From positions 1 through 64,000 of the forward strand of contig NZ_JAJMOX010000011.1 in the NCBI RefSeq assembly GCF_020991455.1: a stretch of 64,000 nucleotides of DNA, in the 5' to 3' direction. The stretch's first letter is position 1. Each line of letters begins with the position of its first letter. The translations under genes and the position numbers were made by a program. This stretch comes from Flavobacterium sp. JAS. GTDB taxonomy: Bacteria; Bacteroidota; Bacteroidia; Flavobacteriales; Flavobacteriaceae. Positions 1-64,000 of the stretch are shown here, piece by piece. The notes below the pieces were generated by a model. It was not told where the DNA came from. It saw only the letters and a program-made list of their open reading frames with translations, and ran no database searches.

Positions 1-79
1 CTATAAGAGTGCTTTTTTTTTGGAAATATAAATCTCGTTAAGATTACGACAGTACAATTTATAAGTTGCTTTCTTCTGT

Positions 80-838
80 TTAGGAATCCAGCCAGTTTTT
101 AAAATTATTAATTTCTTTTTTGCTCAAAATAATAGGTTCGCTATCCGGAATAGAAACATTTAAAAGCAATTCGATTTTTTGACTCGAATGTTTAATGATT
201 TCCTGAATGTGATGACGGTTGATAATATATTTCCGATTCACTTTAAAGAATAGAACGGGATCAAGTTTATTGATTAAATCCTTTAGATTACTATTGTACA
301 AATAACTGTTGCCTGAATTGGTATGGATAAACAGATGTTTTCCTGTGGCAAAAAAATAAGTAATCGCCGTGTCATTTATAGAAATGAGTTTGTCTCTGTG
401 ATTTACCAAAAAGTGATGTTGAATGTTGTTTTGGTTTTCAATTTCTACAAGCGATTCAACTATTAAGCTGGTATTAAAGGTTTCTTTTATGTTTTTATAT
501 TTGATTAAAGCCTCCAATAATTCTTCTTCTTCATAAGGTTTTAGAAGATAATCGATCGTGAAATGTTTAAAAACTTTTACCGCATAAGAATCATAAGCGG
601 TGATAAAAATAACAGGACATGAAACAAGAGTCTGCTCAAAAATGTCCAGACTTTTTCCGTCTCCCAAATGGATATCCATAAAAGCAAGATCTACTGTATT
701 TACTTTAAAAAAAGCAACGGCGTCTTTTACAGATTTCAGCACCGAAATTTCGCTGATAGAAATTATAGTTTGTTGTTCCAGAATTGATTTCAGATAGCTT
801 GAAGCAAGATGTTCGTCTTCAATAACGACAATTTTCAT
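80..838 (-). CDS. LytTR-family response regulator
   Basis: Cytoplasmic DNA-binding response regulator of 252 residues. The receiver domain (about 1-115) has the acidic pocket E7/D8 and phospho-acceptor D55 in FMDIHLGD. A LytTR DNA-binding domain fills about 150-250 and contains the typical FFKVNRKYIIN segment. It lies 59 bp downstream of susD on the same strand. The LytS-type kinase at 8303-9865 is the obvious partner, so kinase and regulator sit at opposite ends of the SusCD/protease block. A TAnnTTTG box (855-862) lies 17 bp upstream of the ATG, so it can probably be transcribed on its own. The targets are inferred from position, not shown. Confidence 0.93.
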   Translation of the reverse strand: MKIVVIEDEHLASSYLKSILEQQTIISISEISVLKSVKDAVAFFKVNTVDLAFMDIHLGDGKSLDIFEQTLVSCPVIFITAYDSYAVKVFKHFTIDYLLKPYEEEELLEALIKYKNIKETFNTSLIVESLVEIENQNNIQHHFLVNHRDKLISINDTAITYFFATGKHLFIHTNSGNSYLYNSNLKDLINKLDPVLFFKVNRKYIINRHHIQEIIKHSSQKIELLLNVSIPDSEPIILSKKEINNFKNWLDS

Positions 839-854
839 TTGGTTTGTTTTTGGG

Positions 855-862
855 CAAAGTTA
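855..862 (-). promoter_or_regulatory. Bacteroidota -7 box upstream of LytTR gene
   Basis: TAACTTTG read on the minus strand matches the Bacteroidota -7 consensus TAnnTTTG, 17 bp before the start of the regulator. It abuts the T-run of the SusCD terminator. No clear -33 element was checked. Confidence 0.45.
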
Positions 863-890
863 AAAAAAAAGCTCCGTTAAAAACGGAGCT
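862..890 (-). terminator. Rho-independent terminator after susD
   Basis: Perfect 8-bp stem AGCTCCGT/ACGGAGCT with a 5-nt loop. On the minus strand it is followed by nine T residues. It would end the SusC/SusD transcript before the LytTR gene. Confidence 0.8.
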
Positions 891-897
891 AATTCAT

Positions 898-2217
898 TTA
901 CAATTCAGGATTGTTTAATCGTGCATCTTTAGGAAATGGTATCGTATAACGTGGATCATTTTCGATCAATGTATAGTCTTTTCCATCTATAGTATGTATG
1001 ATTTGTTTTTGAGAAGTTCTTCTTAAATCAAACCAACGGTGACCTTCGATAGCAAACTCGCGTTGTCTTTCCTGAGCAATAAAATCAAGAAGCTCTGCTT
1101 GTGTCATTGCATCAACAGTTATACTCAATGTAATATAGCCAGTTGTATTGTATCTGTTTTTGATAAAAGTCAGAACTGTTGTTCTCGCTGTTGCAAGATC
1201 ATTTAATTGTGCCGAAGCTTCTGCTTTTGTCAAATATAATTCAGCGGTTCTAAAAGAACATTTTTGGCTAATTTCTCCACCTTTTTTAAACCTGAAATCA
1301 CTTCCGCTTGCTTGAAAGTACAAAGCAAAACGTAAATCATTTGTTTTATCATAAGCATCTGTTAACGTTGGTGCAGCATTTGTCGCTCCTTTTATATCAT
1401 TATGAAAAGTATCGTCTAATGCCATTATAGATTCTACACCATCATAATAATTAGGTAAAACAGCTGTAGCGTTTAAGTCGGTTAAAGTGTTTTTGTACGT
1501 CATTGCTTTATCAGCAGCTTCGATTGCTTTTGCCCATTCTTTTTGATATAGGAAAATACGAGATTCAAAAGCATAAAGTGCCGCTTTAGAGAAACGATAA
1601 TTGATTCCTTTTGTTTGAGTGTTTAAGTTTAGCAATTTTTTAGCTTCTTCTTTATCAGCAAGAATTTGTTGGTAAATTACCGCTACACTTTGAGGAGTAT
1701 AAACTTGCTCTAAATCTATTTCTAAAGCCAATGGCACACCTCTGTCTGTTGCAGCTGTTGCAGCATTATAAGGTTTTCCAAACAAGTTAATCAAATCAAA
1801 ATAAGTATAAGCTCTTAATGCATAAGCTTCTCCTAGTAATTGGTCTTTTTCTGGTGAAGCATCCAATTTTTTACTGGCATCGTTGATAACAACATTCGTA
1901 TAGAAAATAGTGTTGTACAAAGCTGCATAAGGATAAGTAAAAGTAGCTCGGTCAGGATTCGAATCATTCCAGAGGTAAGCATCTCTATAGTATGAAAAAT
2001 CACCACCAGACTCATCTAGTAACACTTCGTCTCCTCTTACGGAAGCAAGTGATTTATGTCTTGGAAAAACGAAATATCCTTTGGTTAATACTGCTCTAAA
2101 ATCAGTTAAGGTTTCCGGAATTACTTTACCAACAGGTTTTACGTCAAGATAGTCGTCACAGCTTATTGTAGTGCAGGCTGCAACAAAAAAGAATGCGTAT
2201 TTTAATATATTTTTCAT
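898..2217 (-). CDS. SusD/RagB-family outer-membrane lipoprotein
   Basis: Surface substrate-binding lipoprotein of 439 residues that would form the lid over the SusC-like porin encoded 11 bp upstream. It has a lipoprotein signal with Cys20 (TTISC then DDYL), followed by the family opening YLDVKPVGKVIPETLTDF. TPR-like helices appear in the middle (ALRAYTYFDLINLFGKPY). The C-terminal hallmark ERQREFAIEGHRWFDLRR is present. Length is at the short end for SusD/RagB. The neighbouring secreted protease suggests peptides rather than glycans as substrate, as for RagB of Porphyromonas, but this is inference. Confidence 0.93.
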   Translation of the reverse strand: MKNILKYAFFFVAACTTISCDDYLDVKPVGKVIPETLTDFRAVLTKGYFVFPRHKSLASVRGDEVLLDESGGDFSYYRDAYLWNDSNPDRATFTYPYAALYNTIFYTNVVINDASKKLDASPEKDQLLGEAYALRAYTYFDLINLFGKPYNAATAATDRGVPLALEIDLEQVYTPQSVAVIYQQILADKEEAKKLLNLNTQTKGINYRFSKAALYAFESRIFLYQKEWAKAIEAADKAMTYKNTLTDLNATAVLPNYYDGVESIMALDDTFHNDIKGATNAAPTLTDAYDKTNDLRFALYFQASGSDFRFKKGGEISQKCSFRTAELYLTKAEASAQLNDLATARTTVLTFIKNRYNTTGYITLSITVDAMTQAELLDFIAQERQREFAIEGHRWFDLRRTSQKQIIHTIDGKDYTLIENDPRYTIPFPKDARLNNPEL

Positions 2218-2228
2218 TTTAAATCAGT

Positions 2229-5200
2229 TTAAAAAGTTAGGTTACATCCTAAAGAAATTGATCTTGGGATTGGTTGTGCATAGATATTTCCGAAAGTTTC
2301 CGGGTCAAAATAACCTTTGTAATCAGAACTAATTACAAATAAGTTTCTTCCTTCGATACTAAATCTAACATTCTCCATGTGGATGCTTTGAAGTGCTTGT
2401 TTAGGTAAAGAATATCCAAAACGAACACTGCTCAAACGCATAAAACTCATGTCGTGAACCCATGTATCCAAGTACTTGTAAGTATCGATTGGAGTTCCTC
2501 TGTTATAAAATTTATAAGCCATCCATGAATCTCCTGTTCCGGAAGTCGCACTAGTAATACCAGGTAGGTTAGAACTGGTATTTGTAGGTGACCATGCATT
2601 AAGGATATCAGTAGTATAATTTTGACCACGGTCTACAATTGCTCCGTTATAATTTGGTTTTTCAACAACAGTTTGATCGATGTTAAAAGTAGCTGCAATT
2701 GTAAGATCAAAATTTTGTACTTTAAAAGTATTGGTAAAACCACCAGTAAATTTAGGATCTAAATCTCCAACATAAGTAAACAACTCTTTTATTTGATCTG
2801 GATTAAGAGATGTTTCAGCAAGTTCTCCCGGTAAAAAATCTGCGTAGGGGTCAAAAAGGGCAAAAAAGGTCTGTGAGTTTACAGTTTCTCCTTTTTTATT
2901 TACAAATAAAGGGAAACCATTTTCATCAATTCCTGCAGTTTTTAATGCAAATACTGCATTAACCGGGAGTCCTTCTCTGGATGGTAAAAATTCGTTAGAT
3001 TTTACTTGAATACGATCTACGTTACTTTTATTATGAGAGAAATTAATTGTTGTACTCCATTTAAAATTTGGGTGATTTATGTTTTGCGTAGACAAAGCGA
3101 TTTCATATCCTTTGTTAGTTACCTGCGCCCAGTTAGCGTTTGTAAATTCAAATCCGTTTTCAAGAGGCAGAGATTGTAAACCAATTAAGTCAGTACTTTT
3201 TCTTCCGTAAACATCAGTTACAATACTCACACGGTTATTGAATAAACCTAGATCTAAACCAAAGTTAGTATTGGTTGTTTTCTCCCATCTTAATTTATCA
3301 TTTGGAGGAGAAGCTACGTCAATAGTAGGCTCAGTTTGTCCTGGTAAAATAACAGCAGTTTTATATTGTCCAACTACATAAGGTGACGTGTTTTTGTCAA
3401 TATTTCCTTGTAAACCGTAAGAAGCACGTAATCTTAAATTAGAAATCACATTACTGTCTTTTAAGAAGTTTTCCTGAGATACTAACCAAGAACCAGAAGC
3501 AGCCCATAATGGCAAGTATTTGTATTTAGGATCTGCTCCAAATAAATCTGAACCGTCGTAACGCACACTTCCAAAGAAAGTATATTTTCTGTCATAGGTA
3601 TAAGATGCGGTTGCAAAAAATGATGCAAATGCATTTTCGTTTTCATTTTTCAAATAAGTTCTCCAGTTCGCATTAGCGGCAGTATCTGCATTTGGGAAAA
3701 TAATTTGAGCTGTAGTCAATGTTTTCGGATCATAACCAAAACCTTTTGTTGAAACAGAAGTACTATGGTTTTTTCTCAATTCACTTCCGGCCATAACTTC
3801 TATCTCATGTTTTTGACCAAGAGTAGTGCTATAGTTTACCATTGTTTTCCAGTTGTATTGGAAAAAATCTGTGTTTGAATCTTGAATAATTCCGCCATCA
3901 GGAAGGAAATAAGTAGGAACACCGTTTTTGAATACACGTGATTTTTCTCTTTCTTTTCTGGTAAAATAAGTTTCTTTACCGGCATACTTTTCAGATGAAT
4001 TATTATCAAACTGTAAGCCTATTTGTGAACTTACTTTTAAGTCCTTTGTAATAGCATAATCAGCATCAAGTATTGCTTTTATAGATCTTGTTTTTAATTC
4101 ATAAGAAGTGTTTTCTCTTTCTTCTAAGATATTAAAAGGAACATAACGATCTGAATATCCATAAATGTCTTTGTCATATTTGTAGCTTCCGTCAGCATTG
4201 TATGGAGTCAAATATGGATTTGCATTTCTGGAGTAGTTTGCAGGATTTGTAAAAGCATCTGTATCTGTAATATAAGATTCTGTATCGCTTTGAGTACCAA
4301 AAAGTCCGATACCAACATGGAATTTATCTGTTATATCAAAGTTGTTTTTTAAAGTAAGGTTGTATCTGTTGAAACCAGTTCCAATAGTAGTTCCTTCTTC
4401 ATTAAAAGCTCCTAAAGAGAAATAGTAATCAGATTTTTCTCCACCGCCTGACAAGCTTAATCCGTATTGAGTATTTATAGCACTTTGGTACAATAAATCA
4501 CCCCAATTTGTATTGTTGCTTCTTAAAGCGTTGATAGAATTTTGTGTTTGTGGACTTAGAGACGAAAAACCTCCCGATCTAAAGGCTCCTAATTCATTAG
4601 CCTGGTTAAGAATACGGGAAATTTCTCCGTTTGTGTCTCTGTAAGTCAAATCTTCTCTAGAAGCTAGCGAAAGTTCTAAATCTACTTTTTGAGAAGAGTT
4701 TAAAAGGTTTAATTTAGAAAAATTAGGTTTTTGAGTAGCGAAAGTATTCACATTAAAATCTACTCTCATGTTTCCTTTTTTTCCTTTTTTAGTGGTTACA
4801 ACTATAACTCCATTTGCAGCTCTTGCTCCGTAAATAGCCGTTGCAGCAGCATCTTTTAATATCGTAATATCTTTGATATCGTCAGGATTTAATCCTGCGA
4901 TAGAAAAGTTAGTTAATACATCAATATTGTCTTTGTCATAATTTTTAGGAACATCATTTCCTTCAAGAGGCAAACCGTCTAAAACCCATAACGGATCTGC
5001 AGAACCTGAAAGTGATGCTGTACCACGAATTCTGATTTTTGAGATTGTTCCCGGAGCTCCTGTTTGTTGTGTTACGGCAACACCCGCAACCTGACCAATT
5101 AACATTTTATCTAAACTGGCAACACCCGCTTGTTGAATATCTGCCATCTCAACTGTTGCAATAGCTGAAGTCAGTTTTCTTTTCTCGATTTTTTGGTAAC

Positions 5201-5564
5201 CTGTTACCACAATCTCTTTCAATTCGCTTACATCAGATTTTAAAGAAATAGTGTAATTATTCTGAGCAGTGATATCAATCGTATAAGGCTGGTACCCCAT
5301 ATAAGTTACTCTTAAACTTTTGATGTTGCTGTTAATTCTAAATTCAAATGCACCATCAAAATCAGTTACGGTTCCTAGACTCGCACTGTGAATTACACCT
5401 TTTTGTTGTGTATTGTTTGATACGGAACTGTTCTCAAGAAAAACAGTAACTCCCGGTATCGGCAATCCGTCTTTGGAATCAACTACGATCCCTTTAATTG
5501 TCCTTTCCTGCGCATACCCGGATAGGGTAAGAAGGAAACTCAGCATGTAAAATAAATTTTTCAT
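2229..5564 (-). CDS. SusC/RagA-family TonB-linked outer-membrane transporter
   Basis: TonB-dependent outer-membrane transporter of 1111 residues. It has a signal peptide (about 1-19, ending GYAQ), a carboxypeptidase D-like regulatory domain (about 22-110, GIVVDSKDGLPIPGVTV), and a TonB-box/plug region (about 115-260) with the SusC hallmarks VDGLPLEGND-like and DAAATAIYGARAANGVIVVTT. A beta-barrel runs to the C-terminal Phe (GCNLTF). Downstream susD and upstream protease are 11 and 32 bp away, indicating one operon. The substrate cannot be read from sequence; peptides are favoured by the protease neighbour. Confidence 0.95.
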   Translation of the reverse strand: MKNLFYMLSFLLTLSGYAQERTIKGIVVDSKDGLPIPGVTVFLENSSVSNNTQQKGVIHSASLGTVTDFDGAFEFRINSNIKSLRVTYMGYQPYTIDITAQNNYTISLKSDVSELKEIVVTGYQKIEKRKLTSAIATVEMADIQQAGVASLDKMLIGQVAGVAVTQQTGAPGTISKIRIRGTASLSGSADPLWVLDGLPLEGNDVPKNYDKDNIDVLTNFSIAGLNPDDIKDITILKDAAATAIYGARAANGVIVVTTKKGKKGNMRVDFNVNTFATQKPNFSKLNLLNSSQKVDLELSLASREDLTYRDTNGEISRILNQANELGAFRSGGFSSLSPQTQNSINALRSNNTNWGDLLYQSAINTQYGLSLSGGGEKSDYYFSLGAFNEEGTTIGTGFNRYNLTLKNNFDITDKFHVGIGLFGTQSDTESYITDTDAFTNPANYSRNANPYLTPYNADGSYKYDKDIYGYSDRYVPFNILEERENTSYELKTRSIKAILDADYAITKDLKVSSQIGLQFDNNSSEKYAGKETYFTRKEREKSRVFKNGVPTYFLPDGGIIQDSNTDFFQYNWKTMVNYSTTLGQKHEIEVMAGSELRKNHSTSVSTKGFGYDPKTLTTAQIIFPNADTAANANWRTYLKNENENAFASFFATASYTYDRKYTFFGSVRYDGSDLFGADPKYKYLPLWAASGSWLVSQENFLKDSNVISNLRLRASYGLQGNIDKNTSPYVVGQYKTAVILPGQTEPTIDVASPPNDKLRWEKTTNTNFGLDLGLFNNRVSIVTDVYGRKSTDLIGLQSLPLENGFEFTNANWAQVTNKGYEIALSTQNINHPNFKWSTTINFSHNKSNVDRIQVKSNEFLPSREGLPVNAVFALKTAGIDENGFPLFVNKKGETVNSQTFFALFDPYADFLPGELAETSLNPDQIKELFTYVGDLDPKFTGGFTNTFKVQNFDLTIAATFNIDQTVVEKPNYNGAIVDRGQNYTTDILNAWSPTNTSSNLPGITSATSGTGDSWMAYKFYNRGTPIDTYKYLDTWVHDMSFMRLSSVRFGYSLPKQALQSIHMENVRFSIEGRNLFVISSDYKGYFDPETFGNIYAQPIPRSISLGCNLTF

Positions 5565-5596
5565 TAGGTTTTGTGTTTGGAGTTTGGTTAAAAATT

Positions 5597-8197
5597 TTAT
5601 AATGTGTTGTTTAATGCTCTTTCAATACGTTGAATCAAATCGAAATAATGATTCTTGGTTTCTTGATTTCCAATACTTCTTTTAGATTTTAATAATTGTA
5701 AAATCTGATTCAATTCGCCTTTTTTATCAGAAGTAACTTCTGTAACTCTTTTTAAAGAAGACTGATTAATGTTACGTGCCATTTTTGAATTATCTAGATA
5801 ATCACATAATTGCGGCATATTTAAATTTTCGTTTAACTGAATTCCTTTTTTAGCATCAGTCTTTTCAAAAAGTTTATTTGTCGAAACAATCAATACATCT
5901 ACGTAATTTTTTTGAGTCAAACGTTCAAGGATCGTAAGTGACTTATTTTGTATGGTTGAAGCAAAAATGTTTTGACGTAGTGTCTGGAATAATTGGGTAA
6001 CCGTAAATATATTTTCCTTAGTACCATTACGTTGAAACAACTCGTTTTCGGTCATTCTCAATAAACGATCATCGCTTAACATACTATAGAAAACACTGTA
6101 TTGTAATTCTCTTGCCAATGTATAAGGCGTATATTCAAATGGTCCTAGCGGCGAATCTTGCAGTGGATTTGTTTTATCCAAAATCGGATTAAAAAATAAC
6201 CACTCCGGAAGCGCAATCGCGTTTTTCAATAAATACGCTACAGCTCTTTTTTGTATTGCAGCCGGAACCGGAACATAACTTGCTTTATTATCACCGTGAA
6301 CAGTTGTATTCAAATAAATACCACCCAAATTGTTTAATACGTGATAGTTGTACAAATTCCATTGACCAATAGCACCTATGTAAAGTTTACCGGTTTGGTA
6401 ATAAGATTCGTCTTTATCATAACTCCATTCCAGAATATTGCTTACCACTCTTTTTAGATTCTTAAGACCATATTCACTGGCTTTCATAGCATCATCACCT
6501 AAATCTTCAGATTGTGAGCGGGGATCTATAGTATTTTCTCTGTCTTGTTGTTCACCGTAGAAATAAAGAGGATCATTTTGATGTTTTGCAATCAGATTGT
6601 TTAATTCTGTATGTTCTTCAGTTTGATCTGCATACCATTTGTAACCCCATTCGATAGCATATTTGTCGTATTCACCAATTTTTGGTGTAATTGCTTCTAC
6701 ATGATCTTCGGGTTGAGCAATATAATTGTAACGCGCATAATCCATGATCGACGGAGCAGTTCCGCCCATTTTTGCCGTAAAAGCTACAGATCTTAACGAT
6801 TCTACCGGATAGGCAAAAGAAGCTCCCATATTGTGTTTCAGACCAAAAGTATGTCCAACTTCGTGAGACGATACAAAACGAATAGCTTCACCCATGTGTT
6901 CGTCACTAAATTTGTTTCCTCTTGCTTTTGGGTCAATTGCTCCGGTCTGAATACGCATCCAGCTTTGTAATGAAGTCATTACATTATGCCACCAGATAAT
7001 ATCAGATTCGATGATTTCTCCACTTCTTGGATCTACAACTGCAGGTCCCATAGCATTTGATTTTTGCGAAGCCACATAAGTGATAACCGAGTAACGTACG
7101 TCATCAATATCAAAATCAGTATCATCTGCAGTAGGTTCTTTTGCGATTACAGCATTTTTAAAACCTGCTCTTTCAAAAGCCACTTGCCAATCGCGAACGC
7201 CTTCTATAATATAAGAGCGCCATTGTTTAGGAGTCGATGGATCGATGTAGTAAACAATGGGCTTCTTAGGCTCTACTAATTCGCCATTTTTGTATTTTTC
7301 AATGTCTTCTTTTTTAGGTTCTAATCTCCAACGCGTGATTAATTCTTTTTCAAGAACGGCATGTTGGCTGTCATTAAAGTACCAGTGTTTTTCTGAAAAA
7401 TATCCAATACGTTTATCTGCAAAACGAGGTTGCATAGGCACTTTGTCCAATAATATAATATTAGAAGTAACCCCAATTGTAACAGACAGAGCAGGACCGC
7501 CCTCGCTTACAGAAGTGGTAAGCTGGGATTTAACCACAATATTTTTAGGGAAAGTTTTTACACTTTCGATATACGATAAGTCCGATTTTACAGATCCGCC
7601 AAAACCAATGTTGCTTAACACATCATTGAAACTTTTTTGTTTTCCGTCAAAGACTTTATTTACTTTAATAACAATCGAAGTCGAATCGTTATTTTTTGTT
7701 TCGATATCAAAGACCTCTATAATAGATTCAGAAAAGTTACTGTTTACAGAAGCGGTGATAGCATCGAGAGCCGGAGATGAAACTTTAGGTTCTGATGATT
7801 TTACCCAAACTTTTTTTGCAACTAGATCTTTATGAAAGGTGATGATTTTATTTTCGTAATTCATTCCTCTATTTAATCCTGCTTCATTAACTGGTAAAGG
7901 AACATTTGAAATTTTATTTACCACTAAAAATTCTCTTTGAAAAAGGGAATCATTTATTTCTAAATAAAGATCCGTTTTTACCTGAATCGTATTGAACAAT
8001 CCTTTTTTGAAAATTCCTTGTTTTACAAGATCATTATATTTTTTCCCCTTTGGAGATTTAATTGAATCTTTAACCTCTTCAGTTTTATCTTCTTTGTTCT
8101 TTTTATTCTTTTTTTGAGAAACCATCGTTCCGGTACTAAATAATAGCGCCAGTACTAAGATGATTTTTAGGGTTCTCAACAATGCCTTTTTCCCCAT
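5597..8197 (-). CDS. Secreted zinc-dependent metalloprotease (metzincin motif)
   Basis: Exported protease of 866 residues. An N-terminal hydrophobic signal (about 10-27) is followed by a Lys-rich linker. The extended zinc-binding motif HEVGHTFGLKH gives ligands H445, H449 and H455 with catalytic E446, the metzincin pattern HExxHxxGxxH. The layout resembles the Bacteroidota DUF5117/DUF4953 zinc-protease family, in which a long N-terminal beta-rich domain precedes the catalytic core. It is 32 bp upstream of the SusC-like gene and probably cotranscribed, so it may generate the peptides imported by that pair. Which substrate it cuts is unknown. Confidence 0.9.
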   Translation of the reverse strand: MGKKALLRTLKIILVLALLFSTGTMVSQKKNKKNKEDKTEEVKDSIKSPKGKKYNDLVKQGIFKKGLFNTIQVKTDLYLEINDSLFQREFLVVNKISNVPLPVNEAGLNRGMNYENKIITFHKDLVAKKVWVKSSEPKVSSPALDAITASVNSNFSESIIEVFDIETKNNDSTSIVIKVNKVFDGKQKSFNDVLSNIGFGGSVKSDLSYIESVKTFPKNIVVKSQLTTSVSEGGPALSVTIGVTSNIILLDKVPMQPRFADKRIGYFSEKHWYFNDSQHAVLEKELITRWRLEPKKEDIEKYKNGELVEPKKPIVYYIDPSTPKQWRSYIIEGVRDWQVAFERAGFKNAVIAKEPTADDTDFDIDDVRYSVITYVASQKSNAMGPAVVDPRSGEIIESDIIWWHNVMTSLQSWMRIQTGAIDPKARGNKFSDEHMGEAIRFVSSHEVGHTFGLKHNMGASFAYPVESLRSVAFTAKMGGTAPSIMDYARYNYIAQPEDHVEAITPKIGEYDKYAIEWGYKWYADQTEEHTELNNLIAKHQNDPLYFYGEQQDRENTIDPRSQSEDLGDDAMKASEYGLKNLKRVVSNILEWSYDKDESYYQTGKLYIGAIGQWNLYNYHVLNNLGGIYLNTTVHGDNKASYVPVPAAIQKRAVAYLLKNAIALPEWLFFNPILDKTNPLQDSPLGPFEYTPYTLARELQYSVFYSMLSDDRLLRMTENELFQRNGTKENIFTVTQLFQTLRQNIFASTIQNKSLTILERLTQKNYVDVLIVSTNKLFEKTDAKKGIQLNENLNMPQLCDYLDNSKMARNINQSSLKRVTEVTSDKKGELNQILQLLKSKRSIGNQETKNHYFDLIQRIERALNNTL

Positions 8198-8302
8198 TTA
8201 AAGTTAATTTTAGGTTAATTTTATGCTAAAAATATAATGTCGGCTTTGTTAAAAAAAACAAAAAGGAGTGAGTGGCTTTTTTTTGGGAGTGAATGTTTTT
8301 TT

Positions 8303-9865
8303 TTATCCAATTAAGGGTAAAATGCAAGTAAAATCTCCGTCTTTTTTGAAGGTTTTAAAGTCCTTTTTAGAATAGTAATTGTAGATACTTTCTAAGTATT
8401 TATGACCAAACTTAGATTCCTTTCCAAAGTTTTGCTTTTCGTTTAAGTTATTGGTAATGATTACAACATTTTCTTTAATAGCAATGGTTATTTTCAACGG
8501 ATTTTCATCAGAAGCGATATTGTGTTTTATGGCATTTTCAACCGCAATTTGAAAAGCTAAATAGGGAACTTTCTTAGCCAATATGCTTTCATCTTCGATA
8601 GTAATCGTAAAGACAAATTCTTCAGTAAATCGGGTTTGTTGAAGAAAGATATATTTTTCGATAAAAAGCAATTCTTCCTGTACCGTCACAATATTATTAA
8701 GTGGCGGATTAATCAGGTATCTGTAAATTTTAGAAAGATTCAGGGTGAATTTTCGCGCCACTCCCGTATTACTTTCAATAAGCATATAAAGCGAATTCAA
8801 AGAATTAAATAAAAAGTGCGGATTAATTTGCTCCTTTAATTGTTGGAGTTGGATTAATGCTTTTTCTTTATTTATCTTTTCATTTTCAAGAAGAAGTTTG
8901 TTTTTCTCTTGTGATAAGATTTCTTTTTCCTTAAAAGTTCTGCGCGTGAAAATGGTAAATAAATAAAAGAACACAATTAAGAGTGCAGTTGTAATAAAGT
9001 AAATTAGCGAAGCATATTTTTTTACAGCATCTACATCTTCGGTTGAAACCTTTTTAGGAAAATTGACACACAAATACCAATTTGTTCCTTTTATGTTCAA
9101 TCGTTTGGTGTATCGTACAATGTCCAGACCTAGATATTCTGAAAGTGCGGTTTTTTTGCTAAAGCTGTCGATATCCGTAAAAGTGGTATCGTGAGCAGAC
9201 ATGTCGGTGATTTTAAAAATATTCTTCTTCAGTAATTTTATTTCTGGATGATAAAGGATCGTTCCTTTTTTATCAAACACAAAAGCATAATTGGACACTT
9301 TTTGATCTACCGTCGAAAAGTAAGTTTGCAGTGATTGCAAATCAATATCATATCCGTATCGAATTATAGTGCCATTTGTGGCTACATATTTATAATAAAT
9401 ACGCCAGAAAAAATTCTGATGATCTTCAACAATACTATTAAACTCGTTTTGCGTTCCGTTTTTAGCAATAAAATCTTTTATAGAAGTTTCTAAGTTTTCA
9501 CTGTTTTTAGAAGTAGTGAATTCTATTTTCTGATTATTAATCTGAAACCAGTTGTTTTTGACAAGACTGTCGTTGGCATGAATTGAGCTTAAAACTTTTA
9601 AATTATCAGATAAGTTTTTGGTATTGCTCATTTCAACAATACGTTTTAGCTCATTTTTAGTTTCAAGAAAATGCGACAACTCCTTTGCCATCACTTCCTG
9701 TTTTTTCAGAACGCTGCGATTTTGAGTTTCACTATTCGTTTTTTCGGTGATTTGAGTTATTAGACCACTTAATATATAAATAGAAAGCAGCGTAAGAATA
9801 ATGAAAATGATTCCTAAAATGAAGAAGTTCCTACCGGAAAAAGTATTTTTAAATGTAAATTTCAA
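8303..9865 (-). CDS. LytS-type sensor histidine kinase with periplasmic sensor domain
   Basis: Membrane sensor kinase of 520 residues. TM1 is at about 14-36. An extracytoplasmic region of about 250 residues contains a Cache-like strand segment (YAFVFDKKGTILYHPE). TM2 is at about 283-308, followed by a coiled coil. The His_kinase domain carries H350 in QINPHFLFNSLN, the form that pairs with LytTR regulators. The C-terminal ATPase part is short and has a recognisable N-box (AVENAIKHN). It is the first gene of the minus-strand block and the only kinase of this class in the window, hence the proposed partner of the regulator at 80-838. Confidence 0.92.
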   Translation of the reverse strand: MKFTFKNTFSGRNFFILGIIFIILTLLSIYILSGLITQITEKTNSETQNRSVLKKQEVMAKELSHFLETKNELKRIVEMSNTKNLSDNLKVLSSIHANDSLVKNNWFQINNQKIEFTTSKNSENLETSIKDFIAKNGTQNEFNSIVEDHQNFFWRIYYKYVATNGTIIRYGYDIDLQSLQTYFSTVDQKVSNYAFVFDKKGTILYHPEIKLLKKNIFKITDMSAHDTTFTDIDSFSKKTALSEYLGLDIVRYTKRLNIKGTNWYLCVNFPKKVSTEDVDAVKKYASLIYFITTALLIVFFYLFTIFTRRTFKEKEILSQEKNKLLLENEKINKEKALIQLQQLKEQINPHFLFNSLNSLYMLIESNTGVARKFTLNLSKIYRYLINPPLNNIVTVQEELLFIEKYIFLQQTRFTEEFVFTITIEDESILAKKVPYLAFQIAVENAIKHNIASDENPLKITIAIKENVVIITNNLNEKQNFGKESKFGHKYLESIYNYYSKKDFKTFKKDGDFTCILPLIG

Positions 9866-9935
9866 GGATGTGTATTAAAAGGTAAGGGCACCTTAAAGCT
9901 CTTACAGAAATGTGGTATTATTTTTTTTTCGAGTG

Positions 9936-9943
9936 CAAATATA
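9936..9943 (-). promoter_or_regulatory. -7 box upstream of the sensor kinase
   Basis: TATATTTG on the minus strand matches TAnnTTTG and lies 71 bp before the kinase start. It is the likely promoter for the kinase and possibly the following protease. Confidence 0.4.
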
Positions 9944-10049
9944 GAATTTTTTGACTGATACCGTTTTAGTTATAAAAAGTTAGCACTTATTTCGTGGATG
10001 CATTTAGTAAAAATCTTGTTAAGGGGGAGAAAGGGCTATTTTTGTTTAA

Positions 10050-10281
10050 GGTTTCAGGTTTCAAGTTTGAAATGGGTGTCAGGCTTGTGTGGATTTTTAT
10101 CGCAAAGAGCGCAAAGTTTTTTTGCCAAGCAAGATTTTATGAAAACGCAAAGTTCGCAAAGCTTTGTATTAAAACTTTGCGAACTTTACATAACCTTTGC
10201 GCTCTTTGCGGTTAAATCATAAAGAGTTTCTATTCTCATTTCAAACCTGAAACCTGAAACCTGAAACCTGAAACCTGAAAC
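10050..10281. repeat. Nested intergenic palindrome with CCTGAAA tandem tract
   Basis: The 427-bp gap between the kinase and the acetyltransferase holds no credible gene. The inner inverted repeat pairs CGCAAAGAGCGCAAAG (10101-10116) exactly with 10195-10210, and a second pair of CTTTGCG-type arms lies inside. The outer arms are GGTTTCAGGTTTCAAGTTTG (from 10050) against 10237-10261. The right arm continues as five perfect CCTGAAA units (10246-10280). It could fold into a long hairpin; function unknown. Confidence 0.75.
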
Positions 10282-10292
10282 AAAAAAAACAA

Positions 10293-10847
10293 TTAACCAA
10301 TTTGAAGATGTTCCAGCGTTTTTCCAACCAAAGTTTTAGTTGCAACTGATTTGAAACCTAGTTTTAAGTATAATTTTTTAGCATTCGGATTTTCTTCGTC
10401 GACCAATAAACCTAAAGTCTGATTATTCTTGGTTACAAATTCCTCAATCAAAAATTGCAGTAGTTTTGATCCGATGCCTTTTCCCTGATGGTTTGGATTC
10501 ACGCCCAAAGAATCAATGTAGAATTCTCCGCTTTGGGTTTCGTTTTCAGGATTAAAATCGGGATTAAAGTTTGCCTGAACATATTCGATAATTGGTAACC
10601 TCAACGTGATTAAATCAGCTCCGTTGTAAATATTTACCACGCTAATAATTTCATTGTTTTCTTCGGCTACAAAACAATTCTGATACGAGTATTGATTGTT
10701 TTCTTTTTCTACAAAATACAGTAAAAAGTCTCGGGCGTTATCGTAATCTTTCTTTCCAATAAATTTATAGATAATGTCTTCCATTGCCAATAACAAACAT
10801 GGTGCAATAAATTCTGAATCGGTTTGAGTGGCTTTTCTAATAATCAT
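10293..10847 (-). CDS. GNAT-family N-acetyltransferase
   Basis: Probable acetyl-CoA-dependent acyltransferase of 184 residues. The GNAT fold is recognisable. Motif A reads DSLGVNPNHQGKGIGSKLL (about 131-150), with the acetyl-CoA pyrophosphate-binding Q-x-x-G-x-G/A. It is followed by the C-terminal ENPNAKKLYLKLGF segment typical of the family. The N-terminus IRKATQTDSEFI is the usual first strand. Nothing in the neighbourhood indicates the substrate. It has its own upstream box at 10871-10878 and appears monocistronic. Confidence 0.9.
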   Translation of the reverse strand: MIIRKATQTDSEFIAPCLLLAMEDIIYKFIGKKDYDNARDFLLYFVEKENNQYSYQNCFVAEENNEIISVVNIYNGADLITLRLPIIEYVQANFNPDFNPENETQSGEFYIDSLGVNPNHQGKGIGSKLLQFLIEEFVTKNNQTLGLLVDEENPNAKKLYLKLGFKSVATKTLVGKTLEHLQIG

Positions 10848-10870
10848 TTATCTGTATTTTTTATGAATTA

Positions 10871-10878
10871 CAAAATTA
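10871..10878 (-). promoter_or_regulatory. -7 box upstream of GNAT gene
   Basis: TAATTTTG on the minus strand matches TAnnTTTG, 24 bp before the acetyltransferase start. Confidence 0.4.
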
Positions 10879-10978
10879 CGCCAACTTTTAGCGTTAGTTC
10901 TAATTTCTAACACTAATTAACATAATGTTTGAAATTGAACATGATGTTGGTTTTGTATTTTATTAGAATGGAAAATGC

Positions 10979-12529
10979 TTAATGATCAGAAATTATAACA
11001 CCAGGTTTTACTTTATTTGATTTGTTCATTACGAATAATAACAGCGGCAATGTGATCACAAAAAATAACCCAACAATTACAAAAGCATCTCTGTAACTTA
11101 ATAACGACGATTGTCTGAGTATGACATTTTCCATCAGTTTTAATGCTTTTATTTTGGCTTCATTGTAAGCAAAACCTTTATGCTGAAAATAGTTTATATA
11201 CGCATTAATTCTATCCATTGCTTTTACATTATCTGGCGTAACATTTGAAATTAATACGTTTCGATGATCGGCAAAACGATGTGCGATATAAGTGTTTATA
11301 ATCGATACGCCAAAAGAACCACCAAGCTGACGCATCATATTATTTAAAGCGGCACCTTGACCAACATCTTTGTCTTTAAGTGAAGAAACGGCTAGCATTG
11401 TGAGAGGAACCGTAAGCAAAGCAAGACCAAGCGCTCTAAAAATAAGTGCCGTTGAAACTTCGGCTGCGCTGGTGTTTAAGGTTATGCCGGACATTCGCCA
11501 GTTGAAATAAATAAAGAGCACAAAGCCTAAAGCAATAATCGCAACCGGAGATACGCCTTTTTGTAATAATGTACCACATATTTTTAGGGCGAGCAATGCC
11601 ATTAAAGCGCCGGGAAGCAAAAGCAAACCCGTTTGATAAGGCGAAAAATTTAAAAGTCGCTGCACAACAACGGGACTCAGATAAATAGAAATAAACATTC
11701 CGAAACCGGTTACAAATGTTAGAATTGCGGCTATAATAAGAGATTTACTTTTAAGAACCCTGAGATTCACTACGGGTTTATCCACTTTTAATTCCCAATA
11801 AATAAAGAGGCATAAAGTGGTCACGGCAATAACAGTTAAAACAATAATGTATCGGGTTTCGAACCAATCTTCGACTTCGCCTCTTTCGAGAACAGTTTGC
11901 AGAGAACCAACTCCAATTGCGAGAAGTGCAATTCCGGTCCAGTCGACTTTTGCTTTTTCGGGTTTTACAGGAGGTTCTTTTAGGAGAAAGTAACAAGAAA
12001 TAGCAACCAGAATTCCTATCGGGATATTAATTAAAAAGATCCACGGCCAATCATAGTTTTCAGTAATATAACCGCCAAGAGTTGGACCAATTGTTGGACC
12101 AATAAAAATTCCTGCTCCAAATAAAGCACCCGCGGTTGATTGTTTTTCTTTTGGAAAAAGTTCAAATACGACCACCTGCGATATGGACAAAAGTGCGCCT
12201 CCGCCAATTCCTTGTAAAAATCTGAAAAATACCAACATCCAAATAGAAGAGGAATGTCCGCACATGAAAGAACAAAATGTAAAAAGAATTACAGAGCCAA
12301 TGTAATAATTTCGTCTTCCGAGATTGGCACTTAAAAAACTCGTAATCGGAATGATGATTACGTTAGCGATTGCATAAGCGGTAATTACCCACGAAGTATC
12401 TTCGAGAGTTGCGCCCAGGTTTCCGCTCATGTGGTATAAGGCTACATTGACGATCGAAATATCAATAAGCTCCATAATTGCAGCCAGAATTACGGTAAAA
12501 ATGAGTAGTTTTCGTTGAAAAGGTGTCAT
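10979..12529 (-). CDS. DHA2-family (EmrB/QacA-type) MFS drug exporter
   Basis: Inner-membrane proton-coupled exporter of 516 residues with about 14 hydrophobic segments. Family motifs include IDISIVNVAL in TM1 (the DHA2 LDxTIVNVAL motif), RFLQGIGGGALL and FGAGIFIGPTIGPTLGGYI (motif C, antiporter). EmrB-type proteins usually work with a membrane-fusion partner and TolC, but neither is encoded nearby. An identical TetR-type operator lies 12 bp upstream of the start (12541-12556), and the TetR gene and a thioesterase follow to the right. Likely substrate-induced efflux; substrate unknown. Confidence 0.92.
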   Translation of the reverse strand: MTPFQRKLLIFTVILAAIMELIDISIVNVALYHMSGNLGATLEDTSWVITAYAIANVIIIPITSFLSANLGRRNYYIGSVILFTFCSFMCGHSSSIWMLVFFRFLQGIGGGALLSISQVVVFELFPKEKQSTAGALFGAGIFIGPTIGPTLGGYITENYDWPWIFLINIPIGILVAISCYFLLKEPPVKPEKAKVDWTGIALLAIGVGSLQTVLERGEVEDWFETRYIIVLTVIAVTTLCLFIYWELKVDKPVVNLRVLKSKSLIIAAILTFVTGFGMFISIYLSPVVVQRLLNFSPYQTGLLLLPGALMALLALKICGTLLQKGVSPVAIIALGFVLFIYFNWRMSGITLNTSAAEVSTALIFRALGLALLTVPLTMLAVSSLKDKDVGQGAALNNMMRQLGGSFGVSIINTYIAHRFADHRNVLISNVTPDNVKAMDRINAYINYFQHKGFAYNEAKIKALKLMENVILRQSSLLSYRDAFVIVGLFFVITLPLLLFVMNKSNKVKPGVIISDH

Positions 12530-12540
12530 AATTATTAAAT

Positions 12541-12556
12541 TATACCAATCGGTATA
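12541..12556. promoter_or_regulatory. TetR-type operator copy 1 (exporter)
   Basis: TATACCAATCGGTATA: 6-bp inverted arms TATACC/GGTATA around AATC, located 12 bp before the exporter start. Identical copies precede the other two genes of the cluster. Confidence 0.85.
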
Positions 12557-12591
12557 TTTTTGATTAAAAAAAAAGTATTATCTCAAGGGTT

Positions 12592-12629
12592 TTGTCATTT
12601 CGACGGAGGAGAAATCCTCGAAATGACAA
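12592..12629. repeat. Short palindrome of the TTGTCATTTCGA family
   Basis: Perfect 12-bp arms TTGTCATTTCGA (12592-12603) and its complement (12618-12629) around CGGAGGAGAAATCC. Related, longer copies occur at 30085-30190, 17891-17994 and as a half copy near 23698. It lies between the exporter and thioesterase genes. Confidence 0.75.
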
Positions 12630-12673
12630 TATTGTGTTTAAGCTTTGTGCTTTGCGAGATTAATTATACCGAC

Positions 12674-13123
12674 TTAAGAATTTCTTTTGGAAAGATCTGT
12701 TTTAAGTAGGTTGGTGTAAGCTCTGGCAATTAATCTGGTTTGATCTTCATTCCATATTTCGCATTGCGCATTGACCATTTGTTTTCCTTTTTTGATGACA
12801 GTTGTTTTGGCAAAAATAGTGTCTCCAACTTTCGCTGGAGCGAAATAATCAACTACAAGATTTATCGTAACATAAAAACTGTTTTCGTTATAAGAAAACA
12901 TGGTTGCACCAATGCAATCGTCTGCAATTGCTGCTGTAACGCCACCGTGCAATGTTTTAATAGGGTTTGACATTTCTTCTCTAATTAGATATTTAAAAGT
13001 TACACTTCCTTCTTCGGCTGCAATTACAACAGGTCGCATCCAGAGCATAAAAGGCGATGGCGAAGCGGTAAATTCTTTGTCAATGTGGTTTTGGAGTTCT
13101 TGTAATCTTGAAATTGTTTCCAT
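12674..13123 (-). CDS. PaaI-like hotdog-fold thioesterase
   Basis: Small cytoplasmic acyl-CoA thioesterase of 149 residues. The hotdog helix motif TLHGGVTAAIADDCIGATMF (about 58-77) carries the HGG and the acidic residue used by PaaI-type enzymes. It is followed by a strand VTINLVVDYFAPAKVGD. The start is preceded at 22 bp by the same operator found before the exporter and before the TetR gene, so it is part of that regulon. Pairing with an exporter suggests handling of an acyl or aromatic CoA ester or detoxification, which is inference only. Confidence 0.88.
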   Translation of the reverse strand: METISRLQELQNHIDKEFTASPSPFMLWMRPVVIAAEEGSVTFKYLIREEMSNPIKTLHGGVTAAIADDCIGATMFSYNENSFYVTINLVVDYFAPAKVGDTIFAKTTVIKKGKQMVNAQCEIWNEDQTRLIARAYTNLLKTDLSKRNS

Positions 13124-13145
13124 TTTAGTTTTGATTTTAATTTAT

Positions 13146-13161
13146 TATACCAATCGGTATA
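13146..13161. promoter_or_regulatory. TetR-type operator copy 2 (thioesterase)
   Basis: TATACCAATCGGTATA, identical to 12541-12556 and 13807-13822, 22 bp upstream of the thioesterase start. Confidence 0.85.
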
Positions 13162-13188
13162 TTTTGTAATAAAAAAATAGTTGTTGTT

Positions 13189-13779
13189 TTATTCTAAGTC
13201 TTCGATGACCTTATTTACGGAAAGCATTACAGTCGATAAATCTTTTAAATCTCCTGTTATTTTTGAGATCATTACGCCGCCTTCAATAAGGGCAATTATC
13301 GTCAATGCTGTTCTTTCCGGATTTATTTCTTTGGCTTTAAACTCGCCCAAAAGAATGCCTTGTTCTATGAATTGAATCAGTTTTCTTTTCCAAAAAAGGA
13401 TAATTTTTTCTACGTTTTTTCTAAGAATCGGATGTGTATCGTCAGCTTCTGTAGCGGTATTTAAAATTGGACATCCGCCTTTTGTTACTCTTAGATCCAG
13501 ATAGTTAGAGTAGAGTCGGGGATAAACCAGTAGTTTGTCTTTAAAGGTATTTTGTTTCTCGATTTCCTGTGTAAAAGCATCTTGCAATCTCTTCACATTG
13601 TACTTAAATGCGGCAAGAGCAACCTCATCTTTATTTTCAAAATTACCATAAATACTGCCTTTTGTAAGTCCGGTCGCTTCTGTAATATCACTCATAGACG
13701 TGCCGCTGTATCCTTTCATATTAAAGATAGGCGCAGTCTGTTCGATAATAAATTGCTTGGTTCTTTCGGCTTTACTCAT
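13189..13779 (-). CDS. TetR/AcrR-family repressor of the thioesterase/exporter regulon
   Basis: DNA-binding repressor of about 196 residues. The N-terminal HTH is EATGLTKGSIYGNFENKDEV (about residues 30-50 from the chosen start), followed by a helical ligand-binding domain. I start at the ATG at 13779 (MSKAERTKQF). A longer reading from 13803 would begin inside the -7 box TATATTTG (13801-13808) and is therefore unlikely. The operator at 13807-13822 overlaps that box, so the protein should repress itself as well as the thioesterase and exporter through the three identical palindromes. Ligand unknown. Confidence 0.9.
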   Translation of the reverse strand: MSKAERTKQFIIEQTAPIFNMKGYSGTSMSDITEATGLTKGSIYGNFENKDEVALAAFKYNVKRLQDAFTQEIEKQNTFKDKLLVYPRLYSNYLDLRVTKGGCPILNTATEADDTHPILRKNVEKIILFWKRKLIQFIEQGILLGEFKAKEINPERTALTIIALIEGGVMISKITGDLKDLSTVMLSVNKVIEDLE

Positions 13780-13800
13780 GATAATCAAAATATAACAATG

Positions 13801-13808
13801 CAAATATA
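13801..13808 (-). promoter_or_regulatory. -7 box of the TetR gene overlapping its operator
   Basis: TATATTTG on the minus strand. Its last two bases are shared with the operator at 13807-13822, so bound repressor would block the promoter. Confidence 0.6.
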
Positions 13809-13822
13809 TACCAATCGGTATA
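13807..13822. promoter_or_regulatory. TetR-type operator copy 3 (autoregulation)
   Basis: Third identical TATACCAATCGGTATA, 27 bp before the chosen TetR start and overlapping its -7 box. Confidence 0.85.
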
Positions 13823-13999
13823 ATTGTTTTTTATTTTTTGAGAATTATTTTAAACACATAGCCGAGAAAATCAATGTATCATTAAGTTAAAAGCTATAAT
13901 AATATGACGAATAAATCTCTTGCAAAGGCACAAAATAGCAAAGTCTAATCTCATTTTCTTTGTGGCTGTTAAGATATGCATTGAATTTTGCTAAGAGTC

Positions 14000-14086
14000 T
14001 TTCACGCAGATTTAAAAAGATTTAAGCAGATCTATACAGATTTTAATTATAATAAATCTGCTAAAATCTGCATAATCTGCGTGAAA
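14000..14086. repeat. Intergenic palindrome with GCAGATT motifs
   Basis: In the 500-bp gap between the TetR gene and the TonB receptor there is no credible gene. It holds 13-bp arms TTTCACGCAGATT (14000-14012) and the exact complement (14074-14086), with internal GCAGAT/ATCTGC repeats and further AATCTG-type units to about 14117. It resembles a dispersed Flavobacterium palindrome; function unknown. Confidence 0.65.
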
Positions 14087-14254
14087 CAAAATCTTTTTAA
14101 TCTGTACAATCTGTGGCAAAAAAACTTGGCGATTTTGCGTCTGCGAGAAAAAGATTAAGAATAATTTGCTAAAAGAAAGCTTAACTTAATGACATTGGGA
14201 TTATGTGTTAGTGAATTAAAACTTGCAAGCTGGTTTATGGAGTTTCTATAAAAC

Positions 14255-14290
14255 AAGTCCGCCAGTTCCATAATTGAAACTGGCGGACAA
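14255..14290 (-). terminator. Hairpin after the Oar-like TonB receptor
   Basis: GTCCGCCAGTT...AACTGGCGGAC stem, 30 bp downstream of the receptor stop. On the minus strand it is followed only by TTGTTTTAT, so termination may be weak. Confidence 0.5.
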
Positions 14291-14318
14291 AAAAAATAAA
14301 AAATAAACACTGTCTTTG

Positions 14319-17300
14319 TTAGAACGAATATCTAACCCCCAATTGTCCCTGAAATCTTGACGCTAACTGATCTACAGTATATGGCGTAGATGTTGGTTTT
14401 TGGAAAGTATATGTTGGATCACCAGTAGCTACACCTCCTAGGTTTCCTGATTTTGTTAAACCAAGGCTCGCTGTTGAATTGTATGTATTTGGAACAAAGT
14501 AACTTCTTCCCCAATCTTTGTTGATTAAGTTTCCAATATTTGCCATGCTGAATGAAATTTGGAATGTACCTACTTTTGTAACTTTAATTTCATCCATTAA
14601 TTTCAAATCTGCCTGAATATTCCATGGCGTTGTATCACCATTTCTTTCAGTGAAAGTTCCTCTTCTGCTTTTCAAATAATCATTTCCGTTAACGAAAGCT
14701 TCATAATCTGCTACTTGTTGTGCTGCTGTAGCCGATGGAACTCCTGCTGAACTTACGCCAATATATTTAGCTGCTTCTGCTGCATCTTTAAAGACATAAG
14801 CCAATCCTGCCGCTTGCCCAGTTCCTGCAATTGTTGAGTTTACAAATCCCCATGAGAACGGATTTCCTGATTGTGCATTAAAATATACATTAGCAGAGAA
14901 AGTATTGTTATCAGCTAATTTTACAGCATATCCAACATTAGAAACGATTCTGTGTTTGATATTAAAGTTTGAAGTTGCCAATTGCGGATCATTTGGTGTC
15001 AATGATTGGTTCATTTGGAAGTTACTTTCCATAGAGTTACGAATTCCGTTTGTAACGTCACGAGAATCTCCATAAGTATAAGCAACCATAAAGTTAAGAC
15101 CAAAATCGTATGTTTTTGAAACCATCTCCGTAATACTGTATCTGTAACCTTTGCTAGTGTTCGATAACAAGTAAGCATTTGAAAAAGCTGGGTTGATATT
15201 TGCCGCATAAATTGGCATTTGGTGATTGGTATCGTAAGAGAAATAAGTTGGATTGTCTAACTTATTAACTTGTTGAAATTCAAGATCACGAATCACTTTT
15301 GTGTAAATACCTTCGGTTGTAAATTTGTATCCGTCAATGATTTTATCGATTGCCAATGAGTTTCTTAAAACTGCCGGCATTTTGAATTTATTGTCTACTA
15401 AATCTGCCTGAACCTTTGGAGTTGCATCATGATATCCGTTTAATCCGTTTGTTGCCAATGGATCTCCCGCTGCTGCAACCTGAGCCGGAGTTAAGTTGTT
15501 TTTGTCATAACTTCCGTAACCTACACCGTCATTATAGTACGCATATCCTAACCATGCAAATGGAATACGTCCTGTAAATACTCCTGATCCGCCTCTTATC
15601 ACTAATGTTTTATCTTCGTCAACATTATAAGTAAATCCAATTCTTGGAGACACTAATGCAGTGCTGAAGAAGTTGTTATTTATTTGGCTTAATGGAGTAT
15701 AATTATACGTTGTGCCATAGTTTGGATCTGCTGGAGAATTTTGAACTTGCGGGCTTAATTTTGGTTTGTTTGGCAAGTCTGTATAATCGATTCTTACACC
15801 CGGAGTAACTTTCAATTTACTACCAATTCTGATCTCATCCTGTGCATAAACACTATATAAGTTTACTTTGAATTTAGCATATGGATTGTTGAAAATCTCA
15901 TCTCTTGTAGAACCATCAAAAGGATACGTTCCACGAACACGAGAAGGAAGTTTATTGAAGAAATCATTTAGAGATTTGTATGAAACTCTTCCATTAAGCG
16001 AATTTACAAATCCGTAATTGATGTCGTAAAATTCGTTGTGCGTACCAAATAAAAACGTGTGATTTCCTGTTTTATAAGTAAGGTTGTCTGTGATTTCAGC
16101 AGTATTTTGTTTCATGTTAAATACTGTTGCTTCACGATCGTTTCCTAAGAAAATAGTTCCTCCGTTATAACCAATCTCTGTTTGGGGAAACATGATATTG
16201 CTTGATTTTGGATCACGATAATCTTTAATTGCTGAGTAACTTACAATAAAGGAGTTTGACCATTGGCTGTTGAAATGACTTTTTAATTCTAAAACCGTAC
16301 TAATAGATTGGTTTTTCTGCGTAAAATCCATGCTTGAAAATCTAAAATTTGCCGCATCACGCTCTAAGTTTGAAGCCTGAGAAATTACCGTATTGTTTCT
16401 TAACGAAAGAGAGTGTTTATCATTAATTTTCCAATCTAATTTATTGAAGAATTTTTGACTTTTTGCAAAATTATTGTACGCACCGTTACTTCCTATATCA
16501 AATCCGTAGTTTGTTTTTACGAAATTCGAAATCTGATCTGCAGTAGCATTATCAACTAATGAAGTCAGTTTTCCGTTAGAATCTGTTTGTCCTGCATTGT
16601 AAAATAATGGATCCGTTCTTTCTGCATATTCCATATTGGTAAAGAAAAAAAGTTTGTCTTTAACAATTGGTAAACCTAATCTGAAACCAACTTGATAATC
16701 GCCAAATGAACTTGGCATTTTTGAACCGTCACCGGCATTATTTGGACCTGTAATTGCAGCACTTCTTCCATAACTGTAAATAGATCCTGTCACTTCATTT
16801 GTACCACTGCGAGTTACTGCATTCACACTTCCTCCAAGAAAATTTCCTAATTTAATATCGTAAGGAGCAATATAAACCTGAATATCCTGAATTGCATCTA
16901 AGCTTATAGAATTTGATCGTGTACTGCTTCCAGGCATACCAGAAGTTCCGGATTGACCACCTAAAGATGGGCTGAAACCAATTGCATCATTGTTTATAGA
17001 GCCGTCAATTGTTACGTTATTATATCTGAAATTGGTTCCTGCAAAGGAGTTGTTAGAACTCTGTGGAACTAGTTTTGTAACATCCTGAATTCCTCTGTTG
17101 ATTAACGGAAGACCATTTACTTGTTTTTCACTAATATTGGTTCCGTTATTTTTTGATGACGGTTTAGAACTTGTAATCACAACTTCTTCCAATACATTGT
17201 TGTCTGCTTTGCTAACTACAATTGTTGGTAAATCATTATCGCCAAGTGATAAAAATATTTGTGCATTAGAATAATCTTTGGTTCCGGAACTTTTAATTTC

Positions 17301-17534
17301 AAGTTCGTAAGGACCTCCGGCATTTAAATTTTCGAAACTAAATCTACCTTGTTTATCAGTTGTAGCTCTGTAAACTGCGTTTGTAGGTAAATGTGTTAAT
17401 GTAATCTCAGCTTCAGTAAGTGGGCTGGTTCCATCATTAACCTTTGCGGATAACGATGAGGTTGTAATTTGAGCAAAAATGTTTCCCATAACAAGAAGCA
17501 TAAATGCCGAAAAAAAGAGTTTTAGTTTTGTCAT
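14319..17534 (-). CDS. Oar-like TonB-dependent receptor
   Basis: Outer-membrane protein of 1071 residues. It has a signal peptide (about 1-21, ending NIFAQ), a carboxypeptidase regulatory-like domain (about 22-110), and an EEVVITSS TonB-box-like stretch at about 116-123. A plug domain has the Oar-like segment RSNSISLDAIQDIQVYIAPY (about 205-224), and a long beta-barrel ends GVRYSF. There is no SusD neighbour, which separates it from SusC proteins. Such Oar-like receptors include protein exporters/importers and adhesion-linked proteins; its substrate is unknown. It appears to be monocistronic. Confidence 0.9.
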   Translation of the reverse strand: MTKLKLFFSAFMLLVMGNIFAQITTSSLSAKVNDGTSPLTEAEITLTHLPTNAVYRATTDKQGRFSFENLNAGGPYELEIKSSGTKDYSNAQIFLSLGDNDLPTIVVSKADNNVLEEVVITSSKPSSKNNGTNISEKQVNGLPLINRGIQDVTKLVPQSSNNSFAGTNFRYNNVTIDGSINNDAIGFSPSLGGQSGTSGMPGSSTRSNSISLDAIQDIQVYIAPYDIKLGNFLGGSVNAVTRSGTNEVTGSIYSYGRSAAITGPNNAGDGSKMPSSFGDYQVGFRLGLPIVKDKLFFFTNMEYAERTDPLFYNAGQTDSNGKLTSLVDNATADQISNFVKTNYGFDIGSNGAYNNFAKSQKFFNKLDWKINDKHSLSLRNNTVISQASNLERDAANFRFSSMDFTQKNQSISTVLELKSHFNSQWSNSFIVSYSAIKDYRDPKSSNIMFPQTEIGYNGGTIFLGNDREATVFNMKQNTAEITDNLTYKTGNHTFLFGTHNEFYDINYGFVNSLNGRVSYKSLNDFFNKLPSRVRGTYPFDGSTRDEIFNNPYAKFKVNLYSVYAQDEIRIGSKLKVTPGVRIDYTDLPNKPKLSPQVQNSPADPNYGTTYNYTPLSQINNNFFSTALVSPRIGFTYNVDEDKTLVIRGGSGVFTGRIPFAWLGYAYYNDGVGYGSYDKNNLTPAQVAAAGDPLATNGLNGYHDATPKVQADLVDNKFKMPAVLRNSLAIDKIIDGYKFTTEGIYTKVIRDLEFQQVNKLDNPTYFSYDTNHQMPIYAANINPAFSNAYLLSNTSKGYRYSITEMVSKTYDFGLNFMVAYTYGDSRDVTNGIRNSMESNFQMNQSLTPNDPQLATSNFNIKHRIVSNVGYAVKLADNNTFSANVYFNAQSGNPFSWGFVNSTIAGTGQAAGLAYVFKDAAEAAKYIGVSSAGVPSATAAQQVADYEAFVNGNDYLKSRRGTFTERNGDTTPWNIQADLKLMDEIKVTKVGTFQISFSMANIGNLINKDWGRSYFVPNTYNSTASLGLTKSGNLGGVATGDPTYTFQKPTSTPYTVDQLASRFQGQLGVRYSF

Positions 17535-18120
17535 GTTGTTTTTAGTTTTTATTTGACAAAGAAACCCAGTTTGTTTCGATCGGATTTAACGCTTTTGTTA
17601 ACTTAAAATGATAAAAATATTCATTGTTAACGTAAAATTACGAACGTGTTATTTCTGTTTAAAGTGTTTAGGCCTTTAAAATCAATTGTTTATTCAAAAT
17701 GCTAAAAATAAGTAGATTAGTCTTGTATTTGAATTAGATTAGAGAAAGATTAGAGTGTTAAATTAACGTTACCGATTGTAAAAATAAGAATTCCGGAATG
17801 ATACTTTCGAATTGAAAAAATGCATTGTAAAGAAAAAAATCTAATTTTTTTTAGGTTTTCAACTCTTTGTCAAAGTTAGTCTGCGCATTTTTGTCATCCC
17901 GAGGAACGAGGGATCTCCGCGAGTAGCTCGACAATCTAAGGAAAATACTGTGTGTTAGTTTCTTGCGGAGATCCCTAGTTCCTCGGGATGACAATGATTG
18001 TGGTTATGTTACGTAATTTCTTTTTAACCATTTATCAAGGTTTAAAATTAAAGATACTTGCGCTCTTCGATCCAAATCCTATGTTTCTATTTAGTAAATT
18101 ATAACCAGCGCATTAATTAT
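17535..18120. other. 586-bp gene-free gap with a long hairpin
   Basis: No credible coding region. The half nearest the TonB receptor should hold its promoter; I saw no exact TAnnTTTG match. The central part is the 17891-17994 palindrome described separately. Confidence 0.6.
17891..17994. repeat. 30-bp-arm palindrome (TTGTCATCCCGAGG type)
   Basis: The arms at 17891-17920 and 17965-17994 are inverted copies with one mismatch, starting TTGTCATCCCGAGGAAC and ending GGGATCTCCGC. The 44-bp loop contains GAGTAGCTCGACAATCT. It is a GC-richer relative of the TTGTCATTTCGA repeats at 12592, 23698 and 30085. Confidence 0.8.
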
Positions 18121-19488
18121 TTAAGGAAATACCAAAGAAATCGAAGTTCCTTTTTCTAACTCCGAATCGACTATGACATTAATCGTATGAAGTTTTAATA
18201 TTTGCATTGTTACGAAAAGCCCTAATCCCTGTCCCTGAATATGGCGTGTATTATCGCTTCTGAAAAAGAGATCAAAAATAGATTCTTTATCATTTTCTGA
18301 AATTCCCGGTCCTTTATCTGTAATTTTTACCTGAAGCTTTCCTTCTTTCGAAAAAGCAAAAACGGCAACTTGTTCAGGAGAAGAAAACTTAATGGCGTTG
18401 TCGAGAATATTATACAATGCAATAAAAATCATGTGTTTATTGCCATGAATGGAAAGCAAATCTTCATCATCAGAAATAGCATCAAAATTTACCGAAACTT
18501 TAGATTCGGGATATTCTATGGCTTTCTTTTCGAGAACATTCCATAAGATTTCGTCGATTCTGACCGTTTCCATTTGCTGAGGCTCGGAAAGTTCCAGTCC
18601 TGATAATACTAAAAGACTGTCCAAAGTAGATTTTAAATGTAACGTATCTTTTTTTAGCGATTTTAGAATTTGCTCGTATTGTTCGTTGGTTCTTGGCTGC
18701 TGCAACGAAACATCAATATCTCCAATAATAATCGTAAGCGGTGTTTTTAGTTCGTGCGAAGCGTTTTTTAGAAAGTTGTTCTGAATCATGATTCCGCTTT
18801 CTAATCTTTCTAAGAGATAGTTGAAAGTGGTAATAAGTTCTTTAATTTCATCTTTTCCGCTTGTTTGAGGCACTTCTAATCTCGAATGAAGATTTTCGGT
18901 CGTTATCGTATTTACTTTTGCAATAACACGCTCAAAAGGAAGGAAAGTTTGTTTGGCAAGAAATGTTCCCAAAAGATAATTTATCGGAATTCCGGCGAGA
19001 TAAAAAAGAATAAACATAATGCCCAAAATCTCCAATTGTCGGTTTCCTGCACGATCAATTCCCGAAACTACAATAATAAAATCTCCCTGATTGTCTTTGT
19101 AAAATAAACCTACAAATTGCCTTCCGTTGATTTTAAAATGTAAAATTTTATCTTTTTGGATTAAATCCAAATATTGATCACTCAGCTGAATATCAATATT
19201 ATCGTGTACGAAAAGCTTTTTGGTTTTGGCATCATAAACCCTTATCGATTCATTATTGATCCGATTGTATTGCAGTTCAATTTGATGGTAACGTTCACTG
19301 CTAATTTCTTTGATTTCATCTTTTTCGAAGTAAAAAAGAGCCGTTGTCATCGCATGATCTTCAAGATTATCATAATAAAGATCTTTCATGTGAGTTCTGA
19401 ACAGTAAGAAAGAGCCCGCCATTACAAGTCCAACCGTAAAAGCAAAGAGCAAACTGGAATTAATCGCCAGTTTGTTTTTAAGATTCAT
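18121..19488 (-). CDS. Two-component sensor histidine kinase (HAMP/HisKA)
   Basis: Inner-membrane kinase of 455 residues. TM1 is at about 10-30, a periplasmic sensor of about 130 residues follows, and TM2 is at about 151-172. A HAMP-like linker precedes the HisKA domain with H245 in NASHELKTPLT. The HATPase domain has the N-box (NILDNAIKFS), DKGPGIS and GQGLGLF. The start overlaps the response-regulator stop by 11 bp, so the two are translationally coupled. The signal is unknown; nearby genes encode a bestrophin-like and a mechanosensitive channel. Confidence 0.95.
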   Translation of the reverse strand: MNLKNKLAINSSLLFAFTVGLVMAGSFLLFRTHMKDLYYDNLEDHAMTTALFYFEKDEIKEISSERYHQIELQYNRINNESIRVYDAKTKKLFVHDNIDIQLSDQYLDLIQKDKILHFKINGRQFVGLFYKDNQGDFIIVVSGIDRAGNRQLEILGIMFILFYLAGIPINYLLGTFLAKQTFLPFERVIAKVNTITTENLHSRLEVPQTSGKDEIKELITTFNYLLERLESGIMIQNNFLKNASHELKTPLTIIIGDIDVSLQQPRTNEQYEQILKSLKKDTLHLKSTLDSLLVLSGLELSEPQQMETVRIDEILWNVLEKKAIEYPESKVSVNFDAISDDEDLLSIHGNKHMIFIALYNILDNAIKFSSPEQVAVFAFSKEGKLQVKITDKGPGISENDKESIFDLFFRSDNTRHIQGQGLGLFVTMQILKLHTINVIVDSELEKGTSISLVFP

Positions 19489-20170
19489 GACTTTTTTGTT
19501 TCAGCATATATCCTGTTCCTTTTATGGTATGAATTAATGGCGTAGCGAAGTTTTTGTCGACTTTATTTCGAAGATAATTGATATAAACATCTACAGTATT
19601 AGAATTCATGTCAAGATCGAGATTCCAAACCGCTTGAGCAATGGCAATTCGTGATAAAGCAGTTTCTCTGTTTTTCATAAAAAAGATTAGAAGCTTAAGT
19701 TCTCTCGATGATAAGTTGAGTTCTTTTCCGTCTCTTGTGGCGCTTTGTTCCTTCATATTAATCTCAATTCCAGCATAAGATTGAAAGTCTAATATTCCGG
19801 TACTAAATTCGGCACGACGAAGCTGAGCGTTTATTCTCGCCAGAAGTTCTTCAAACAAAAAAGGTTTTGCCAAATAATCATCGGCACCAGATTGTAATCC
19901 TTTTACTTTTTCATGCGGAGTATCTAATGCACTTAAAATAAGTATTGGAACGATTATTTTTCTATTTCGTAAAACTTCGCAAACCTCAAATCCGGTAATA
20001 TCTGGAAGCATAATATCGAGGATAATAATATCGAAATCATTTTCCATGACTTCATTGATGGCGTCATAACCTTTTGAAACCGTTTTAACCTGATAGAGAT
20101 TTTCTTCAAGCCCTCTCGAAATAAAAGAAGCGACTCTGGGATCGTCTTCAACTAATAATACTCTATTCAT
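19478..20170 (-). CDS. OmpR/PhoB-family response regulator
   Basis: Response regulator of 230 residues. The receiver domain (about 1-115) has the acidic pocket EDD at 8-10, phospho-acceptor Asp in IIILDIMLPD (about 53) and Lys in YLAKPF (about 103). A winged-helix DNA-binding domain (about 130-225) follows (SRELKLLIFFMKN, VDVYINYLRNKVD, IHTIKGTGYML). It is cotranscribed with the downstream kinase (11-bp overlap). The bestrophin gene lies 31 bp upstream on the same strand and may belong to the same transcript. Confidence 0.96.
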   Translation of the reverse strand: MNRVLLVEDDPRVASFISRGLEENLYQVKTVSKGYDAINEVMENDFDIIILDIMLPDITGFEVCEVLRNRKIIVPILILSALDTPHEKVKGLQSGADDYLAKPFLFEELLARINAQLRRAEFSTGILDFQSYAGIEINMKEQSATRDGKELNLSSRELKLLIFFMKNRETALSRIAIAQAVWNLDLDMNSNTVDVYINYLRNKVDKNFATPLIHTIKGTGYMLKQKSHES

Positions 20171-20201
20171 AACCGAATATAATTGGGGTGTGCAATATCA
20201 T

Positions 20202-21119
20202 TTAAGTAATACAATAAGCATTAGTATGACTTACTGGATTTACTTTTTTATCGTTTAATTCTAACAAGGTATTTTCGATCATTTGCGACATTGCGTCTAA
20301 TGCAAGATCGTTGGGCTGCAAACCAAACGGATTTTCTAATTCATCGGCAATTGCTTCAAGAGCTACAAAAGTATAGGCTATAAAAACAATTATAAAAGGT
20401 GTAATCCAACCCATTGTTTCAACAAAACCAAAAGACAGTAAAAAGCAATAAATATAAACGGTTCTGTGCAACAATACGCTGTAAGTATAAGGGATTGGTG
20501 TACCTGCGATTCGTTCACATCCACCAACAATGTCAGATAGTTTGTTCAGATTTTCTTCGAAAGCAAGTTGGGTAATGCTGTCGATTTTGTTTTCTGATTT
20601 GGCATTTTTGACCCAAATTCCTAATTCTCTTAAAATAATTATAGGTTTGAATTTTACTTCTTTAAGCTGATCCGCAAACTCTTTAGGAAGTAATCGATTC
20701 AGATCTTGTTCAGAATTGGTTTCTCTAAGCTGATGTTTTAAACTATAGACAAATGCAATAAGTAAGTTGGTGAAGTTTTCTCGTTTGGCTTCATATTCTT
20801 TGTCATTAATTAGTGTAATGCTTTGTCGGGCAAGAGATCTGGTGTCGTTTAATAAGGCGCCCCAAAGTTTTCTACCTTCCCAAAAACGATCATAACTCAC
20901 GTTGTTTCGAAAGCCCAAAAATATAGCCAGCGCAATTCCGAATAAAGTGAAAATGGCAGGATTAATATGTAAATTATATTCAAGAAGATAAGGCTTAAAA
21001 TAAACAACGAGAAGCGAAAATAAAAGCAATAATAGAAGCCTCGGAAGGAGTTGCGGTAAAACAGAACCTCTCCATTCAAAGAGCATTTTAAACCAGGTAT
21101 TCTTTTTCTTTATAATCAT
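20202..21119 (-). CDS. Bestrophin-like (UPF0187) channel
   Basis: Inner-membrane protein of 305 residues with hydrophobic pairs at about 20-65 and 215-255. It has the family segment FRNNVSYDRFWEGRKLWGALLNDTRSLAR (first 20 residues FRNNVSYDRFWEGRKLWGAL, about 70-89) and the C-terminal LENPFGLQPNDLALD. Bacterial bestrophin homologues form pentameric ion channels. It is 31 bp upstream of the response regulator. The ion carried is not predictable here. Confidence 0.9.
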   Translation of the reverse strand: MIIKKKNTWFKMLFEWRGSVLPQLLPRLLLLLLFSLLVVYFKPYLLEYNLHINPAIFTLFGIALAIFLGFRNNVSYDRFWEGRKLWGALLNDTRSLARQSITLINDKEYEAKRENFTNLLIAFVYSLKHQLRETNSEQDLNRLLPKEFADQLKEVKFKPIIILRELGIWVKNAKSENKIDSITQLAFEENLNKLSDIVGGCERIAGTPIPYTYSVLLHRTVYIYCFLLSFGFVETMGWITPFIIVFIAYTFVALEAIADELENPFGLQPNDLALDAMSQMIENTLLELNDKKVNPVSHTNAYCIT

Positions 21120-21154
21120 TTGGAAAAAATGAAATTCGATGTTATAAAAGTAAT

Positions 21155-21192
21155 TAAAAAAGCCGTCAGATTATAGCAATAAGACGGCTTTT
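21155..21192 (-). terminator. Rho-independent terminator after MscS gene
   Basis: Stem AAAAGCCGTC/GACGGCTTTT with a loop of about 15 nt, followed on the minus strand by a T-rich tract. It separates the MscS gene from the bestrophin gene. Confidence 0.75.
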
Positions 21193-21210
21193 GAAATTGA
21201 AATATTTTTT

Positions 21211-23571
21211 CTAGGTAGATAAAGTCAAACCTTTAGCTTTAAAATTACTGTAAAGCATTTGTCTTGCACTACTTATTGTTTCTTCGGTACGGTAAATACT
21301 GCACCAGAATTTTACTTGTAATTTGAATTTTCCATCGGCAATAGCGGTATAATAAATCTGGGGAGGCTTAGTATTATTAACTAATTCCATACTTTCCAGA
21401 GATTCTAATATTAGCGTATTAATTTCTTCCGGCATAATTTCGCCGCTAACTTCGATGGCAACCTCTACCAGTTTAAAATTGTCGGTGTAAGTCCAATTGG
21501 TAATGTTTTGGGACAATAAATTACCATTCGGAATAATAATTTCGGCACCATTTGCTGAATTGATTTTGGTAGTTCGCAACCCCATTGATTTTACACGACC
21601 GGAGTCAGAACTTATATTGATAACGTCTCCAATTTGTATCGGTTTATCAAAAATTAAAATAATACCTGAAACGAAATTGTTAACCACGCTTTGCAATCCA
21701 AGTCCAACACCGACACCTAAAGCACCTAACAAAATACTTAGTTTGTCTAATGGCATTCCGGATGCGGCAACGGCAAGAAGATATCCAACAATTAATACCA
21801 CAAGTCTTGTAATGAGTAATTTAGAATGTTGTCTTTTATTGACGTTTTCTTCATTTTCATCGTCAATTTCGCCAAAAAAGTACGCTACATAATTCTGCAA
21901 TAAATGCGCTACCCAAATAATGATAAAGAACAATACAATGTTTCCTAAAGTAAAAGTGATGCTTCCAATTGTATTTGGATGACTTAATAATGAGGCTAAA
22001 CCGGCACGCAGCGATTCCCAAATATTTAAGTTAGCTGCGATTACAACAATCCACATATAACTAATTATGATAATGAAAGGTTTTTTGAGTGTGGCAGACA
22101 GGCTTTCGTGATCAAAAATCTTTTCGATGTCACGTTTAATTCTGGTGGTATAAATCTGTAAAAGAATAACTTCTAAAACAATTTTCAAAAGCACGCTTAA
22201 AGCCACAATTTGCGTTAGCGATATAAAAGCCGTAAGACTTAACATATTGGCCAATGAAACTCTTCCGAAAAGGTTATTCAAAATCGACAGGACATTCAAA
22301 CCAATAAAAATGATCGTCGCCCATTTAAAAAATCCTTTGATATAAAGCTGTTCTTTTAAAGTTTTAATTTGAACCAAACCATAGCGAATTCCCAAAATGT
22401 TGATCACAATAAAAGCACAACGCTGAATAAATCCTACTGCAATAAACAAGTCCAGAAAACATAAAATAAAGAATAAAACTAAAAGATATACCCAGTTTTT
22501 CATGGCCACCGCCGACCATTTATTCTTAAAAAGAACCGTAAGAAGCCCCAGAAGCACAAGCTGAATCAATTCTATAAACAATGCCGGAGCATATAAATTA
22601 CTCACCACAGCAATGTTAAGTCCAATGACAGCAACCGGAATTATAACACCTCGATTTAAATATTTGAAGTTAAATTGAGATAGATTTTCGTCATGACCGT
22701 TGCTTTTGAGGTATTTTACATTTCGGGAAATATACCAGCCCAATAATCCCATTAATAAAACCAATGTAATTAAACCACCGGCTCTGTAACTTAAATAATA
22801 GGCGGCGACATTCTCTTCGATAATGATCTTGGCTTTGATGTTTTTGCCTACTATTTTTTTAGCTGTCGAATCGTTTTTGCTCCACAAAGTTGGGTAATCT
22901 TCTTTAAGCATACCTACTCCAGACTGCTCAAGTTTGCTTTCAACAGTAATTAAAGCATTCGAAACGGCAATTTTTCTTTCGACAGTAAGTCTTTTATTTT
23001 TGTTTAAAATACCCTGATTTTTGGTCATTAAACTGTCCGTGCTTAGATATCTGTTTTTAAGATTGGCAAATTCTTTTTTAAACTGCTTGCGACGGATTGT
23101 ATCCTTAAGAAGTGCCATTAAGGTTTTGTCCTTGCGCAAATCAATTACACGGGTTTTGATTTTTTCCAAAGCCAGATTGCGCGAATTGATACCCTTATTT
23201 TGTTCTTCAAGTTCCTGCTCAATTTCCTTCAGCACAATACGATACATTTGCTGATTGCGCACATTAGGATTTGCACCTTTTAAACTCTCCAGAATAAGAT
23301 CAAGTTTGCTTTGTGTTCTTTTGATATCACCAAATAAATGGTGACTGTTTCCATCAAATTCGGTGTCATTATGAGCGGATTCCAGCACTTCTCCGGCTTT
23401 TTCAATCGCCATTAAATAATCACTATCCGTAGCACTTTCCTGAAAAAGACTAGTACGGTTTTCTTTTTTTGGAGGAGCCGTTTGCGAATAGGCGAGTGGT
23501 GTGTAAAATAAGACTGCTAATAAGGCAAGTAAACAAATCGAATATCTTTTTTGAGTCATAATTTGAGTCAT
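21211..23571 (-). CDS. Large MscS-family mechanosensitive channel
   Basis: Inner-membrane channel of about 786 residues. A signal peptide is followed by a periplasmic coiled-coil-rich region (to about 270), then about ten TM segments. The MscS core is GALGVGVGLGLQSVVNNFVS (pore helix TM3) followed by the beta domain DKPIQIGDVINI, ending with an alpha/beta C-terminus. It is longer than minimal MscS and resembles MscK/YbdG-type multi-TM members. A reading from a TTG at 23586 overlaps a TACATTTG -7 box (23584-23591), so I start at ATG 23571; ATG 23559 gives a cleaner signal peptide and is equally possible. Confidence 0.9.
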   Translation of the reverse strand: MTQIMTQKRYSICLLALLAVLFYTPLAYSQTAPPKKENRTSLFQESATDSDYLMAIEKAGEVLESAHNDTEFDGNSHHLFGDIKRTQSKLDLILESLKGANPNVRNQQMYRIVLKEIEQELEEQNKGINSRNLALEKIKTRVIDLRKDKTLMALLKDTIRRKQFKKEFANLKNRYLSTDSLMTKNQGILNKNKRLTVERKIAVSNALITVESKLEQSGVGMLKEDYPTLWSKNDSTAKKIVGKNIKAKIIIEENVAAYYLSYRAGGLITLVLLMGLLGWYISRNVKYLKSNGHDENLSQFNFKYLNRGVIIPVAVIGLNIAVVSNLYAPALFIELIQLVLLGLLTVLFKNKWSAVAMKNWVYLLVLFFILCFLDLFIAVGFIQRCAFIVINILGIRYGLVQIKTLKEQLYIKGFFKWATIIFIGLNVLSILNNLFGRVSLANMLSLTAFISLTQIVALSVLLKIVLEVILLQIYTTRIKRDIEKIFDHESLSATLKKPFIIIISYMWIVVIAANLNIWESLRAGLASLLSHPNTIGSITFTLGNIVLFFIIIWVAHLLQNYVAYFFGEIDDENEENVNKRQHSKLLITRLVVLIVGYLLAVAASGMPLDKLSILLGALGVGVGLGLQSVVNNFVSGIILIFDKPIQIGDVINISSDSGRVKSMGLRTTKINSANGAEIIIPNGNLLSQNITNWTYTDNFKLVEVAIEVSGEIMPEEINTLILESLESMELVNNTKPPQIYYTAIADGKFKLQVKFWCSIYRTEETISSARQMLYSNFKAKGLTLST

Positions 23572-23583
23572 AAATTTAAGCTT

Positions 23584-23591
23584 CAAATGTA
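23584..23591 (-). promoter_or_regulatory. -7 box upstream of MscS gene
   Basis: TACATTTG on the minus strand, 12 to 24 bp before the candidate ATG starts of the channel gene. Confidence 0.5.
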
Positions 23592-23995
23592 ATTTTTTTT
23601 GCAGTATTTATGATGAAGAGTATGATAAAATTTGGTTAAAAGAGAGTTTGTGATTAATCTCGCAAAAGTCGCAGATTCACGAAGCTTATGTACAATATGT
23701 CATTTCGACGAAGGAGAAATCCTCGTGAGAAGCTCGACAAAGATTGGATTCTCGTTTTGGATTTACTTTGCATGAATTCACATAGACTAAAGTCTACAAG
23801 GAATAATCTTTTTACCCCATTTATCCCGAAGTCTCGGGAGCGGCAAAAAAGACAAAGGGAAGCAAACACAAAACAGAAAAAAATCTGCCTAATCTGCTAA
23901 ATCTGCGAGCAAAAAAGAGAGAAGTAAAAAGAAAACTTTAAAAATATTATATTCGTACTCTTATACCACCAAAATACAAAAAAAACTACTGCAAA
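23587..23995. other. 409-bp divergent gap with a repeat fragment
   Basis: It lies between the divergent MscS and antiporter genes. Near 23698-23745 it carries half of a TTGTCATTTCGA-type repeat (GTCATTTCGACGAAGGAGAA). Open frames of about 70 codons on both strands here have no protein-like features, and I do not call them. Confidence 0.55.
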
Positions 23996-25597
23996 ATGGA
24001 GAATATTACCATAATTATCATGTTACTATTTGGAGTCGCATTCCTAAGTCTTGTTAGTAAAAAGTACAATTTTCCCATTCCTATAGTGTTGGTACTTTGT
24101 GGTGTTGTTATCAGTATTGTTCCCGGACTTCCGGTAATTGCTTTAAGTCCCGAAGTGGTTTTTATTGTCTTTTTACCACCGCTTTTATACCACGCTGCGT
24201 GGTACACCAGTTGGTCCGATTTTAAGCAAACCATTCGGCCAATTACACTTGCGGCTGTTGGTTTGGTTTTGTTTACCACAGCTGCCGTTGCTATTGCCGC
24301 ACATATGTTGATCGATGATATTTCCTGGCCGTTGGCTTTTCTTTTGGGGGCAATTGTTTCGCCGCCTGATGCAGTTTCGGCAACTTCTATTACAAAAGGT
24401 TTGGGTTTACACCCGAGATTAATTGCGATTCTCGAAGGCGAAAGTCTGGTGAATGATGCCAGTGGTTTGGTCGCTTACAAATATGCTTTGACCGCAATTA
24501 CTGCCGGAAATTTTGTGCTTTGGCAAGCAGGATTAAACTTTGTGGTAATGTCTGTATTAGGAATTGCGATTGGTTTAGTTGTTGGATATGTGATGAGTTT
24601 TATTCATAAAAGATTTGTTTGCGATGAGGTTATCGAGGCTACTTTAACTTTGCTGACGCCTTTTGCATCTTATTTAATTGCTGAACATTTTGAATGTTCC
24701 GGTGTTCTTGCTGTAGTTGCCACAGGACTTTTTCTTTCGGCGAGATCGGGGACTATTTTTACACACGAAAGCCGAATCATGACTGGAACGATTTGGAGTG
24801 TTTTAACGAATATTTTAAACGGTTTGATCTTTGTCTTAATCGGATTACAGTTACGACAAATTATTGAAGGAATTGGCGATTATTCGGGTTGGTCGTTGTT
24901 TGTTTGGGGCGCTTCGGTAAGTTTAGTCGTGATTTTGGTGCGTTTTTTATGGGTTATTCCGGCAACTTTACTTCCAAGATACATTAGTAAAAAGATCCGT
25001 TTGCAGGAAGAATTCGATTTCAGGAACATGATTGTTTTTGGTTGGTCCGGAATGCGTGGCGTAGTATCGATGGCGGCTGCATTGGCGCTTCCGTTAATGA
25101 TGAATAAAACAGAAGTTTTCCCGCTCCGAAACCTCATCATTTATCTCGTTTTTTGTGTGATACTTTCCACTTTAGTCATTCAGGGATTGACATTACCATG
25201 GTTAATTAAAAGACTAAAAATTGAAAAATACTCGATTCTTGCCGAAGAATACGAGATCCGAAACATTATCGTTTCGCAAACCATTACCCATATCGAAGAT
25301 AATTTTTCCTTACTCAATGACGACTTACTCCACAACATAAAAAGCAAATACGAAGTAAAATTCAATCGGCTTCAAAAAACGGAACTTCCAGCCAATTTCT
25401 TTGGAAAAGGTAAATTGATGGGAGGTGAGATTTTCAACGATTTTACTAAACTTCAAATCGATCTTTTGAATGTTGAACGCAACAAATTAGAATCGATGCA
25501 TAAATCGGGTTCTGTCAATGAAGAGATTTTTAGAAAGATTGAGAAGGAGTTGGATTTGGAGGAGACTAGGTTGTGGATGGAGATGTATGAGGATTAG
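23996..25597 (+). CDS. CPA1-family Na+/H+ antiporter
   Basis: Inner-membrane cation/proton exchanger of 533 residues. About 12 TM segments fill residues 1-410, with family motifs FLPPLLYHAAW, GAIVSPPDAVSATSI and EGESLVNDASGLVAYK (the ND pair is ion-binding in CPA1 proteins). GWSGMRGVVSMAAALALP follows later in the membrane domain. A hydrophilic C-terminal tail of about 120 residues is probably regulatory. It stands alone on the plus strand, divergent from the MscS gene. Both proteins fit osmotic/ionic homeostasis. Confidence 0.93.
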   Translation: MENITIIIMLLFGVAFLSLVSKKYNFPIPIVLVLCGVVISIVPGLPVIALSPEVVFIVFLPPLLYHAAWYTSWSDFKQTIRPITLAAVGLVLFTTAAVAIAAHMLIDDISWPLAFLLGAIVSPPDAVSATSITKGLGLHPRLIAILEGESLVNDASGLVAYKYALTAITAGNFVLWQAGLNFVVMSVLGIAIGLVVGYVMSFIHKRFVCDEVIEATLTLLTPFASYLIAEHFECSGVLAVVATGLFLSARSGTIFTHESRIMTGTIWSVLTNILNGLIFVLIGLQLRQIIEGIGDYSGWSLFVWGASVSLVVILVRFLWVIPATLLPRYISKKIRLQEEFDFRNMIVFGWSGMRGVVSMAAALALPLMMNKTEVFPLRNLIIYLVFCVILSTLVIQGLTLPWLIKRLKIEKYSILAEEYEIRNIIVSQTITHIEDNFSLLNDDLLHNIKSKYEVKFNRLQKTELPANFFGKGKLMGGEIFNDFTKLQIDLLNVERNKLESMHKSGSVNEEIFRKIEKELDLEETRLWMEMYED

Positions 25598-26110
25598 TTT
25601 TATTTTTTTGAAGATTAAATTTTCAATAACATTTGTCTTCATAAATTTCTTGTTAAGCCTAAATTTCTCCCTAGCCCAGACAGAAGCGGCATCCTTTTTC
25701 TTGCTCCTTTAGCAAGGAAAAGATATAGCGAATGGCTGGAAATAACTCCAGAAAATTAAATTCCAATCCTAAAACTTCGGAATAACTCCCAAATTCCAAA
25801 AAAAAACCTTCTCCCGAAGCTTCGGGACGCTCAGGATGACAATAAGAAGTCTAAAAATCACCTGCAAAACCTCAACTCAAAAAATCTCTAAAAAGGCAAC
25901 AAAATCTGTAACCTGTATACCAAAACGTATAATAATTATACACTCAAAAACTACTCAAGAAAGCTAAATCGCTAGAATCCAGTAAAAAGTGATTATGGCA
26001 CGTGGCTTGCAAAATGGGAATAAGTGAAATCCTTTCCGATAATGAAAATAGAATCGGAGGGAAGCATTTTTAAATAAAAGCCCATACATAGCAATCAAAA
26101 GTAGTGTCAT
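25598..26110. other. 513-bp gap holding a dispersed repeat
   Basis: No credible gene between the antiporter and the glycosyltransferase. It contains the CTAGCCC-type element at 25671-25749 and a fragment GAAGCTTCGGGACGCTCAGG with GATGACAAT (about 25815-25842) that resembles the TTGTCATCCCGAG repeats. Confidence 0.6.
25671..25749 (+). repeat. Dispersed element CTAGCCC...GGAAATAACTCC, copy 1
   Basis: About 79 bp. It starts CTAGCCCAGACAGAAGCGGC, has a central hairpin CTTGCTcctttAGCAAG, and ends TAGCGAATGGCTGGAAATA then ACTCC. Copy 2 at 61187-61269 has the same ends and order of blocks but a different central hairpin, which suggests a mobile or structured intergenic element. Confidence 0.65.
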
Positions 26111-27565
26111 ATGAAAAGTGAAACCTTAACATCAGAACAATTTTATACTTCAAATTCAAATAGCAATAACGAACACGCCTTAAATGGTTCCATTTTTCGT
26201 ATTAACAATTCCAATTCAGCAGTAAAAAAAGTAAGTGAGCGCACCAAAAGTAAGTTTGGATTATTTGTGTTGGTGAGCACCTTTGCCTTAATGTTTGTTG
26301 GAGCATACTCTGTATATTATTTACAATCCGACTTTGATCAGTTTCAGATCGATAGAATGAATTCTTCCTGGGGACTTCCGTTCCTGATAGTGGCAGGATT
26401 ATTATTTTTCTTTCAAACAGGAGTATTTCTGTATAATTTATACTTGTTTTTTAACTACAAACCAATCGAATCGGTTGCGGATGAAATGTTACCAACTGTT
26501 ACCGTAATCGTTCCTGCGTACAACGAAGGAAAACTGGTTTGGGATACTTTATTGAGTTTGGCCGAAAGTGATTTTCCAGCACATAAACTTGAAATATTGG
26601 CCGTTGACGACGGAAGTAAAGATGATACCTGGTACTGGATGCAACAAGCCAAAATAAAATTGGGAGATCGTTTGACAATTTTTCAGCAACCTGAAAATGC
26701 AGGAAAACGTCACGCTCTTCACCGTGGATTCGAACTGGGAATGGGAGAAATTTTTGTAACGGTTGATAGTGATTCAATTGTTAAAAAAGATACTCTACGT
26801 AACTTAGTTAGTCCGTTTGTAGTTGACGAAAAATGTGGTGCAGTTGCCGGAAACGTTCATGTATTGAACAGTAAAAAGGCAATCTTGCCAAAAATGCTTA
26901 ACGTAAGTTTCGTAATGAGTTTTGAATTCATGCGTTCTGCCGAAAGTAAATTAGGTTCGGTTCTTTGTACTCCGGGAGCGGCTGCGGCTTATAGAAAAAC
27001 TTCGGTTTTTGCTTGTCTGGACGAATGGATCAACCAAACTTTTATGGGACAACCGTCTGATATTGGTGAAGATCGTGCAATGACAAATATGATTTTGAAA
27101 CAAGGTCAGCATGTATTGTTTCAGAGAAATGCATACGTACTAACAAACGTTCCGGAAGAATATACTGGATTGTACAAAATGTTCATTAGATGGAGCAGAA
27201 GTAATGTGCGTGAGAATATTGCAATGGCAAAATATGTTTTTACAGATTTTAGAGAAGGATCTAAATTTGGTGGCAGACTTTTATGGTTCAACCAAGCTTT
27301 GAAAATTGTTATGGCGTATCCGTTTATGATCTTTATGTTTGTTTTTATCGCCATGCATCCACTATTATTTTTAAGTTCTACCCTTTTGGGAATCTTAATC
27401 GTATCGAGTTTTCCGGTGTTGTTTTATGCTAAAAGATACAATCTTGCCGATTCGCTTTGGGCGTATTCTTATAGTGTTTTTTACACCTTCAGTTTATTCT
27501 GGATCACACCCTACGCCATTGTTACCGCGAATAAAAGAGGCTGGTTGACTCGTGGCTTAGTCTAA
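26111..27565 (+). CDS. Family 2 processive glycosyltransferase
   Basis: Inner-membrane polysaccharide synthase-like GT2 of 484 residues. Two TM segments are at about 50-70 and 91-112. The GT-A domain has VIVPAYNEG (about 136-144), DDGSKDD, VDSDSIV (DxD) and GEDRAMTN, and FIRWSRSN takes the place of the (Q/R)xxRW product-binding motif. Three to four C-terminal TM helices follow. The layout resembles NodC/PgaC/hyaluronan-type N-acetylglucosaminyltransferases. No other exopolysaccharide genes are adjacent, so the product is unknown. Confidence 0.9.
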   Translation: MKSETLTSEQFYTSNSNSNNEHALNGSIFRINNSNSAVKKVSERTKSKFGLFVLVSTFALMFVGAYSVYYLQSDFDQFQIDRMNSSWGLPFLIVAGLLFFFQTGVFLYNLYLFFNYKPIESVADEMLPTVTVIVPAYNEGKLVWDTLLSLAESDFPAHKLEILAVDDGSKDDTWYWMQQAKIKLGDRLTIFQQPENAGKRHALHRGFELGMGEIFVTVDSDSIVKKDTLRNLVSPFVVDEKCGAVAGNVHVLNSKKAILPKMLNVSFVMSFEFMRSAESKLGSVLCTPGAAAAYRKTSVFACLDEWINQTFMGQPSDIGEDRAMTNMILKQGQHVLFQRNAYVLTNVPEEYTGLYKMFIRWSRSNVRENIAMAKYVFTDFREGSKFGGRLLWFNQALKIVMAYPFMIFMFVFIAMHPLLFLSSTLLGILIVSSFPVLFYAKRYNLADSLWAYSYSVFYTFSLFWITPYAIVTANKRGWLTRGLV

Positions 27566-27614
27566 ATAAGATAATTGTAATTAAAAAAATAGAAATTTAA
27601 TTTGTTTTTTTATG

Positions 27615-27644
27615 ACTCCTGTTCCCCCGAGCAGGAGTTTTTTT
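27615..27644 (+). terminator. Rho-independent terminator after GT2 gene
   Basis: Stem ACTCCTG/CAGGAGT with a C-rich loop followed by seven T residues, 50 bp after the glycosyltransferase stop. Confidence 0.85.
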
Positions 27645-27754
27645 ATGGAGTGAATTTTTTGTTTGAACCGATTTTTAAACCTGTCAGGTTTGTCGTTGTA
27701 AATTATTCTGAAAAAAAAATCAATAATAAAAAAACGTTCATTCATTTATTATTT

Positions 27755-27762
27755 TATCTTTG
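27755..27762 (+). promoter_or_regulatory. -7 box of the TetR/MFS operon
   Basis: TATCTTTG, a perfect TAnnTTTG match. It overlaps a TTG at 27760 that could otherwise be taken as a start. The upstream AACGTTCATTCATTT (27733-27747) is the likely regulator-binding region. Confidence 0.65.
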
Positions 27763-27777
27763 TCAAAAATAATCAGT

Positions 27778-28374
27778 ATGAGAGTAAGAGATGTTGACAA
27801 AGAAAAATTGGTAATCGAAACGGCAATCGATCAAATTGTGCGTGACGGGTTTCAAGGTTTCAGTATGAACAAGCTGGCGAAGGCCTGTTCGATTTCTGTT
27901 GGCACGCTCTACATTTATTACAAAGACAAGGATGATTTGATTCAGAAAATAGGTGCCATTATTGCACTGAAATTTTTTACCAGTACCGTAAAAAATTTTT
28001 CGTCCGAAATGTCATTTGAGGAAGGTTTATGGAGACAGTGGGAAAACCGCGCCAACTTTACCATGAAATATCCGAAAGAAGTTGCATTTTTTGAAATCAT
28101 TAAACATTCGCCTCATTCAGACACTATTCTGGCTTCTATTAAAGAGTTTGCAGAATTTAGAAAGATTATGAATGAGTTTATGGATAACGGACTTCGTAAT
28201 AAGGAACTGGTCCCGATGACATTTGAAGCTTTCTGGTCTGTCGCTTACGGACCGTTATACACATTGTTGAATATGCATACTGAAGGTAAGAGTATGGGAG
28301 GAAAACCGTTTAAGCTTACCAAGGAGATTATGAAAGAGGCTTTTAAGGGTACAATTAAAGGACTAAAACCATGA
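27778..28374 (+). CDS. TetR/AcrR-family transcriptional regulator
   Basis: Repressor of 198 residues that opens a three-gene operon (TetR, small protein, MFS exporter). The N-terminal HTH is LAKACSISVGTLYIYYKDKDDL (first 20 residues LAKACSISVGTLYIYYKDKD), followed by an all-helical ligand domain. I start at ATG 27778 (MRVRDVDKEK). A TTG six codons earlier lies inside the -7 box and so cannot be within the mRNA. This makes the leader very short. Probably autoregulates and controls the exporter; inducer unknown. Confidence 0.88.
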   Translation: MRVRDVDKEKLVIETAIDQIVRDGFQGFSMNKLAKACSISVGTLYIYYKDKDDLIQKIGAIIALKFFTSTVKNFSSEMSFEEGLWRQWENRANFTMKYPKEVAFFEIIKHSPHSDTILASIKEFAEFRKIMNEFMDNGLRNKELVPMTFEAFWSVAYGPLYTLLNMHTEGKSMGGKPFKLTKEIMKEAFKGTIKGLKP

Positions 28375-28380
28375 AAAATT

Positions 28381-28608
28381 ATGGAAACGAATTTGAACAG
28401 AATACACATTTTCAAAACAAATATTAAACAAATCAATCCAGATTGCGATATGCACAGAACACTGGATAATCATTCGGACATACAACAATGGAGCATCGAT
28501 CATGAAGATGTTGATTGCGTGCTTCGCGTCGTATCGGATGTATTGAAACCTGACGCCATTATCGAAATGATCAATGAATTTGGTCACGAGTGCCAGGAAT
28601 TATCTTAA
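28381..28608 (+). CDS. Small HMA-like-fold protein without CxxC
   Basis: Protein of 75 residues placed 6 bp after the TetR stop and 20 bp before the MFS start, so clearly part of the operon. The second half (VDCVLRVVSDVLKPDAIIEM, then INEFGHECQEL) has the strand-helix-strand rhythm and Cys placement seen in heavy-metal-associated-like small proteins. The CxxC metal motif is absent and Cys residues occur singly at about 21, 42 and 71. I infer a ferredoxin-like fold with a possible redox or ligand-binding role; the function is not known to me. Confidence 0.75.
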   Translation: METNLNRIHIFKTNIKQINPDCDMHRTLDNHSDIQQWSIDHEDVDCVLRVVSDVLKPDAIIEMINEFGHECQELS

Positions 28609-28628
28609 TCAAAAAATAACCAATTTAT

Positions 28629-29921
28629 ATGGAAAAAATTTCTGGGGACAGCCCCGCTTTTACTTCTCACCAAAAAATCATTATTGCGATATTAGCGCTT
28701 TTGCAATTTACAGTAATACTTGATTTTATGGTTATTTCTCCACTGGGAGATATTTTAATGAAAACCCTGAATATGACAACTGCAAACTTTGGTTTTGCGG
28801 TTTCTGCTTACGCTTTTAGTGCCGGAATCTCGGGATTAATGGCGGCGGGTTTTGCTGATAAATTTGACAGAAAAAAACTTTTAATCTTCTTTTATACAGG
28901 ATTCATTATTGGTACCGTTTTCTGTGCACTTTCAACAAGTTATATGATGTTGTTGATGGCGAGAATCGTTACCGGACTTTTTGGCGGTGTAATCGGTTCT
29001 GTTTCTTTGGCAATTGTGACCGATTTATTTGTGATTCACCAAAGAGGACGTGTTATGGGATTCATTCAAATGGCTTTTGCTACAAGTCAAATTTTAGGAA
29101 TTCCGGTTGGATTGTATTTTGCCAACAATTGGGGATGGCATTCGGCATTTATTATGATTGCCGTTTTGGGAGTTTTAATTCTTATTGCAATTATTACGCA
29201 AATGCAGCCCATCACAAAACATTTAGAGGTACAAACAGACAAAAGTCCGTTTTTGCATCTTTGGCATACTTTGAGCAATAAACGTTATCAAGTTGGTTTT
29301 GCTTCTATTGCTTTTCTTTCGGTTGGAGGTTTTATGCTACAGCCTTTTGGGAGCGCATTTTTAGTAAATAATATACATATTAGCCAGCTCGAATTGCCAA
29401 TGGTATTTTTCTTTACCGGACTTTCGGTACTTTTTATAATGCCTTTGGTTGGTAAATTAAGTGATAAAGTAAGCAAGTTCAAATTGTTTGCTGCGGGTTC
29501 GATACTTTCTATTATTATGATTTTGATTTATACGAACTTAAATCCAATTCCGCTTTGGGAAATTGTAGTGATTAATATGATTTTGTTTATGGGAATCATG
29601 AGTCGTATGATTCCTGCAACAACGCTTAATACTGCTATTCCGGGCTTGGAAGATCGTGGCGCTTATATGTCAATATCTTCTTCTTTACAACAAATTGCCG
29701 GCGGAATCGCAGCGGTTTGTGCCGGATTTATTGTGCACCAAAAAACAAAAACTTCACCATTAGAAAACTATGATATTTTAGGATATGTAATTGCGGTAAT
29801 TACACTTTGTAGCATATTTTTTATCTGGAGAGTAAGCCAGATGGTTAAATCGAAAGATGCTGTTGAAGTAAAAGATATTGTTGAAGTAAAAGAGGCTGTT
29901 GAAGTAGAAATAGAAAGTTAA
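28629..29921 (+). CDS. MFS transporter (DHA1-like)
   Basis: Inner-membrane transporter of 430 residues with about 12 TM segments. MFS motif A occurs as AAGFADKFDRKKLLIF (about 76-91), and a second copy between the halves is GKLSDKVSKFKLF. It is the last gene of the TetR/small-protein operon and is probably an efflux pump. The C-terminal 24 residues are unusual: three near-identical KDAVEV/KDIVEV/KEAVEV hexads encoded by tandem 18-bp units (29853-29906), forming a charged tail beyond the last TM helix. Confidence 0.9.
   Translation: MEKISGDSPAFTSHQKIIIAILALLQFTVILDFMVISPLGDILMKTLNMTTANFGFAVSAYAFSAGISGLMAAGFADKFDRKKLLIFFYTGFIIGTVFCALSTSYMMLLMARIVTGLFGGVIGSVSLAIVTDLFVIHQRGRVMGFIQMAFATSQILGIPVGLYFANNWGWHSAFIMIAVLGVLILIAIITQMQPITKHLEVQTDKSPFLHLWHTLSNKRYQVGFASIAFLSVGGFMLQPFGSAFLVNNIHISQLELPMVFFFTGLSVLFIMPLVGKLSDKVSKFKLFAAGSILSIIMILIYTNLNPIPLWEIVVINMILFMGIMSRMIPATTLNTAIPGLEDRGAYMSISSSLQQIAGGIAAVCAGFIVHQKTKTSPLENYDILGYVIAVITLCSIFFIWRVSQMVKSKDAVEVKDIVEVKEAVEVEIES
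29853..29906 (+). repeat. Three tandem 18-bp coding repeats
   Basis: AAAGATGCTGTTGAAGTA and two variants in tandem, in frame, encoding the hexads at the end of the MFS transporter. The copy number is a likely slippage site. Confidence 0.85.
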
Positions 29922-29948
29922 GCGAAGAATATTTCGCTTAAGAATAGA

Positions 29949-29983
29949 AAAGCTTGTCTGTAATAGACAAGCTTTTTTTTTGT
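29949..29983 (+). terminator. Rho-independent terminator after MFS operon
   Basis: Stem AAGCTTGTCT/AGACAAGCTT with a 5-nt loop and a following T-run, about 28 bp after the MFS stop. Confidence 0.88.
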
Positions 29984-30084
29984 TTGTATGGCCTGCGGAT
30001 TGGGCGGATTAAACGGATTTATGCGGGTTTTTGTTTTTGTGTGAATGATTGATTGTGTAAGGATTTTATAAAGTAACCACAATC

Positions 30085-30190
30085 TTGTCATTTCGACCGA
30101 AGGGAGAAATCACACACGAAACTCCGCCGCTGCAATTGCTAATCTTTGTCGAATTACTAATGTGATTTCTCCCTCTGGTCGAAATGACAA
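30085..30190. repeat. 30-bp-arm palindrome of the TTGTCATTTCGA family
   Basis: The arms at 30085-30114 and 30161-30190 are inverted copies with two mismatches (TTGTCATTTCGACC ... GGGAGAAATCACA). They flank a 46-bp loop. This fills most of the 317-bp gap between the convergent MFS and NmrA-like genes. The left part of the gap (29985-30060) holds GCGGATT-rich sequence. Confidence 0.8.
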
Positions 30191-30238
30191 AAAAACAAAA
30201 TAAACTTCGTGTCTTTTGTGCTTTCGTGGCTAATGCCT

Positions 30239-31066
30239 TCAAGAATTCCAGATTCCGGTTTGGGCTGTTTCTTTCGCGTAAGCGGAAAAATCTTTTGCTT
30301 TTCTGCCCAGAACTTTTTCGATGTCAGAAGTTATAGTTGAATTTCGTCCGTCTAATACTTGTTCGAAAAGATAATTTACGAGCCAGATATGATCTTCGGG
30401 AACTTGATATTCTACTAACATTTTGTTGTATTCTTCTAAACTTAAGGGTTGAAAAGTAATATTTCGACCGGTAACCTCAGCGATTTCTTTAATGACTTGT
30501 TTAAAAGTTAGAAGTTTCGGACCGGTTAATTCATAGGTTTGTCCGTTGTGTTTGTCGTCTAATAGTACTGCTGTAACGACATCGGCAATATCATCGGCAT
30601 CAGTAAAAGGTTCCAATGCTTCTGCTCTTGGTAAGGCAACAACTCCGGCTAAAATTGGATCTAAAAAGATGCTTTCGCTAAAGTTTTGATTGAACCAGCT
30701 TGCCTGAATAATCGTCCAGTTTTTGGCATTTTGTTTTACCATTTCCTCACAAAGTTGTGCTTCTTTTTCGCCTCTTCCGGAAAGTAAAACCATTTTTTGT
30801 ACGCCTAATTTTGTGGCAAGACGGGTGAAATTCTCAATTGAATCTTCTGCTGAAGGAATTGCCAAATCGGGTTGAAAAGTAATATAAACCGAATCTATAT
30901 CCTCAAGAACTGCTTCCCAGGTTTCTGGTTTTTCCCAATCGAATGGAATTTTCTCATTTCGGGAACCTAAACGAATTTCGATATTCTCTACTTGTTCTAA
31001 TCTTTCGACTACTCTGCGTCCTGTTTTTCCGTTGGATCCCAAGACTAAAATTTTCTTTTTGTTCAT
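30239..31066 (-). CDS. NmrA-like NAD(P)-binding oxidoreductase/sensor
   Basis: Cytoplasmic atypical short-chain dehydrogenase of 275 residues. The N-terminal Rossmann motif is ILVLGSNGKTGRRVVERL (GxxGxxG, about 6-23). NmrA-like proteins bind NAD(P) and may reduce small molecules or act as redox sensors. The active-site Tyr/Lys pair typical of classical SDRs is not evident. LLSGRGEKEAQ and WTIIQASWFNQNF are typical of the NmrA group. The AraC gene 72 bp upstream on the same strand may control it. Confidence 0.88.
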   Translation of the reverse strand: MNKKKILVLGSNGKTGRRVVERLEQVENIEIRLGSRNEKIPFDWEKPETWEAVLEDIDSVYITFQPDLAIPSAEDSIENFTRLATKLGVQKMVLLSGRGEKEAQLCEEMVKQNAKNWTIIQASWFNQNFSESIFLDPILAGVVALPRAEALEPFTDADDIADVVTAVLLDDKHNGQTYELTGPKLLTFKQVIKEIAEVTGRNITFQPLSLEEYNKMLVEYQVPEDHIWLVNYLFEQVLDGRNSTITSDIEKVLGRKAKDFSAYAKETAQTGIWNS

Positions 31067-31138
31067 GACAATAGTTTTTTAATTGATTACTGATGCAAAG
31101 TTGCAATCATTAAAAAAGAATCATTTGTCTGAAAAGAA

Positions 31139-32017
31139 TTAAGATTTGTTTGAAAGGAATTGTTGCCGAACTTCATTGGGACGCATTCCGAATTTTTTAT
31201 GAAAGGCATTCGAAAACGAACTTAAACTTTCGTAACCCACTTCCCAAGCGGATTCCTGTACTGTTTTTTCGCTTTCGCGGAGTAATTCATATGCTTTGTG
31301 AAGTCGTTCTTCCTGTACATATTTAAAAACAGGAATTCCGAAAAGCTCTTTGAAATTCTTTTTTAGTTTATTGCTATTCAAACCAACCATTTTAGATAAT
31401 TGGGTAATCGAAGGTGGTTTTGAATAACTGGTCGTGACAATTTCTTTGGCTTTATACAATTTGTTTTTGTCTATTTCCGAAAAGTCAATTTTTGTTTCTG
31501 TGGCTAAAAGTGCATAGAAATGTGCCAATAATTCATTGATCTGACTTTTTAAAAATAACAATCTCGTATTGCCTGTATAAGTGGTGTTGAAGATTTTCTG
31601 GACCGCCAATTGCATTTCGAGCGTCATATAAAAGGATGGACCTTCTACAAAATGCTCTTTCGGATGTAATAATTCCGGAAGGTAATTTTCGAAAATTTCT
31701 TTTTCGGCTTGTGGTAAAGAATGGAGTTTTTTGGGTTTGGTAAAAATACTGATCGACTGCAGTGGTTTGTCGGGTTCTATTTTATGGGCGAATTCTACTT
31801 TTTGATTTCCAAAAAAACAAATTGCCAAACCTGTTGTATTTGTTAAATATTTGGTTTGGTTGTTATGTTTGATTTCCAGTTCGACATTTCCCGAACCATA
31901 AAAGGCAAAACCAACAGCATCGCCATCAATTTCACACTTCTGAACAAAAGTTTTAGAGGTGTTGGATTGTTCGATTAAAACAATAAAGTCATTTAATTCT
32001 ATGATATCTGTTGTCAT
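31139..32017 (-). CDS. AraC-family transcriptional regulator
   Basis: Regulator of 292 residues. The N-terminal part (about 1-180) is a beta-rich effector domain without clear identity. The C-terminal double HTH (about 190-288) has LSKMVGLNSNKLKKNFKELF and VGYESLSSFSNAFHKKFGMR (first 20). It lies directly upstream of the NmrA-like gene on the same strand, so it may activate it in response to an unknown signal. Confidence 0.9.
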   Translation of the reverse strand: MTTDIIELNDFIVLIEQSNTSKTFVQKCEIDGDAVGFAFYGSGNVELEIKHNNQTKYLTNTTGLAICFFGNQKVEFAHKIEPDKPLQSISIFTKPKKLHSLPQAEKEIFENYLPELLHPKEHFVEGPSFYMTLEMQLAVQKIFNTTYTGNTRLLFLKSQINELLAHFYALLATETKIDFSEIDKNKLYKAKEIVTTSYSKPPSITQLSKMVGLNSNKLKKNFKELFGIPVFKYVQEERLHKAYELLRESEKTVQESAWEVGYESLSSFSNAFHKKFGMRPNEVRQQFLSNKS

Positions 32018-32058
32018 TGGTTTTTAGATATTTGGAACTGTATTGGCTAAATTAATTC

Positions 32059-32193
32059 AACACATAGAAACATAGATTCTATACGCTAAAAAAAGGCGTT
32101 TTACTTATTTAAATGCACATAGAGCGCTATGTGAAAGAAATATGTTTCTTTTTGTTTTCTTTTTTATACATAAAATCTATGTTTCTATGTGTT
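32059..32193. repeat. 20-bp-arm palindrome (AACACATAGAAACATAGATT)
   Basis: The perfect inverted arms are 32059-32078 and 32174-32193. Inside is a smaller palindrome CACATAGAGCGCTATGTG (about 32116-32133). It fills much of the 371-bp gap upstream of the AraC gene; no gene is present there. Confidence 0.75.
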
Positions 32194-32326
32194 AAGTAGA
32201 ACTTTTAGCGATCGTATAATACAAATATATTTGTCTTAAAAAAGCATGAAAAGTTACCATTTATTTTTAATTCGGCATTTATAATTATCAAAGTTTTGAA
32301 TCGATGCATTTCGTTAATTGTTCTAA

Positions 32327-32362
32327 AATAAAAAGGGAATAGTACTGAAACTATTCCCTTTT
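32327..32362 (-). terminator. Rho-independent terminator after lipoprotein pair
   Basis: Stem AAAAGGGAATAGT/ACTATTCCCTTTT with a 6-nt loop. The T-rich tail is on the minus strand, 27 bp after the propeller lipoprotein stop. Confidence 0.8.
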
Positions 32363-32388
32363 GAGTATTGAAAACTATAGAATTAAGT

Positions 32389-33396
32389 CTATTTATGTTC
32401 TGTAATTGCAGATTGATTTAGCTTAATAATTCTAATTTTTTGGTTTGTATTATCAGACAAGAAAAGACGATCATTAAGTTGTGCTGTACTTACAATGGTT
32501 CCAAATGGATTTTCTCCCATAATATCAGAAGCATTAACTCTTGCGGTGTATTTTTTATCCAAAAATTCTGCTTTTGGATAAAGACGCAAATAATTTAAAG
32601 CTCCGATATTTTCTGATGTAATGGCCCAATCTTTACTAAAACTGATTGCAGTAGGTTTTGCATCAAAAGTAGTGTTTGTTGGTTTCATTGGTTCAGTCAA
32701 CGAAGCCGCAGCGTTGGCTTTAATAGCAGCAATACTGTAATACAAATAGCTTTTAGCATCTCTTCCGGCAACTACTAAATTTCCGGCTTCAACATCCAAA
32801 GAATAAACCTGATCGTAACCGTTTAATGTGTTTAACATCGCAATTGGTTTTAAATCCCAATTACTGGTTTCAGTGATTTGTGTTGTTTCAAAAACTTTAA
32901 TAGTTGTATTTTTTTCTTTTACAAATACTAATCCGTCTTTTACGACAACTCCAAAAACGTGTACAAAAGTTGTCCACCATTGCCCGTTTCCAACTGTAGT
33001 GATTCCGGCATTTGTAGTTTCGTCCATTACGAAAAGTCTGGAATCAACACTTCCGATATAAATACGTCCGTTATCAACACTAACCGAAGAAATTTTGGTA
33101 AACGGAATTGTCGTTGTACCTTTTGTGTAAGCTGTGATTGTTTTTAAATGTGCCAAAGTCAGAGCATCAAAAATTTCAAGCACCTCACCATTACAAACGT
33201 ACAATTTGTTGTTTGCGATTGTAATTCCTTTAGGATCTAATGTTCCCGTTCCGTCGCCAATTTTGCTTGCAGTGATTGAAGCTTCGTCAGTAGGATAGTA
33301 GTAATTGTATTGTGGCGAATTATCGTTTTGATTGTCATCTTTGCTGCAATTGGTAAAAAGGCAAAGTAATGCTATGAAAAAAGGTATTTTGTTCAT
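32389..33396 (-). CDS. Lipoprotein with beta-propeller-like repeats
   Basis: Exported lipoprotein of 335 residues from the chosen ATG (MNKIPFFIALLCLFTNCSKD). The lipobox Cys is at about 17, followed by an acidic/Asn-rich linker. The body has repeated four-strand patterns: ITIANNKLYVCNGEVLEIFD, VSVDNGRIYIGSVDSRLFVM, VVKDGLVFVKEKNTTIKVFE. These suggest a WD/NHL-like propeller. An earlier in-frame ATG at 33420 would overlap the upstream gene and lacks a signal peptide at its front. It is 14 bp downstream of the metzincin-motif lipoprotein and probably a partner. Function unknown. Confidence 0.82.
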   Translation of the reverse strand: MNKIPFFIALLCLFTNCSKDDNQNDNSPQYNYYYPTDEASITASKIGDGTGTLDPKGITIANNKLYVCNGEVLEIFDALTLAHLKTITAYTKGTTTIPFTKISSVSVDNGRIYIGSVDSRLFVMDETTNAGITTVGNGQWWTTFVHVFGVVVKDGLVFVKEKNTTIKVFETTQITETSNWDLKPIAMLNTLNGYDQVYSLDVEAGNLVVAGRDAKSYLYYSIAAIKANAAASLTEPMKPTNTTFDAKPTAISFSKDWAITSENIGALNYLRLYPKAEFLDKKYTARVNASDIMGENPFGTIVSTAQLNDRLFLSDNTNQKIRIIKLNQSAITEHK

Positions 33397-33410
33397 GATA
33401 GTTTTGCGGG

Positions 33411-34658
33411 TTATTTCCATTTTCCTTCTCCTTTATATTTTACTAAAAATGAATTTTTAGGATTAATAGTAAATACAGGTTTTTTGTATGTACCTGTTAA
33501 ATAAGCCGTTTTTGTATAAGTTTTTAATATCTCCGGATCGATAAAAGGAAGATCATTTAAGTAAATCAGATATTTGTAAAACTCGGTTAACATTTCCTGT
33601 TGACCTCCTCCTTCGCCGCTATTGGCAAGATTACTACTGTGACTGTAACCACTGTGATGTGAATATTCGTGTGACCAAACAGACATTTCACCTTTCCAGT
33701 GTCCGGATACATAACCAGATTCCCATTGAGAAGCTAATGCACCGCCACCCCATGCCGAACCTCCTCCGACCATTGCCATATTCAAAGTTCGGCTGTCGAT
33801 GTAAGTGTTATAAGCCGTTTCAATTTGGGCTTTTGTCAAATAATCATAAACACCGTTTACAGCATCATCGTCTGTATTTCCGTGCCAGTTCAATGCTCCA
33901 TTAACGGTTGTTGTTCCCGCTGCTGCTGCCTGTTCTTTTTTGAATTGATCAAAATTCATAAACGTGTCATAGTACAAAGGATGACTTATCGCATACGAAT
34001 AATTGATAATCATTGTAATGGCTTCTTTGGCCAAAACAGGATTCATTGGTAAAAATTTATTAGGATCATCAGCAGGATTATTAAGGTGGTACTGCGTGCT
34101 GAATTGTACTAATCGATTTGATTTTATCTTTTTGAATTTTTCGAATAAAGGATCACTCGATTCTACTGAAAACTGGATCGCACCAGACGAAAATCCGTCA
34201 ATTTTATCGATAGTAACCGTTTTACCATCTTCTAGTTTGTAATCATGTTTTCCTTCTACCAAAGGAAGCTGGTGAAACGAACGATGAAAAGCCGGAACTT
34301 TTGTAAACTCATAGATTACAAATCGTTTGTCGTAGTTGGGTAATTTTGCATAGACTTTTACATCAGTAAGTCCAACAGGCGAATAAAGGGAAATTTGCAC
34401 AGAATCTTTTCCTTTCTGGATCGCTTGCATGGGTTGATTGACGCGAAACCAACGGTCTTTGTTGTCATACATTTTTGAAGAACTTTCGTCGTCTTCAAAC
34501 ATAGTCATTGGTTTATTACCTGCAGGTAAATTTGTTGCATCAATGCTTGCTAAATAATTGGCTTTGTAGTTTTCTCCTTTTGAATCATCATCGCTGCAAC
34601 TGAAAAGCAAGCCTGCGAAAATGATAAAAGGCAAACAATAAGAAATGGTTTTTCTCAT
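33411..34658 (-). CDS. Lipoprotein with metzincin zinc-binding motif
   Basis: Exported lipoprotein of 415 residues, started at MRKTISYCLPF because a lipoprotein signal (lipobox LLFSC, Cys about 21) follows at once. Residues H330-H340 read HEYSHHSGYSH, an exact HExxHxxGxxH pattern. Zinc ligands would be H330/H334/H340 and the base E331. A Gly/Gln-rich segment (SGEGGGQQEMLTEFYKYL) follows. The first half lacks recognisable domains. It is probably a surface or periplasmic metallopeptidase in a two-gene operon with the propeller lipoprotein. I cannot assign a named family. Confidence 0.78.
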   Translation of the reverse strand: MRKTISYCLPFIIFAGLLFSCSDDDSKGENYKANYLASIDATNLPAGNKPMTMFEDDESSSKMYDNKDRWFRVNQPMQAIQKGKDSVQISLYSPVGLTDVKVYAKLPNYDKRFVIYEFTKVPAFHRSFHQLPLVEGKHDYKLEDGKTVTIDKIDGFSSGAIQFSVESSDPLFEKFKKIKSNRLVQFSTQYHLNNPADDPNKFLPMNPVLAKEAITMIINYSYAISHPLYYDTFMNFDQFKKEQAAAAGTTTVNGALNWHGNTDDDAVNGVYDYLTKAQIETAYNTYIDSRTLNMAMVGGGSAWGGGALASQWESGYVSGHWKGEMSVWSHEYSHHSGYSHSSNLANSGEGGGQQEMLTEFYKYLIYLNDLPFIDPEILKTYTKTAYLTGTYKKPVFTINPKNSFLVKYKGEGKWK

Positions 34659-34930
34659 AGGTTTTGGGGTTAAATTTGGGGGTTTAATTTTAAAACGCAA
34701 AACTATCAATATCCTTGTGTAAAACAAGAATATTGACGGAAAATCGCGATTTTAATTTGTTATAAAAGTAGGTTTTTTTAGATTTTTGATGTTCTGAAAT
34801 TGTTCGTTTGTCCTTAATTTGTTGCTAAAACGAATGTAAAAAGGAATTAGAATACAGACTTTCAAATTTGATTAAAAATATTTTAATTTTGATTAAAAAT
34901 TAAAGGTTATAGTATTCAAAGTGATTGTTT

Positions 34931-36070
34931 TTAGGAATTAGTTGTGGTGATTTTAGAAAAACTCAACGTTTCTATTTCAGATAGATCATCATTAAACTGA
35001 ACAAAACTAGCCGGAAATCCAACTTTTATTTTCCCGAATTTATTTTCTAAACCAATTGCGCTTGCAACGCGCGAAGTTGCCATTTTGATAGCTTCATCTG
35101 CCGAAACATTTAAGTGATTGTATGCGTTTTGTACGGCTTCTGACATTGAGATTGTGGCTCCTGCCAAATTCCCGTCGTTATTTCTATAAAAGCCATTGTC
35201 TAAGTGCGCATCAAAATTGTCCCACTTAAAGTTTTCTACTTTCCGACCTAAAAAGGTGGCATCACTTATCAAAAAGAATTTATCCTGTTTTAGTTTATAT
35301 GCCAATTTTGCTGCGGCATAATCACAATGTGCACCATCTAAAATAACGGGAGTATATACATTTTCGTTTTCAAGACTTGCGCCAACCAAACCCGGCTCGC
35401 GATGCCCAAACTGTGTCATGGCATTGAATAAATGTGTTACGAGTTTGATGCCTTTCGAAAAATAAACCTGAGCTTCTTTGTGTGTAACAGTCGAATGCCC
35501 AATCGATATTTGAATGCCGCTTTCCAGCAGCATATTCAGTTGTTCATCAGTAAAGCATTCCGGAGCAATTGTAATGACTTTAATAACATCTTTTCCTAAT
35601 CTGATAATTTCTTCAAGCTCTGTATTTGTTGGTTTCCGAACCTGGTCAACACTATGCGCGCCACGTTTTAAGGGATTCAAAAACGGACCTTCCAGGTGCA
35701 TCCCGATTACGCCATTATCATGTTTGTTTCTGTAATTGCAAACAGCTTCAATTCCTTGTAGAATCGTTTCTTTAGACGAAGAAATTAAACAAGGAAGAAC
35801 TTGAGTTGTACCATATTTTAAACTGGAATCATAAATATCCTGAATTGTTTCTTCGGTAGGTGCCTGGCTGAAGTAAAGCTTTTCTCCACCATTAATCTGA
35901 ATATCTATAAAACCTGCCGAAATATGCTTTCCTTTTAAATCAATCGTTTCAATACCATTTGGAATTTTATTTTGAACAGAAAGAATGATTCCGTTTTCGA
36001 TGATAATAACTCCGTTAGAAATGATTTCATCACCAGTGTGCACGGTCGCATTGATAATTGCTTGTTTCAT
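34931..36070 (-). CDS. nagA: N-acetylglucosamine-6-phosphate deacetylase
   Basis: Cytoplasmic amidohydrolase of 379 residues. It converts GlcNAc-6-phosphate to glucosamine-6-phosphate in amino-sugar and cell-wall recycling. Motifs visible are HISAGFIDIQINGG (metal site entry), MHLEGPFLNPLKRGAH, ISIGHSTVTHKEA, HLFNAMTQFGHREPG, ILDGAHCDYAA and FLISDATF with the catalytic Asp. Length matches the family. It stands alone, without nagB or a GlcNAc transporter beside it. Confidence 0.95.
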   Translation of the reverse strand: MKQAIINATVHTGDEIISNGVIIIENGIILSVQNKIPNGIETIDLKGKHISAGFIDIQINGGEKLYFSQAPTEETIQDIYDSSLKYGTTQVLPCLISSSKETILQGIEAVCNYRNKHDNGVIGMHLEGPFLNPLKRGAHSVDQVRKPTNTELEEIIRLGKDVIKVITIAPECFTDEQLNMLLESGIQISIGHSTVTHKEAQVYFSKGIKLVTHLFNAMTQFGHREPGLVGASLENENVYTPVILDGAHCDYAAAKLAYKLKQDKFFLISDATFLGRKVENFKWDNFDAHLDNGFYRNNDGNLAGATISMSEAVQNAYNHLNVSADEAIKMATSRVASAIGLENKFGKIKVGFPASFVQFNDDLSEIETLSFSKITTTNS

Positions 36071-36278
36071 TTTTTATATTTTTGTTTTCAGCCGGATTAA
36101 TCCTGTCCAGTATGATTAGTTGAACTGATGTTTTTTTTAGATAAAATATTTTCTAAAGATAAAGGTATCAGGGGCATTTGTTAACTAATTTAGACTGAAA
36201 TATACAAAATAGTATTGCAGATTAATTTTGATTTTCTGAGAAAAAACACATAATAAAACAATGCTGTTAGCATCTAAA

Positions 36279-36360
36279 AATTTTGAACACGAATTTCACA
36301 AACGGATTAGTGACCTGAGACTGAAAGTCAAACAAGCGAAATAAATTCGTGTTCAAAATT
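36279..36360. repeat. 18-bp-arm palindrome in the nagA upstream gap
   Basis: Perfect arms AATTTTGAACACGAATTT (36279-36296) and its complement (36343-36360). It lies in the 342-bp gene-free stretch between the phage-like cluster and nagA. The rest of the gap should hold the nagA promoter. Confidence 0.7.
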
Positions 36361-36412
36361 GATTTATAGTGTTAGAACGGAAGAATAGAACAAGGTATTT
36401 TTGTGTAATATT

Positions 36413-36655
36413 TTATGCTTTTTTTTGATTTCCCATAAGCTCCTCAATTCTTTTTAATTCTATAGTTATGGGTGTGCAAAGAATTTCATACAATGTAGTT
36501 CGTGATATTGGATAAACAGGAGAAATATATTTGCGCCACACTACTGTTGTAGGGATATCTTCAGTTTTGTGTTTTTGATATAATTCTTTAATGAGTTTAT
36601 AGCGTAGTAATTTGTTTTTTTGAATTCCGAGGCTTCTGTTTGCAGATATTGGCAT
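36413..36655 (-). CDS. Small basic protein of the phage-like cluster
   Basis: 80 residues, Lys/Arg-rich, mostly helical by composition, with the segment WRKYISPVYPISRTTLYEIL. The latter could be part of a HTH (ISRTTLYEIL). It is the last minus-strand gene of the cluster that begins at 38208. No family recognised. The position suggests an early-operon phage function or DNA binding. Confidence 0.6.
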   Translation of the reverse strand: MPISANRSLGIQKNKLLRYKLIKELYQKHKTEDIPTTVVWRKYISPVYPISRTTLYEILCTPITIELKRIEELMGNQKKA

Positions 36656-36740
36656 AATGATGTGGTATTATTGAGTGAAAAAAATAATGGAAGATATTTA
36701 GAAGAAGAGTAAATTTTAGAGAATGAATATTAGTTTGTGA

Positions 36741-36941
36741 TTAGCCTTTGTAATTGGCTTTAGTGTGTTTTTTAAATCTCGGATTTTTAATTACTATATT
36801 TTCATATTGATTAAAAGCGAAGCGTTCTTTGTTTGACAGATCATTTTTGCAGTTCCAGTTTCCAAAGCTATCTTTAAAAACAGTATTATTGTTTACCTCA
36901 TAGCTTTCATGATCTGTAATAGGTTTTATTTTTACGCTCAT
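36741..36941 (-). CDS. Small hypothetical protein of the phage-like cluster
   Basis: 66 residues (MSVKIKPITDHESYEVNNNT at the start; later FKDSFGNWNCKNDLSNKERF), soluble and charged, with no recognised domain. It overlaps the preceding small membrane ORF by 35 bp. Retained because it is on the same strand and in series with the DUF3164 gene. Confidence 0.55.
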   Translation of the reverse strand: MSVKIKPITDHESYEVNNNTVFKDSFGNWNCKNDLSNKERFAFNQYENIVIKNPRFKKHTKANYKG

Positions 36942-37074
36942 TTATATATTGTTTAAAGATTGTTTTGATTCTAAAATAAAGCCATTCTCTAAATTGCAGG
37001 ATTGGTTTTAAGTTAGTAGTGATTAATAAAATAGCTAAAAGCACTGATGCGTAGATGTCGTTATTAGGCTGCAT
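36907..37074 (-). CDS. Putative small membrane protein overlapping DUF3164 gene
   Basis: 55 residues from ATG 37074. One hydrophobic segment (YASVLLAILLITTNLKPIL) is followed by a basic tail. It overlaps the DUF3164 gene end by 11 bp and the next gene by 35 bp, as in compact phage operons. Could be spurious. Confidence 0.4.
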   Translation of the reverse strand: MQPNNDIYASVLLAILLITTNLKPILQFREWLYFRIKTIFKQYINERKNKTYYRS

Positions 37075-37780
37075 TTGTCTGTTCGTTTTGTTGATTAAAG
37101 AAATTAAAAGCATATCCGTGTAAAAAATCTACTGATGACATAGACAGCGGAATATTAGTTCTTGTACCGTTTTCATTAATTAAGCTTGCCTCAATAAACC
37201 AGCTTGAACGTACAGGTTTAAAAGAAGATGCAATAATTTCTACTCCATCAGTAAATTCTTCATTGTTAAATTCTTTGGTAAGTTTTTGCAATTCCAGAAC
37301 TCTTGATCCTTTTAGATTTCCTTTAGCATCTTTTTTTAGAAGGTTAAAAACAATTTTTACCAACGAAGCCGTTTCTTTACTGGTAGAAAGCGATGAAATA
37401 TAATTTTGAACTTTTTCAATACCAATAGTTACCGTATCGTCCCAGCCTTCATTAATGCGATATCCAATTGTAATTTCTTCTTTATCATTAGAAAACGTAT
37501 GCGACATTTGCTTTTCCTTAAAGCCATAAACCTGATTTTTTAAATCAAGAATAGTTTCAAAAAGCTGAAAAGTTTCTGTTTTTACATTACTAATCATCTC
37601 AGAAGTTTTGTGCAATTTTAAAAGTGCTTTAGGAATCGTTTCGGCTACCAGTTGTTTATAAGCATCTCTTTCTTCATTCTTTTTGTTTTCTATTTTCATT
37701 AAAGCCTCTTTTAGTTGGTTTGCCGAAAATTGTGTTAAATCTATAACTTGGTTTTTTGTGTTTGCAATTGATGTGTTCAT
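37064..37780 (-). CDS. DUF3164-like protein (Mu-type phage early gene)
   Basis: Protein of 238 residues. The C-terminal half shows the DUF3164 pattern: a conserved GxLKGSRVLELQKLTKEFNN-like segment (here KGNLKGSRVLELQKLTKEF), then a helix, then SSFKPVRSSWFIEAS and a final IPLSMSSVDF. DUF3164 proteins are known mainly from the early region of Mu-like transposable phages. No MuA or MuB transposase gene is present here. Upstream are two small genes and a divergent S24 repressor. Role in phage biology unknown. Confidence 0.7.
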   Translation of the reverse strand: MNTSIANTKNQVIDLTQFSANQLKEALMKIENKKNEERDAYKQLVAETIPKALLKLHKTSEMISNVKTETFQLFETILDLKNQVYGFKEKQMSHTFSNDKEEITIGYRINEGWDDTVTIGIEKVQNYISSLSTSKETASLVKIVFNLLKKDAKGNLKGSRVLELQKLTKEFNNEEFTDGVEIIASSFKPVRSSWFIEASLINENGTRTNIPLSMSSVDFLHGYAFNFFNQQNEQTNAA

Positions 37781-37802
37781 AGTTTTTTGGTTTTAAAATT
37801 TG

Positions 37803-38078
37803 TTATGCGACTTCGTTTTCTTCTTTTAATGGATCTTCGTAATAAGGCTTGAAATTATGCAACAGAGCAAGTCTTGAAATGTCATTTATTTTGCTTTCGA
37901 TTTTGGATGAAACCGGTCGGGGAACAGCTGTTTCATCTTCCAGAATATGCATCCATTGAAAACGTTCCTGGTTAATGCAGATTCTTTCTCCGGAAGTAAA
38001 AGTTTTTATTTTTTCTGAACAGAACTGGAGTGCGAGATATAATAAAGCAATACGTTCTTCGATTCGTTTTTTACTCAT
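37803..38078 (-). CDS. Small hypothetical protein upstream of DUF3164 gene
   Basis: 91 residues, soluble, mixed charge, without a recognised domain (begins MSKKRIEERIALLYLALQFC). It is 22 bp upstream of the DUF3164 gene and overlaps the preceding 45-residue ORF by 8 bp (ATGAGTAA), indicating translational coupling within one leftward transcript. Confidence 0.65.
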   Translation of the reverse strand: MSKKRIEERIALLYLALQFCSEKIKTFTSGERICINQERFQWMHILEDETAVPRPVSSKIESKINDISRLALLHNFKPYYEDPLKEENEVA

Positions 38079-38208
38079 GATTTTGTTTTAAGATGGTTCG
38101 TAATTTTTTAATATCAGATTCTATTAAATTTCTTTCGGTACTATTGGGGTTTTCAATCAGCCAGTTTTCCAGTTCCTGAATTTTTTCTTCAATTTGATTC
38201 GTTTTCAT
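38071..38208 (-). CDS. 45-residue coiled-coil protein, first gene of leftward operon
   Basis: Short ORF MKTNQIEEKIQELENWLIEN, continuing to ...LRTILKQNHE. It is strongly amphipathic and helical. Its stop overlaps the next start (8 bp). It is the first ORF after the leftward promoter box at 38383-38390, in the position of small early/ner-like phage genes, though no HTH is visible. Confidence 0.6.
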   Translation of the reverse strand: MKTNQIEEKIQELENWLIENPNSTERNLIESDIKKLRTILKQNHE

Positions 38209-38382
38209 TTTGTTAAGATTAATTAGTGTTTTTGGTTTTTAAATATTTTTATTAGTAGGCATTTCAATAATGTTTTGTAATCATTTTTGGATGCTTTTAG
38301 TGTTGTTTTGTTTCAATGTTTTTACTGATTGTTAATTTTGTGCTGAAATATTTTATTTTCATTTTTTTATTTCTTTACTTTG

Positions 38383-38390
38383 CAAATATA
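38383..38390 (-). promoter_or_regulatory. -7 box of the leftward phage-like operon
   Basis: TATATTTG on the minus strand, separated by one base from operator O1 (38392-38405). Bound repressor would therefore sit between the -7 and -33 regions. The leader to the first ORF is about 165 nt. Confidence 0.55.
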
Positions 38391-38391
38391 A

Positions 38392-38405
38392 TGTAAAATA
38401 ATACA
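38392..38405. promoter_or_regulatory. Repressor operator candidate O1
   Basis: TGTAAAATAATACA, a TGTAA-N4-TTACA palindrome with one mismatch. It is followed by TCA, as in the other two copies. Confidence 0.6.
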
Positions 38406-38422
38406 TCAAAACAAATAATTAA

Positions 38423-38436
38423 CGTAAAAAATTACA
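38423..38436. promoter_or_regulatory. Repressor operator candidate O2
   Basis: CGTAAAAAATTACA, same palindrome with one mismatch. It ends 7 bp before the repressor ATG, fitting autoregulation. Confidence 0.6.
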
Positions 38437-38443
38437 TCATTTT

Positions 38444-39127
38444 ATGGGATCGACTGAAAGAATGAAAGAATACCTTGATTATAAAGGGATTACGAAGTAT
38501 AAGTTTTGTAATGATTTGGGTTTTTCTAATAAGTTTTTAGATAACAGCAGTAACATGGGAACGGACAAAGCGTGTAAAATATTACATCATTTTCCAGAGG
38601 TTAATTCAGAGTGGTTACTTACCGGAAACGGACCAATGTTAAAGGAAAATAGTACAGATATTGTTATAATGAATACGGATCGTAAAACGGTTGATTCCTT
38701 ACATGTGAGTCAGGAAATACCATTGTATGATCTTGAAGCAGTTGCTGGTTTAAGAGAGTTATTCAATAGCGGAAAACCACAAAGAATTTTGGATACAATC
38801 AAGATTCCGAATCTGCCAAAATGTGATGGAGCTATTTCTGTAACAGGAGACAGTATGTATCCGTTGCTTAAATCCGGTGATATAATTTTATATAAAGAAA
38901 CGGAGTTTGAGAATATCTTTTTTGGCGAAATGTATTTATTAAGTGTCAAATTAAACGACTGGGAAGAATATATTACGGTGAAGTATGTTCAGAAATCAGA
39001 ACAAGGTCACGAATTTGTGAGGCTTGTAAGTCAAAATTCGCATCATCAGCCCAAAGATATTCATATTTCAAAAATCTCGGCATTAGCACTTATTAAAGCA
39101 AGTATTCGTATCAATACGATGATGTAG
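38444..39127 (+). CDS. Phage-type repressor with HTH and S24 (LexA-like) protease domain
   Basis: Repressor of 227 residues. The N-terminal Cro/CI-like HTH (about 1-65) is followed by an Ala101-Gly102 candidate self-cleavage site in LEAVAGL. The S24 peptidase domain has catalytic S137 (GDSMYPLLKSGD) and K180 (TVKYVQK), at the usual spacing. It is transcribed away from the DUF3164 cluster. Three TGTAA-N4-TTACA palindromes lie at or near its start, one perfect copy inside its own coding sequence (38573-38586). Expected to hold the leftward operon silent until DNA damage triggers cleavage. Confidence 0.88.
   Translation: MGSTERMKEYLDYKGITKYKFCNDLGFSNKFLDNSSNMGTDKACKILHHFPEVNSEWLLTGNGPMLKENSTDIVIMNTDRKTVDSLHVSQEIPLYDLEAVAGLRELFNSGKPQRILDTIKIPNLPKCDGAISVTGDSMYPLLKSGDIILYKETEFENIFFGEMYLLSVKLNDWEEYITVKYVQKSEQGHEFVRLVSQNSHHQPKDIHISKISALALIKASIRINTMM
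38573..38586. promoter_or_regulatory. Intragenic repressor operator candidate O3
   Basis: TGTAAAATATTACA is the only perfect TGTAA-N4-TTACA palindrome of the three. It lies about 130 bp inside the repressor gene. Together with the following bases it shares the 13-mer ATTACATCATTTT with O2. Confidence 0.6.
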
Positions 39128-39184
39128 ATTGTTTTATAAAGCAAATATAGAAATCGGAAATTTTCTGGTTGAAGTCTAAAAATG

Positions 39185-39219
39185 AATCCTGTAAACATTG
39201 TTTGCGGGATTTTTTTTTG
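39185..39219 (+). terminator. Rho-independent terminator after S24 repressor
   Basis: Stem AATCCTGTAAAC/GTTTGCGGGATT (two G-T pairs) with a 3-nt loop, followed by a run of T, 58 bp after the repressor stop. Confidence 0.75.
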
Positions 39220-39304
39220 AAATACCGAAAATAATAGTTGTTCGTAATTTTACAATTTCCTGCCTGCCGGAATGATTTACTTTGTTTCTATAAAAATTAT
39301 AAAA

Positions 39305-39754
39305 ATGAAAAAATCACTTATTTTAAACGGATTATTAATGCTTACCTTCTGGTGTAATGCTCAAACTACAGACTCTGGATTAAAAGCTGCCAGAAAGGCT
39401 ATAGAAGCCAGCAATGAGATCTATGCAGATCTCGCGAACAAAAACGACGGATCTATTCTTACCAGGTATGCTGAAGATGCTTGTTTGTTTCCGCCTAATG
39501 CTGCACCTGCATGTGGAAGTTCGCAAATACTTGCATTTTTTAAAGACGGACCTAAGGTGCATGTTAAGTTTACGATCCAGCACTTGTATGGAGATGGGAA
39601 AACATTTGTAACAGAGGAAAGTTTTTACGAGATGACTGATATGGATGGTAAAAAACTGGACGACGGAAGGATAATGGTCATCTGGAAAAACACAAAGGAC
39701 GGCTGGAAGATGTACCGCGACATGTTTAGCAGCAACCGTCCGGCGAAAAGTTAG
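39305..39754 (+). CDS. Exported SnoaL/DUF4440-like (NTF2-fold) protein
   Basis: Secreted or periplasmic protein of 149 residues from ATG 39305 (MKKSLILNGLLMLTFWCNAQ is a clean signal peptide). The mature part has the cone-shaped NTF2 pattern: helices with YADLANKNDGSILTRYAEDA, then strands ending GRIMVIWKNTKDGWKMYRDM. Such proteins are often described as ketosteroid-isomerase-like, with undefined substrates. It converges with the AraC gene (4-bp overlap of stops). Confidence 0.82.
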   Translation: MKKSLILNGLLMLTFWCNAQTTDSGLKAARKAIEASNEIYADLANKNDGSILTRYAEDACLFPPNAAPACGSSQILAFFKDGPKVHVKFTIQHLYGDGKTFVTEESFYEMTDMDGKKLDDGRIMVIWKNTKDGWKMYRDMFSSNRPAKS

Positions 39755-40569
39755 AAGCCAATGTTTACGGCCTGTTGAAAATCAGTGCCATTTTTTATCA
39801 GAGAGTTTCTGGAGGCAGAAGGAGTAATACCGGTAAATTTTCGGAACTCTTTGATAAAATGCGCCTGATCATAATACCCGCAGTCGTAAGCTATCTCGGT
39901 CAACGATTGTGTAGTATTGAGTACGAGTTGCAAGCTTTTGTTAAATCGCAATACTGATGTAAATGCCACAGGACTGATACCAATATTTGACAAGTAAAGT
40001 TTTTGGATATATCTTTCTGATAATCCTGATTGTTGGGCTAAGACAGGTAAATCCAATTGCTGATGATCGAGGGAAATCTGCTGACTCAGAGCCTGAACCA
40101 TCGACACTTTTTTTAATCGGGTTTCGTTTTTTTTGAGTTGTTGAAGAAAGTAGGTTTCTAAGATCGCAATTTTATTGGCGAGTCCGTCTGTTTCCATAAT
40201 ACGATCGTATAATTCCCTGTTTTCTCCCAATGCCACATCGTACATATCGGTGGCGTAGTTTGTAAATTCGGACAAGGGATCAGAGAAAAACAGTGCACTT
40301 GCATGCGGGTAAATCCGGGCTATAAGTACTGATGTGCCTTGCGCTACTGTAAGTCGGGTAGGAAGGGTGAGGTGTCCCAGAAGTTCTATGGATGGCGTAT
40401 CTTTTCGTTTGCCGTTGATAATAGTTGCAGCGGCTCCTTCAGAGATATTGACAATAAAATCAACATATCCGCTTGGGTAAAAAACTTCGTTGTCAAGACT
40501 TTTTTCAATCGTAACAAGGGTATAATTCTTTATAAACGGCGCTAAACTCGCGGAAGGCAAAATTTCCAT
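39751..40569 (-). CDS. AraC-family transcriptional regulator
   Basis: Regulator of 272 residues. An N-terminal DUF6597-like/cupin-type sensor region (about 1-150; FYPSGYVDFIVNISEG) is followed by a C-terminal double HTH (about 165-262; AQQSGLSERYIQKLYLSNIG and AYDCGYYDQAHFIKEFRKFT). Targets are not evident. The convergent SnoaL-like gene is its only close neighbour. Confidence 0.9.
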   Translation of the reverse strand: MEILPSASLAPFIKNYTLVTIEKSLDNEVFYPSGYVDFIVNISEGAAATIINGKRKDTPSIELLGHLTLPTRLTVAQGTSVLIARIYPHASALFFSDPLSEFTNYATDMYDVALGENRELYDRIMETDGLANKIAILETYFLQQLKKNETRLKKVSMVQALSQQISLDHQQLDLPVLAQQSGLSERYIQKLYLSNIGISPVAFTSVLRFNKSLQLVLNTTQSLTEIAYDCGYYDQAHFIKEFRKFTGITPSASRNSLIKNGTDFQQAVNIGF

Positions 40570-40716
40570 ACAATTATTTTTGCTATAGTTTAGGGGTTAA
40601 TCTTTTGATTAATAGCATGTTCTAAATTATAAAAAAATATAATATGAAATAATATATAATCTTAAAAAGTAAATTTTTAAGATGCTGACTAAATATTGGA
40701 TAAGATATTAAATAGA

Positions 40717-40761
40717 AAATCGCAATTACTTAACATTTTGATAATTGCGATTTTTTTTTGT
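40717..40761 (-). terminator. ssrA-like terminator hairpin, outermost copy
   Basis: Stem AAATCGCAATTA/TAATTGCGATTT with a 13-nt loop, then nine T and GTG. It is nearly the same as the hairpin at 44545-44590. Both are followed by T-runs and TTTGTG, but here the next bases are AACTGGATC instead of the ssrA end GAGTCGCCGG. Could be the original chromosomal terminator of ssrA, displaced by insertions. Confidence 0.55.
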
Positions 40762-40923
40762 GAACTGGATCTGACTTGAGTTCAATATCTAATTTTTAGA
40801 TAAATTTAAGAGATTATGTACAAAAACAGGTACTTATACTCGTGTAGGTGTTTTTTTAAAATATTAGCTTTGTGTTTGTATTTCAGTGTGTTAGGTGTTT
40901 TTTGGTTTGAAATATTACAAATG

Positions 40924-40936
40924 TGTCGGTAAACTA
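40924..40936 (+). repeat. Arm-like direct repeat, left copy (patatin segment)
   Basis: TGTCGGTAAACTA. The partner at 44522-44535 is TGTCGGCTAAACTA in the same orientation. The pair flanks the patatin gene. Confidence 0.5.
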
Positions 40937-41040
40937 CCATAGTCGACGATATTTTTTGAGGTCTTACATTGGTATCTAAAAAACAAAATAGATACTTCCA
41001 AATATTCATTCGTATTTAGGTTAGCTAAAATAACAATAAT

Positions 41041-44000
41041 ATGGACATAGTAACCGATCTTACCGCAGAAGCAGTCTCTTATATTACACTATTTCAGGAT
41101 ATTTTAAAAAGTAAATCTGATATCGTTTTTCCGAAAGATTTGATAAAGAAAAGCGATTGGAAGCTTATTAAGGTAGCCGAATTACCTATTAAGGATTTGA
41201 CAGTTCATCAAAAAGAGAAAATAATTGATTTGGTCTGGCATAGCCCCACAAAAGACGATACTGATAGATTTGTCAAAGTATACTTGGACAGAACAGTTTC
41301 GCTTTTGCATTGGTTGTCAAGTAATATACCAGTCAATGAGAAAATAGCTGATAAATCACAATCTGGGGAAGAAACTAATGAACTCGTTTTGTTTAGGCCA
41401 CCCTTTTTCTGGCGACAGGCAATAAGGAGTGTTTTGTATAAGCAATCAGAAAAACGGCTAAAACTTGTAGAGATATTGCAATATATGCCACTGCAAATAA
41501 TCTTAGCAATGGCGGGAAAAGGTAAATTAGGTTACACTATAAGACTCTACCAATTCTATACAAAATTGCCTCAGGAGGATTCGGGAGTAGGTAAAACATG
41601 TAATAATTATGATCTTCTGGAATTTTCAGATAGAAATCTGCATTTTTTATTCTGGTCAACCAGGAGAACAGATGCCAAAAATTACCTTGAAAATGATCAG
41701 AGATTACTTGATGAGCTAAAAGATCAGGACTTTTCCCTTCCTTTTGAAACTTTGTTCAGAGAAGAGTTAATTGAGATTTCTAAAGCTAGAGTATCTAGGA
41801 ATACAGAATTTAATATTACCTCGAAAGAAGGTGATCCACAAAGGGATACATCTTTATTGTTTTCCGATAAAAAAGAAGAGGTTTTTGATCCCATGGGAAA
41901 AGCAGGCGAAATGCAGCTAATGGGAATTGCCTTGTCAGGTGGAGGTATTAGATCTGCTACTTTTAACTTGGGAATACTACAAAAATTGGCGAGTTTAAAT
42001 GTACTTTACAGATTTGATTACATGTCTACTGTATCAGGTGGTGGTTATATTGGTTCTTGGTTTACTTCATGGGTACACAGGTCAGGATCTTTTAGTAAAA
42101 TCAATGATCGTCTTTGCCCTGGAAAATCTCAAGATCCTTTAGCTGATGAAGTTCGTCCTATTAGATGGCTTAGGATGTTCAGTAATTATTTATCTCCTAA
42201 TGTTAGCATTATGTCTTCTGATGCATGGACATCCGGAATGACCTGGCTCCGTAATACATTTGTTAATCAGGTAATTTTGTTGTTAAGTCTTTTGACAGTC
42301 TTATCATTTATTTCCAATATTTATTCGGCTTGGATTTTTATTAAAAAAAATATGAATCAACAGGATGCTCTTCATATTTTTTGCTTCAGTTTTTTTATGT
42401 TTATAATAGGAGGGTTTTTGGTTGCAACGGCTATGCGTTCTTTTTATAATATTAATAAAAAAGAGTCAAACAAAGGATGTCTCAAGCAAGTTGATAAATT
42501 AATAATGCGTTTTACATGGAAATTCAACCAGACAAATTTAATTCCGCACTTACTAGTATTTTGGGGTGCAATTAGTGCATTAGTTATTAGCACCTATTTT
42601 GCTGCATATAAAGCGCCACCGCCAGGTGATGATAGGAGTTCGCTTTTGATGTATGTTTTCTCTTCGGCTTTTCTTGCCTTTTTTTTAGTAGCTCTTCGTG
42701 GTAATTACCATAAAAGATGGGATCTGATGGAAATTGGAAGAAAAAATGTCGACACAAAGGAAGATACTAAAGATAAAAATCTTTCTGGACAAATCCTGTT
42801 TGCAATCATAGGATCTACTTTGGCTGCTTCAGCTCTATTGGTATTTCTTTTAATGTTTTTCTGGTTGAATATAATTAGTATTTATGATTTTTCAGATAAA
42901 GTGCGAATAGATTTTAATAAAATATTTTTGGTTATTGGTATACCAATAATCCTTGAGATATTTTCATTAGCCGTGATTCTTAGAATGGCGCTTATGGGTA
43001 ATCTTTTTCCTGATTATCGAAGAGAATGGTGGGGCAGGATGGGAGGTTACATTCATCGCTTCATGCTGTTTTGGATGATTGTGAGCTTTGCAGCCCTGAT
43101 TATGCCAGATTTATGGAATAATTATATGGTAAGTTTACGGAATAATAATAGTTCTGTATGGTCTGTCGTTTGGGCTTGGAGTGGTTGGACAGCAATTATG
43201 GGATGGGGTTTAAAAAAAGCATTTGAATCTAAAGATGAAACCAAAACTACTACGAAAAGCTATATTACTATAATACTAAAAGTAATACCTTTTGTTTTTA
43301 TGATTGGGATATTGCTTATAGGTTCCTGGATTATGGAAATAATAAAAAATTGTGATTTTTTTTCAGGGCGAATACGAATAGAGGATAAGGCTTGGGGAAA
43401 CTTTTTTGTGACTTTAATTTTAGCAGCTATTACTTTATTGTTAAGCTGGCGTGTTGGAGTAAATGAATTTTCACTTCATTACTTCTACAGAAACAGGTTA
43501 ATCCGTGCTTTTCTAGGAGCAACACGAAGCAGGGAAGATAGAATAAAAACAGCTAACATATTTACCGGTTTCGATGCCAATGATGATCTTTTGCTATCTT
43601 CGATGCAAACGGATAATGGTTATTTTGGACCATTTCCTCTTATCAATTCCACACTAAATGCCACAGTAGTGAGCGCTTTGGATAGACAAGATCGTATGGG
43701 TGAGTCTTTTGTCTTTTCTCCATTATATTGTGGGTATGATTTTAGTCCTACACGTTCTTCCACCTATAATATTGACCATGTATATGAATATGGTTATAGG
43801 CCAACAGATAAGTTTTCTAATAAGAAAGGCGGGCCTACATTAGGAACTGCTATGGCTATATCAGGTGCTGCAATTAATCCTAACTGGGGGTATCATTCTT
43901 CGGCTACGATGGCATTTTTACTTACATTGTTTAATTTACGTCTTGGCTGGTGGATTGGTAACCCAAGACTTGATAAATGGAAGAATCCTGACCCAAATTT

Positions 44001-44508
44001 TGGTCTTTTGTATTTAATGCGGGATCTTATTGGTAAATCTGATATTAATATGGAATACGTATGTCTTTCTGATGGTGGCCATTTTGATAATATGGGATTA
44101 TATGAGCTTGTTAGAAGACGTTGTCAATATATTTTGATTGGAGATGCAGAGCAGGATCAGGAAAACACTTGCGAAGGACTTGCAAATGCCATTAGAAGGT
44201 GTCGTATTGATTTTGGTGTTGATATTGATTTTGGTGTCGAAATTGATAAAATCAAGGATAAAACCGAACATATTGCCAAGGGAACTATTGTATATCCGGG
44301 AGCTGGTAAACAGCCGGGCACAATCATATATATAAAAACAGTTATAACGGAAAAAGAATCTGTAGATGTAAAAGAGTATGCTTCAGCGAATAAAGATTTC
44401 CCGCAACAGTCAACAGGAGATCAATTTTTTGATGAAGCGCAGTTCGAGAGTTATCGCAAGTTAGGTTATGATTCAATTAAAACTATTTCACAATTATATC
44501 TACCATAA
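41041..44508 (+). CDS. Giant membrane-embedded patatin-like phospholipase
   Basis: Protein of 1155 residues. A soluble N-terminal region of about 290 residues has no recognised domain. The patatin oxyanion motif GGGIR is at 300-304. The nucleophile is S332 in STVSGGGYIG, where the usual GxSxG has lost its first Gly. About ten TM segments follow between 415 and 820. The catalytic-dyad Asp is D1011 in SDGGHFDNMGLYEL. Dyad residues are thus separated by about 680 residues containing the membrane block. Family members hydrolyse acyl chains of membrane lipids. Near the C-terminus an 18-bp duplication encodes IDFGVD/IDFGVE. It is the sole gene between two ssrA-type ends, so it may be defence or cargo. 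Confidence 0.85.
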   Translation: MDIVTDLTAEAVSYITLFQDILKSKSDIVFPKDLIKKSDWKLIKVAELPIKDLTVHQKEKIIDLVWHSPTKDDTDRFVKVYLDRTVSLLHWLSSNIPVNEKIADKSQSGEETNELVLFRPPFFWRQAIRSVLYKQSEKRLKLVEILQYMPLQIILAMAGKGKLGYTIRLYQFYTKLPQEDSGVGKTCNNYDLLEFSDRNLHFLFWSTRRTDAKNYLENDQRLLDELKDQDFSLPFETLFREELIEISKARVSRNTEFNITSKEGDPQRDTSLLFSDKKEEVFDPMGKAGEMQLMGIALSGGGIRSATFNLGILQKLASLNVLYRFDYMSTVSGGGYIGSWFTSWVHRSGSFSKINDRLCPGKSQDPLADEVRPIRWLRMFSNYLSPNVSIMSSDAWTSGMTWLRNTFVNQVILLLSLLTVLSFISNIYSAWIFIKKNMNQQDALHIFCFSFFMFIIGGFLVATAMRSFYNINKKESNKGCLKQVDKLIMRFTWKFNQTNLIPHLLVFWGAISALVISTYFAAYKAPPPGDDRSSLLMYVFSSAFLAFFLVALRGNYHKRWDLMEIGRKNVDTKEDTKDKNLSGQILFAIIGSTLAASALLVFLLMFFWLNIISIYDFSDKVRIDFNKIFLVIGIPIILEIFSLAVILRMALMGNLFPDYRREWWGRMGGYIHRFMLFWMIVSFAALIMPDLWNNYMVSLRNNNSSVWSVVWAWSGWTAIMGWGLKKAFESKDETKTTTKSYITIILKVIPFVFMIGILLIGSWIMEIIKNCDFFSGRIRIEDKAWGNFFVTLILAAITLLLSWRVGVNEFSLHYFYRNRLIRAFLGATRSREDRIKTANIFTGFDANDDLLLSSMQTDNGYFGPFPLINSTLNATVVSALDRQDRMGESFVFSPLYCGYDFSPTRSSTYNIDHVYEYGYRPTDKFSNKKGGPTLGTAMAISGAAINPNWGYHSSATMAFLLTLFNLRLGWWIGNPRLDKWKNPDPNFGLLYLMRDLIGKSDINMEYVCLSDGGHFDNMGLYELVRRRCQYILIGDAEQDQENTCEGLANAIRRCRIDFGVDIDFGVEIDKIKDKTEHIAKGTIVYPGAGKQPGTIIYIKTVITEKESVDVKEYASANKDFPQQSTGDQFFDEAQFESYRKLGYDSIKTISQLYLP

Positions 44509-44521
44509 ATTGTCGGAAGAA

Positions 44522-44535
44522 TGTCGGCTAAACTA
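44522..44535 (+). repeat. Arm-like direct repeat, right copy (patatin segment)
   Basis: TGTCGGCTAAACTA, one base longer than the partner at 40924-40936. It lies between the patatin stop and the terminator hairpin. Confidence 0.5.
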
Positions 44536-44544
44536 TAAAAATAA

Positions 44545-44590
44545 AAAATCGCAATTACCATAATGTTAGGTGATTGCGATTTTTTTTTGT
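44545..44590 (-). terminator. ssrA-like terminator hairpin, middle copy
   Basis: Stem AAATCGCAATTACC/GGTGATTGCGATTT with one T-G pair, a 9-nt loop and a run of T on the plus side. It terminates the patatin gene on the plus strand; A-rich sequence on the other side makes it bidirectional. It is immediately next to the duplicated ssrA end. Confidence 0.8.
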
Positions 44591-44601
44591 GGAGTCGCCG
44601 G
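44583..44601 (+). repeat. attL: duplicated ssrA 3' end
   Basis: TTTTTTGTGGAGTCGCCGG, identical to 56380-56398. Sequence similarity stops right after GCCGG (CTATAGC here, GAATCG in ssrA). That sets the crossover within these 19 bp. Confidence 0.85.
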
Positions 44602-44723
44602 CTATAGCGCTAATTATATCAGAGTTGGTTGTTAATAATTGATTATCAATAAGAAACGCTTGTTTTGTAGTAATTCTTATATTTGTTATAACTAAGTTTT
44701 TATAACTAAATATAGCATTATTG

Positions 44724-44741
44724 TCAACTAAATTGTCAACT
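44724..44741 (+). repeat. Integrase arm-type repeat, left
   Basis: TCAACTAAATTGTCAACT, two TGTCAACT-like units in tandem just before the integrase start. An identical 18-mer lies at 56325-56342 near the other end. Confidence 0.7.
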
Positions 44742-44742
44742 G

Positions 44743-45996
44743 ATGAAATACACTTTTAATCTTAAAGAGCCGAAGAGTGATAAAGAAACTTTGATTTTAT
44801 TTTCATGCTATTTTAAAAATGAGAATAAGAAATTTGTCTTTTCAACTGGTGAGAAAATAATACCTGAAAATTGGGACTTTGAAAATAGATTCCCTTTTGT
44901 AAATGGGAAAAAGAAATCAAAATTTGTTCAAAGTATAAAACTTCAGATGAATCGATATTCTGATTTATTTCTTGAAACAGAAAGCTTGTATAAAAGAATA
45001 AATGAACCTTTTACTTCGAAGAATTTAAAAAAAGTTTTTGACGAAGAATTTAAAAAAGCTCCGTCTGGGAAAAATACATTTTTTGATGCGTATGATGAGT
45101 TTACAGCCGAAAAGGAAAAAGGCAAAGAATGGTCGGCGTCAACAATTAAAAGGTATAAAAATATAAAGAATATTCTAGAAAAATTTGAAGCAGCTAGAAA
45201 ATTCAAATTGACATTTAGTAAGATCGATGAAACATTTCATCGTGAATTCACTTCCTATTGTATGGATGATTTAAAGCATATTAATAATACTTATGCTAGA
45301 AATCTAGGGCTTTTCAAAACCTTTATGTTTTGGGCTAGGAAAAATAAATTCACTTATAATGATAGTTTTACAGAATTTAAAAAAGTTGAGAGAGTAATTA
45401 CAAATCAAATTGCATTAACAATTGATGATTTGAATAAGTTGATGCAACACGAATTTGAAAGTGAAAAGCTAGGGAAAGTTCGTGATGTTTTTGTCTTTGC
45501 TTGTGTAACTGGTATGCGTTTTGGTGAATTATCTTTGATAAGAAGAAGTAATGTAACTAATGATTTTATTTTATTAAAAGAAAATAAAGATGAAACTAAA
45601 GAAACCAGAGAGATACCTTTAACCAATATTTCTAGATATATTTTATTAAAATATGATTATAAACTGCCTTTAATTGCCAATCAAAAACAGAATAAATATA
45701 TAAAAGAAGTATTTCAGGAGATGGAATACAATAATAAAGTTCAAAAAGTTACAACTAAAGGGAAAGAAAATATTAAAGAAGAAATGTTCTTCTACAATAG
45801 AATAAGTACCCATACAGCAAGAAGAACTTTTATTACTATGATGAAAAGACAAGGTAAAAGTGATAAATTAATTGCATCTATAACTGGACACAACGATATG
45901 AAAACTTTGAATCAATATTATCAGATTAGTGAACCAGAGAAAAAAGAAGCCATGGATGAAGTTTTTAATGTTGAATTGAAATTGAAAATCGTTTAG
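44743..45996 (+). CDS. int: Tyrosine recombinase (integrase)
   Basis: Site-specific recombinase of 417 residues that would catalyse integration into, and excision from, the ssrA 3' end. It has an N-terminal Arm-binding region (about 1-110), an SAM-like core-binding domain (about 115-210, FFDAYDEFTAEKEKGKEW), and a catalytic domain with R259 (TGMRFGEL), H357-x-x-R360 (HTARRTF), His in GHNDMKTL and the nucleophile Y392 or Y393 in NQYYQI. It starts 2 bp after an arm-type repeat and 141 bp from attL, the usual place for an integrase. The next gene begins 1 bp after its stop. Confidence 0.93.
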   Translation: MKYTFNLKEPKSDKETLILFSCYFKNENKKFVFSTGEKIIPENWDFENRFPFVNGKKKSKFVQSIKLQMNRYSDLFLETESLYKRINEPFTSKNLKKVFDEEFKKAPSGKNTFFDAYDEFTAEKEKGKEWSASTIKRYKNIKNILEKFEAARKFKLTFSKIDETFHREFTSYCMDDLKHINNTYARNLGLFKTFMFWARKNKFTYNDSFTEFKKVERVITNQIALTIDDLNKLMQHEFESEKLGKVRDVFVFACVTGMRFGELSLIRRSNVTNDFILLKENKDETKETREIPLTNISRYILLKYDYKLPLIANQKQNKYIKEVFQEMEYNNKVQKVTTKGKENIKEEMFFYNRISTHTARRTFITMMKRQGKSDKLIASITGHNDMKTLNQYYQISEPEKKEAMDEVFNVELKLKIV

Positions 45997-45997
45997 T

Positions 45998-46663
45998 ATG
46001 GATTTTAAAAAGAAATACTTTAAAAAGAAATCAGAATTTATTGATTTAAAGCCTCTTGATAATAAGAATACTAATAGTGAAATTAAATTAGGTGTAGTTA
46101 TTCTTATTATGGTTTTTCTTTTTTTGATTGCTTTTTATTTTTTCGAAAATGTTTTTCTGAAATCAGAAGGAATATTTAGACTAGTTGCTATAGGGATAAC
46201 GTTTTCGGCAGCAATTATGGTTGTTTTATATTTTCGTCTTTTGATTGATAAGACTGATAAGAGGAATAAAATAAATTCAGCAATAGTAAATTATGATTTT
46301 TCGAATGATGAAAATAATACAATAGAAGTTCGCTTTAAAAATTTTTTTAAAGATGAATTGTGTTATTTGAATTTTAAAAATAATGCCATTAAAATTGGAT
46401 TAATTGACCAAAATTGTAAGTGGTTGTACAAAGAAAAAGAAATTTTATACTTCGCTTTATTGTTTTCTAAGTTAAAAGAGAATAATTATTTTAAAAACAC
46501 AATTGAAAACAAAAATTTTTGTGAGGTTTCTAGCCAATTTTTAGATATTAAAATTAATTCAACGATGCTAACAAAATATGATCTTTCCAAGGAAAATAAT
46601 CTAATTAAAGCACATCATGAAAAATATTATGAAAATGATTATTCCATTTTTAACCAAATATAA
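45998..46663 (+). CDS. Two-TM hypothetical protein after integrase
   Basis: Protein of 221 residues beginning 1 bp after the integrase stop, so cotranscribed. Two TM helices are at about 32-52 and 61-82 (IKLGVVILIMVFLFLIAFYF and LVAIGITFSAAIMVVLYFRL). The cytoplasmic C-terminal domain of about 130 residues has no recognised motif. Strongly AT-rich and Lys/Asn-rich, as elsewhere in the element. Unknown function; small membrane proteins beside integrases can be immunity or exclusion factors, but nothing here shows that. Confidence 0.7.
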   Translation: MDFKKKYFKKKSEFIDLKPLDNKNTNSEIKLGVVILIMVFLFLIAFYFFENVFLKSEGIFRLVAIGITFSAAIMVVLYFRLLIDKTDKRNKINSAIVNYDFSNDENNTIEVRFKNFFKDELCYLNFKNNAIKIGLIDQNCKWLYKEKEILYFALLFSKLKENNYFKNTIENKNFCEVSSQFLDIKINSTMLTKYDLSKENNLIKAHHEKYYENDYSIFNQI

Positions 46664-46767
46664 TTCAACTCATTTTCAATTGAATTCAATTGAAGATATT
46701 GAATACAAATAAATTATAATTAATATGATTAAGTTATAAAATTGTAAAAAATTAAATCTACAATTTT

Positions 46768-47046
46768 ATGCAAAATCCATTTGAAACAATTCAATCAGAA
46801 TTGAAAGAGCTAAAAGGTTTAGTTGCACAACTTCTTACTAAACCAGAGAAAGATTTATCGAATAACATGTATACTGTCAAAGAAGCGGCAGAACTCTTGC
46901 ATGTGGATCGCCAGACCATTAGAAACCACATTGAAAATGGTAATATTAAGGCTTCTTCTATTGGGAGAAGAATTTTAATAAATCACGAAGAGTTATTTGA
47001 CTCTCTTAATGAAGTAAAATCCCTGAAATATAAAAGACAAGTATAG
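46768..47046 (+). CDS. Excisionase-family HTH protein
   Basis: 92 residues. A leading coiled-coil (about 1-28, FETIQSELKELKGLVAQLL) is followed by a MerR-like winged HTH (about 36-80, YTVKEAAELLHVDRQTIRNH then IGRRILINHEEL) of the HTH_17 group. Typical as recombination directionality factor or regulator in Bacteroidota integrative elements. The terminator stem at 47037-47068 overlaps its last codons. Confidence 0.88.
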   Translation: MQNPFETIQSELKELKGLVAQLLTKPEKDLSNNMYTVKEAAELLHVDRQTIRNHIENGNIKASSIGRRILINHEELFDSLNEVKSLKYKRQV

Positions 47047-47073
47047 AAAGCATCATTTCTATACTTGTTTTTT
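47037..47073 (+). terminator. Rho-independent terminator after HTH gene
   Basis: Perfect 13-bp stem ACAAGTATAGAAA/TTTCTATACTTGT, 6-nt loop, then a run of T. The left arm includes the stop region of the HTH gene. Confidence 0.85.
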
Positions 47074-47126
47074 TATTATCTAACCTATTGTATACACTAT
47101 ATATACAATAAAAAACATTGCACAAA

Positions 47127-48353
47127 ATGGAAGAAAAATATTTACGAGTAGGAACTTCCTATTTCAAAATTATAGATAAACCTTTAATATCTGGCGATAA
47201 AGTAAAAGTGATGGTTCGGTGGAATCGTGAAACAATCATTTCAGATCATGGAAAATCGTTTTTAAACGATATATCCAAATTAGATGGTTTTTGCTGTATT
47301 CCGAATCATTTTGGTTACCAGCAAATTGTAGATGATTTCTATAATACCTATCATGAACTGCCTAACCAACCAATAGCTAAGGATTTTTCAATTCATGAAC
47401 TCGAAAAATTGATTCCAAATTCACTGCAATTTATTCAACATATTTTTGGAGATCAAACGCAATTAGGCTTAGACTATATAAAACTTTTATATGAAAAACC
47501 TACGCAAACATTGCCAATTCTTTGTTTGGTAAGCAAAGAGCGATCGACAGGAAAAAGCTCTTTTATAAAGTGGTTGAAAGCAATTTTTGGAATGAATATG
47601 ACTTACATAAAAGGCGATTCATTTGGGTCGCAGTTTAATTCTGATTGGGCGAGTATGTTACTTGTAGCGATTGATGAAGTGTTTTTTGATAAAAAAGAAA
47701 TTACAGAACGTTTAAAGTACCTTTCTACGACTGACAAAGATAAAGTAGAAGCAAAAGGAAAGGATCGACAAGAAATTGAATTCTTTGCAAAATTTATTCT
47801 TTGTTCTAATAATGAAGATAATTTTATTCAAATAGACGAGGAGGAAATCCGTTTTTGGATTCGTAAAATTCGCACTATAAATACAGAAGATGTATTCTTT
47901 CTTAAAAAACTGAACAAAGAAATTCCGTATTTCTTAAAGTACCTGCAAATGAGAAATTATTTTTCCGAGCAAAAAACGAGAATGTGGTTTAAACCCGAAC
48001 AGATTATGACCGCTTCCTTGTTAAAGCTTGTAAATCGAAATAAAGAAGAAATTCTGATGCTTGAATTGATACATGAGTGTTTTGAAAAAATGGAAGAGGA
48101 TGAGTTGAAATTGGCTCCTAATGATATTTTCATTCTACTGAGGAGGCAAAATAACAGAATAAATATTTCTGCTAATGAAATAAGAAATATTCTGAAACGA
48201 TGGGGTTTTACTCCTGAAGATAATACGAAATCTTATTGTGGAATTGAATTATTGTCGCATGGTGAATATGTGAAAGTAGATCGAAGAGGACGTTTTTATA
48301 CTATCAAAAAGATTTTGTTTTATAAAATATTTGATGCTTTGATGCAAAATTAA
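47127..48353 (+). CDS. Primase-helicase-like replication protein
   Basis: Protein of 408 residues from ATG 47127 (MEEKYLRVGT); a TTG nine bases earlier is less likely. It resembles the mobile-element primase-helicase (DUF5906/SF3-like) proteins, with Walker A-like KERSTGKSSF (about 133-142), Walker B LLVAIDEVFF and sensor-type ILCSNNEDNF. Members unwind or initiate replication of the excised circle. Its last codons already contain two of the TTGATGC repeats that continue into the intergenic region, a common position for a replication origin. Confidence 0.82.
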   Translation: MEEKYLRVGTSYFKIIDKPLISGDKVKVMVRWNRETIISDHGKSFLNDISKLDGFCCIPNHFGYQQIVDDFYNTYHELPNQPIAKDFSIHELEKLIPNSLQFIQHIFGDQTQLGLDYIKLLYEKPTQTLPILCLVSKERSTGKSSFIKWLKAIFGMNMTYIKGDSFGSQFNSDWASMLLVAIDEVFFDKKEITERLKYLSTTDKDKVEAKGKDRQEIEFFAKFILCSNNEDNFIQIDEEEIRFWIRKIRTINTEDVFFLKKLNKEIPYFLKYLQMRNYFSEQKTRMWFKPEQIMTASLLKLVNRNKEEILMLELIHECFEKMEEDELKLAPNDIFILLRRQNNRINISANEIRNILKRWGFTPEDNTKSYCGIELLSHGEYVKVDRRGRFYTIKKILFYKIFDALMQN

Positions 48354-48527
48354 TATAAAGTCCTGTAATTGAGCTAAAGAGATCTGCATCAAACCTTGCA
48401 TCAAACTAAAAAACAATCTTTTTTGATGCAAAACTGATGCAGGACAAAAATAAAGTGATGCATTGATGTAGCTATTGATGCAATGTAATCTTAATATAAT
48501 CAATGGATTAGGTGGTATTTGCATCAA
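48331..48527. repeat. Iteron-like cluster of TTGATGCA repeats
   Basis: Ten copies of TTGATGCA or one-base variants lie in about 200 bp. Direct: 48331, 48339, 48423, 48434, 48455, 48463 and 48475. Inverted (TGCATCAA): 48385, 48397 and 48520. They sit between the primase-helicase and the CHC2 primase genes and spill into the former. Density and mixed orientation suggest a replication origin or binding region for a replication protein. Confidence 0.75.
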
Positions 48528-48624
48528 AATATCAAAAAAAGTAAAAATTATATTTCTTTTTTTCATTGGCAAATGAACAGACTTGTGCGAAATCAAATAG
48601 AAGATTTATTAAAAAAAAACAATT

Positions 48625-49557
48625 ATGGAAAAGTTCAATTGTAAAATTGCAAATCAAATTGATTTAGTCAATTATCTTAAAACATTGGGGCATGAGCCAT
48701 CAAAAATAAAAAATCAGGATTATTGGTATCTATCACCATTTAGAAATGAAAACACACCCTCTTTTAAAGTAAATCAAAAATTAAATTCATGGTATGACCA
48801 TGGATTAGGCAAGGGGGGAAATGTAGTTGATTTCGGGATTGAATATTTTAGATGTACAGTTTCTGAATTTTTACAACTTTTAAATGGTAAAAGTATTTCC
48901 TCCGGTATAAGTTTATCACTTAAGAATGACAATCGACAGTATTCAAGTCTAAGAATTGCAAATGAAAAGAAAGATAATCCTCTTGATAAAATTGTCATTG
49001 TTGATGTACGCACATTGGAAAATAAGTTGTTGATAGCTTATTTAAATAACCGAAGCATTTCACAAGAGATCGCGAGACAACATTGCAAAGAGGTTGATTT
49101 TTGTTTAAATAATCGAAAGTATATTGCAATTGGATTTCAGAATATTTCAGGAGGATATGAATTACGTAGTGAAAATTTTAAAGGTAGCAGCTCACCAAAA
49201 GACATCACTTTCATAGATGCCCAAGCAAAATCAGTAGTCGTTTTTGAAGGCTTTTTTGACTACCTCTCTTATAAAATGATGAATCAAAAATCAGTTAATC
49301 AACAAACAAATTTCCTGATACTTAATTCACTGTCTTTTTTTAAGAAGTCTATGCAATTAATGGAAAAACATGAGAGAGTTGATCTCTATTTAGACAGAGA
49401 TACAGGAGGTGTAAAATGTACTAATGAAGCTCTACAAAGAGATTCTACAAAATATACCAACCAAAGTTTTTTATATGAGCAAAAGAAAGATTTAAACGAA
49501 TGGTTAAACCAGGGAAAGCAAGTTAAACAAGGTCATAATTTTAGGAGATCTATATGA
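48625..49557 (+). CDS. CHC2-zinc-finger/Toprim primase
   Basis: Primase-like protein of 310 residues. The N-terminal zf-CHC2-type domain (about 1-95) has YWYLSPFRNENTPSFKVN and WYDHGLGKGGNVVDF. A Toprim domain (about 190-290) has the acidic motif VVFEGFFDYLSY and LYLDRDTGG. It is a constant component of Bacteroidota mobilizable elements and would prime replication of the transferred strand or excised circle. It follows the iteron-like region and precedes the oriT-like palindrome and mob genes. Confidence 0.9.
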   Translation: MEKFNCKIANQIDLVNYLKTLGHEPSKIKNQDYWYLSPFRNENTPSFKVNQKLNSWYDHGLGKGGNVVDFGIEYFRCTVSEFLQLLNGKSISSGISLSLKNDNRQYSSLRIANEKKDNPLDKIVIVDVRTLENKLLIAYLNNRSISQEIARQHCKEVDFCLNNRKYIAIGFQNISGGYELRSENFKGSSSPKDITFIDAQAKSVVVFEGFFDYLSYKMMNQKSVNQQTNFLILNSLSFFKKSMQLMEKHERVDLYLDRDTGGVKCTNEALQRDSTKYTNQSFLYEQKKDLNEWLNQGKQVKQGHNFRRSI

Positions 49558-49569
49558 CGTCCGAGTGGT

Positions 49570-49605
49570 AGCCAGCTATGTTTTGGTAAAACCAAAACGC
49601 TGGCT
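49570..49605. promoter_or_regulatory. Candidate oriT palindrome
   Basis: Inverted repeat AGCCAGC-TATG-TTTTGGT / ACCAAAA-C-GCTGGCT, 75 bp upstream of mobC and next to ATGCTATCACATTCGTTGAG. A strong palindrome directly ahead of the MobC/relaxase operon is the expected location of oriT. The nick site is not identified. Confidence 0.6.
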
Positions 49606-49679
49606 CCCCTCATGCTATCACATTCGTTGAGAGGATTTTTTTCATGCTGCCGCATTCAAAAAATAAATGATAAGAGACT

Positions 49680-50057
49680 ATGGAAGAGAAAGAAATTAAA
49701 AAAAATACAGGAGGTAGACCCAAAAAGGCTGTAAAAAGAGATCAGCTTATGGCAATTAAATGTACACTCTACGAGCGTAAAATAATTGAAACCAAAGCTA
49801 AAAAAGCAAATCTTACCGTTTCCGAATACCTTCGTGAAATTGGACTCACAGCAAAGATAGATTACAGAAATAAAGCTCTTCCAAAAGAAATTCTAAGCTT
49901 TACCGGAGTGCTCAACCATATGGCAGCCAACCTGAACCAAATTGCTAAAAAGAGAAATAGCAATGATGAATTAAGTCCGCTTGAAAGGGCAGAATTAAAA
50001 GTGCAGTCAGGTCAGGTTAAAGATCTTGCTGTCCAAATTAAAAACTTTATGTCATGA
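49680..50057 (+). CDS. mobC: MobC-like relaxosome accessory protein
   Basis: 125 residues. A ribbon-helix-helix-like N-terminal half (KCTLYERKIIETKAKKANLT then VSEYLREIGL) precedes the C-terminal MobC segment (FTGVLNHMAANLNQIAKKRN). It helps the relaxase bind and melt oriT. Its stop overlaps the relaxase start by 4 bp (ATGA), so they are translationally coupled. Confidence 0.88.
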   Translation: MEEKEIKKNTGGRPKKAVKRDQLMAIKCTLYERKIIETKAKKANLTVSEYLREIGLTAKIDYRNKALPKEILSFTGVLNHMAANLNQIAKKRNSNDELSPLERAELKVQSGQVKDLAVQIKNFMS

Positions 50058-51073
50058 TAGGTCATGTAAGCATAGGCAGCTCTTTTTACCATTGCATTAG
50101 CTACTGTCTGGAAGATAAAAGAGAATTGTCCGAAGAGAAAAAGCTTGCACTTGCAATGCAAGATCATTTACAGCATAAAGAGCGTGCAGAAGTATTAGAA
50201 TACAATAAATGCTTCGGAAACAAATATGAGCTTACTGGGCAGTTTAAGGATGTTAGAAAATTAAGCAGGCGTATTGAAAAACCAATGTTGCATCTAACCC
50301 TGCGTTTAGCCCCGGAAGATACATTGACCAAAGAACAATTGAGAGAAGTTGGCAGAGAATGCGCTAAGGAGTTTGGTATAGCAGACAACCAATACATCTG
50401 TGTACTGCATAAGGATACCAAAGAGCAACACATTCATATTGCAGCCAATCGTGTTGGATTTGACGGCAAAGTAGCCAATGACAGCAATAGCTATAAACGC
50501 ATGGCTGAACTTTGTCGTCGTCTTGAAAAGAAATACGGTCTTCAAGAAGTATTAAGCCCAAGAGCATTCCTGTCCCCTAAAGACAGGTTATTGCCTCGTC
50601 ATGACAGTAGAAAAGAAAAACTAAAAGCAGATATCCAACAGACATTAAAGTCTGTCAGTTCTTATTTATCATTTGAGAGACAGATGAGAGATTTGGGGTA
50701 TAAAGTTCTTAAAGGCAGGGGAATTTCTTTTATAGATGATAAAAAAGTAAAAATAAAGGGGAGCGAAGTTGGTTTTTCATTAACAAAAATTGAAAAGATA
50801 TTACGCCATAAAGAGCAACTTGTGATAAAAAATACAAGAGAAGAAAAAAAACATAATAAAGACAGGCAGTCAATATCCAATTCTTTCAATACTGGAAAGC
50901 AAAACGAGGAAAAGCAAAGCTATAACTCAGGTAGAACAGGGGAGGAAGTTGTTAAAGAGATTTTAGGGTTTACAGGTCAGCTAACGAATTCTGAATATGA
51001 ACCGGATTATATTGATCCTGAATTAATGAGAAGACTCCAAAAGAAAAAAAAGAAGTCATCATTAAGGAGATAA
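50054..51073 (+). CDS. mobA: MobA/VirD2-type relaxase
   Basis: Relaxase of 339 residues that would nick oriT and pilot the strand into the recipient. N-terminal motif I region is MIGHVSIGSSFYHCISYCLE. Motif III HIHIAANR gives metal ligands H126 and H128. The YxxR/Y nucleophile cannot be fixed with certainty (Y12 and Y17 are candidates). The C-terminus is basic and low-complexity (KKKKKS), without helicase or primase domains. No coupling protein is encoded in the element, so conjugation machinery must come from elsewhere. Confidence 0.9.
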   Translation: MIGHVSIGSSFYHCISYCLEDKRELSEEKKLALAMQDHLQHKERAEVLEYNKCFGNKYELTGQFKDVRKLSRRIEKPMLHLTLRLAPEDTLTKEQLREVGRECAKEFGIADNQYICVLHKDTKEQHIHIAANRVGFDGKVANDSNSYKRMAELCRRLEKKYGLQEVLSPRAFLSPKDRLLPRHDSRKEKLKADIQQTLKSVSSYLSFERQMRDLGYKVLKGRGISFIDDKKVKIKGSEVGFSLTKIEKILRHKEQLVIKNTREEKKHNKDRQSISNSFNTGKQNEEKQSYNSGRTGEEVVKEILGFTGQLTNSEYEPDYIDPELMRRLQKKKKKSSLRR

Positions 51074-51092
51074 TATTTTAAAAAATAATAGT

Positions 51093-51644
51093 ATGGAAAC
51101 AGATGGAAACAAAGGATATATAGAACGAGAAACATTACAATTAGTATTGGAGGAATTTACACAGGAACAGAAAACAAATAATCAACATATTGAGGCGCTT
51201 GTTATTGCAGTTAATAACGTAGGCAATAAAATAGATGCCTTTAAAAAGGAGGATAATACAGCAAAAAGTGTTTCAGAGACATTGGATATTAAAGCAATAG
51301 AGACTATCCTGCAAAAAGGCTTCCTAGATATTAAATTTATGATTGGCAGGCAGCCAAAAAGTATCGTTAGGAAATTTCAGATTTTGTTATTTCCAGAACA
51401 AGATGCAAAACTGTTTTATAAAATTGTTTTTGGAAGGTGGTTTTTATGGCTTGTTATAATGGTAGCCCTAAGCAATCTTTACAACTGGGGAATACATTAT
51501 AGCGACAATAACAAAGAAATTGAAATGCAACAAATTCAAAACGATAGGATAAGGAAAGCCTGGGAATATATGTATAGTAATAATGATAAAGAAACTAAAA
51601 AGCTTATGAAAAAGGCATATGTAAACTCTCTAGAAAGTAAATGA
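51093..51644 (+). CDS. One-TM coiled-coil protein after relaxase
   Basis: 183 residues, 19 bp after the relaxase stop and likely in its operon. An N-terminal coiled-coil (about 1-75) is followed by a TM helix at about 115-133 (RWFLWLVIMVALSNLYNW) and a charged C-terminal tail. Proteins of this shape often follow relaxase genes in Bacteroidota mobilizable elements. A role in docking the relaxosome at the membrane is plausible but not shown. Confidence 0.75.
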   Translation: METDGNKGYIERETLQLVLEEFTQEQKTNNQHIEALVIAVNNVGNKIDAFKKEDNTAKSVSETLDIKAIETILQKGFLDIKFMIGRQPKSIVRKFQILLFPEQDAKLFYKIVFGRWFLWLVIMVALSNLYNWGIHYSDNNKEIEMQQIQNDRIRKAWEYMYSNNDKETKKLMKKAYVNSLESK

Positions 51645-52199
51645 CGATGGAAACTTGAATTAAAATAATTTCTTTTATTCAATTAAGTAAATAAAGTTGG
51701 AGATTTATAAAGGATTTTTTGTCTTAAAAAATGGTAGGCTGCATTTAAAAATTAAGACTTATTTTTCCCGATACAGAAATTGGCAACTTACTGTTTAGTA
51801 GGTCTACCGTATTTTGAGGTATAGCAGAGGGACAAATTTTTGCAAAATATAGCAAACAAACCGTAGTGCTTTTTTGATAGGAGTATAAAATTTTGTTAAA
51901 GTATGAAAACGGACTGTTTAAGAAAATATTAACAAACATAATTTAACTTAAATTTTTTAAAAAAAAATAGTTAGATTCAATTTTTTAACTAATATCAAAT
52001 ATGTAATTGTGATTTGAAACCTTTATGTTCATCATAAATTAAAAACCTCCAAAGTCATATGATTTTGGAGGTTTTTCGTTTAATGGGATTGTATGATCTT
52101 TCTAGCCAATTCAAAACTTATAGAAAACGAATAATTGAATCAGATGTAAAAGGGAGAGATTTAAATTATCTAAACAAGAAATTTAATTTTTCGTTCTAA
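51645..52199. other. 555-bp gap between mob operon and cargo
   Basis: AT-rich with no credible gene; a 64-codon minus-strand frame at 51745-51939 is not protein-like. A bidirectional terminator lies at 52041-52076. It marks the border between the transfer module and the cargo. Confidence 0.55.
52041..52076. terminator. Bidirectional terminator between convergent genes
   Basis: AAAAACCTCCAAA pairs with TTTGGAGGTTTTT around a short loop, giving T-runs on both strands. It serves the mob operon (plus) and the DUF1254 gene (minus). Confidence 0.8.
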
Positions 52200-53807
52200 T
52201 CATTTCACTTCTTCAATCTCTCCTGGTTTCCATGTTTTATCAAAGAAAGGCTGTAGTGGGCTGTATAACCTTAATAATGTAAACCAACCTTTTCCAGGAA
52301 TCGTTTGAATCCAATTACCCTCATTAACATTTGCTGGTTTTTTTGGAGAAAAATAAATTGTATAAGTGCCATCTGAATTTGCTACCACTGCAGGTGTAGG
52401 ATAACTTTGACTTCCAGCTCTTGGATAACGCTGCGGAGTTTGAAGCATTGATCTTGTTTGATTATCATATAAAGTCAACGACCAGAATTTGGCTGCTGGA
52501 ATATTTGCAGGCAATGTCAATTTATATGTTTTTGCTCCATTTAATGCTACAGATTTTGAATCGAAAAAATTACCTAAGTATTGTGAACCAATATTTGTTA
52601 AACGCATACACATAGCCGGTGTAATACCAGTGGCAGAATAAAACATACCAATACGGGCATTTAATTTTTTGGCACCATCATCAGGAAATTGTTTTACACC
52701 TTCTTTTGTAATCATCGGTGGTGGAGTTTGAAACTCATAACCACCAACAAATAAAGGGTTTACCCAATGGCTATCTTCGCCGTAATAATTGAATCCTTCT
52801 TCTGGCCTTGGTGTAAAAGAGATCGTACGACTTATTGCATTGCCCATTGCTGCAGATTTAATCAGTATTTTTTTTAATCTTTCATTTGGAGTAAATGGCT
52901 TATCTTTTACAATACCAATGGAAGCCAAATAACCTGCTATTTCAGGATCTAAAGCATTAGCAGGCTGAGCTTGAATTGCACTGTTTAACATTTCGAAAAA
53001 AGAATAATCAGCAGGAGGAATGGTGTTCATTTCTTTTCCCGTTCCTTCTACAAACTTTAAATCACTTGGTTTAGAAATAGGTGCAAGCGTTGACTGTCCA
53101 TTTAAAAAAGAGCCAATACTTGAACCCCAGCTTCCAGGGTTATAAGAGTATATTTTTAAATTCTTTTTTACGTTTTCATCTGTAGGCTTAGGGTCATTAT
53201 TTTCTAAAAATGCTCTTCCTAAAATTCCCACTTGCATGGTTTTACTATGATAAATAAAATATCCCCCTTCAGGTAAAGTTCCTTTGTAACCCGGTGGCAC
53301 GATTAAGTATTTTCCACCCATACCACGGTCAGGACCTGGCAATCCAAAATCAGTAACCCAACCCCAAAACATATCATCAATAACACCTAAAGTATTCGGA
53401 GGTGTCTCAACAATGATGGGCCCTTTACTTAAATCAGCATAAGTCCAGAAATAGTAAGTATCTGCGTTAGCGGTAAGAAAAAGAGATTTTGAGTCCATAA
53501 GTCCCGAGAAAACAAGCACATCATTATCGTTTATCCCTGCTTTTTTAAATCCGTTTATTATTGCATACTGGGATACAGCTGCATATCCATTTATAAATGC
53601 ATCGACACCATGCACATAATCAATTTCGTCATATAATTTTTGTGCAGTTGCGGCATCCGGCATGCCATCCTTAAAATTTAATGTACCGAGCGATGACTGA
53701 ACTTCATCAGGAGTAGAAATAGATTGTAAAGTGCTTTTTGGTACCTGTGCATTGCTAATTAAAGATATACTGCCTATTATTAATAATGATTTGATTGTTT
53801 TTTTCAT
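52200..53807 (-). CDS. Exported DUF1254/DUF1214 protein (cargo A)
   Basis: 535 residues with a signal peptide (MKKTIKSLLIIGSISLISNA). The N-terminal DUF1254 region (about 60-200) has VYGVDAFI-like HGVDAFINGYAAVSQYAI and PPNTLGVIDDMFWGWVTDFG. The C-terminal DUF1214 region (about 400-535) has LPANIPAAKFWSLTLYD and LPGKGWFTLLRLYSPLQPFF. Molecular function of the family is unsettled. A paralogue lies divergently at 54343-55812, and each has a GTTTCA-N10-TGAAAC palindrome upstream. Cargo of the ssrA element. Confidence 0.88.
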   Translation of the reverse strand: MKKTIKSLLIIGSISLISNAQVPKSTLQSISTPDEVQSSLGTLNFKDGMPDAATAQKLYDEIDYVHGVDAFINGYAAVSQYAIINGFKKAGINDNDVLVFSGLMDSKSLFLTANADTYYFWTYADLSKGPIIVETPPNTLGVIDDMFWGWVTDFGLPGPDRGMGGKYLIVPPGYKGTLPEGGYFIYHSKTMQVGILGRAFLENNDPKPTDENVKKNLKIYSYNPGSWGSSIGSFLNGQSTLAPISKPSDLKFVEGTGKEMNTIPPADYSFFEMLNSAIQAQPANALDPEIAGYLASIGIVKDKPFTPNERLKKILIKSAAMGNAISRTISFTPRPEEGFNYYGEDSHWVNPLFVGGYEFQTPPPMITKEGVKQFPDDGAKKLNARIGMFYSATGITPAMCMRLTNIGSQYLGNFFDSKSVALNGAKTYKLTLPANIPAAKFWSLTLYDNQTRSMLQTPQRYPRAGSQSYPTPAVVANSDGTYTIYFSPKKPANVNEGNWIQTIPGKGWFTLLRLYSPLQPFFDKTWKPGEIEEVK

Positions 53808-53847
53808 CTTTTCATTTTTAATTGATTAATAATTCATTGAATTCTAA

Positions 53848-53855
53848 CAAAAGTA
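53848..53855 (-). promoter_or_regulatory. -7 box of cargo gene A
   Basis: TACTTTTG on the minus strand matches TAnnTTTG, 41 bp before the start. The palindrome at 53899-53920 lies 44 bp further upstream, in an activator-like position. Confidence 0.5.
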
Positions 53856-53898
53856 CAATAAGTACTAAAAACCCTAGTTTTTATCTACAGTCTAATCC

Positions 53899-53920
53899 GT
53901 TTCAACTTATAATATGAAAC
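53899..53920. promoter_or_regulatory. Palindrome GTTTCA-N10-TGAAAC, copy 1
   Basis: 22 bp, 20 of 22 identical to copy 2 at 54239-54260. It lies 92 bp from the start of cargo gene A. Confidence 0.7.
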
Positions 53921-54238
53921 CAGAATTTAAATTTATTGCTGGTTGTTTAGCGGTGTATATATTCCCCCTTAACAGATTATTTTTTCTCAGTTTTATACTA
54001 CCGGTGAAGTATTATGAAGTTCTATTTTCTAATTTAATCATGAATTTATTAAATAGAGGAATATCTGATTTTGAAATTTCATAATTAGAACATTTGAGAA
54101 AATCTAACATTTCTAGTTTGAATATTTGAACATTTTTTTTAAGTTTTTACAATTCTTTTTTTCTGAATTACGATTCGAACGCTTAAGATAATTTAAACTC
54201 GAATAGAGATTTTTGAAACCGTAACATTGATAAAACTT

Positions 54239-54260
54239 GTTTCAAATTATAAAATGAAAC
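54239..54260. promoter_or_regulatory. Palindrome GTTTCA-N10-TGAAAC, copy 2
   Basis: The symmetric part extends to 12-bp arms AAACTTGTTTCA/TGAAACAAGTTT (54233-54266). It lies 83 bp from the start of cargo gene B, mirroring copy 1. Confidence 0.7.
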
Positions 54261-54342
54261 AAGTTTAGAAATGCCCGTTTAAAAAATCATATGTAATTTT
54301 ATTTAATAAGTCTTAAAGCAAAGAATAAATAAATTTTTAAGT

Positions 54343-55812
54343 ATGAAAAATAAATATCTAGTTATTCTGATAACTTCTTTGATTTTAAATCAGGGATGCC
54401 AAAGAAATGCAGTCTCAAATGAAGTTACGATATCTAAACCTCAAACTGATGCTAAAATTACAATGGATGGAGAACTGCCTTCAAAAGAATCTATTCCACT
54501 ATTGTTCGATGAAATGGATTTTCAGCAGGCCACACAATGTTACTTATGGGGATTGCCAATTGTGGCTTTCGCAGAATGGCAAAATATTCATTACAAAACA
54601 TTTAATGCATCGAGTAATGATTTGGTCTTTTATAATTCATACAATGATCGTTTAGGGATTTTAACGGGTAATGCAACAACACCTTACATTATGTCATTTA
54701 TTGACTTAGCCGCAAACGGACCAACAGTTATCGAAATGCCAGCCGGACATACAGCTGGAGGACTTGCAGATTTCTGGCAAAGAGAGCAGGCTGTTATTGG
54801 AGAAATGGGACCAGATAAAGGAAAAGGAGGTAAATACATATTAGTACCACCAACGATGAAAGATTTTAAACCGGCAGGTTATTTTATAGTTCCTTGTAAT
54901 ACGGTTAATATGTTTTTTGGATTTAGAGCTTTAGATCCGGACCCAAAAGTGACCGAGACATTGTTGAAACAGGTAAAAATTTATCCTTATGATAAACGTG
55001 CTAATCCAACGCCAACAAAGGTAGTAAGTCCGCCGGCAGGAAAAAAATGGTACGGAATTCAGCCAACCGGAATTGCCTATTGGGAACGACTTCATGCTAT
55101 TTTGCAAAATGAACCTGTTGAAGAACGTGATCTTTTTTTTATGGAGTGGCTTAAAAACCTTGGCATAGAAAAAGGAAAACCTTTTAGCCCGGATGAACAT
55201 CAGAAGAAAATCCTAATTGCTGCTGCTGAGAAAGGGCAGCAAATGGCAATGGCAAATTCATTCAGTAAACGTTTTAAGGACGTAAAACATTGGCCGGATA
55301 AAAAATGGGATTATGTAATGGTTATTAAAGATCCATCGCAACATGCTGATTCTTATGATGAATTTTTTGAAAGAAGTTCTTATTTCTATGAAGCAGTTAC
55401 GTACTCAAAAGCTATGATTACAAAAATACCAAATGTAGGTCAAGCATATCTGGGATCTTATTATGATAACAATGGAAATTGGCTGGACGGAAGCAAAAAC
55501 TACACATTAAATGTTCCTGCAAATCCGCCGGCAGTTAATTTCTGGTCGATTACTATTTATGACGTAGCAACACGTTGTTTAATTGATAATGCTCAAAAAA
55601 ACGCCGATTTATCTTCTCGTAAAGACTTAATCAAAAATGCCGACGGATCAGTTGATTTATATTTTGGACCAAAAGCACCAGCGGGAAAAGAGAAAAATTG
55701 GGTTCAAACTTTACCTGGAAAACATTGGTTTACCTACATGCGTTTTTATGGACCAACTGCAGCTTATTTTGATAAAAGCTGGAAAATGGACGATATTAAA
55801 GAAGTGAAATAA
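54343..55812 (+). CDS. DUF1254/DUF1214 lipoprotein (cargo B)
   Basis: 489 residues with a lipoprotein signal (lipobox around GCQRN, Cys about 19). DUF1254-like part (about 60-200): FQQATQCYLWGLPIVAFAEW and GPTVIEMPAGHTAGGLADFW. DUF1214-like C-terminus: NVPANPPAVNFWSITIYDVA, LPGKHWFTYMRFYGPTAAYF. It is shorter than cargo A and membrane-anchored instead of soluble. The divergent arrangement and shared palindromes suggest co-regulation. Substrate or partner unknown. Confidence 0.88.
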   Translation: MKNKYLVILITSLILNQGCQRNAVSNEVTISKPQTDAKITMDGELPSKESIPLLFDEMDFQQATQCYLWGLPIVAFAEWQNIHYKTFNASSNDLVFYNSYNDRLGILTGNATTPYIMSFIDLAANGPTVIEMPAGHTAGGLADFWQREQAVIGEMGPDKGKGGKYILVPPTMKDFKPAGYFIVPCNTVNMFFGFRALDPDPKVTETLLKQVKIYPYDKRANPTPTKVVSPPAGKKWYGIQPTGIAYWERLHAILQNEPVEERDLFFMEWLKNLGIEKGKPFSPDEHQKKILIAAAEKGQQMAMANSFSKRFKDVKHWPDKKWDYVMVIKDPSQHADSYDEFFERSSYFYEAVTYSKAMITKIPNVGQAYLGSYYDNNGNWLDGSKNYTLNVPANPPAVNFWSITIYDVATRCLIDNAQKNADLSSRKDLIKNADGSVDLYFGPKAPAGKEKNWVQTLPGKHWFTYMRFYGPTAAYFDKSWKMDDIKEVK

Positions 55813-56324
55813 GAAAAAAAACATAATCTATAAAGCAAAATGAATAACACAGCCTTTCTATGATTGGTTTAATTGCTTTTTTGTTGTAAAAAGAATGTAG
55901 ATCTCCCTACAAAAGAGGAAACAAAGTTAAGGGTGTAGTATATGCACTCTTAATTTCTTTATATACCTCCTCGTGTTTTTTCTTCTGAGTTGGGCAATGT
56001 AGTGTTTAAGAGATTTTTATATTTTAAGTTTAAAAAATCGATCTATGAAGACTTACCAATAAAAAATAAAGATTTTGATTTTTCCCAGTATAATTAAAAA
56101 TTAATTTACTTTTTTAATCATACTACTTCAATCTATATCTTAATTGTACCTGAAATACCTTTTGCTTTACTCAAGAATGTTCAGTTAATTTCTGGAAGTG
56201 TGAAATTAACTTAATTCATATTTTTTGTATTGAAAGATAGTTTCTATTGATTAATACTGTAAAGAGATGTTTTTAATTTGTAAGAGGAAGAGTTCTCGAA
56301 TTGTTTTTATTAACAATGAAAACA

Positions 56325-56342
56325 TCAACTAAATTGTCAACT
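56325..56342 (+). repeat. Integrase arm-type repeat, right
   Basis: TCAACTAAATTGTCAACT, identical to 44724-44741 and in the same orientation, 38 bp inside attR. Confidence 0.7.
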
Positions 56343-56348
56343 AAAAAA

Positions 56349-56385
56349 CAAAAAGCCTGTAAACAAAGAGTTTACAGGCTTTTTT
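56349..56385 (-). terminator. Terminator at the ssrA 3' end, brought by the element
   Basis: Stem AAAAAGCCTGTAAAC/GTTTACAGGCTTTTT with a 5-nt loop and T-runs both ways. It serves ssrA, whose mature end is only 2 bp away. Its sequence differs from the AAATCGCAATTA-type hairpins at 44545 and 40717. Confidence 0.8.
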
Positions 56386-56398
56386 GTGGAGTCGCCGG
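56380..56398 (+). repeat. attR: ssrA 3' end
   Basis: TTTTTTGTGGAGTCGCCGG, overlapping the acceptor/T arm of ssrA. Identical to attL at 44583-44601. Confidence 0.85.
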
Positions 56399-56779
56399 GA
56401 ATCGAACCCGGGTCCAAACAAGCAACTAAAGAGCTTTCTACACGTTTATTTCCTGATTGGATTTTCGATGTTAAGCTAGGTCAGGAACAACCACTCAACA
56501 CTTATCTTCTTAATTTCGAATTCCACCCGAAGCTCATGGAAATCTAGGTCTATTTTTACGGTTCCCCTATACTGACCGCCACAAACCAAGGCTTTCAAGG
56601 AGAATCCAGCTTCCCTATCTGATAGGGACGTGGCTAATCTTACTATAATTCAGATTATGCAGCTAAAGCGTAGTTATTTTCGCCGTGTAAAATTGTAAGA
56701 TCTTATATTTACGAGCAAGGTCTCAATGCTCGACGTGCTTACTTTTCAATTCGACTTGCTGTCAAAACCAGTCGACCCC
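56387..56779 (-). ncRNA. ssrA: Transfer-messenger RNA (tmRNA)
   Basis: About 393 nt, rescues stalled ribosomes and tags the nascent peptide. The 5' end GGGGTCGACTGGTTTTGACA is the conserved tmRNA start. It pairs with the 3' end CGACTCC to form the acceptor stem, and the T arm GGGTTCGATTCCCGG is present. The resume reading frame at 56655-56684 encodes GENNYALAA then stop. The terminal CCA is not encoded. The gene is the insertion target of the neighbouring element and remains intact. Confidence 0.97.
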
Positions 56780-56792
56780 AAAAATGAGTTTG

Positions 56793-56800
56793 CAAATTTA
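56793..56800 (-). promoter_or_regulatory. -7 box of ssrA
   Basis: TAAATTTG on the minus strand, 13 bp before the mature 5' end. This leaves room for a short 5' leader removed by RNase P. Confidence 0.5.
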
Positions 56801-56846
56801 TACTATTTGAAGATACTTTGGTAATAAAATTTACACAAAAATAATA

Positions 56847-58052
56847 TTATTCTTCATCCTTAAAATTAAACGGATAATCACCAAAAACAGGCGCCAGTTT
56901 ACGAACAGCATAAGTGTTTCTGGTCATTTTATTAGATAACGCAATTATGGTTACATGTTCTTTCATCAATGGGATGTATGATGAGGTATTGCCATGCCAC
57001 CATCCATTGTGAAAGTAATAATTTTGTCCGGTTTCCCAATTAATCATTCGAATACCAAGCCCGTAATTTTTTTCTCCTTTGCGCTCGTTACTATAACCAG
57101 TATAAACTTGTTTTAAAAGTGCGGGTTTTAAAAAGTCAGGTGAATTTCTGGCTCTGTCGAATTTTAAAAGATCTCGTACGGTCGAAAAGATGTTTTTATC
57201 TCCATAAACATTATCCAGATAATCAAAACCAATTTCTGCACCATTTCCTTTATAAGAAGGCACAATCTTTTTTCGGTCCTTGTCATCGTCAAAAACATAA
57301 GTATGAGTCATTCCTAAAGGTTTGAAAATCATTTGAGACATTGCTTCTTTATAAGTAAGCCCGGTGATTTTTTCAATGATTAGGGCAAGCATTGCATAAT
57401 TTGTATTGCAATAACTGAAACGTGTTCCGGTTTTAGATTCTAACCCAATGTTTTTTGTGGCTAGAATATCTAAGATATCTTTATTCGTAAGCTGATTATG
57501 TCTGTCCCAAACCGATTTGTCTCTGTCTGTAAAATAAGCATAATTACGCATTCCGGTTCTATGAGATAATAACATTCTAATAGTGCAATCCTCATAAGGA
57601 AATGTTTTTAGAATAGTGTTTACCTTTTGATCTAAATCAATTTTACCAGCGTTTACAAGTTTTAAAACCGCTGTTGCAGTCAAAACTTTGCTCACTGAAG
57701 CAATTTGTACAGGAGTATTAGCTGTTATTTTGGTTCCTTCATTTTTATTGGCATAACCATTATAGCGTTCAAAGATAATTTGGCCGTTTCTGGCGACCAA
57801 AAAACTTCCATTCATACTATTGTTTGGCCAGTTTTTGTTATAAAAGTGATTTATTCTTCCGGTTACTGAATTTATATAGGCCTGAGTAAGTCGTTTTTCA
57901 GGACCTAAAGGCTTCATTTTTGGTAAGGTATCTTCTATTGTCGAAGCTTTGTCAATACTCGCTTTTTTATCTTTTCCACATGAACTTAAAACTAAAATTA
58001 GAAAAAGTATTTGTGGTATATTTGTTCTTTTAAGGAAATTCATTTGCATCAT
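56847..58052 (-). CDS. Lipoprotein serine hydrolase (beta-lactamase/DD-peptidase family)
   Basis: 401 residues, exported lipoprotein (lipobox LVLSSCGKD). The class C beta-lactamase-like fold has S-x-x-K in QIASVSKVLTATAV, the second motif YCNTNYAML (Y-x-N) and HNGWWHG in the place of the KTG motif. Many such proteins are esterases or peptidases and not drug-resistance enzymes. The start is one of three close Met codons (58052, 58049, 58043). A -7 box lies at 58073-58080. It lies upstream of ssrA on the same strand, 67 bp away. Confidence 0.9.
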   Translation of the reverse strand: MMQMNFLKRTNIPQILFLILVLSSCGKDKKASIDKASTIEDTLPKMKPLGPEKRLTQAYINSVTGRINHFYNKNWPNNSMNGSFLVARNGQIIFERYNGYANKNEGTKITANTPVQIASVSKVLTATAVLKLVNAGKIDLDQKVNTILKTFPYEDCTIRMLLSHRTGMRNYAYFTDRDKSVWDRHNQLTNKDILDILATKNIGLESKTGTRFSYCNTNYAMLALIIEKITGLTYKEAMSQMIFKPLGMTHTYVFDDDKDRKKIVPSYKGNGAEIGFDYLDNVYGDKNIFSTVRDLLKFDRARNSPDFLKPALLKQVYTGYSNERKGEKNYGLGIRMINWETGQNYYFHNGWWHGNTSSYIPLMKEHVTIIALSNKMTRNTYAVRKLAPVFGDYPFNFKDEE

Positions 58053-58072
58053 TCTTGAAAAACAAATATATC

Positions 58073-58080
58073 GAATTCAA
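58073..58080 (-). promoter_or_regulatory. -7 box of serine hydrolase gene
   Basis: TATATTTG on the minus strand, 20 bp before the first candidate ATG. Confidence 0.5.
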
Positions 58081-58229
58081 TATTTATGATTTGCCCTTTT
58101 GAGATGCTTTAAAAGCATGTTTTAACAAAAAATTAGGATTTTGTTTAATTAGTTGATTGTTTGTCAGTATTTAACGGTTTGTAAACATTCTAAATTGTAA
58201 TTCTGCAACAAAACTTTAACTAAAATTGT

Positions 58230-58237
58230 TATATTTG
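58230..58237 (+). promoter_or_regulatory. -7 box upstream of dehydrogenase gene
   Basis: TATATTTG on the plus strand, 52 bp before the dehydrogenase ATG. Confidence 0.5.
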
Positions 58238-58289
58238 AAACAAATAAGATGTAAAAAGTTATATTAATAATTACTTCAAACCTATTTAA

Positions 58290-59492
58290 ATGAAATTTGG
58301 AATCATAAAAGAAAGAAAAAGCCCACCAGATCGCCGAGTTGTTTTTGCTCCAAGTGAATTAGCAAAACTGAAACAATTGTATCACGATGCTGTTGTTGAG
58401 GTAGAAAGTTCAGATATCAGAATTTTTTCAGACCTTCAGTATAAAAGTATGGGAATTACAGTTACAGATGATGTTTCTGATTGTGATGTTTTATTTGGTG
58501 TGAAAGAAGTTCCTGTAGAAAATTTAATTCCAAATAAAGCTTATTTTTTCTTTTCTCATACTATAAAAAAACAACCTTATAATAGAAAATTACTGCAGGC
58601 AATTTTAGAGAAAAATATCGATTTGTACGATCATGAAACTATTGTTGATGTTGAGAATCGCCGTTTAATAGGTTTTGGAAAATATGCCGGAATGGTTGGT
58701 GTTTATAACGGAATTCGCGCTTTTGGGATAAAATTTGAGTTATTTAAATTGCCAAAAGCAGAAACTCTTGCCGGAAAAGACGATTTAATTAAGCATTTAA
58801 AGCGTATTACAATGCCAGCTTTAAAGTTTGTCCTTACTGGAACCGGAAAGGTGGGAAGTGGAGCTAAAGAAATTCTGGATGCTATAAAAATAAAAGAAAT
58901 TACGGTTGATAATTATCTAACTAAGAACTACACGCAGGCAGTTTATGTACAATTGGATGTTCTGGAATATAATAAGAGAATTGACGGTGAGGTTATAGAT
59001 TTTAATGATTTTATTGGTCATCCGGAAGCTTATGTTTCTGATTTCGAAAAATTTACTAAAGTTTCAGATATTTATTTTGCAGGTCATTTTTATTCAAGTG
59101 ATGCGCCAGTGATTTTGACAAAAGAAATGCTAAATGCAAATGATTGCAAACTAAAAGTTGTTGCTGATATTTCGTGTGATGTAAACGGACCAATTGCTTG
59201 TACTTTGCGTTCGTCAACAATTGCAGAACCTTTATATGGTTATTTTCCTTTAGAAGATAAAGAGGTTGATATTTTTCATCCGGCTGCAGTTGTAGTAATG
59301 GCGGTTGATAATTTGCCATGCGAAATTCCAAAAGATGCAAGTGAAGGTTTTGGAGAACAATTTATGGAACACGTAATTCCTGCTTTCTTTAATAATGACA
59401 AAGACGGAATCCTAAAACGTGCAAAAATAACTGAAAACGGAAAGTTAACCGAAAGATTTAGTTATTTGCAAGATTATGTAGACGGGAAATAG
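58290..59492 (+). CDS. Alanine dehydrogenase/saccharopine dehydrogenase-like oxidoreductase
   Basis: Cytoplasmic NAD(P)-dependent enzyme of 400 residues. The N-terminal AlaDH/PNT-like domain begins KFGIIKERKSPPDRRVVFAP, where the R/K-rich loop resembles saccharopine and alanine dehydrogenases. The Rossmann motif is KFVLTGTGKVGSGAKEIL (about 184-201). VVADISCDVNGPIACT matches the saccharopine dehydrogenase (lysine-forming) group. Amino acid substrate is unresolved. It converges with fumC across a perfect bidirectional terminator. Confidence 0.85.
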   Translation: MKFGIIKERKSPPDRRVVFAPSELAKLKQLYHDAVVEVESSDIRIFSDLQYKSMGITVTDDVSDCDVLFGVKEVPVENLIPNKAYFFFSHTIKKQPYNRKLLQAILEKNIDLYDHETIVDVENRRLIGFGKYAGMVGVYNGIRAFGIKFELFKLPKAETLAGKDDLIKHLKRITMPALKFVLTGTGKVGSGAKEILDAIKIKEITVDNYLTKNYTQAVYVQLDVLEYNKRIDGEVIDFNDFIGHPEAYVSDFEKFTKVSDIYFAGHFYSSDAPVILTKEMLNANDCKLKVVADISCDVNGPIACTLRSSTIAEPLYGYFPLEDKEVDIFHPAAVVVMAVDNLPCEIPKDASEGFGEQFMEHVIPAFFNNDKDGILKRAKITENGKLTERFSYLQDYVDGK

Positions 59493-59495
59493 AAA

Positions 59496-59639
59496 AAAGT
59501 TTCAAGTTTCAGGTTTCAGGTTTCAAGTTAAAAAAAGAGGTGTAAAACTTTAAGTTTTACACCTCTTTTTTTGTTATTTAAAAAGTTTATATTCAAGTTC
59601 TGCGATCCAGAACTTGAAACCTGAAACTTGAAACTTTTT
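59496..59639. repeat. Flanking inverted GGTTTCAAGTTTC repeats around the terminator
   Basis: AAAAAGTTTCAAGTTTCAGG continues to 59529 and is mirrored by 59611-59639 (AACTTGAAACCTGAAACTTG). The left arm has one extra AGGTTTC unit. The same motif builds the outer arms of the palindrome at 10050-10281. Confidence 0.7.
59536..59566. terminator. Perfect bidirectional terminator
   Basis: 15-bp perfect stem AGAGGTGTAAAACTT/AAGTTTTACACCTCT with a one-base centre and A/T runs on both sides. It lies between the convergent dehydrogenase and fumC genes. Confidence 0.88.
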
Positions 59640-59651
59640 CAAACAAAACAA

Positions 59652-61037
59652 TTAAACCATTTCCTCGGGTTTTACCCAAGCGTCAAAATCTTCGGGAGTT
59701 ACATAACCCAAGCGAACGGCTTCGTCTTTAAGAGTTGTTCCGTTTTTGTGTGCGGTTTGTGCAATTTCGGCAGCTTTATAATATCCAATTTTGGTGTTTA
59801 AAGCGGTAACCAACATCAATGAATTGTCTACTAATTCTTTGATTCGTTTGTAGTTTGGTTCGATTCCTTGTGCGCAATGTTCGTCGAATGAAACGCAAGC
59901 ATCACCCAAAAGTCTTGCCGATTGCAGGAAGTTAGCTGCCATTACAGGTTTAAAAACATTTAGTTCATAATGTCCCTGCATTCCGCCGACCGCAATTACC
60001 ATATCATTCCCTATTACTTGTGCACAAACCATTGTTAAGGCTTCACATTGCGTTGGGTTTACTTTTCCGGGCATGATGGAAGATCCTGGTTCGTTTTCTG
60101 GAATGTGGATTTCTCCAATTCCTGAGCGTGGTCCGGAAGCTAACATTCTGACGTCGTTTGCAATTTTATTTAAAGAAACTGCCAATTGTTTTAAAGCTCC
60201 GTGTGTTTCAACGATTGCATCATGTGCAGCGAGAGCTTCAAATTTATTCTCGGCTGTGATGAAAGGATGATTGGTGAATTTTGCAATATATTCGGCCACT
60301 TTTACGTCGTAGCCTTTTGGTGTATTTAATCCCGTTCCAACAGCGGTTCCGCCTAAGGCGATTTCTGATAAATGGACTAAAGTATTTTTAAGCGCTTTTA
60401 ATCCGAAGGATAATTGTGCGGCATATCCTGAAATTTCCTGTCCTAATGTTAATGGCGTTGCATCCATAAGATGTGTACGACCAATTTTGACAACATCCTT
60501 AAATTCTGCTGCTTTTTTGACTAAGGTCGAATGTAGGTTTTCGACACCGGGAATTGTCGTTTCAACAATCATTTTGTAAGCTGCAATATGCATTCCGGTT
60601 GGGAAAGTGTCGTTTGATGATTGCGATTTATTAACATCATCATTTGCTTTTATAAATTGTTCGCCTTCGCCAATATTGAATCCTTTTAGAACTTGTGCAC
60701 GATTGGCGATAACTTCGTTTATGTTCATATTGCTTTGTGTGCCTGAACCGGTTTGCCAGATTACAAGCGGAAATTCGTCGTTTAATTGTCCGGCCAGAAT
60801 TTCGTCGCAAACGGCTGCGATCGCATCTCTTTTTTCGATTGGTAAAACGCCTAAATCAAAATTGGCATAAGCAGCAGCTTTTTTTAGATAAGCAAAACCT
60901 TCAATGATTTCGTTTGGCATTGATGCCGATGGTCCAATTTTGAAATTGTTTCTTGAACGTTCGGTTTGTGCTCCCCAATATTTATCGGCAGGAACTTGAA
61001 CTTCGCCCATGGTGTCTTTTTCTATTCTGTATTTCAT
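59652..61037 (-). CDS. fumC: Class II fumarate hydratase
   Basis: TCA-cycle enzyme of 461 residues interconverting fumarate and malate. It has the superfamily signature [15 protein letters not shown] (about 316-330), the conserved [17 protein letters not shown] with substrate-binding residues (about 136-152) and [16 protein letters not shown] with the catalytic His. Length and full-length similarity fit FumC. It is monocistronic and convergent with the dehydrogenase gene. Confidence 0.97.
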
Positions 61038-61186
61038 TTTGTTGTATATATGATGTTATGTGTAAAATGTATTCTGTAAAATGTAGTGGTAAATTGAACG
61101 CGGATGACACGGATTTACTTCGTAAAAGCGCTGATTAAAACGGATTTTTTATTTTGATATTAAAATTTTCTTTTGGAAACGAGTGC

Positions 61187-61269
61187 CTAGCCCCGATAGT
61201 AGTGAAAATTCTTTTATGTTTTTTCTTTAAAAATATAAAAGATTGTAACGGATAGCGGGAAATAGCTCC
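61187..61269 (+). repeat. Dispersed element CTAGCCC...GGAAATAGCTCC, copy 2
   Basis: Starts CTAGCCCCGATAGTAGTG and ends CGGATAGCGGGAAATAGC then TCC, followed by TGAAAA. It has the same block order as 25671-25749, with an AT-rich, more degenerate centre. Confidence 0.65.
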
Positions 61270-61411
61270 TGAAAACACTCATATTCTTCTTGTTTAGGCA
61301 GTTAAATAATAATCGTGAAAAACCCTTATTTAAAATGAGTTTAAATATACGGATAATTGTGATTTTACGAAAATTGATTTGGATTTTATTGCTAACGAAA
61401 AATATAAAACT

Positions 61412-61419
61412 TACATTTG
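61412..61419 (+). promoter_or_regulatory. -7 box of small membrane protein gene
   Basis: TACATTTG, with TTG 20 bp upstream (61389) as a -33 element. It overlaps a TTG (61417) that could be mistaken for a start. Confidence 0.55.
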
Positions 61420-61446
61420 TCCTTACATTCAAAAATTCCGGAAAAC

Positions 61447-61620
61447 ATGTTTGAATTTTCACAGTACTTAGGCTTTTTACTTTTCTTGACCATACTAACT
61501 ATAGGGTTTTGGTTGATGTTTTTCTTAGTTGGTTTCGTATCTTATTGGGTTACGGGAGCAAGCTGGGAAATGTTCAAAGAGAAAAGAGCAAAAAAGAGAC
61601 AAGAAGAGCAATCAATTTAA
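61447..61620 (+). CDS. Small single-pass membrane protein
   Basis: 57 residues from ATG 61447 (MFEFSQYLGFLLFLTILTIG). One TM helix of about 25 residues, then an amphipathic, Lys/Glu-rich tail (WEMFKEKRAKKRQEEQSI). Followed by a terminator, and with its own promoter box, so likely a real small gene. An upstream TTG start is excluded by the -7 box. No family recognised. Confidence 0.7.
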   Translation: MFEFSQYLGFLLFLTILTIGFWLMFFLVGFVSYWVTGASWEMFKEKRAKKRQEEQSI

Positions 61621-61641
61621 TTTTAAATTGACTTCATAAAG

Positions 61642-61673
61642 AAAGGACCCGTTTATACGAGTCCTTTTTTTTA
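61642..61673 (+). terminator. Terminator after small membrane protein gene
   Basis: Stem AAAGGACcCG/CGaGTCCTTT with a 5-6 nt loop, then a run of T, 21 bp after the stop. Confidence 0.75.
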
Positions 61674-61812
61674 TTGCCGAAAATTAAATTCCAAATTCCA
61701 ATCAAAAGAATTCCAGCTTCAATAAAAAAAACCAAATTCCAATTTTCTAAAACCTATTTATTAAGTCTTACAATTGGAATTTGGAATTTAAAAATTTGGA
61801 ATTTAATGTATG

Positions 61813-64000
61813 TTATCCAGGATAATCTCCTCCACCATTGTCACCATCATTTTTAGGTGCTGCATTTTTATCTCTGTCGTTTTTAGCTTTGTTGAAACGA
61901 TAGGTAAACGATAAGTTGAACTGGCGTTTACGGAACTGCATTTCACTATAGGAATTTTGGCTCTCATTTGTCACATCATTTTGAAGGTAAGTATATGACT
62001 TCATGATTCTTGAGTTAAAAATATCACTAATATTGAATGCAATTGTTGCTTTGTCTTTTAAGACGTCTTTGCTAAAAGCGGTATTCATACCAAACTGACC
62101 TAAGTTTTTACCCTGAGCTGTTTTTTGTTCACCATTGTAAACGGCGCTTAATTGCCAGTCTATTTTGTATGGCAAAGTCAATTTTGAGTTGATTCTGGCA
62201 AACCAGGTATTGGCTTGATTGTCTAGATTTTGTACAACTGTGTTTCCGTTAGTATCTGTATAAGTGTTTTCTCCTGTTGTTTTTACGTTATAGAAGTTGA
62301 AGTTACTGTTGATTCTCCACACTTTGAATGGTGTATAATTAAGAGTAAACTCAAAACCAAATTTTTGTTCTCTCCCTAAGTTAATTGGACGGCTTAAGAT
62401 AACCGGAATTCCATCTACTTCCTGGCCGTTTGGAGTTCTCACGAAACTGAAAACGTCTTTTGTATTTTCAAAATAAGCTGAGGTATTGAACGTTAATTTT
62501 TCCCAACGTTTGATGTATCCAATATCGTATTTGTCAGTTAAAGAAGGATCTAAATCAGGATTTCCCTGAAAGATATTAACATTACTGGAATAATTTGTTG
62601 CAGGGTTCATGAAACGTCCTCTAGGTCTTGTTAAACGCTTGCTGTAACTTGCTGTGAAATTACTTTGGTCTGAGATTTCATAACTAACAAACGCACTTGG
62701 AAATAGGTTGTTGTATTTTTTAGTGTTGAAATCATTAGTGTCCAATAAATTAACCTGAATGTTGGTGTCTTCCCAACGTAGACCAAATAAATAAGAGAAC
62801 TTGTTTACCTTGAAACCGTATTGCGTGTAAAGCGCGTTTATGTTTTCCTTGTATTCTAAAGTATTTGATAAATCAGGATCTGGTTTACCTAGATTGTCTG
62901 TTATTACATATTCGTTGTTCAGGTCGCCAAAACTTCCTTTGTATCCTGCTTCAAACTGGCTTCCTTCGCCTAAAGGCAATACATAATCTGCTTGTAATTG
63001 TACTTGTTTTTGAACCTGATCGTTCAGTGTAGTATTGAAATTTGGTGATGCAGTAATGGTACTGTTACTATCGTCTGTATTTCTTGAAATCGATAAATCG
63101 GCAGTAAGTTTGTGTCCTTTATCGTTGAAATTTTTGATTAAGTTCGAGGTATATTCTACATTTTCGCTTCCGGTAACACCATCATTTAATCGGTATGAGT
63201 TACCTGTAAAAGTGTGCGCTGCGTCAAAATTACTATAGGTGATGTAATCTCTTGTGTCACCAGAACTCTTTTGGTAATTAATAGCATTTGTCCAGAAAGT
63301 ATTTGGTGCAACGGTCCATTCTATACCGGCTCTTCCGTTAAATCCGTCAGAAGTTCTTTTAGTATCACGATCTTCATCCAGATATCCTTTTGGATTTCCG
63401 TTTGCATCAAGATATTCAGTATTGGTTAAACCTGCACCTTCGCTTGTTCTGTGATTGTATCCAAGAGTGGTGAAGTAGTTTAATTTTTCGGTTTTATAAT
63501 TTAAATTTCCACTTAAACCATACGTTTCAGGAATCCCGGTTGAGGCAATAAAAGTTCCGTTTAAACCTTGGTTTTTTCCTTTTTTAAGAATGATATTGAT
63601 GATTCCTGATCCACCCTCTGCATCATAACGTGCAGATGGATTGGTAATAACTTCGACTTTGTCAATGGCATCAGCCGGAAGTTGGCGTAACGCTTCGGCA
63701 ACGTTGATTGCGTTTGAAGGTCTTCCGTCAATTAAAATTCGGATATTATCGCTTCCTCTTAAACTCACATTTCCTTCAGTGTCAACAGAAACAGAAGGTA
63801 CATTGTCAAGAACGTCGCTTACAGTTCCTCCTTTTACCATCATATCCTGACCAACGTTGTAAACTTTTTTGTCCAGTTTTATTTCTACTGTAGATTTTTC
63901 GGCACGAACGACAACTTCGCTTAATTGTGCTGCATCTTCAGATAAATTTATAGCTCCTAGATTTGTATCTCCTAAAATATTTTTTCCTTTAATTTCAGTG
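61813..64000 (-). CDS. TonB-dependent outer-membrane receptor, 5' end beyond window
   Basis: The reading frame runs from its stop at 61813 to the window edge (729 codons), so the start is missing. The visible N-terminal part has the end of a regulatory-like domain (INLSEDAAQLSEVVVRAEKS). A plug domain follows (GGTVSDVLDNVPSVSVDTEG, VSLRGSDNIRILIDGRPSNA, VEVITNPSARYDAEGGSGII). The barrel resembles the outer-membrane beta-barrel family of Bacteroidota. The C-terminus is NDGDNGGGDYPG, an unusual hydrophilic Gly/Asp tail after the last strand FNLSFTYRFNKAK. Substrate unknown. Confidence 0.9.
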   Translation of the reverse strand, partial: TEIKGKNILGDTNLGAINLSEDAAQLSEVVVRAEKSTVEIKLDKKVYNVGQDMMVKGGTVSDVLDNVPSVSVDTEGNVSLRGSDNIRILIDGRPSNAINVAEALRQLPADAIDKVEVITNPSARYDAEGGSGIINIILKKGKNQGLNGTFIASTGIPETYGLSGNLNYKTEKLNYFTTLGYNHRTSEGAGLTNTEYLDANGNPKGYLDEDRDTKRTSDGFNGRAGIEWTVAPNTFWTNAINYQKSSGDTRDYITYSNFDAAHTFTGNSYRLNDGVTGSENVEYTSNLIKNFNDKGHKLTADLSISRNTDDSNSTITASPNFNTTLNDQVQKQVQLQADYVLPLGEGSQFEAGYKGSFGDLNNEYVITDNLGKPDPDLSNTLEYKENINALYTQYGFKVNKFSYLFGLRWEDTNIQVNLLDTNDFNTKKYNNLFPSAFVSYEISDQSNFTASYSKRLTRPRGRFMNPATNYSSNVNIFQGNPDLDPSLTDKYDIGYIKRWEKLTFNTSAYFENTKDVFSFVRTPNGQEVDGIPVILSRPINLGREQKFGFEFTLNYTPFKVWRINSNFNFYNVKTTGENTYTDTNGNTVVQNLDNQANTWFARINSKLTLPYKIDWQLSAVYNGEQKTAQGKNLGQFGMNTAFSKDVLKDKATIAFNISDIFNSRIMKSYTYLQNDVTNESQNSYSEMQFRKRQFNLSFTYRFNKAKNDRDKNAAPKNDGDNGGGDYPG

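Follow-up and report, generated by a model that had tools for sequence, protein, structure and literature searches.

A patatin-like protein with its predicted catalytic residues separated by a membrane block, encoded near ssrA in Flavobacterium

The window, a stretch of 64,000 nucleotides from Flavobacterium sp. JAS (contig NZ_JAJMOX010000011.1, positions 1 to 64,000), carries a gene for a patatin-like protein, here called a split patatin, which stands alone between an AraC-type gene and an integrase gene (Table 1). Its reading frame is complete, has no internal stop and gives one match within its own genome. The 3.8-kb segment that holds it (40763-44539) is flanked by one hairpin on each side, and the hairpin pattern occurs in the whole genome in these two copies only. 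Between this segment and ssrA sits a mobilizable element (IME), bounded by the 19-bp repeat at 44583 and 56380 and encoding a tyrosine-type integrase together with proteins of replication-type and mobilization functions. The element looks complete, with integrase, Xis-type, DUF5906/VapE-like, Toprim, NikA/MobC and relaxase genes and two DUF1254/DUF1214 genes. To the left of the patatin segment, genes at 37064-39127 match DUF3164 and S24 peptidases and are perhaps phage-like; a further, transporter-like neighbour is presumably of the EamA type.

Table 1. Features of the split-patatin locus in the window, with the evidence for each.
Feature	Position	Strand	Evidence
Distal ssrA-terminator-type hairpin with remaining GTG of the att core	40711..40762		repeat search; G412 flank
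Split-patatin gene, 1155 aa	41041..44508	+	ORF, Pfam match, conserved motifs, dN/dS <0.25 in three pairs of relatives
N-terminal extension, about residues 1-290	41041..41910	+	alignments
Oxyanion-hole motif GGGIR, residues 300-304	41938..41952	+	conservation; hhalign to ordinary patatins 98.7%, E 1.8e-16
Predicted nucleophile S332 in TVSGGG	42034..42036	+	invariant in alignments A1, A8; Ser in 20/20 aligned
Membrane block, residues 406-807, 9-10 TM helices	42256..43461	+	hydropathy
Second patatin half, about residues 860-1155: INSTLNA, AISGAAINPNWG, DGGHFDNMG	43618..44505	+	motif order of ordinary patatins
DGGH with predicted catalytic Asp D1011	44071..44082	+	invariant in A1, A2, A7; Asp in 20/20 aligned
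Proximal ssrA-terminator-type hairpin with att core TTTTTTGTGGAGTCGCCGG	44540..44601		hairpin type of G303, directly at ssrA
Mobilizable element (IME) with own integrase	44583..56398		19-bp direct repeats; integrase, relaxase, excisionase-type, NikA/MobC
tmRNA (ssrA), insertion target	56386..56779	-	tmRNA prediction

An earlier note on this DNA had described the gene as the only cargo between two ssrA-type ends. For the proximal end this stands, as the full 19-bp core is present; for the distal end it stands in part, a hairpin (40711-40759) being followed only by the GTG left of the att core (...TTTGTG). Genome G412 supports the reading of the distal hairpin as a true ssrA end, since it joins the same flank to an ssrA att core with no patatin. 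G412 has both flanks and the neighbouring mobile element and thus represents an empty site: its AraC-side flank corresponds to window positions 39227-40758 at 82% identity and its IME side to 44520-51675 (7.2 kb) at 93% identity, the two being separated by no more than about 65 bases. G303, the closest by tmRNA (98%) among 60 genomes, has a hairpin of the window's type immediately after ssrA.

With an empty site in a relative, a full att core at its proximal end and, at its distal end, a hairpin and GTG that may be what is left of another, the segment can be compared with integrase-less, CIME-like ssrA islands. In the part of the Dehalococcoides report considered here (PMC3146451), tandem segments downstream of ssrA carry att-type repeats, 15 of them have no integration module, and the integrase-less islands are suggested to be cis-mobilizable elements. 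The likeness lies in tandem segments downstream of ssrA with att-type repeats. In the window, however, a single 3.8-kb segment carries just one gene and its distal att is degenerate, and the Dehalococcoides recombinase is of the serine type as opposed to the tyrosine-type integrase of the element next to our segment.

The contents of the ssrA slot differ among relatives. In G768 the patatin gene ends 72 bases from ssrA, in convergent orientation, and in G710 the two are kept apart by a 7.7-kb segment that encodes McrB and McrC (L155 735-8430). G768 is the matching site without this segment, at whose distal junction in G710 a piece about as short as that in the window is kept, TCCACAAAAAA. G310 shares the far flank and has ssrA but no patatin; the genes beside ssrA in G310 and G768 are ones we take to be RluA, MFS and DUF763. 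G393 retains a remnant, 34-37 residues of the patatin end, and an LCAT-like hydrolase next to ssrA. The ssrA segment of G301 (L085 13088-17404), with a decayed distal att, carries genes for an Lrp regulator, an SBF transporter, a methionine-synthase-like protein and MesX. In G303, a 4.7-kb ssrA segment (L081 14365-19075) with att repeats at its ends holds two genes that match no Pfam family. Neither of these two segments gave a match to the window's integrase. The window patatin is closest to the copies of G768 and G710 (65%), and a single arrival may account for all the ssrA-linked copies. The gene is not always on an ssrA island, an idea we rejected: three of the seven Flavobacterium carriers are ssrA-linked (the window, G768 and G710), and G245, G776, G409 and F. 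collinsii have it elsewhere as far as looked. No tRNA or tmRNA gene is seen in the 35-40 kb of sequence at the patatin locus in G245, G409 and G099, nor in about 13 kb in G776 and F. collinsii; in these last two the gene is near contig ends, and an ssrA may lie farther off.

As to the protein, GGGIR, S332 and D1011 in DGG are all found where the earlier note had put them, and its statement that a large membrane block separates the catalytic Ser and Asp is borne out by hydrophobic segments along the 679 residues between S332 and D1011. Pfam Patatin (PF01734) matches residues 296-354 with 27.7 bits, exactly at the cut-off, and this covers only the first 57 positions of the model. The TM block matches no Pfam family, and the whole protein finds no match in PADLOC or PHROGs and one in NCBIfam, far below its cut-off. 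The nucleophile motif T330-V-S332-G-G is a relaxed form that indeed has no leading Gly, as had been remarked earlier. We do not regard this as a defect, because the first position is S, T or V in all six ordinary patatins aligned. The N-terminal extension is common to the Flavobacterium, G099 and Hymenobacter members, and the remaining aligned members have a short or different one; it is possibly a regulatory part.

The motifs are strongly conserved. Across nine members whose genomes belong to the phylum of the window (alignment A1, with F. collinsii as a row that has no first part), G300-T307, S329-G335 and D1011-H1014 are invariant. Pfam Patatin matches all nine at E up to 0.1, so that together with this invariance chance can be set aside as the origin of the motifs. 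GGGIRSAT, STVSGGG and DGGH are nearly invariant in ten wider rows, one of them the window, with L113 represented by its C-terminal part only. The gene is also under purifying selection: dN/dS (NG86) is about 0.11 for G768 against G710 (0.024/0.218), 0.19 for G245 against G776 (0.183/0.983) and 0.21 for the window against G768 (0.260/1.213), the last two ratios being rough because their dS values are near 1 or above.

Six ordinary, contiguous patatins follow the order SGG - NAT..TG..F - ASS.FP - DGG.YDN.G, and the split-patatin family follows VSGGG - TM block - INSTLNA - FSP - AISGAAINPN - DGGHFDNMG. The columns of Ser, Y816 and Asp hold S, Y and D in all members of a 20-member alignment. In this set the distance from S to Y, inside which the membrane block lies, ranges from 199 to 810 residues, and that from Y to D stays at 146-203 residues, as expected for an insertion into a fixed fold; S and DGG are 176-198 residues apart in five of the six ordinary patatins. 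A profile of the first half matches the ordinary patatins at 98.7% (E 1.8e-16, hhalign), and the DGG-region profile matches them weakly (47.7%, E 1.9e-4 across 40 columns). When the weak DGG match is taken together with the order of the motifs and the spacing across the 20 members, a single interrupted patatin domain becomes the most likely explanation. Compared with solved structures, the second half gave no convincing profile match; the profile of ordinary patatins matched PlpD (5fqu) and ExoU (4akx), and that of the split family weakly matched cPLA2-delta (5ixc, E 0.027). The window protein thus resembles the patatin-like phospholipases in its GGG-x-R oxyanion motif, Ser nucleophile, DGG Asp and motif order, and is set apart from them by its N-terminal extension and by the roughly ten TM helices that separate Ser from Asp. 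As its domain is not contiguous, we file it as a variant and not as an ordinary patatin. A narrow-term search, mostly of literature outside subscription, returned no recognisable description of a patatin domain split by a TM block.

The earlier count of about ten TM helices is fair, given 9 segments by Kyte-Doolittle at 1.6, all between S332 and D1011, and ten in the block (411-803) by GES at 1.0. Kyte-Doolittle at 1.2 adds one segment at 140-158. The GES scale yields 13 segments in total, and the remaining three, inside the patatin halves (327-345, 862-880 and 955-973), are read as buried fold segments. In 18 members, Kyte-Doolittle places 5-14 hydrophobic segments between the motifs in every member and none after D (contig member L103 ends after D); before S there are none in 17 and two in one Streptomyces member, for which a wrong S served as the reference point, with no effect on the order. 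Membrane proteins tend to follow the positive-inside charge rule. With ten GES helices, the loops of the window protein that would be cytoplasmic hold 8, 8, 5, 5 and 5 K+R, and the other loops 2, 2, 3, 1 and 4. Among 20 members at GES 1.0 the helix count is even in 15 and odd in five, and all 15 even-count members carry more K+R in those loops that a topology with both halves inside would place in the cytoplasm. Loop charges thereby predict a cytoplasmic location for both patatin halves. The even count itself is not proven, because it shifts with the GES threshold, from 15 members at 1.0 to 12 at 1.3 and 8 at 1.6.

In this study, we propose, with a probability of roughly 0.6, that the split patatin is an integral inner-membrane lipid hydrolase of the patatin type with an interrupted fold and an S332-D1011 dyad facing the cytoplasm; its substrate class is probably that of a phospholipase A or lysophospholipase. 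About ten TM helices would interrupt the patatin fold between the nucleophile region and the half with INSTLNA, FSP, ASGAA and DGG, and an even helix number would return both halves to the cytoplasmic face. S332 and D1011 could then meet as one Ser-Asp dyad, which, held at the membrane surface, would attack lipids of the bilayer. Activity may be restrained until a trigger arrives, possibly via the 290-residue N-terminal part. An AlphaFold2 model built from three sequences only (the window protein, L031 and L103) reached a mean pLDDT of 31.7, with every residue below 50, values too low to say how S332 and D1011 lie in the fold. The reverse arrangement, in which the TM bundle is the functional unit, as a transporter or channel, and the patatin parts are regulatory or inactive, would fit the large share of the protein taken up by a TM block that belongs to no Pfam family; we consider it very improbable, as the catalytic motifs are invariant and the TM block is the part most variable in sequence and length.

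A more far-reaching form of the proposal is doubtful in our view, namely that a single-gene intramembrane phospholipase acts as a stand-alone sensor-effector that moves via the ssrA hot spot. Here, the ten-helix bundle would draw bilayer lipid into the patatin active site, closure of the two cytoplasmic halves would be needed to assemble this site, and a trigger would be sensed by the N-terminal 290 residues. More generally, a lipase built around a membrane bundle would give cells a new means of controlling lipid hydrolysis from inside the bilayer. Because the gene sits at a mobile hot spot for which nature provides an empty site, its function is directly testable.

Split patatins are a sparse but widespread bacterial family. 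When 296 phylum genomes were queried with the protein at E 1e-3, 24 gave a match, which in 17 was confined to a short stretch; the family profile, with the own genome counted, found 7/395 in the phylum, 7/398 in Flavobacterium and 10/395 in the class. G798, a genome assigned to the genus of the window, is identical over 4549 bases to a Flavobacterium collinsii record, which places the window in Flavobacterium. The gene is accessory, not core; the earlier note had named core genes at a fixed chromosomal locus as the opposite outcome, and the Flavobacterium homologues occupy several places. On plasmids, 45 of 72,556 records match, among them 25 in Rhizobium, Sinorhizobium, Cupriavidus and Methylobacterium and two in Streptomyces. 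A phage reservoir was rejected, with no match in 50,697 phage records and, over three scans of viral contigs, one and the same contig (L103). This 62-kb IMG/VR contig has a family member (7941-9932) at its end; eight more of its proteins were scanned, and six match only PHROGs of unknown function and two match none. In the Hymenobacter member (L113 6443-10110) the Ser half and the Asp half are in two frames, and a natural two-gene split was rejected: the frames overlap, so that a frameshift or sequencing error is likelier. Existing annotations read 'patatin-like phospholipase family protein', 'patatin/phospholipase-related protein', 'hypothetical protein' and, once, 'GMC oxidoreductase'. The last is a Mesorhizobium onobrychidis CDS (L133 12697-17385) that spans the patatin match and is a possible fusion.

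What such a hydrolase does for its host can be approached from its neighbours. Lipid turnover or fatty-acid release in ordinary physiology, covering membrane remodelling or the supply of oxidative enzymes and moved about as a niche gene, is possible on a guarded view. Animal-type haem peroxidase, RoxA-like cytochrome c, catalase and PAP2 each match two of 106 near neighbours, alpha/beta hydrolases lie near rhizobial members, the LCAT-like hydrolase adjoins the G393 remnant, and one Flavobacterium group has a stable locus. Yet the gene is very sparse for a housekeeping enzyme, and its neighbours differ from group to group. A role in envelope lysis, in which the lipase and a cell-wall hydrolase open the cell, is improbable: a lysozyme or muramidase gene lies directly upstream in Hymenobacter and two Rhizobium plasmids, and a phage-tail-sheath-like gene lies near the G136 member (L037 14847-16289), but this makes three of about 30 loci with a wall hydrolase directly upstream, the neighbours being partly identified, and none was noticed in the Flavobacterium loci.

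The third possibility, about as likely as lipid turnover and no more than possible, is an anti-phage effector, i.e., a self-contained or signal-gated abortive-infection lipase that acts on the cell's own membrane upon infection and travels as cargo of the ssrA hot spot. It would suit an accessory, patchy gene (7/398 Flavobacterium) between ssrA-type ends with an empty site in G412, and the presence of McrBC in the same slot of G710. Single relatives also lie near conflict genes: the Mesorhizobium relative adjoins ThsB-TIR and Nmad2, the Streptomyces relative PycTM and the Bradyrhizobium relative E1/JAB and a small patatin, and caspase-type peptidases occur near the Sinorhizobium and Rhizobium relatives. 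The earlier note had called the ssrA setting typical for defence genes. The place at ssrA is confirmed, but the step to defence is weak: with McrBC in one genome and metabolic genes or an LCAT-like hydrolase in others, location alone does not mean defence. Four Flavobacterium carriers have the gene at other chromosomal places, and its neighbours on several plasmids are plainly metabolic. No enrichment appeared when near and farther neighbours were compared in a PADLOC scan, 45 families being matched by 106 near proteins and 75 by 109 farther ones (E 1e-8), a comparison that is unsound as a control because both sets were edited by hand. These numbers refer to matched families rather than to proteins, and a single protein can be matched by many near-identical models. 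The near set started from 175 ORFs no more than three genes away; it was trimmed by hand, several very long proteins were omitted, and annotated genes, among them those for PycTM and E1/JAB, took the place of some ORFs. For the far set, 150 ORFs were drawn at random from 201, and the draw was likewise trimmed by hand and supplemented with undrawn annotated genes, including the ThiF, JAB, nucleotidyltransferase and caspase genes of S. chiapasense.

CapV, a CBASS effector, is a soluble patatin encoded in the same operon as a cyclase, and no cyclase gene was found beside the split patatin at the window locus. Membrane-lipid hydrolysis, predicted here, would be the chemistry shared with the patatin effectors that, in the part of the source considered, occur in CBASS (PMC12657218); the split patatin differs in being membrane-embedded and in its missing PADLOC match. 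On a Mesorhizobium plasmid island (L117, L137), seven genes annotated as TIR-type surround the split patatin, which makes a Thoeris-like group conceivable in which the patatin would serve as the effector.
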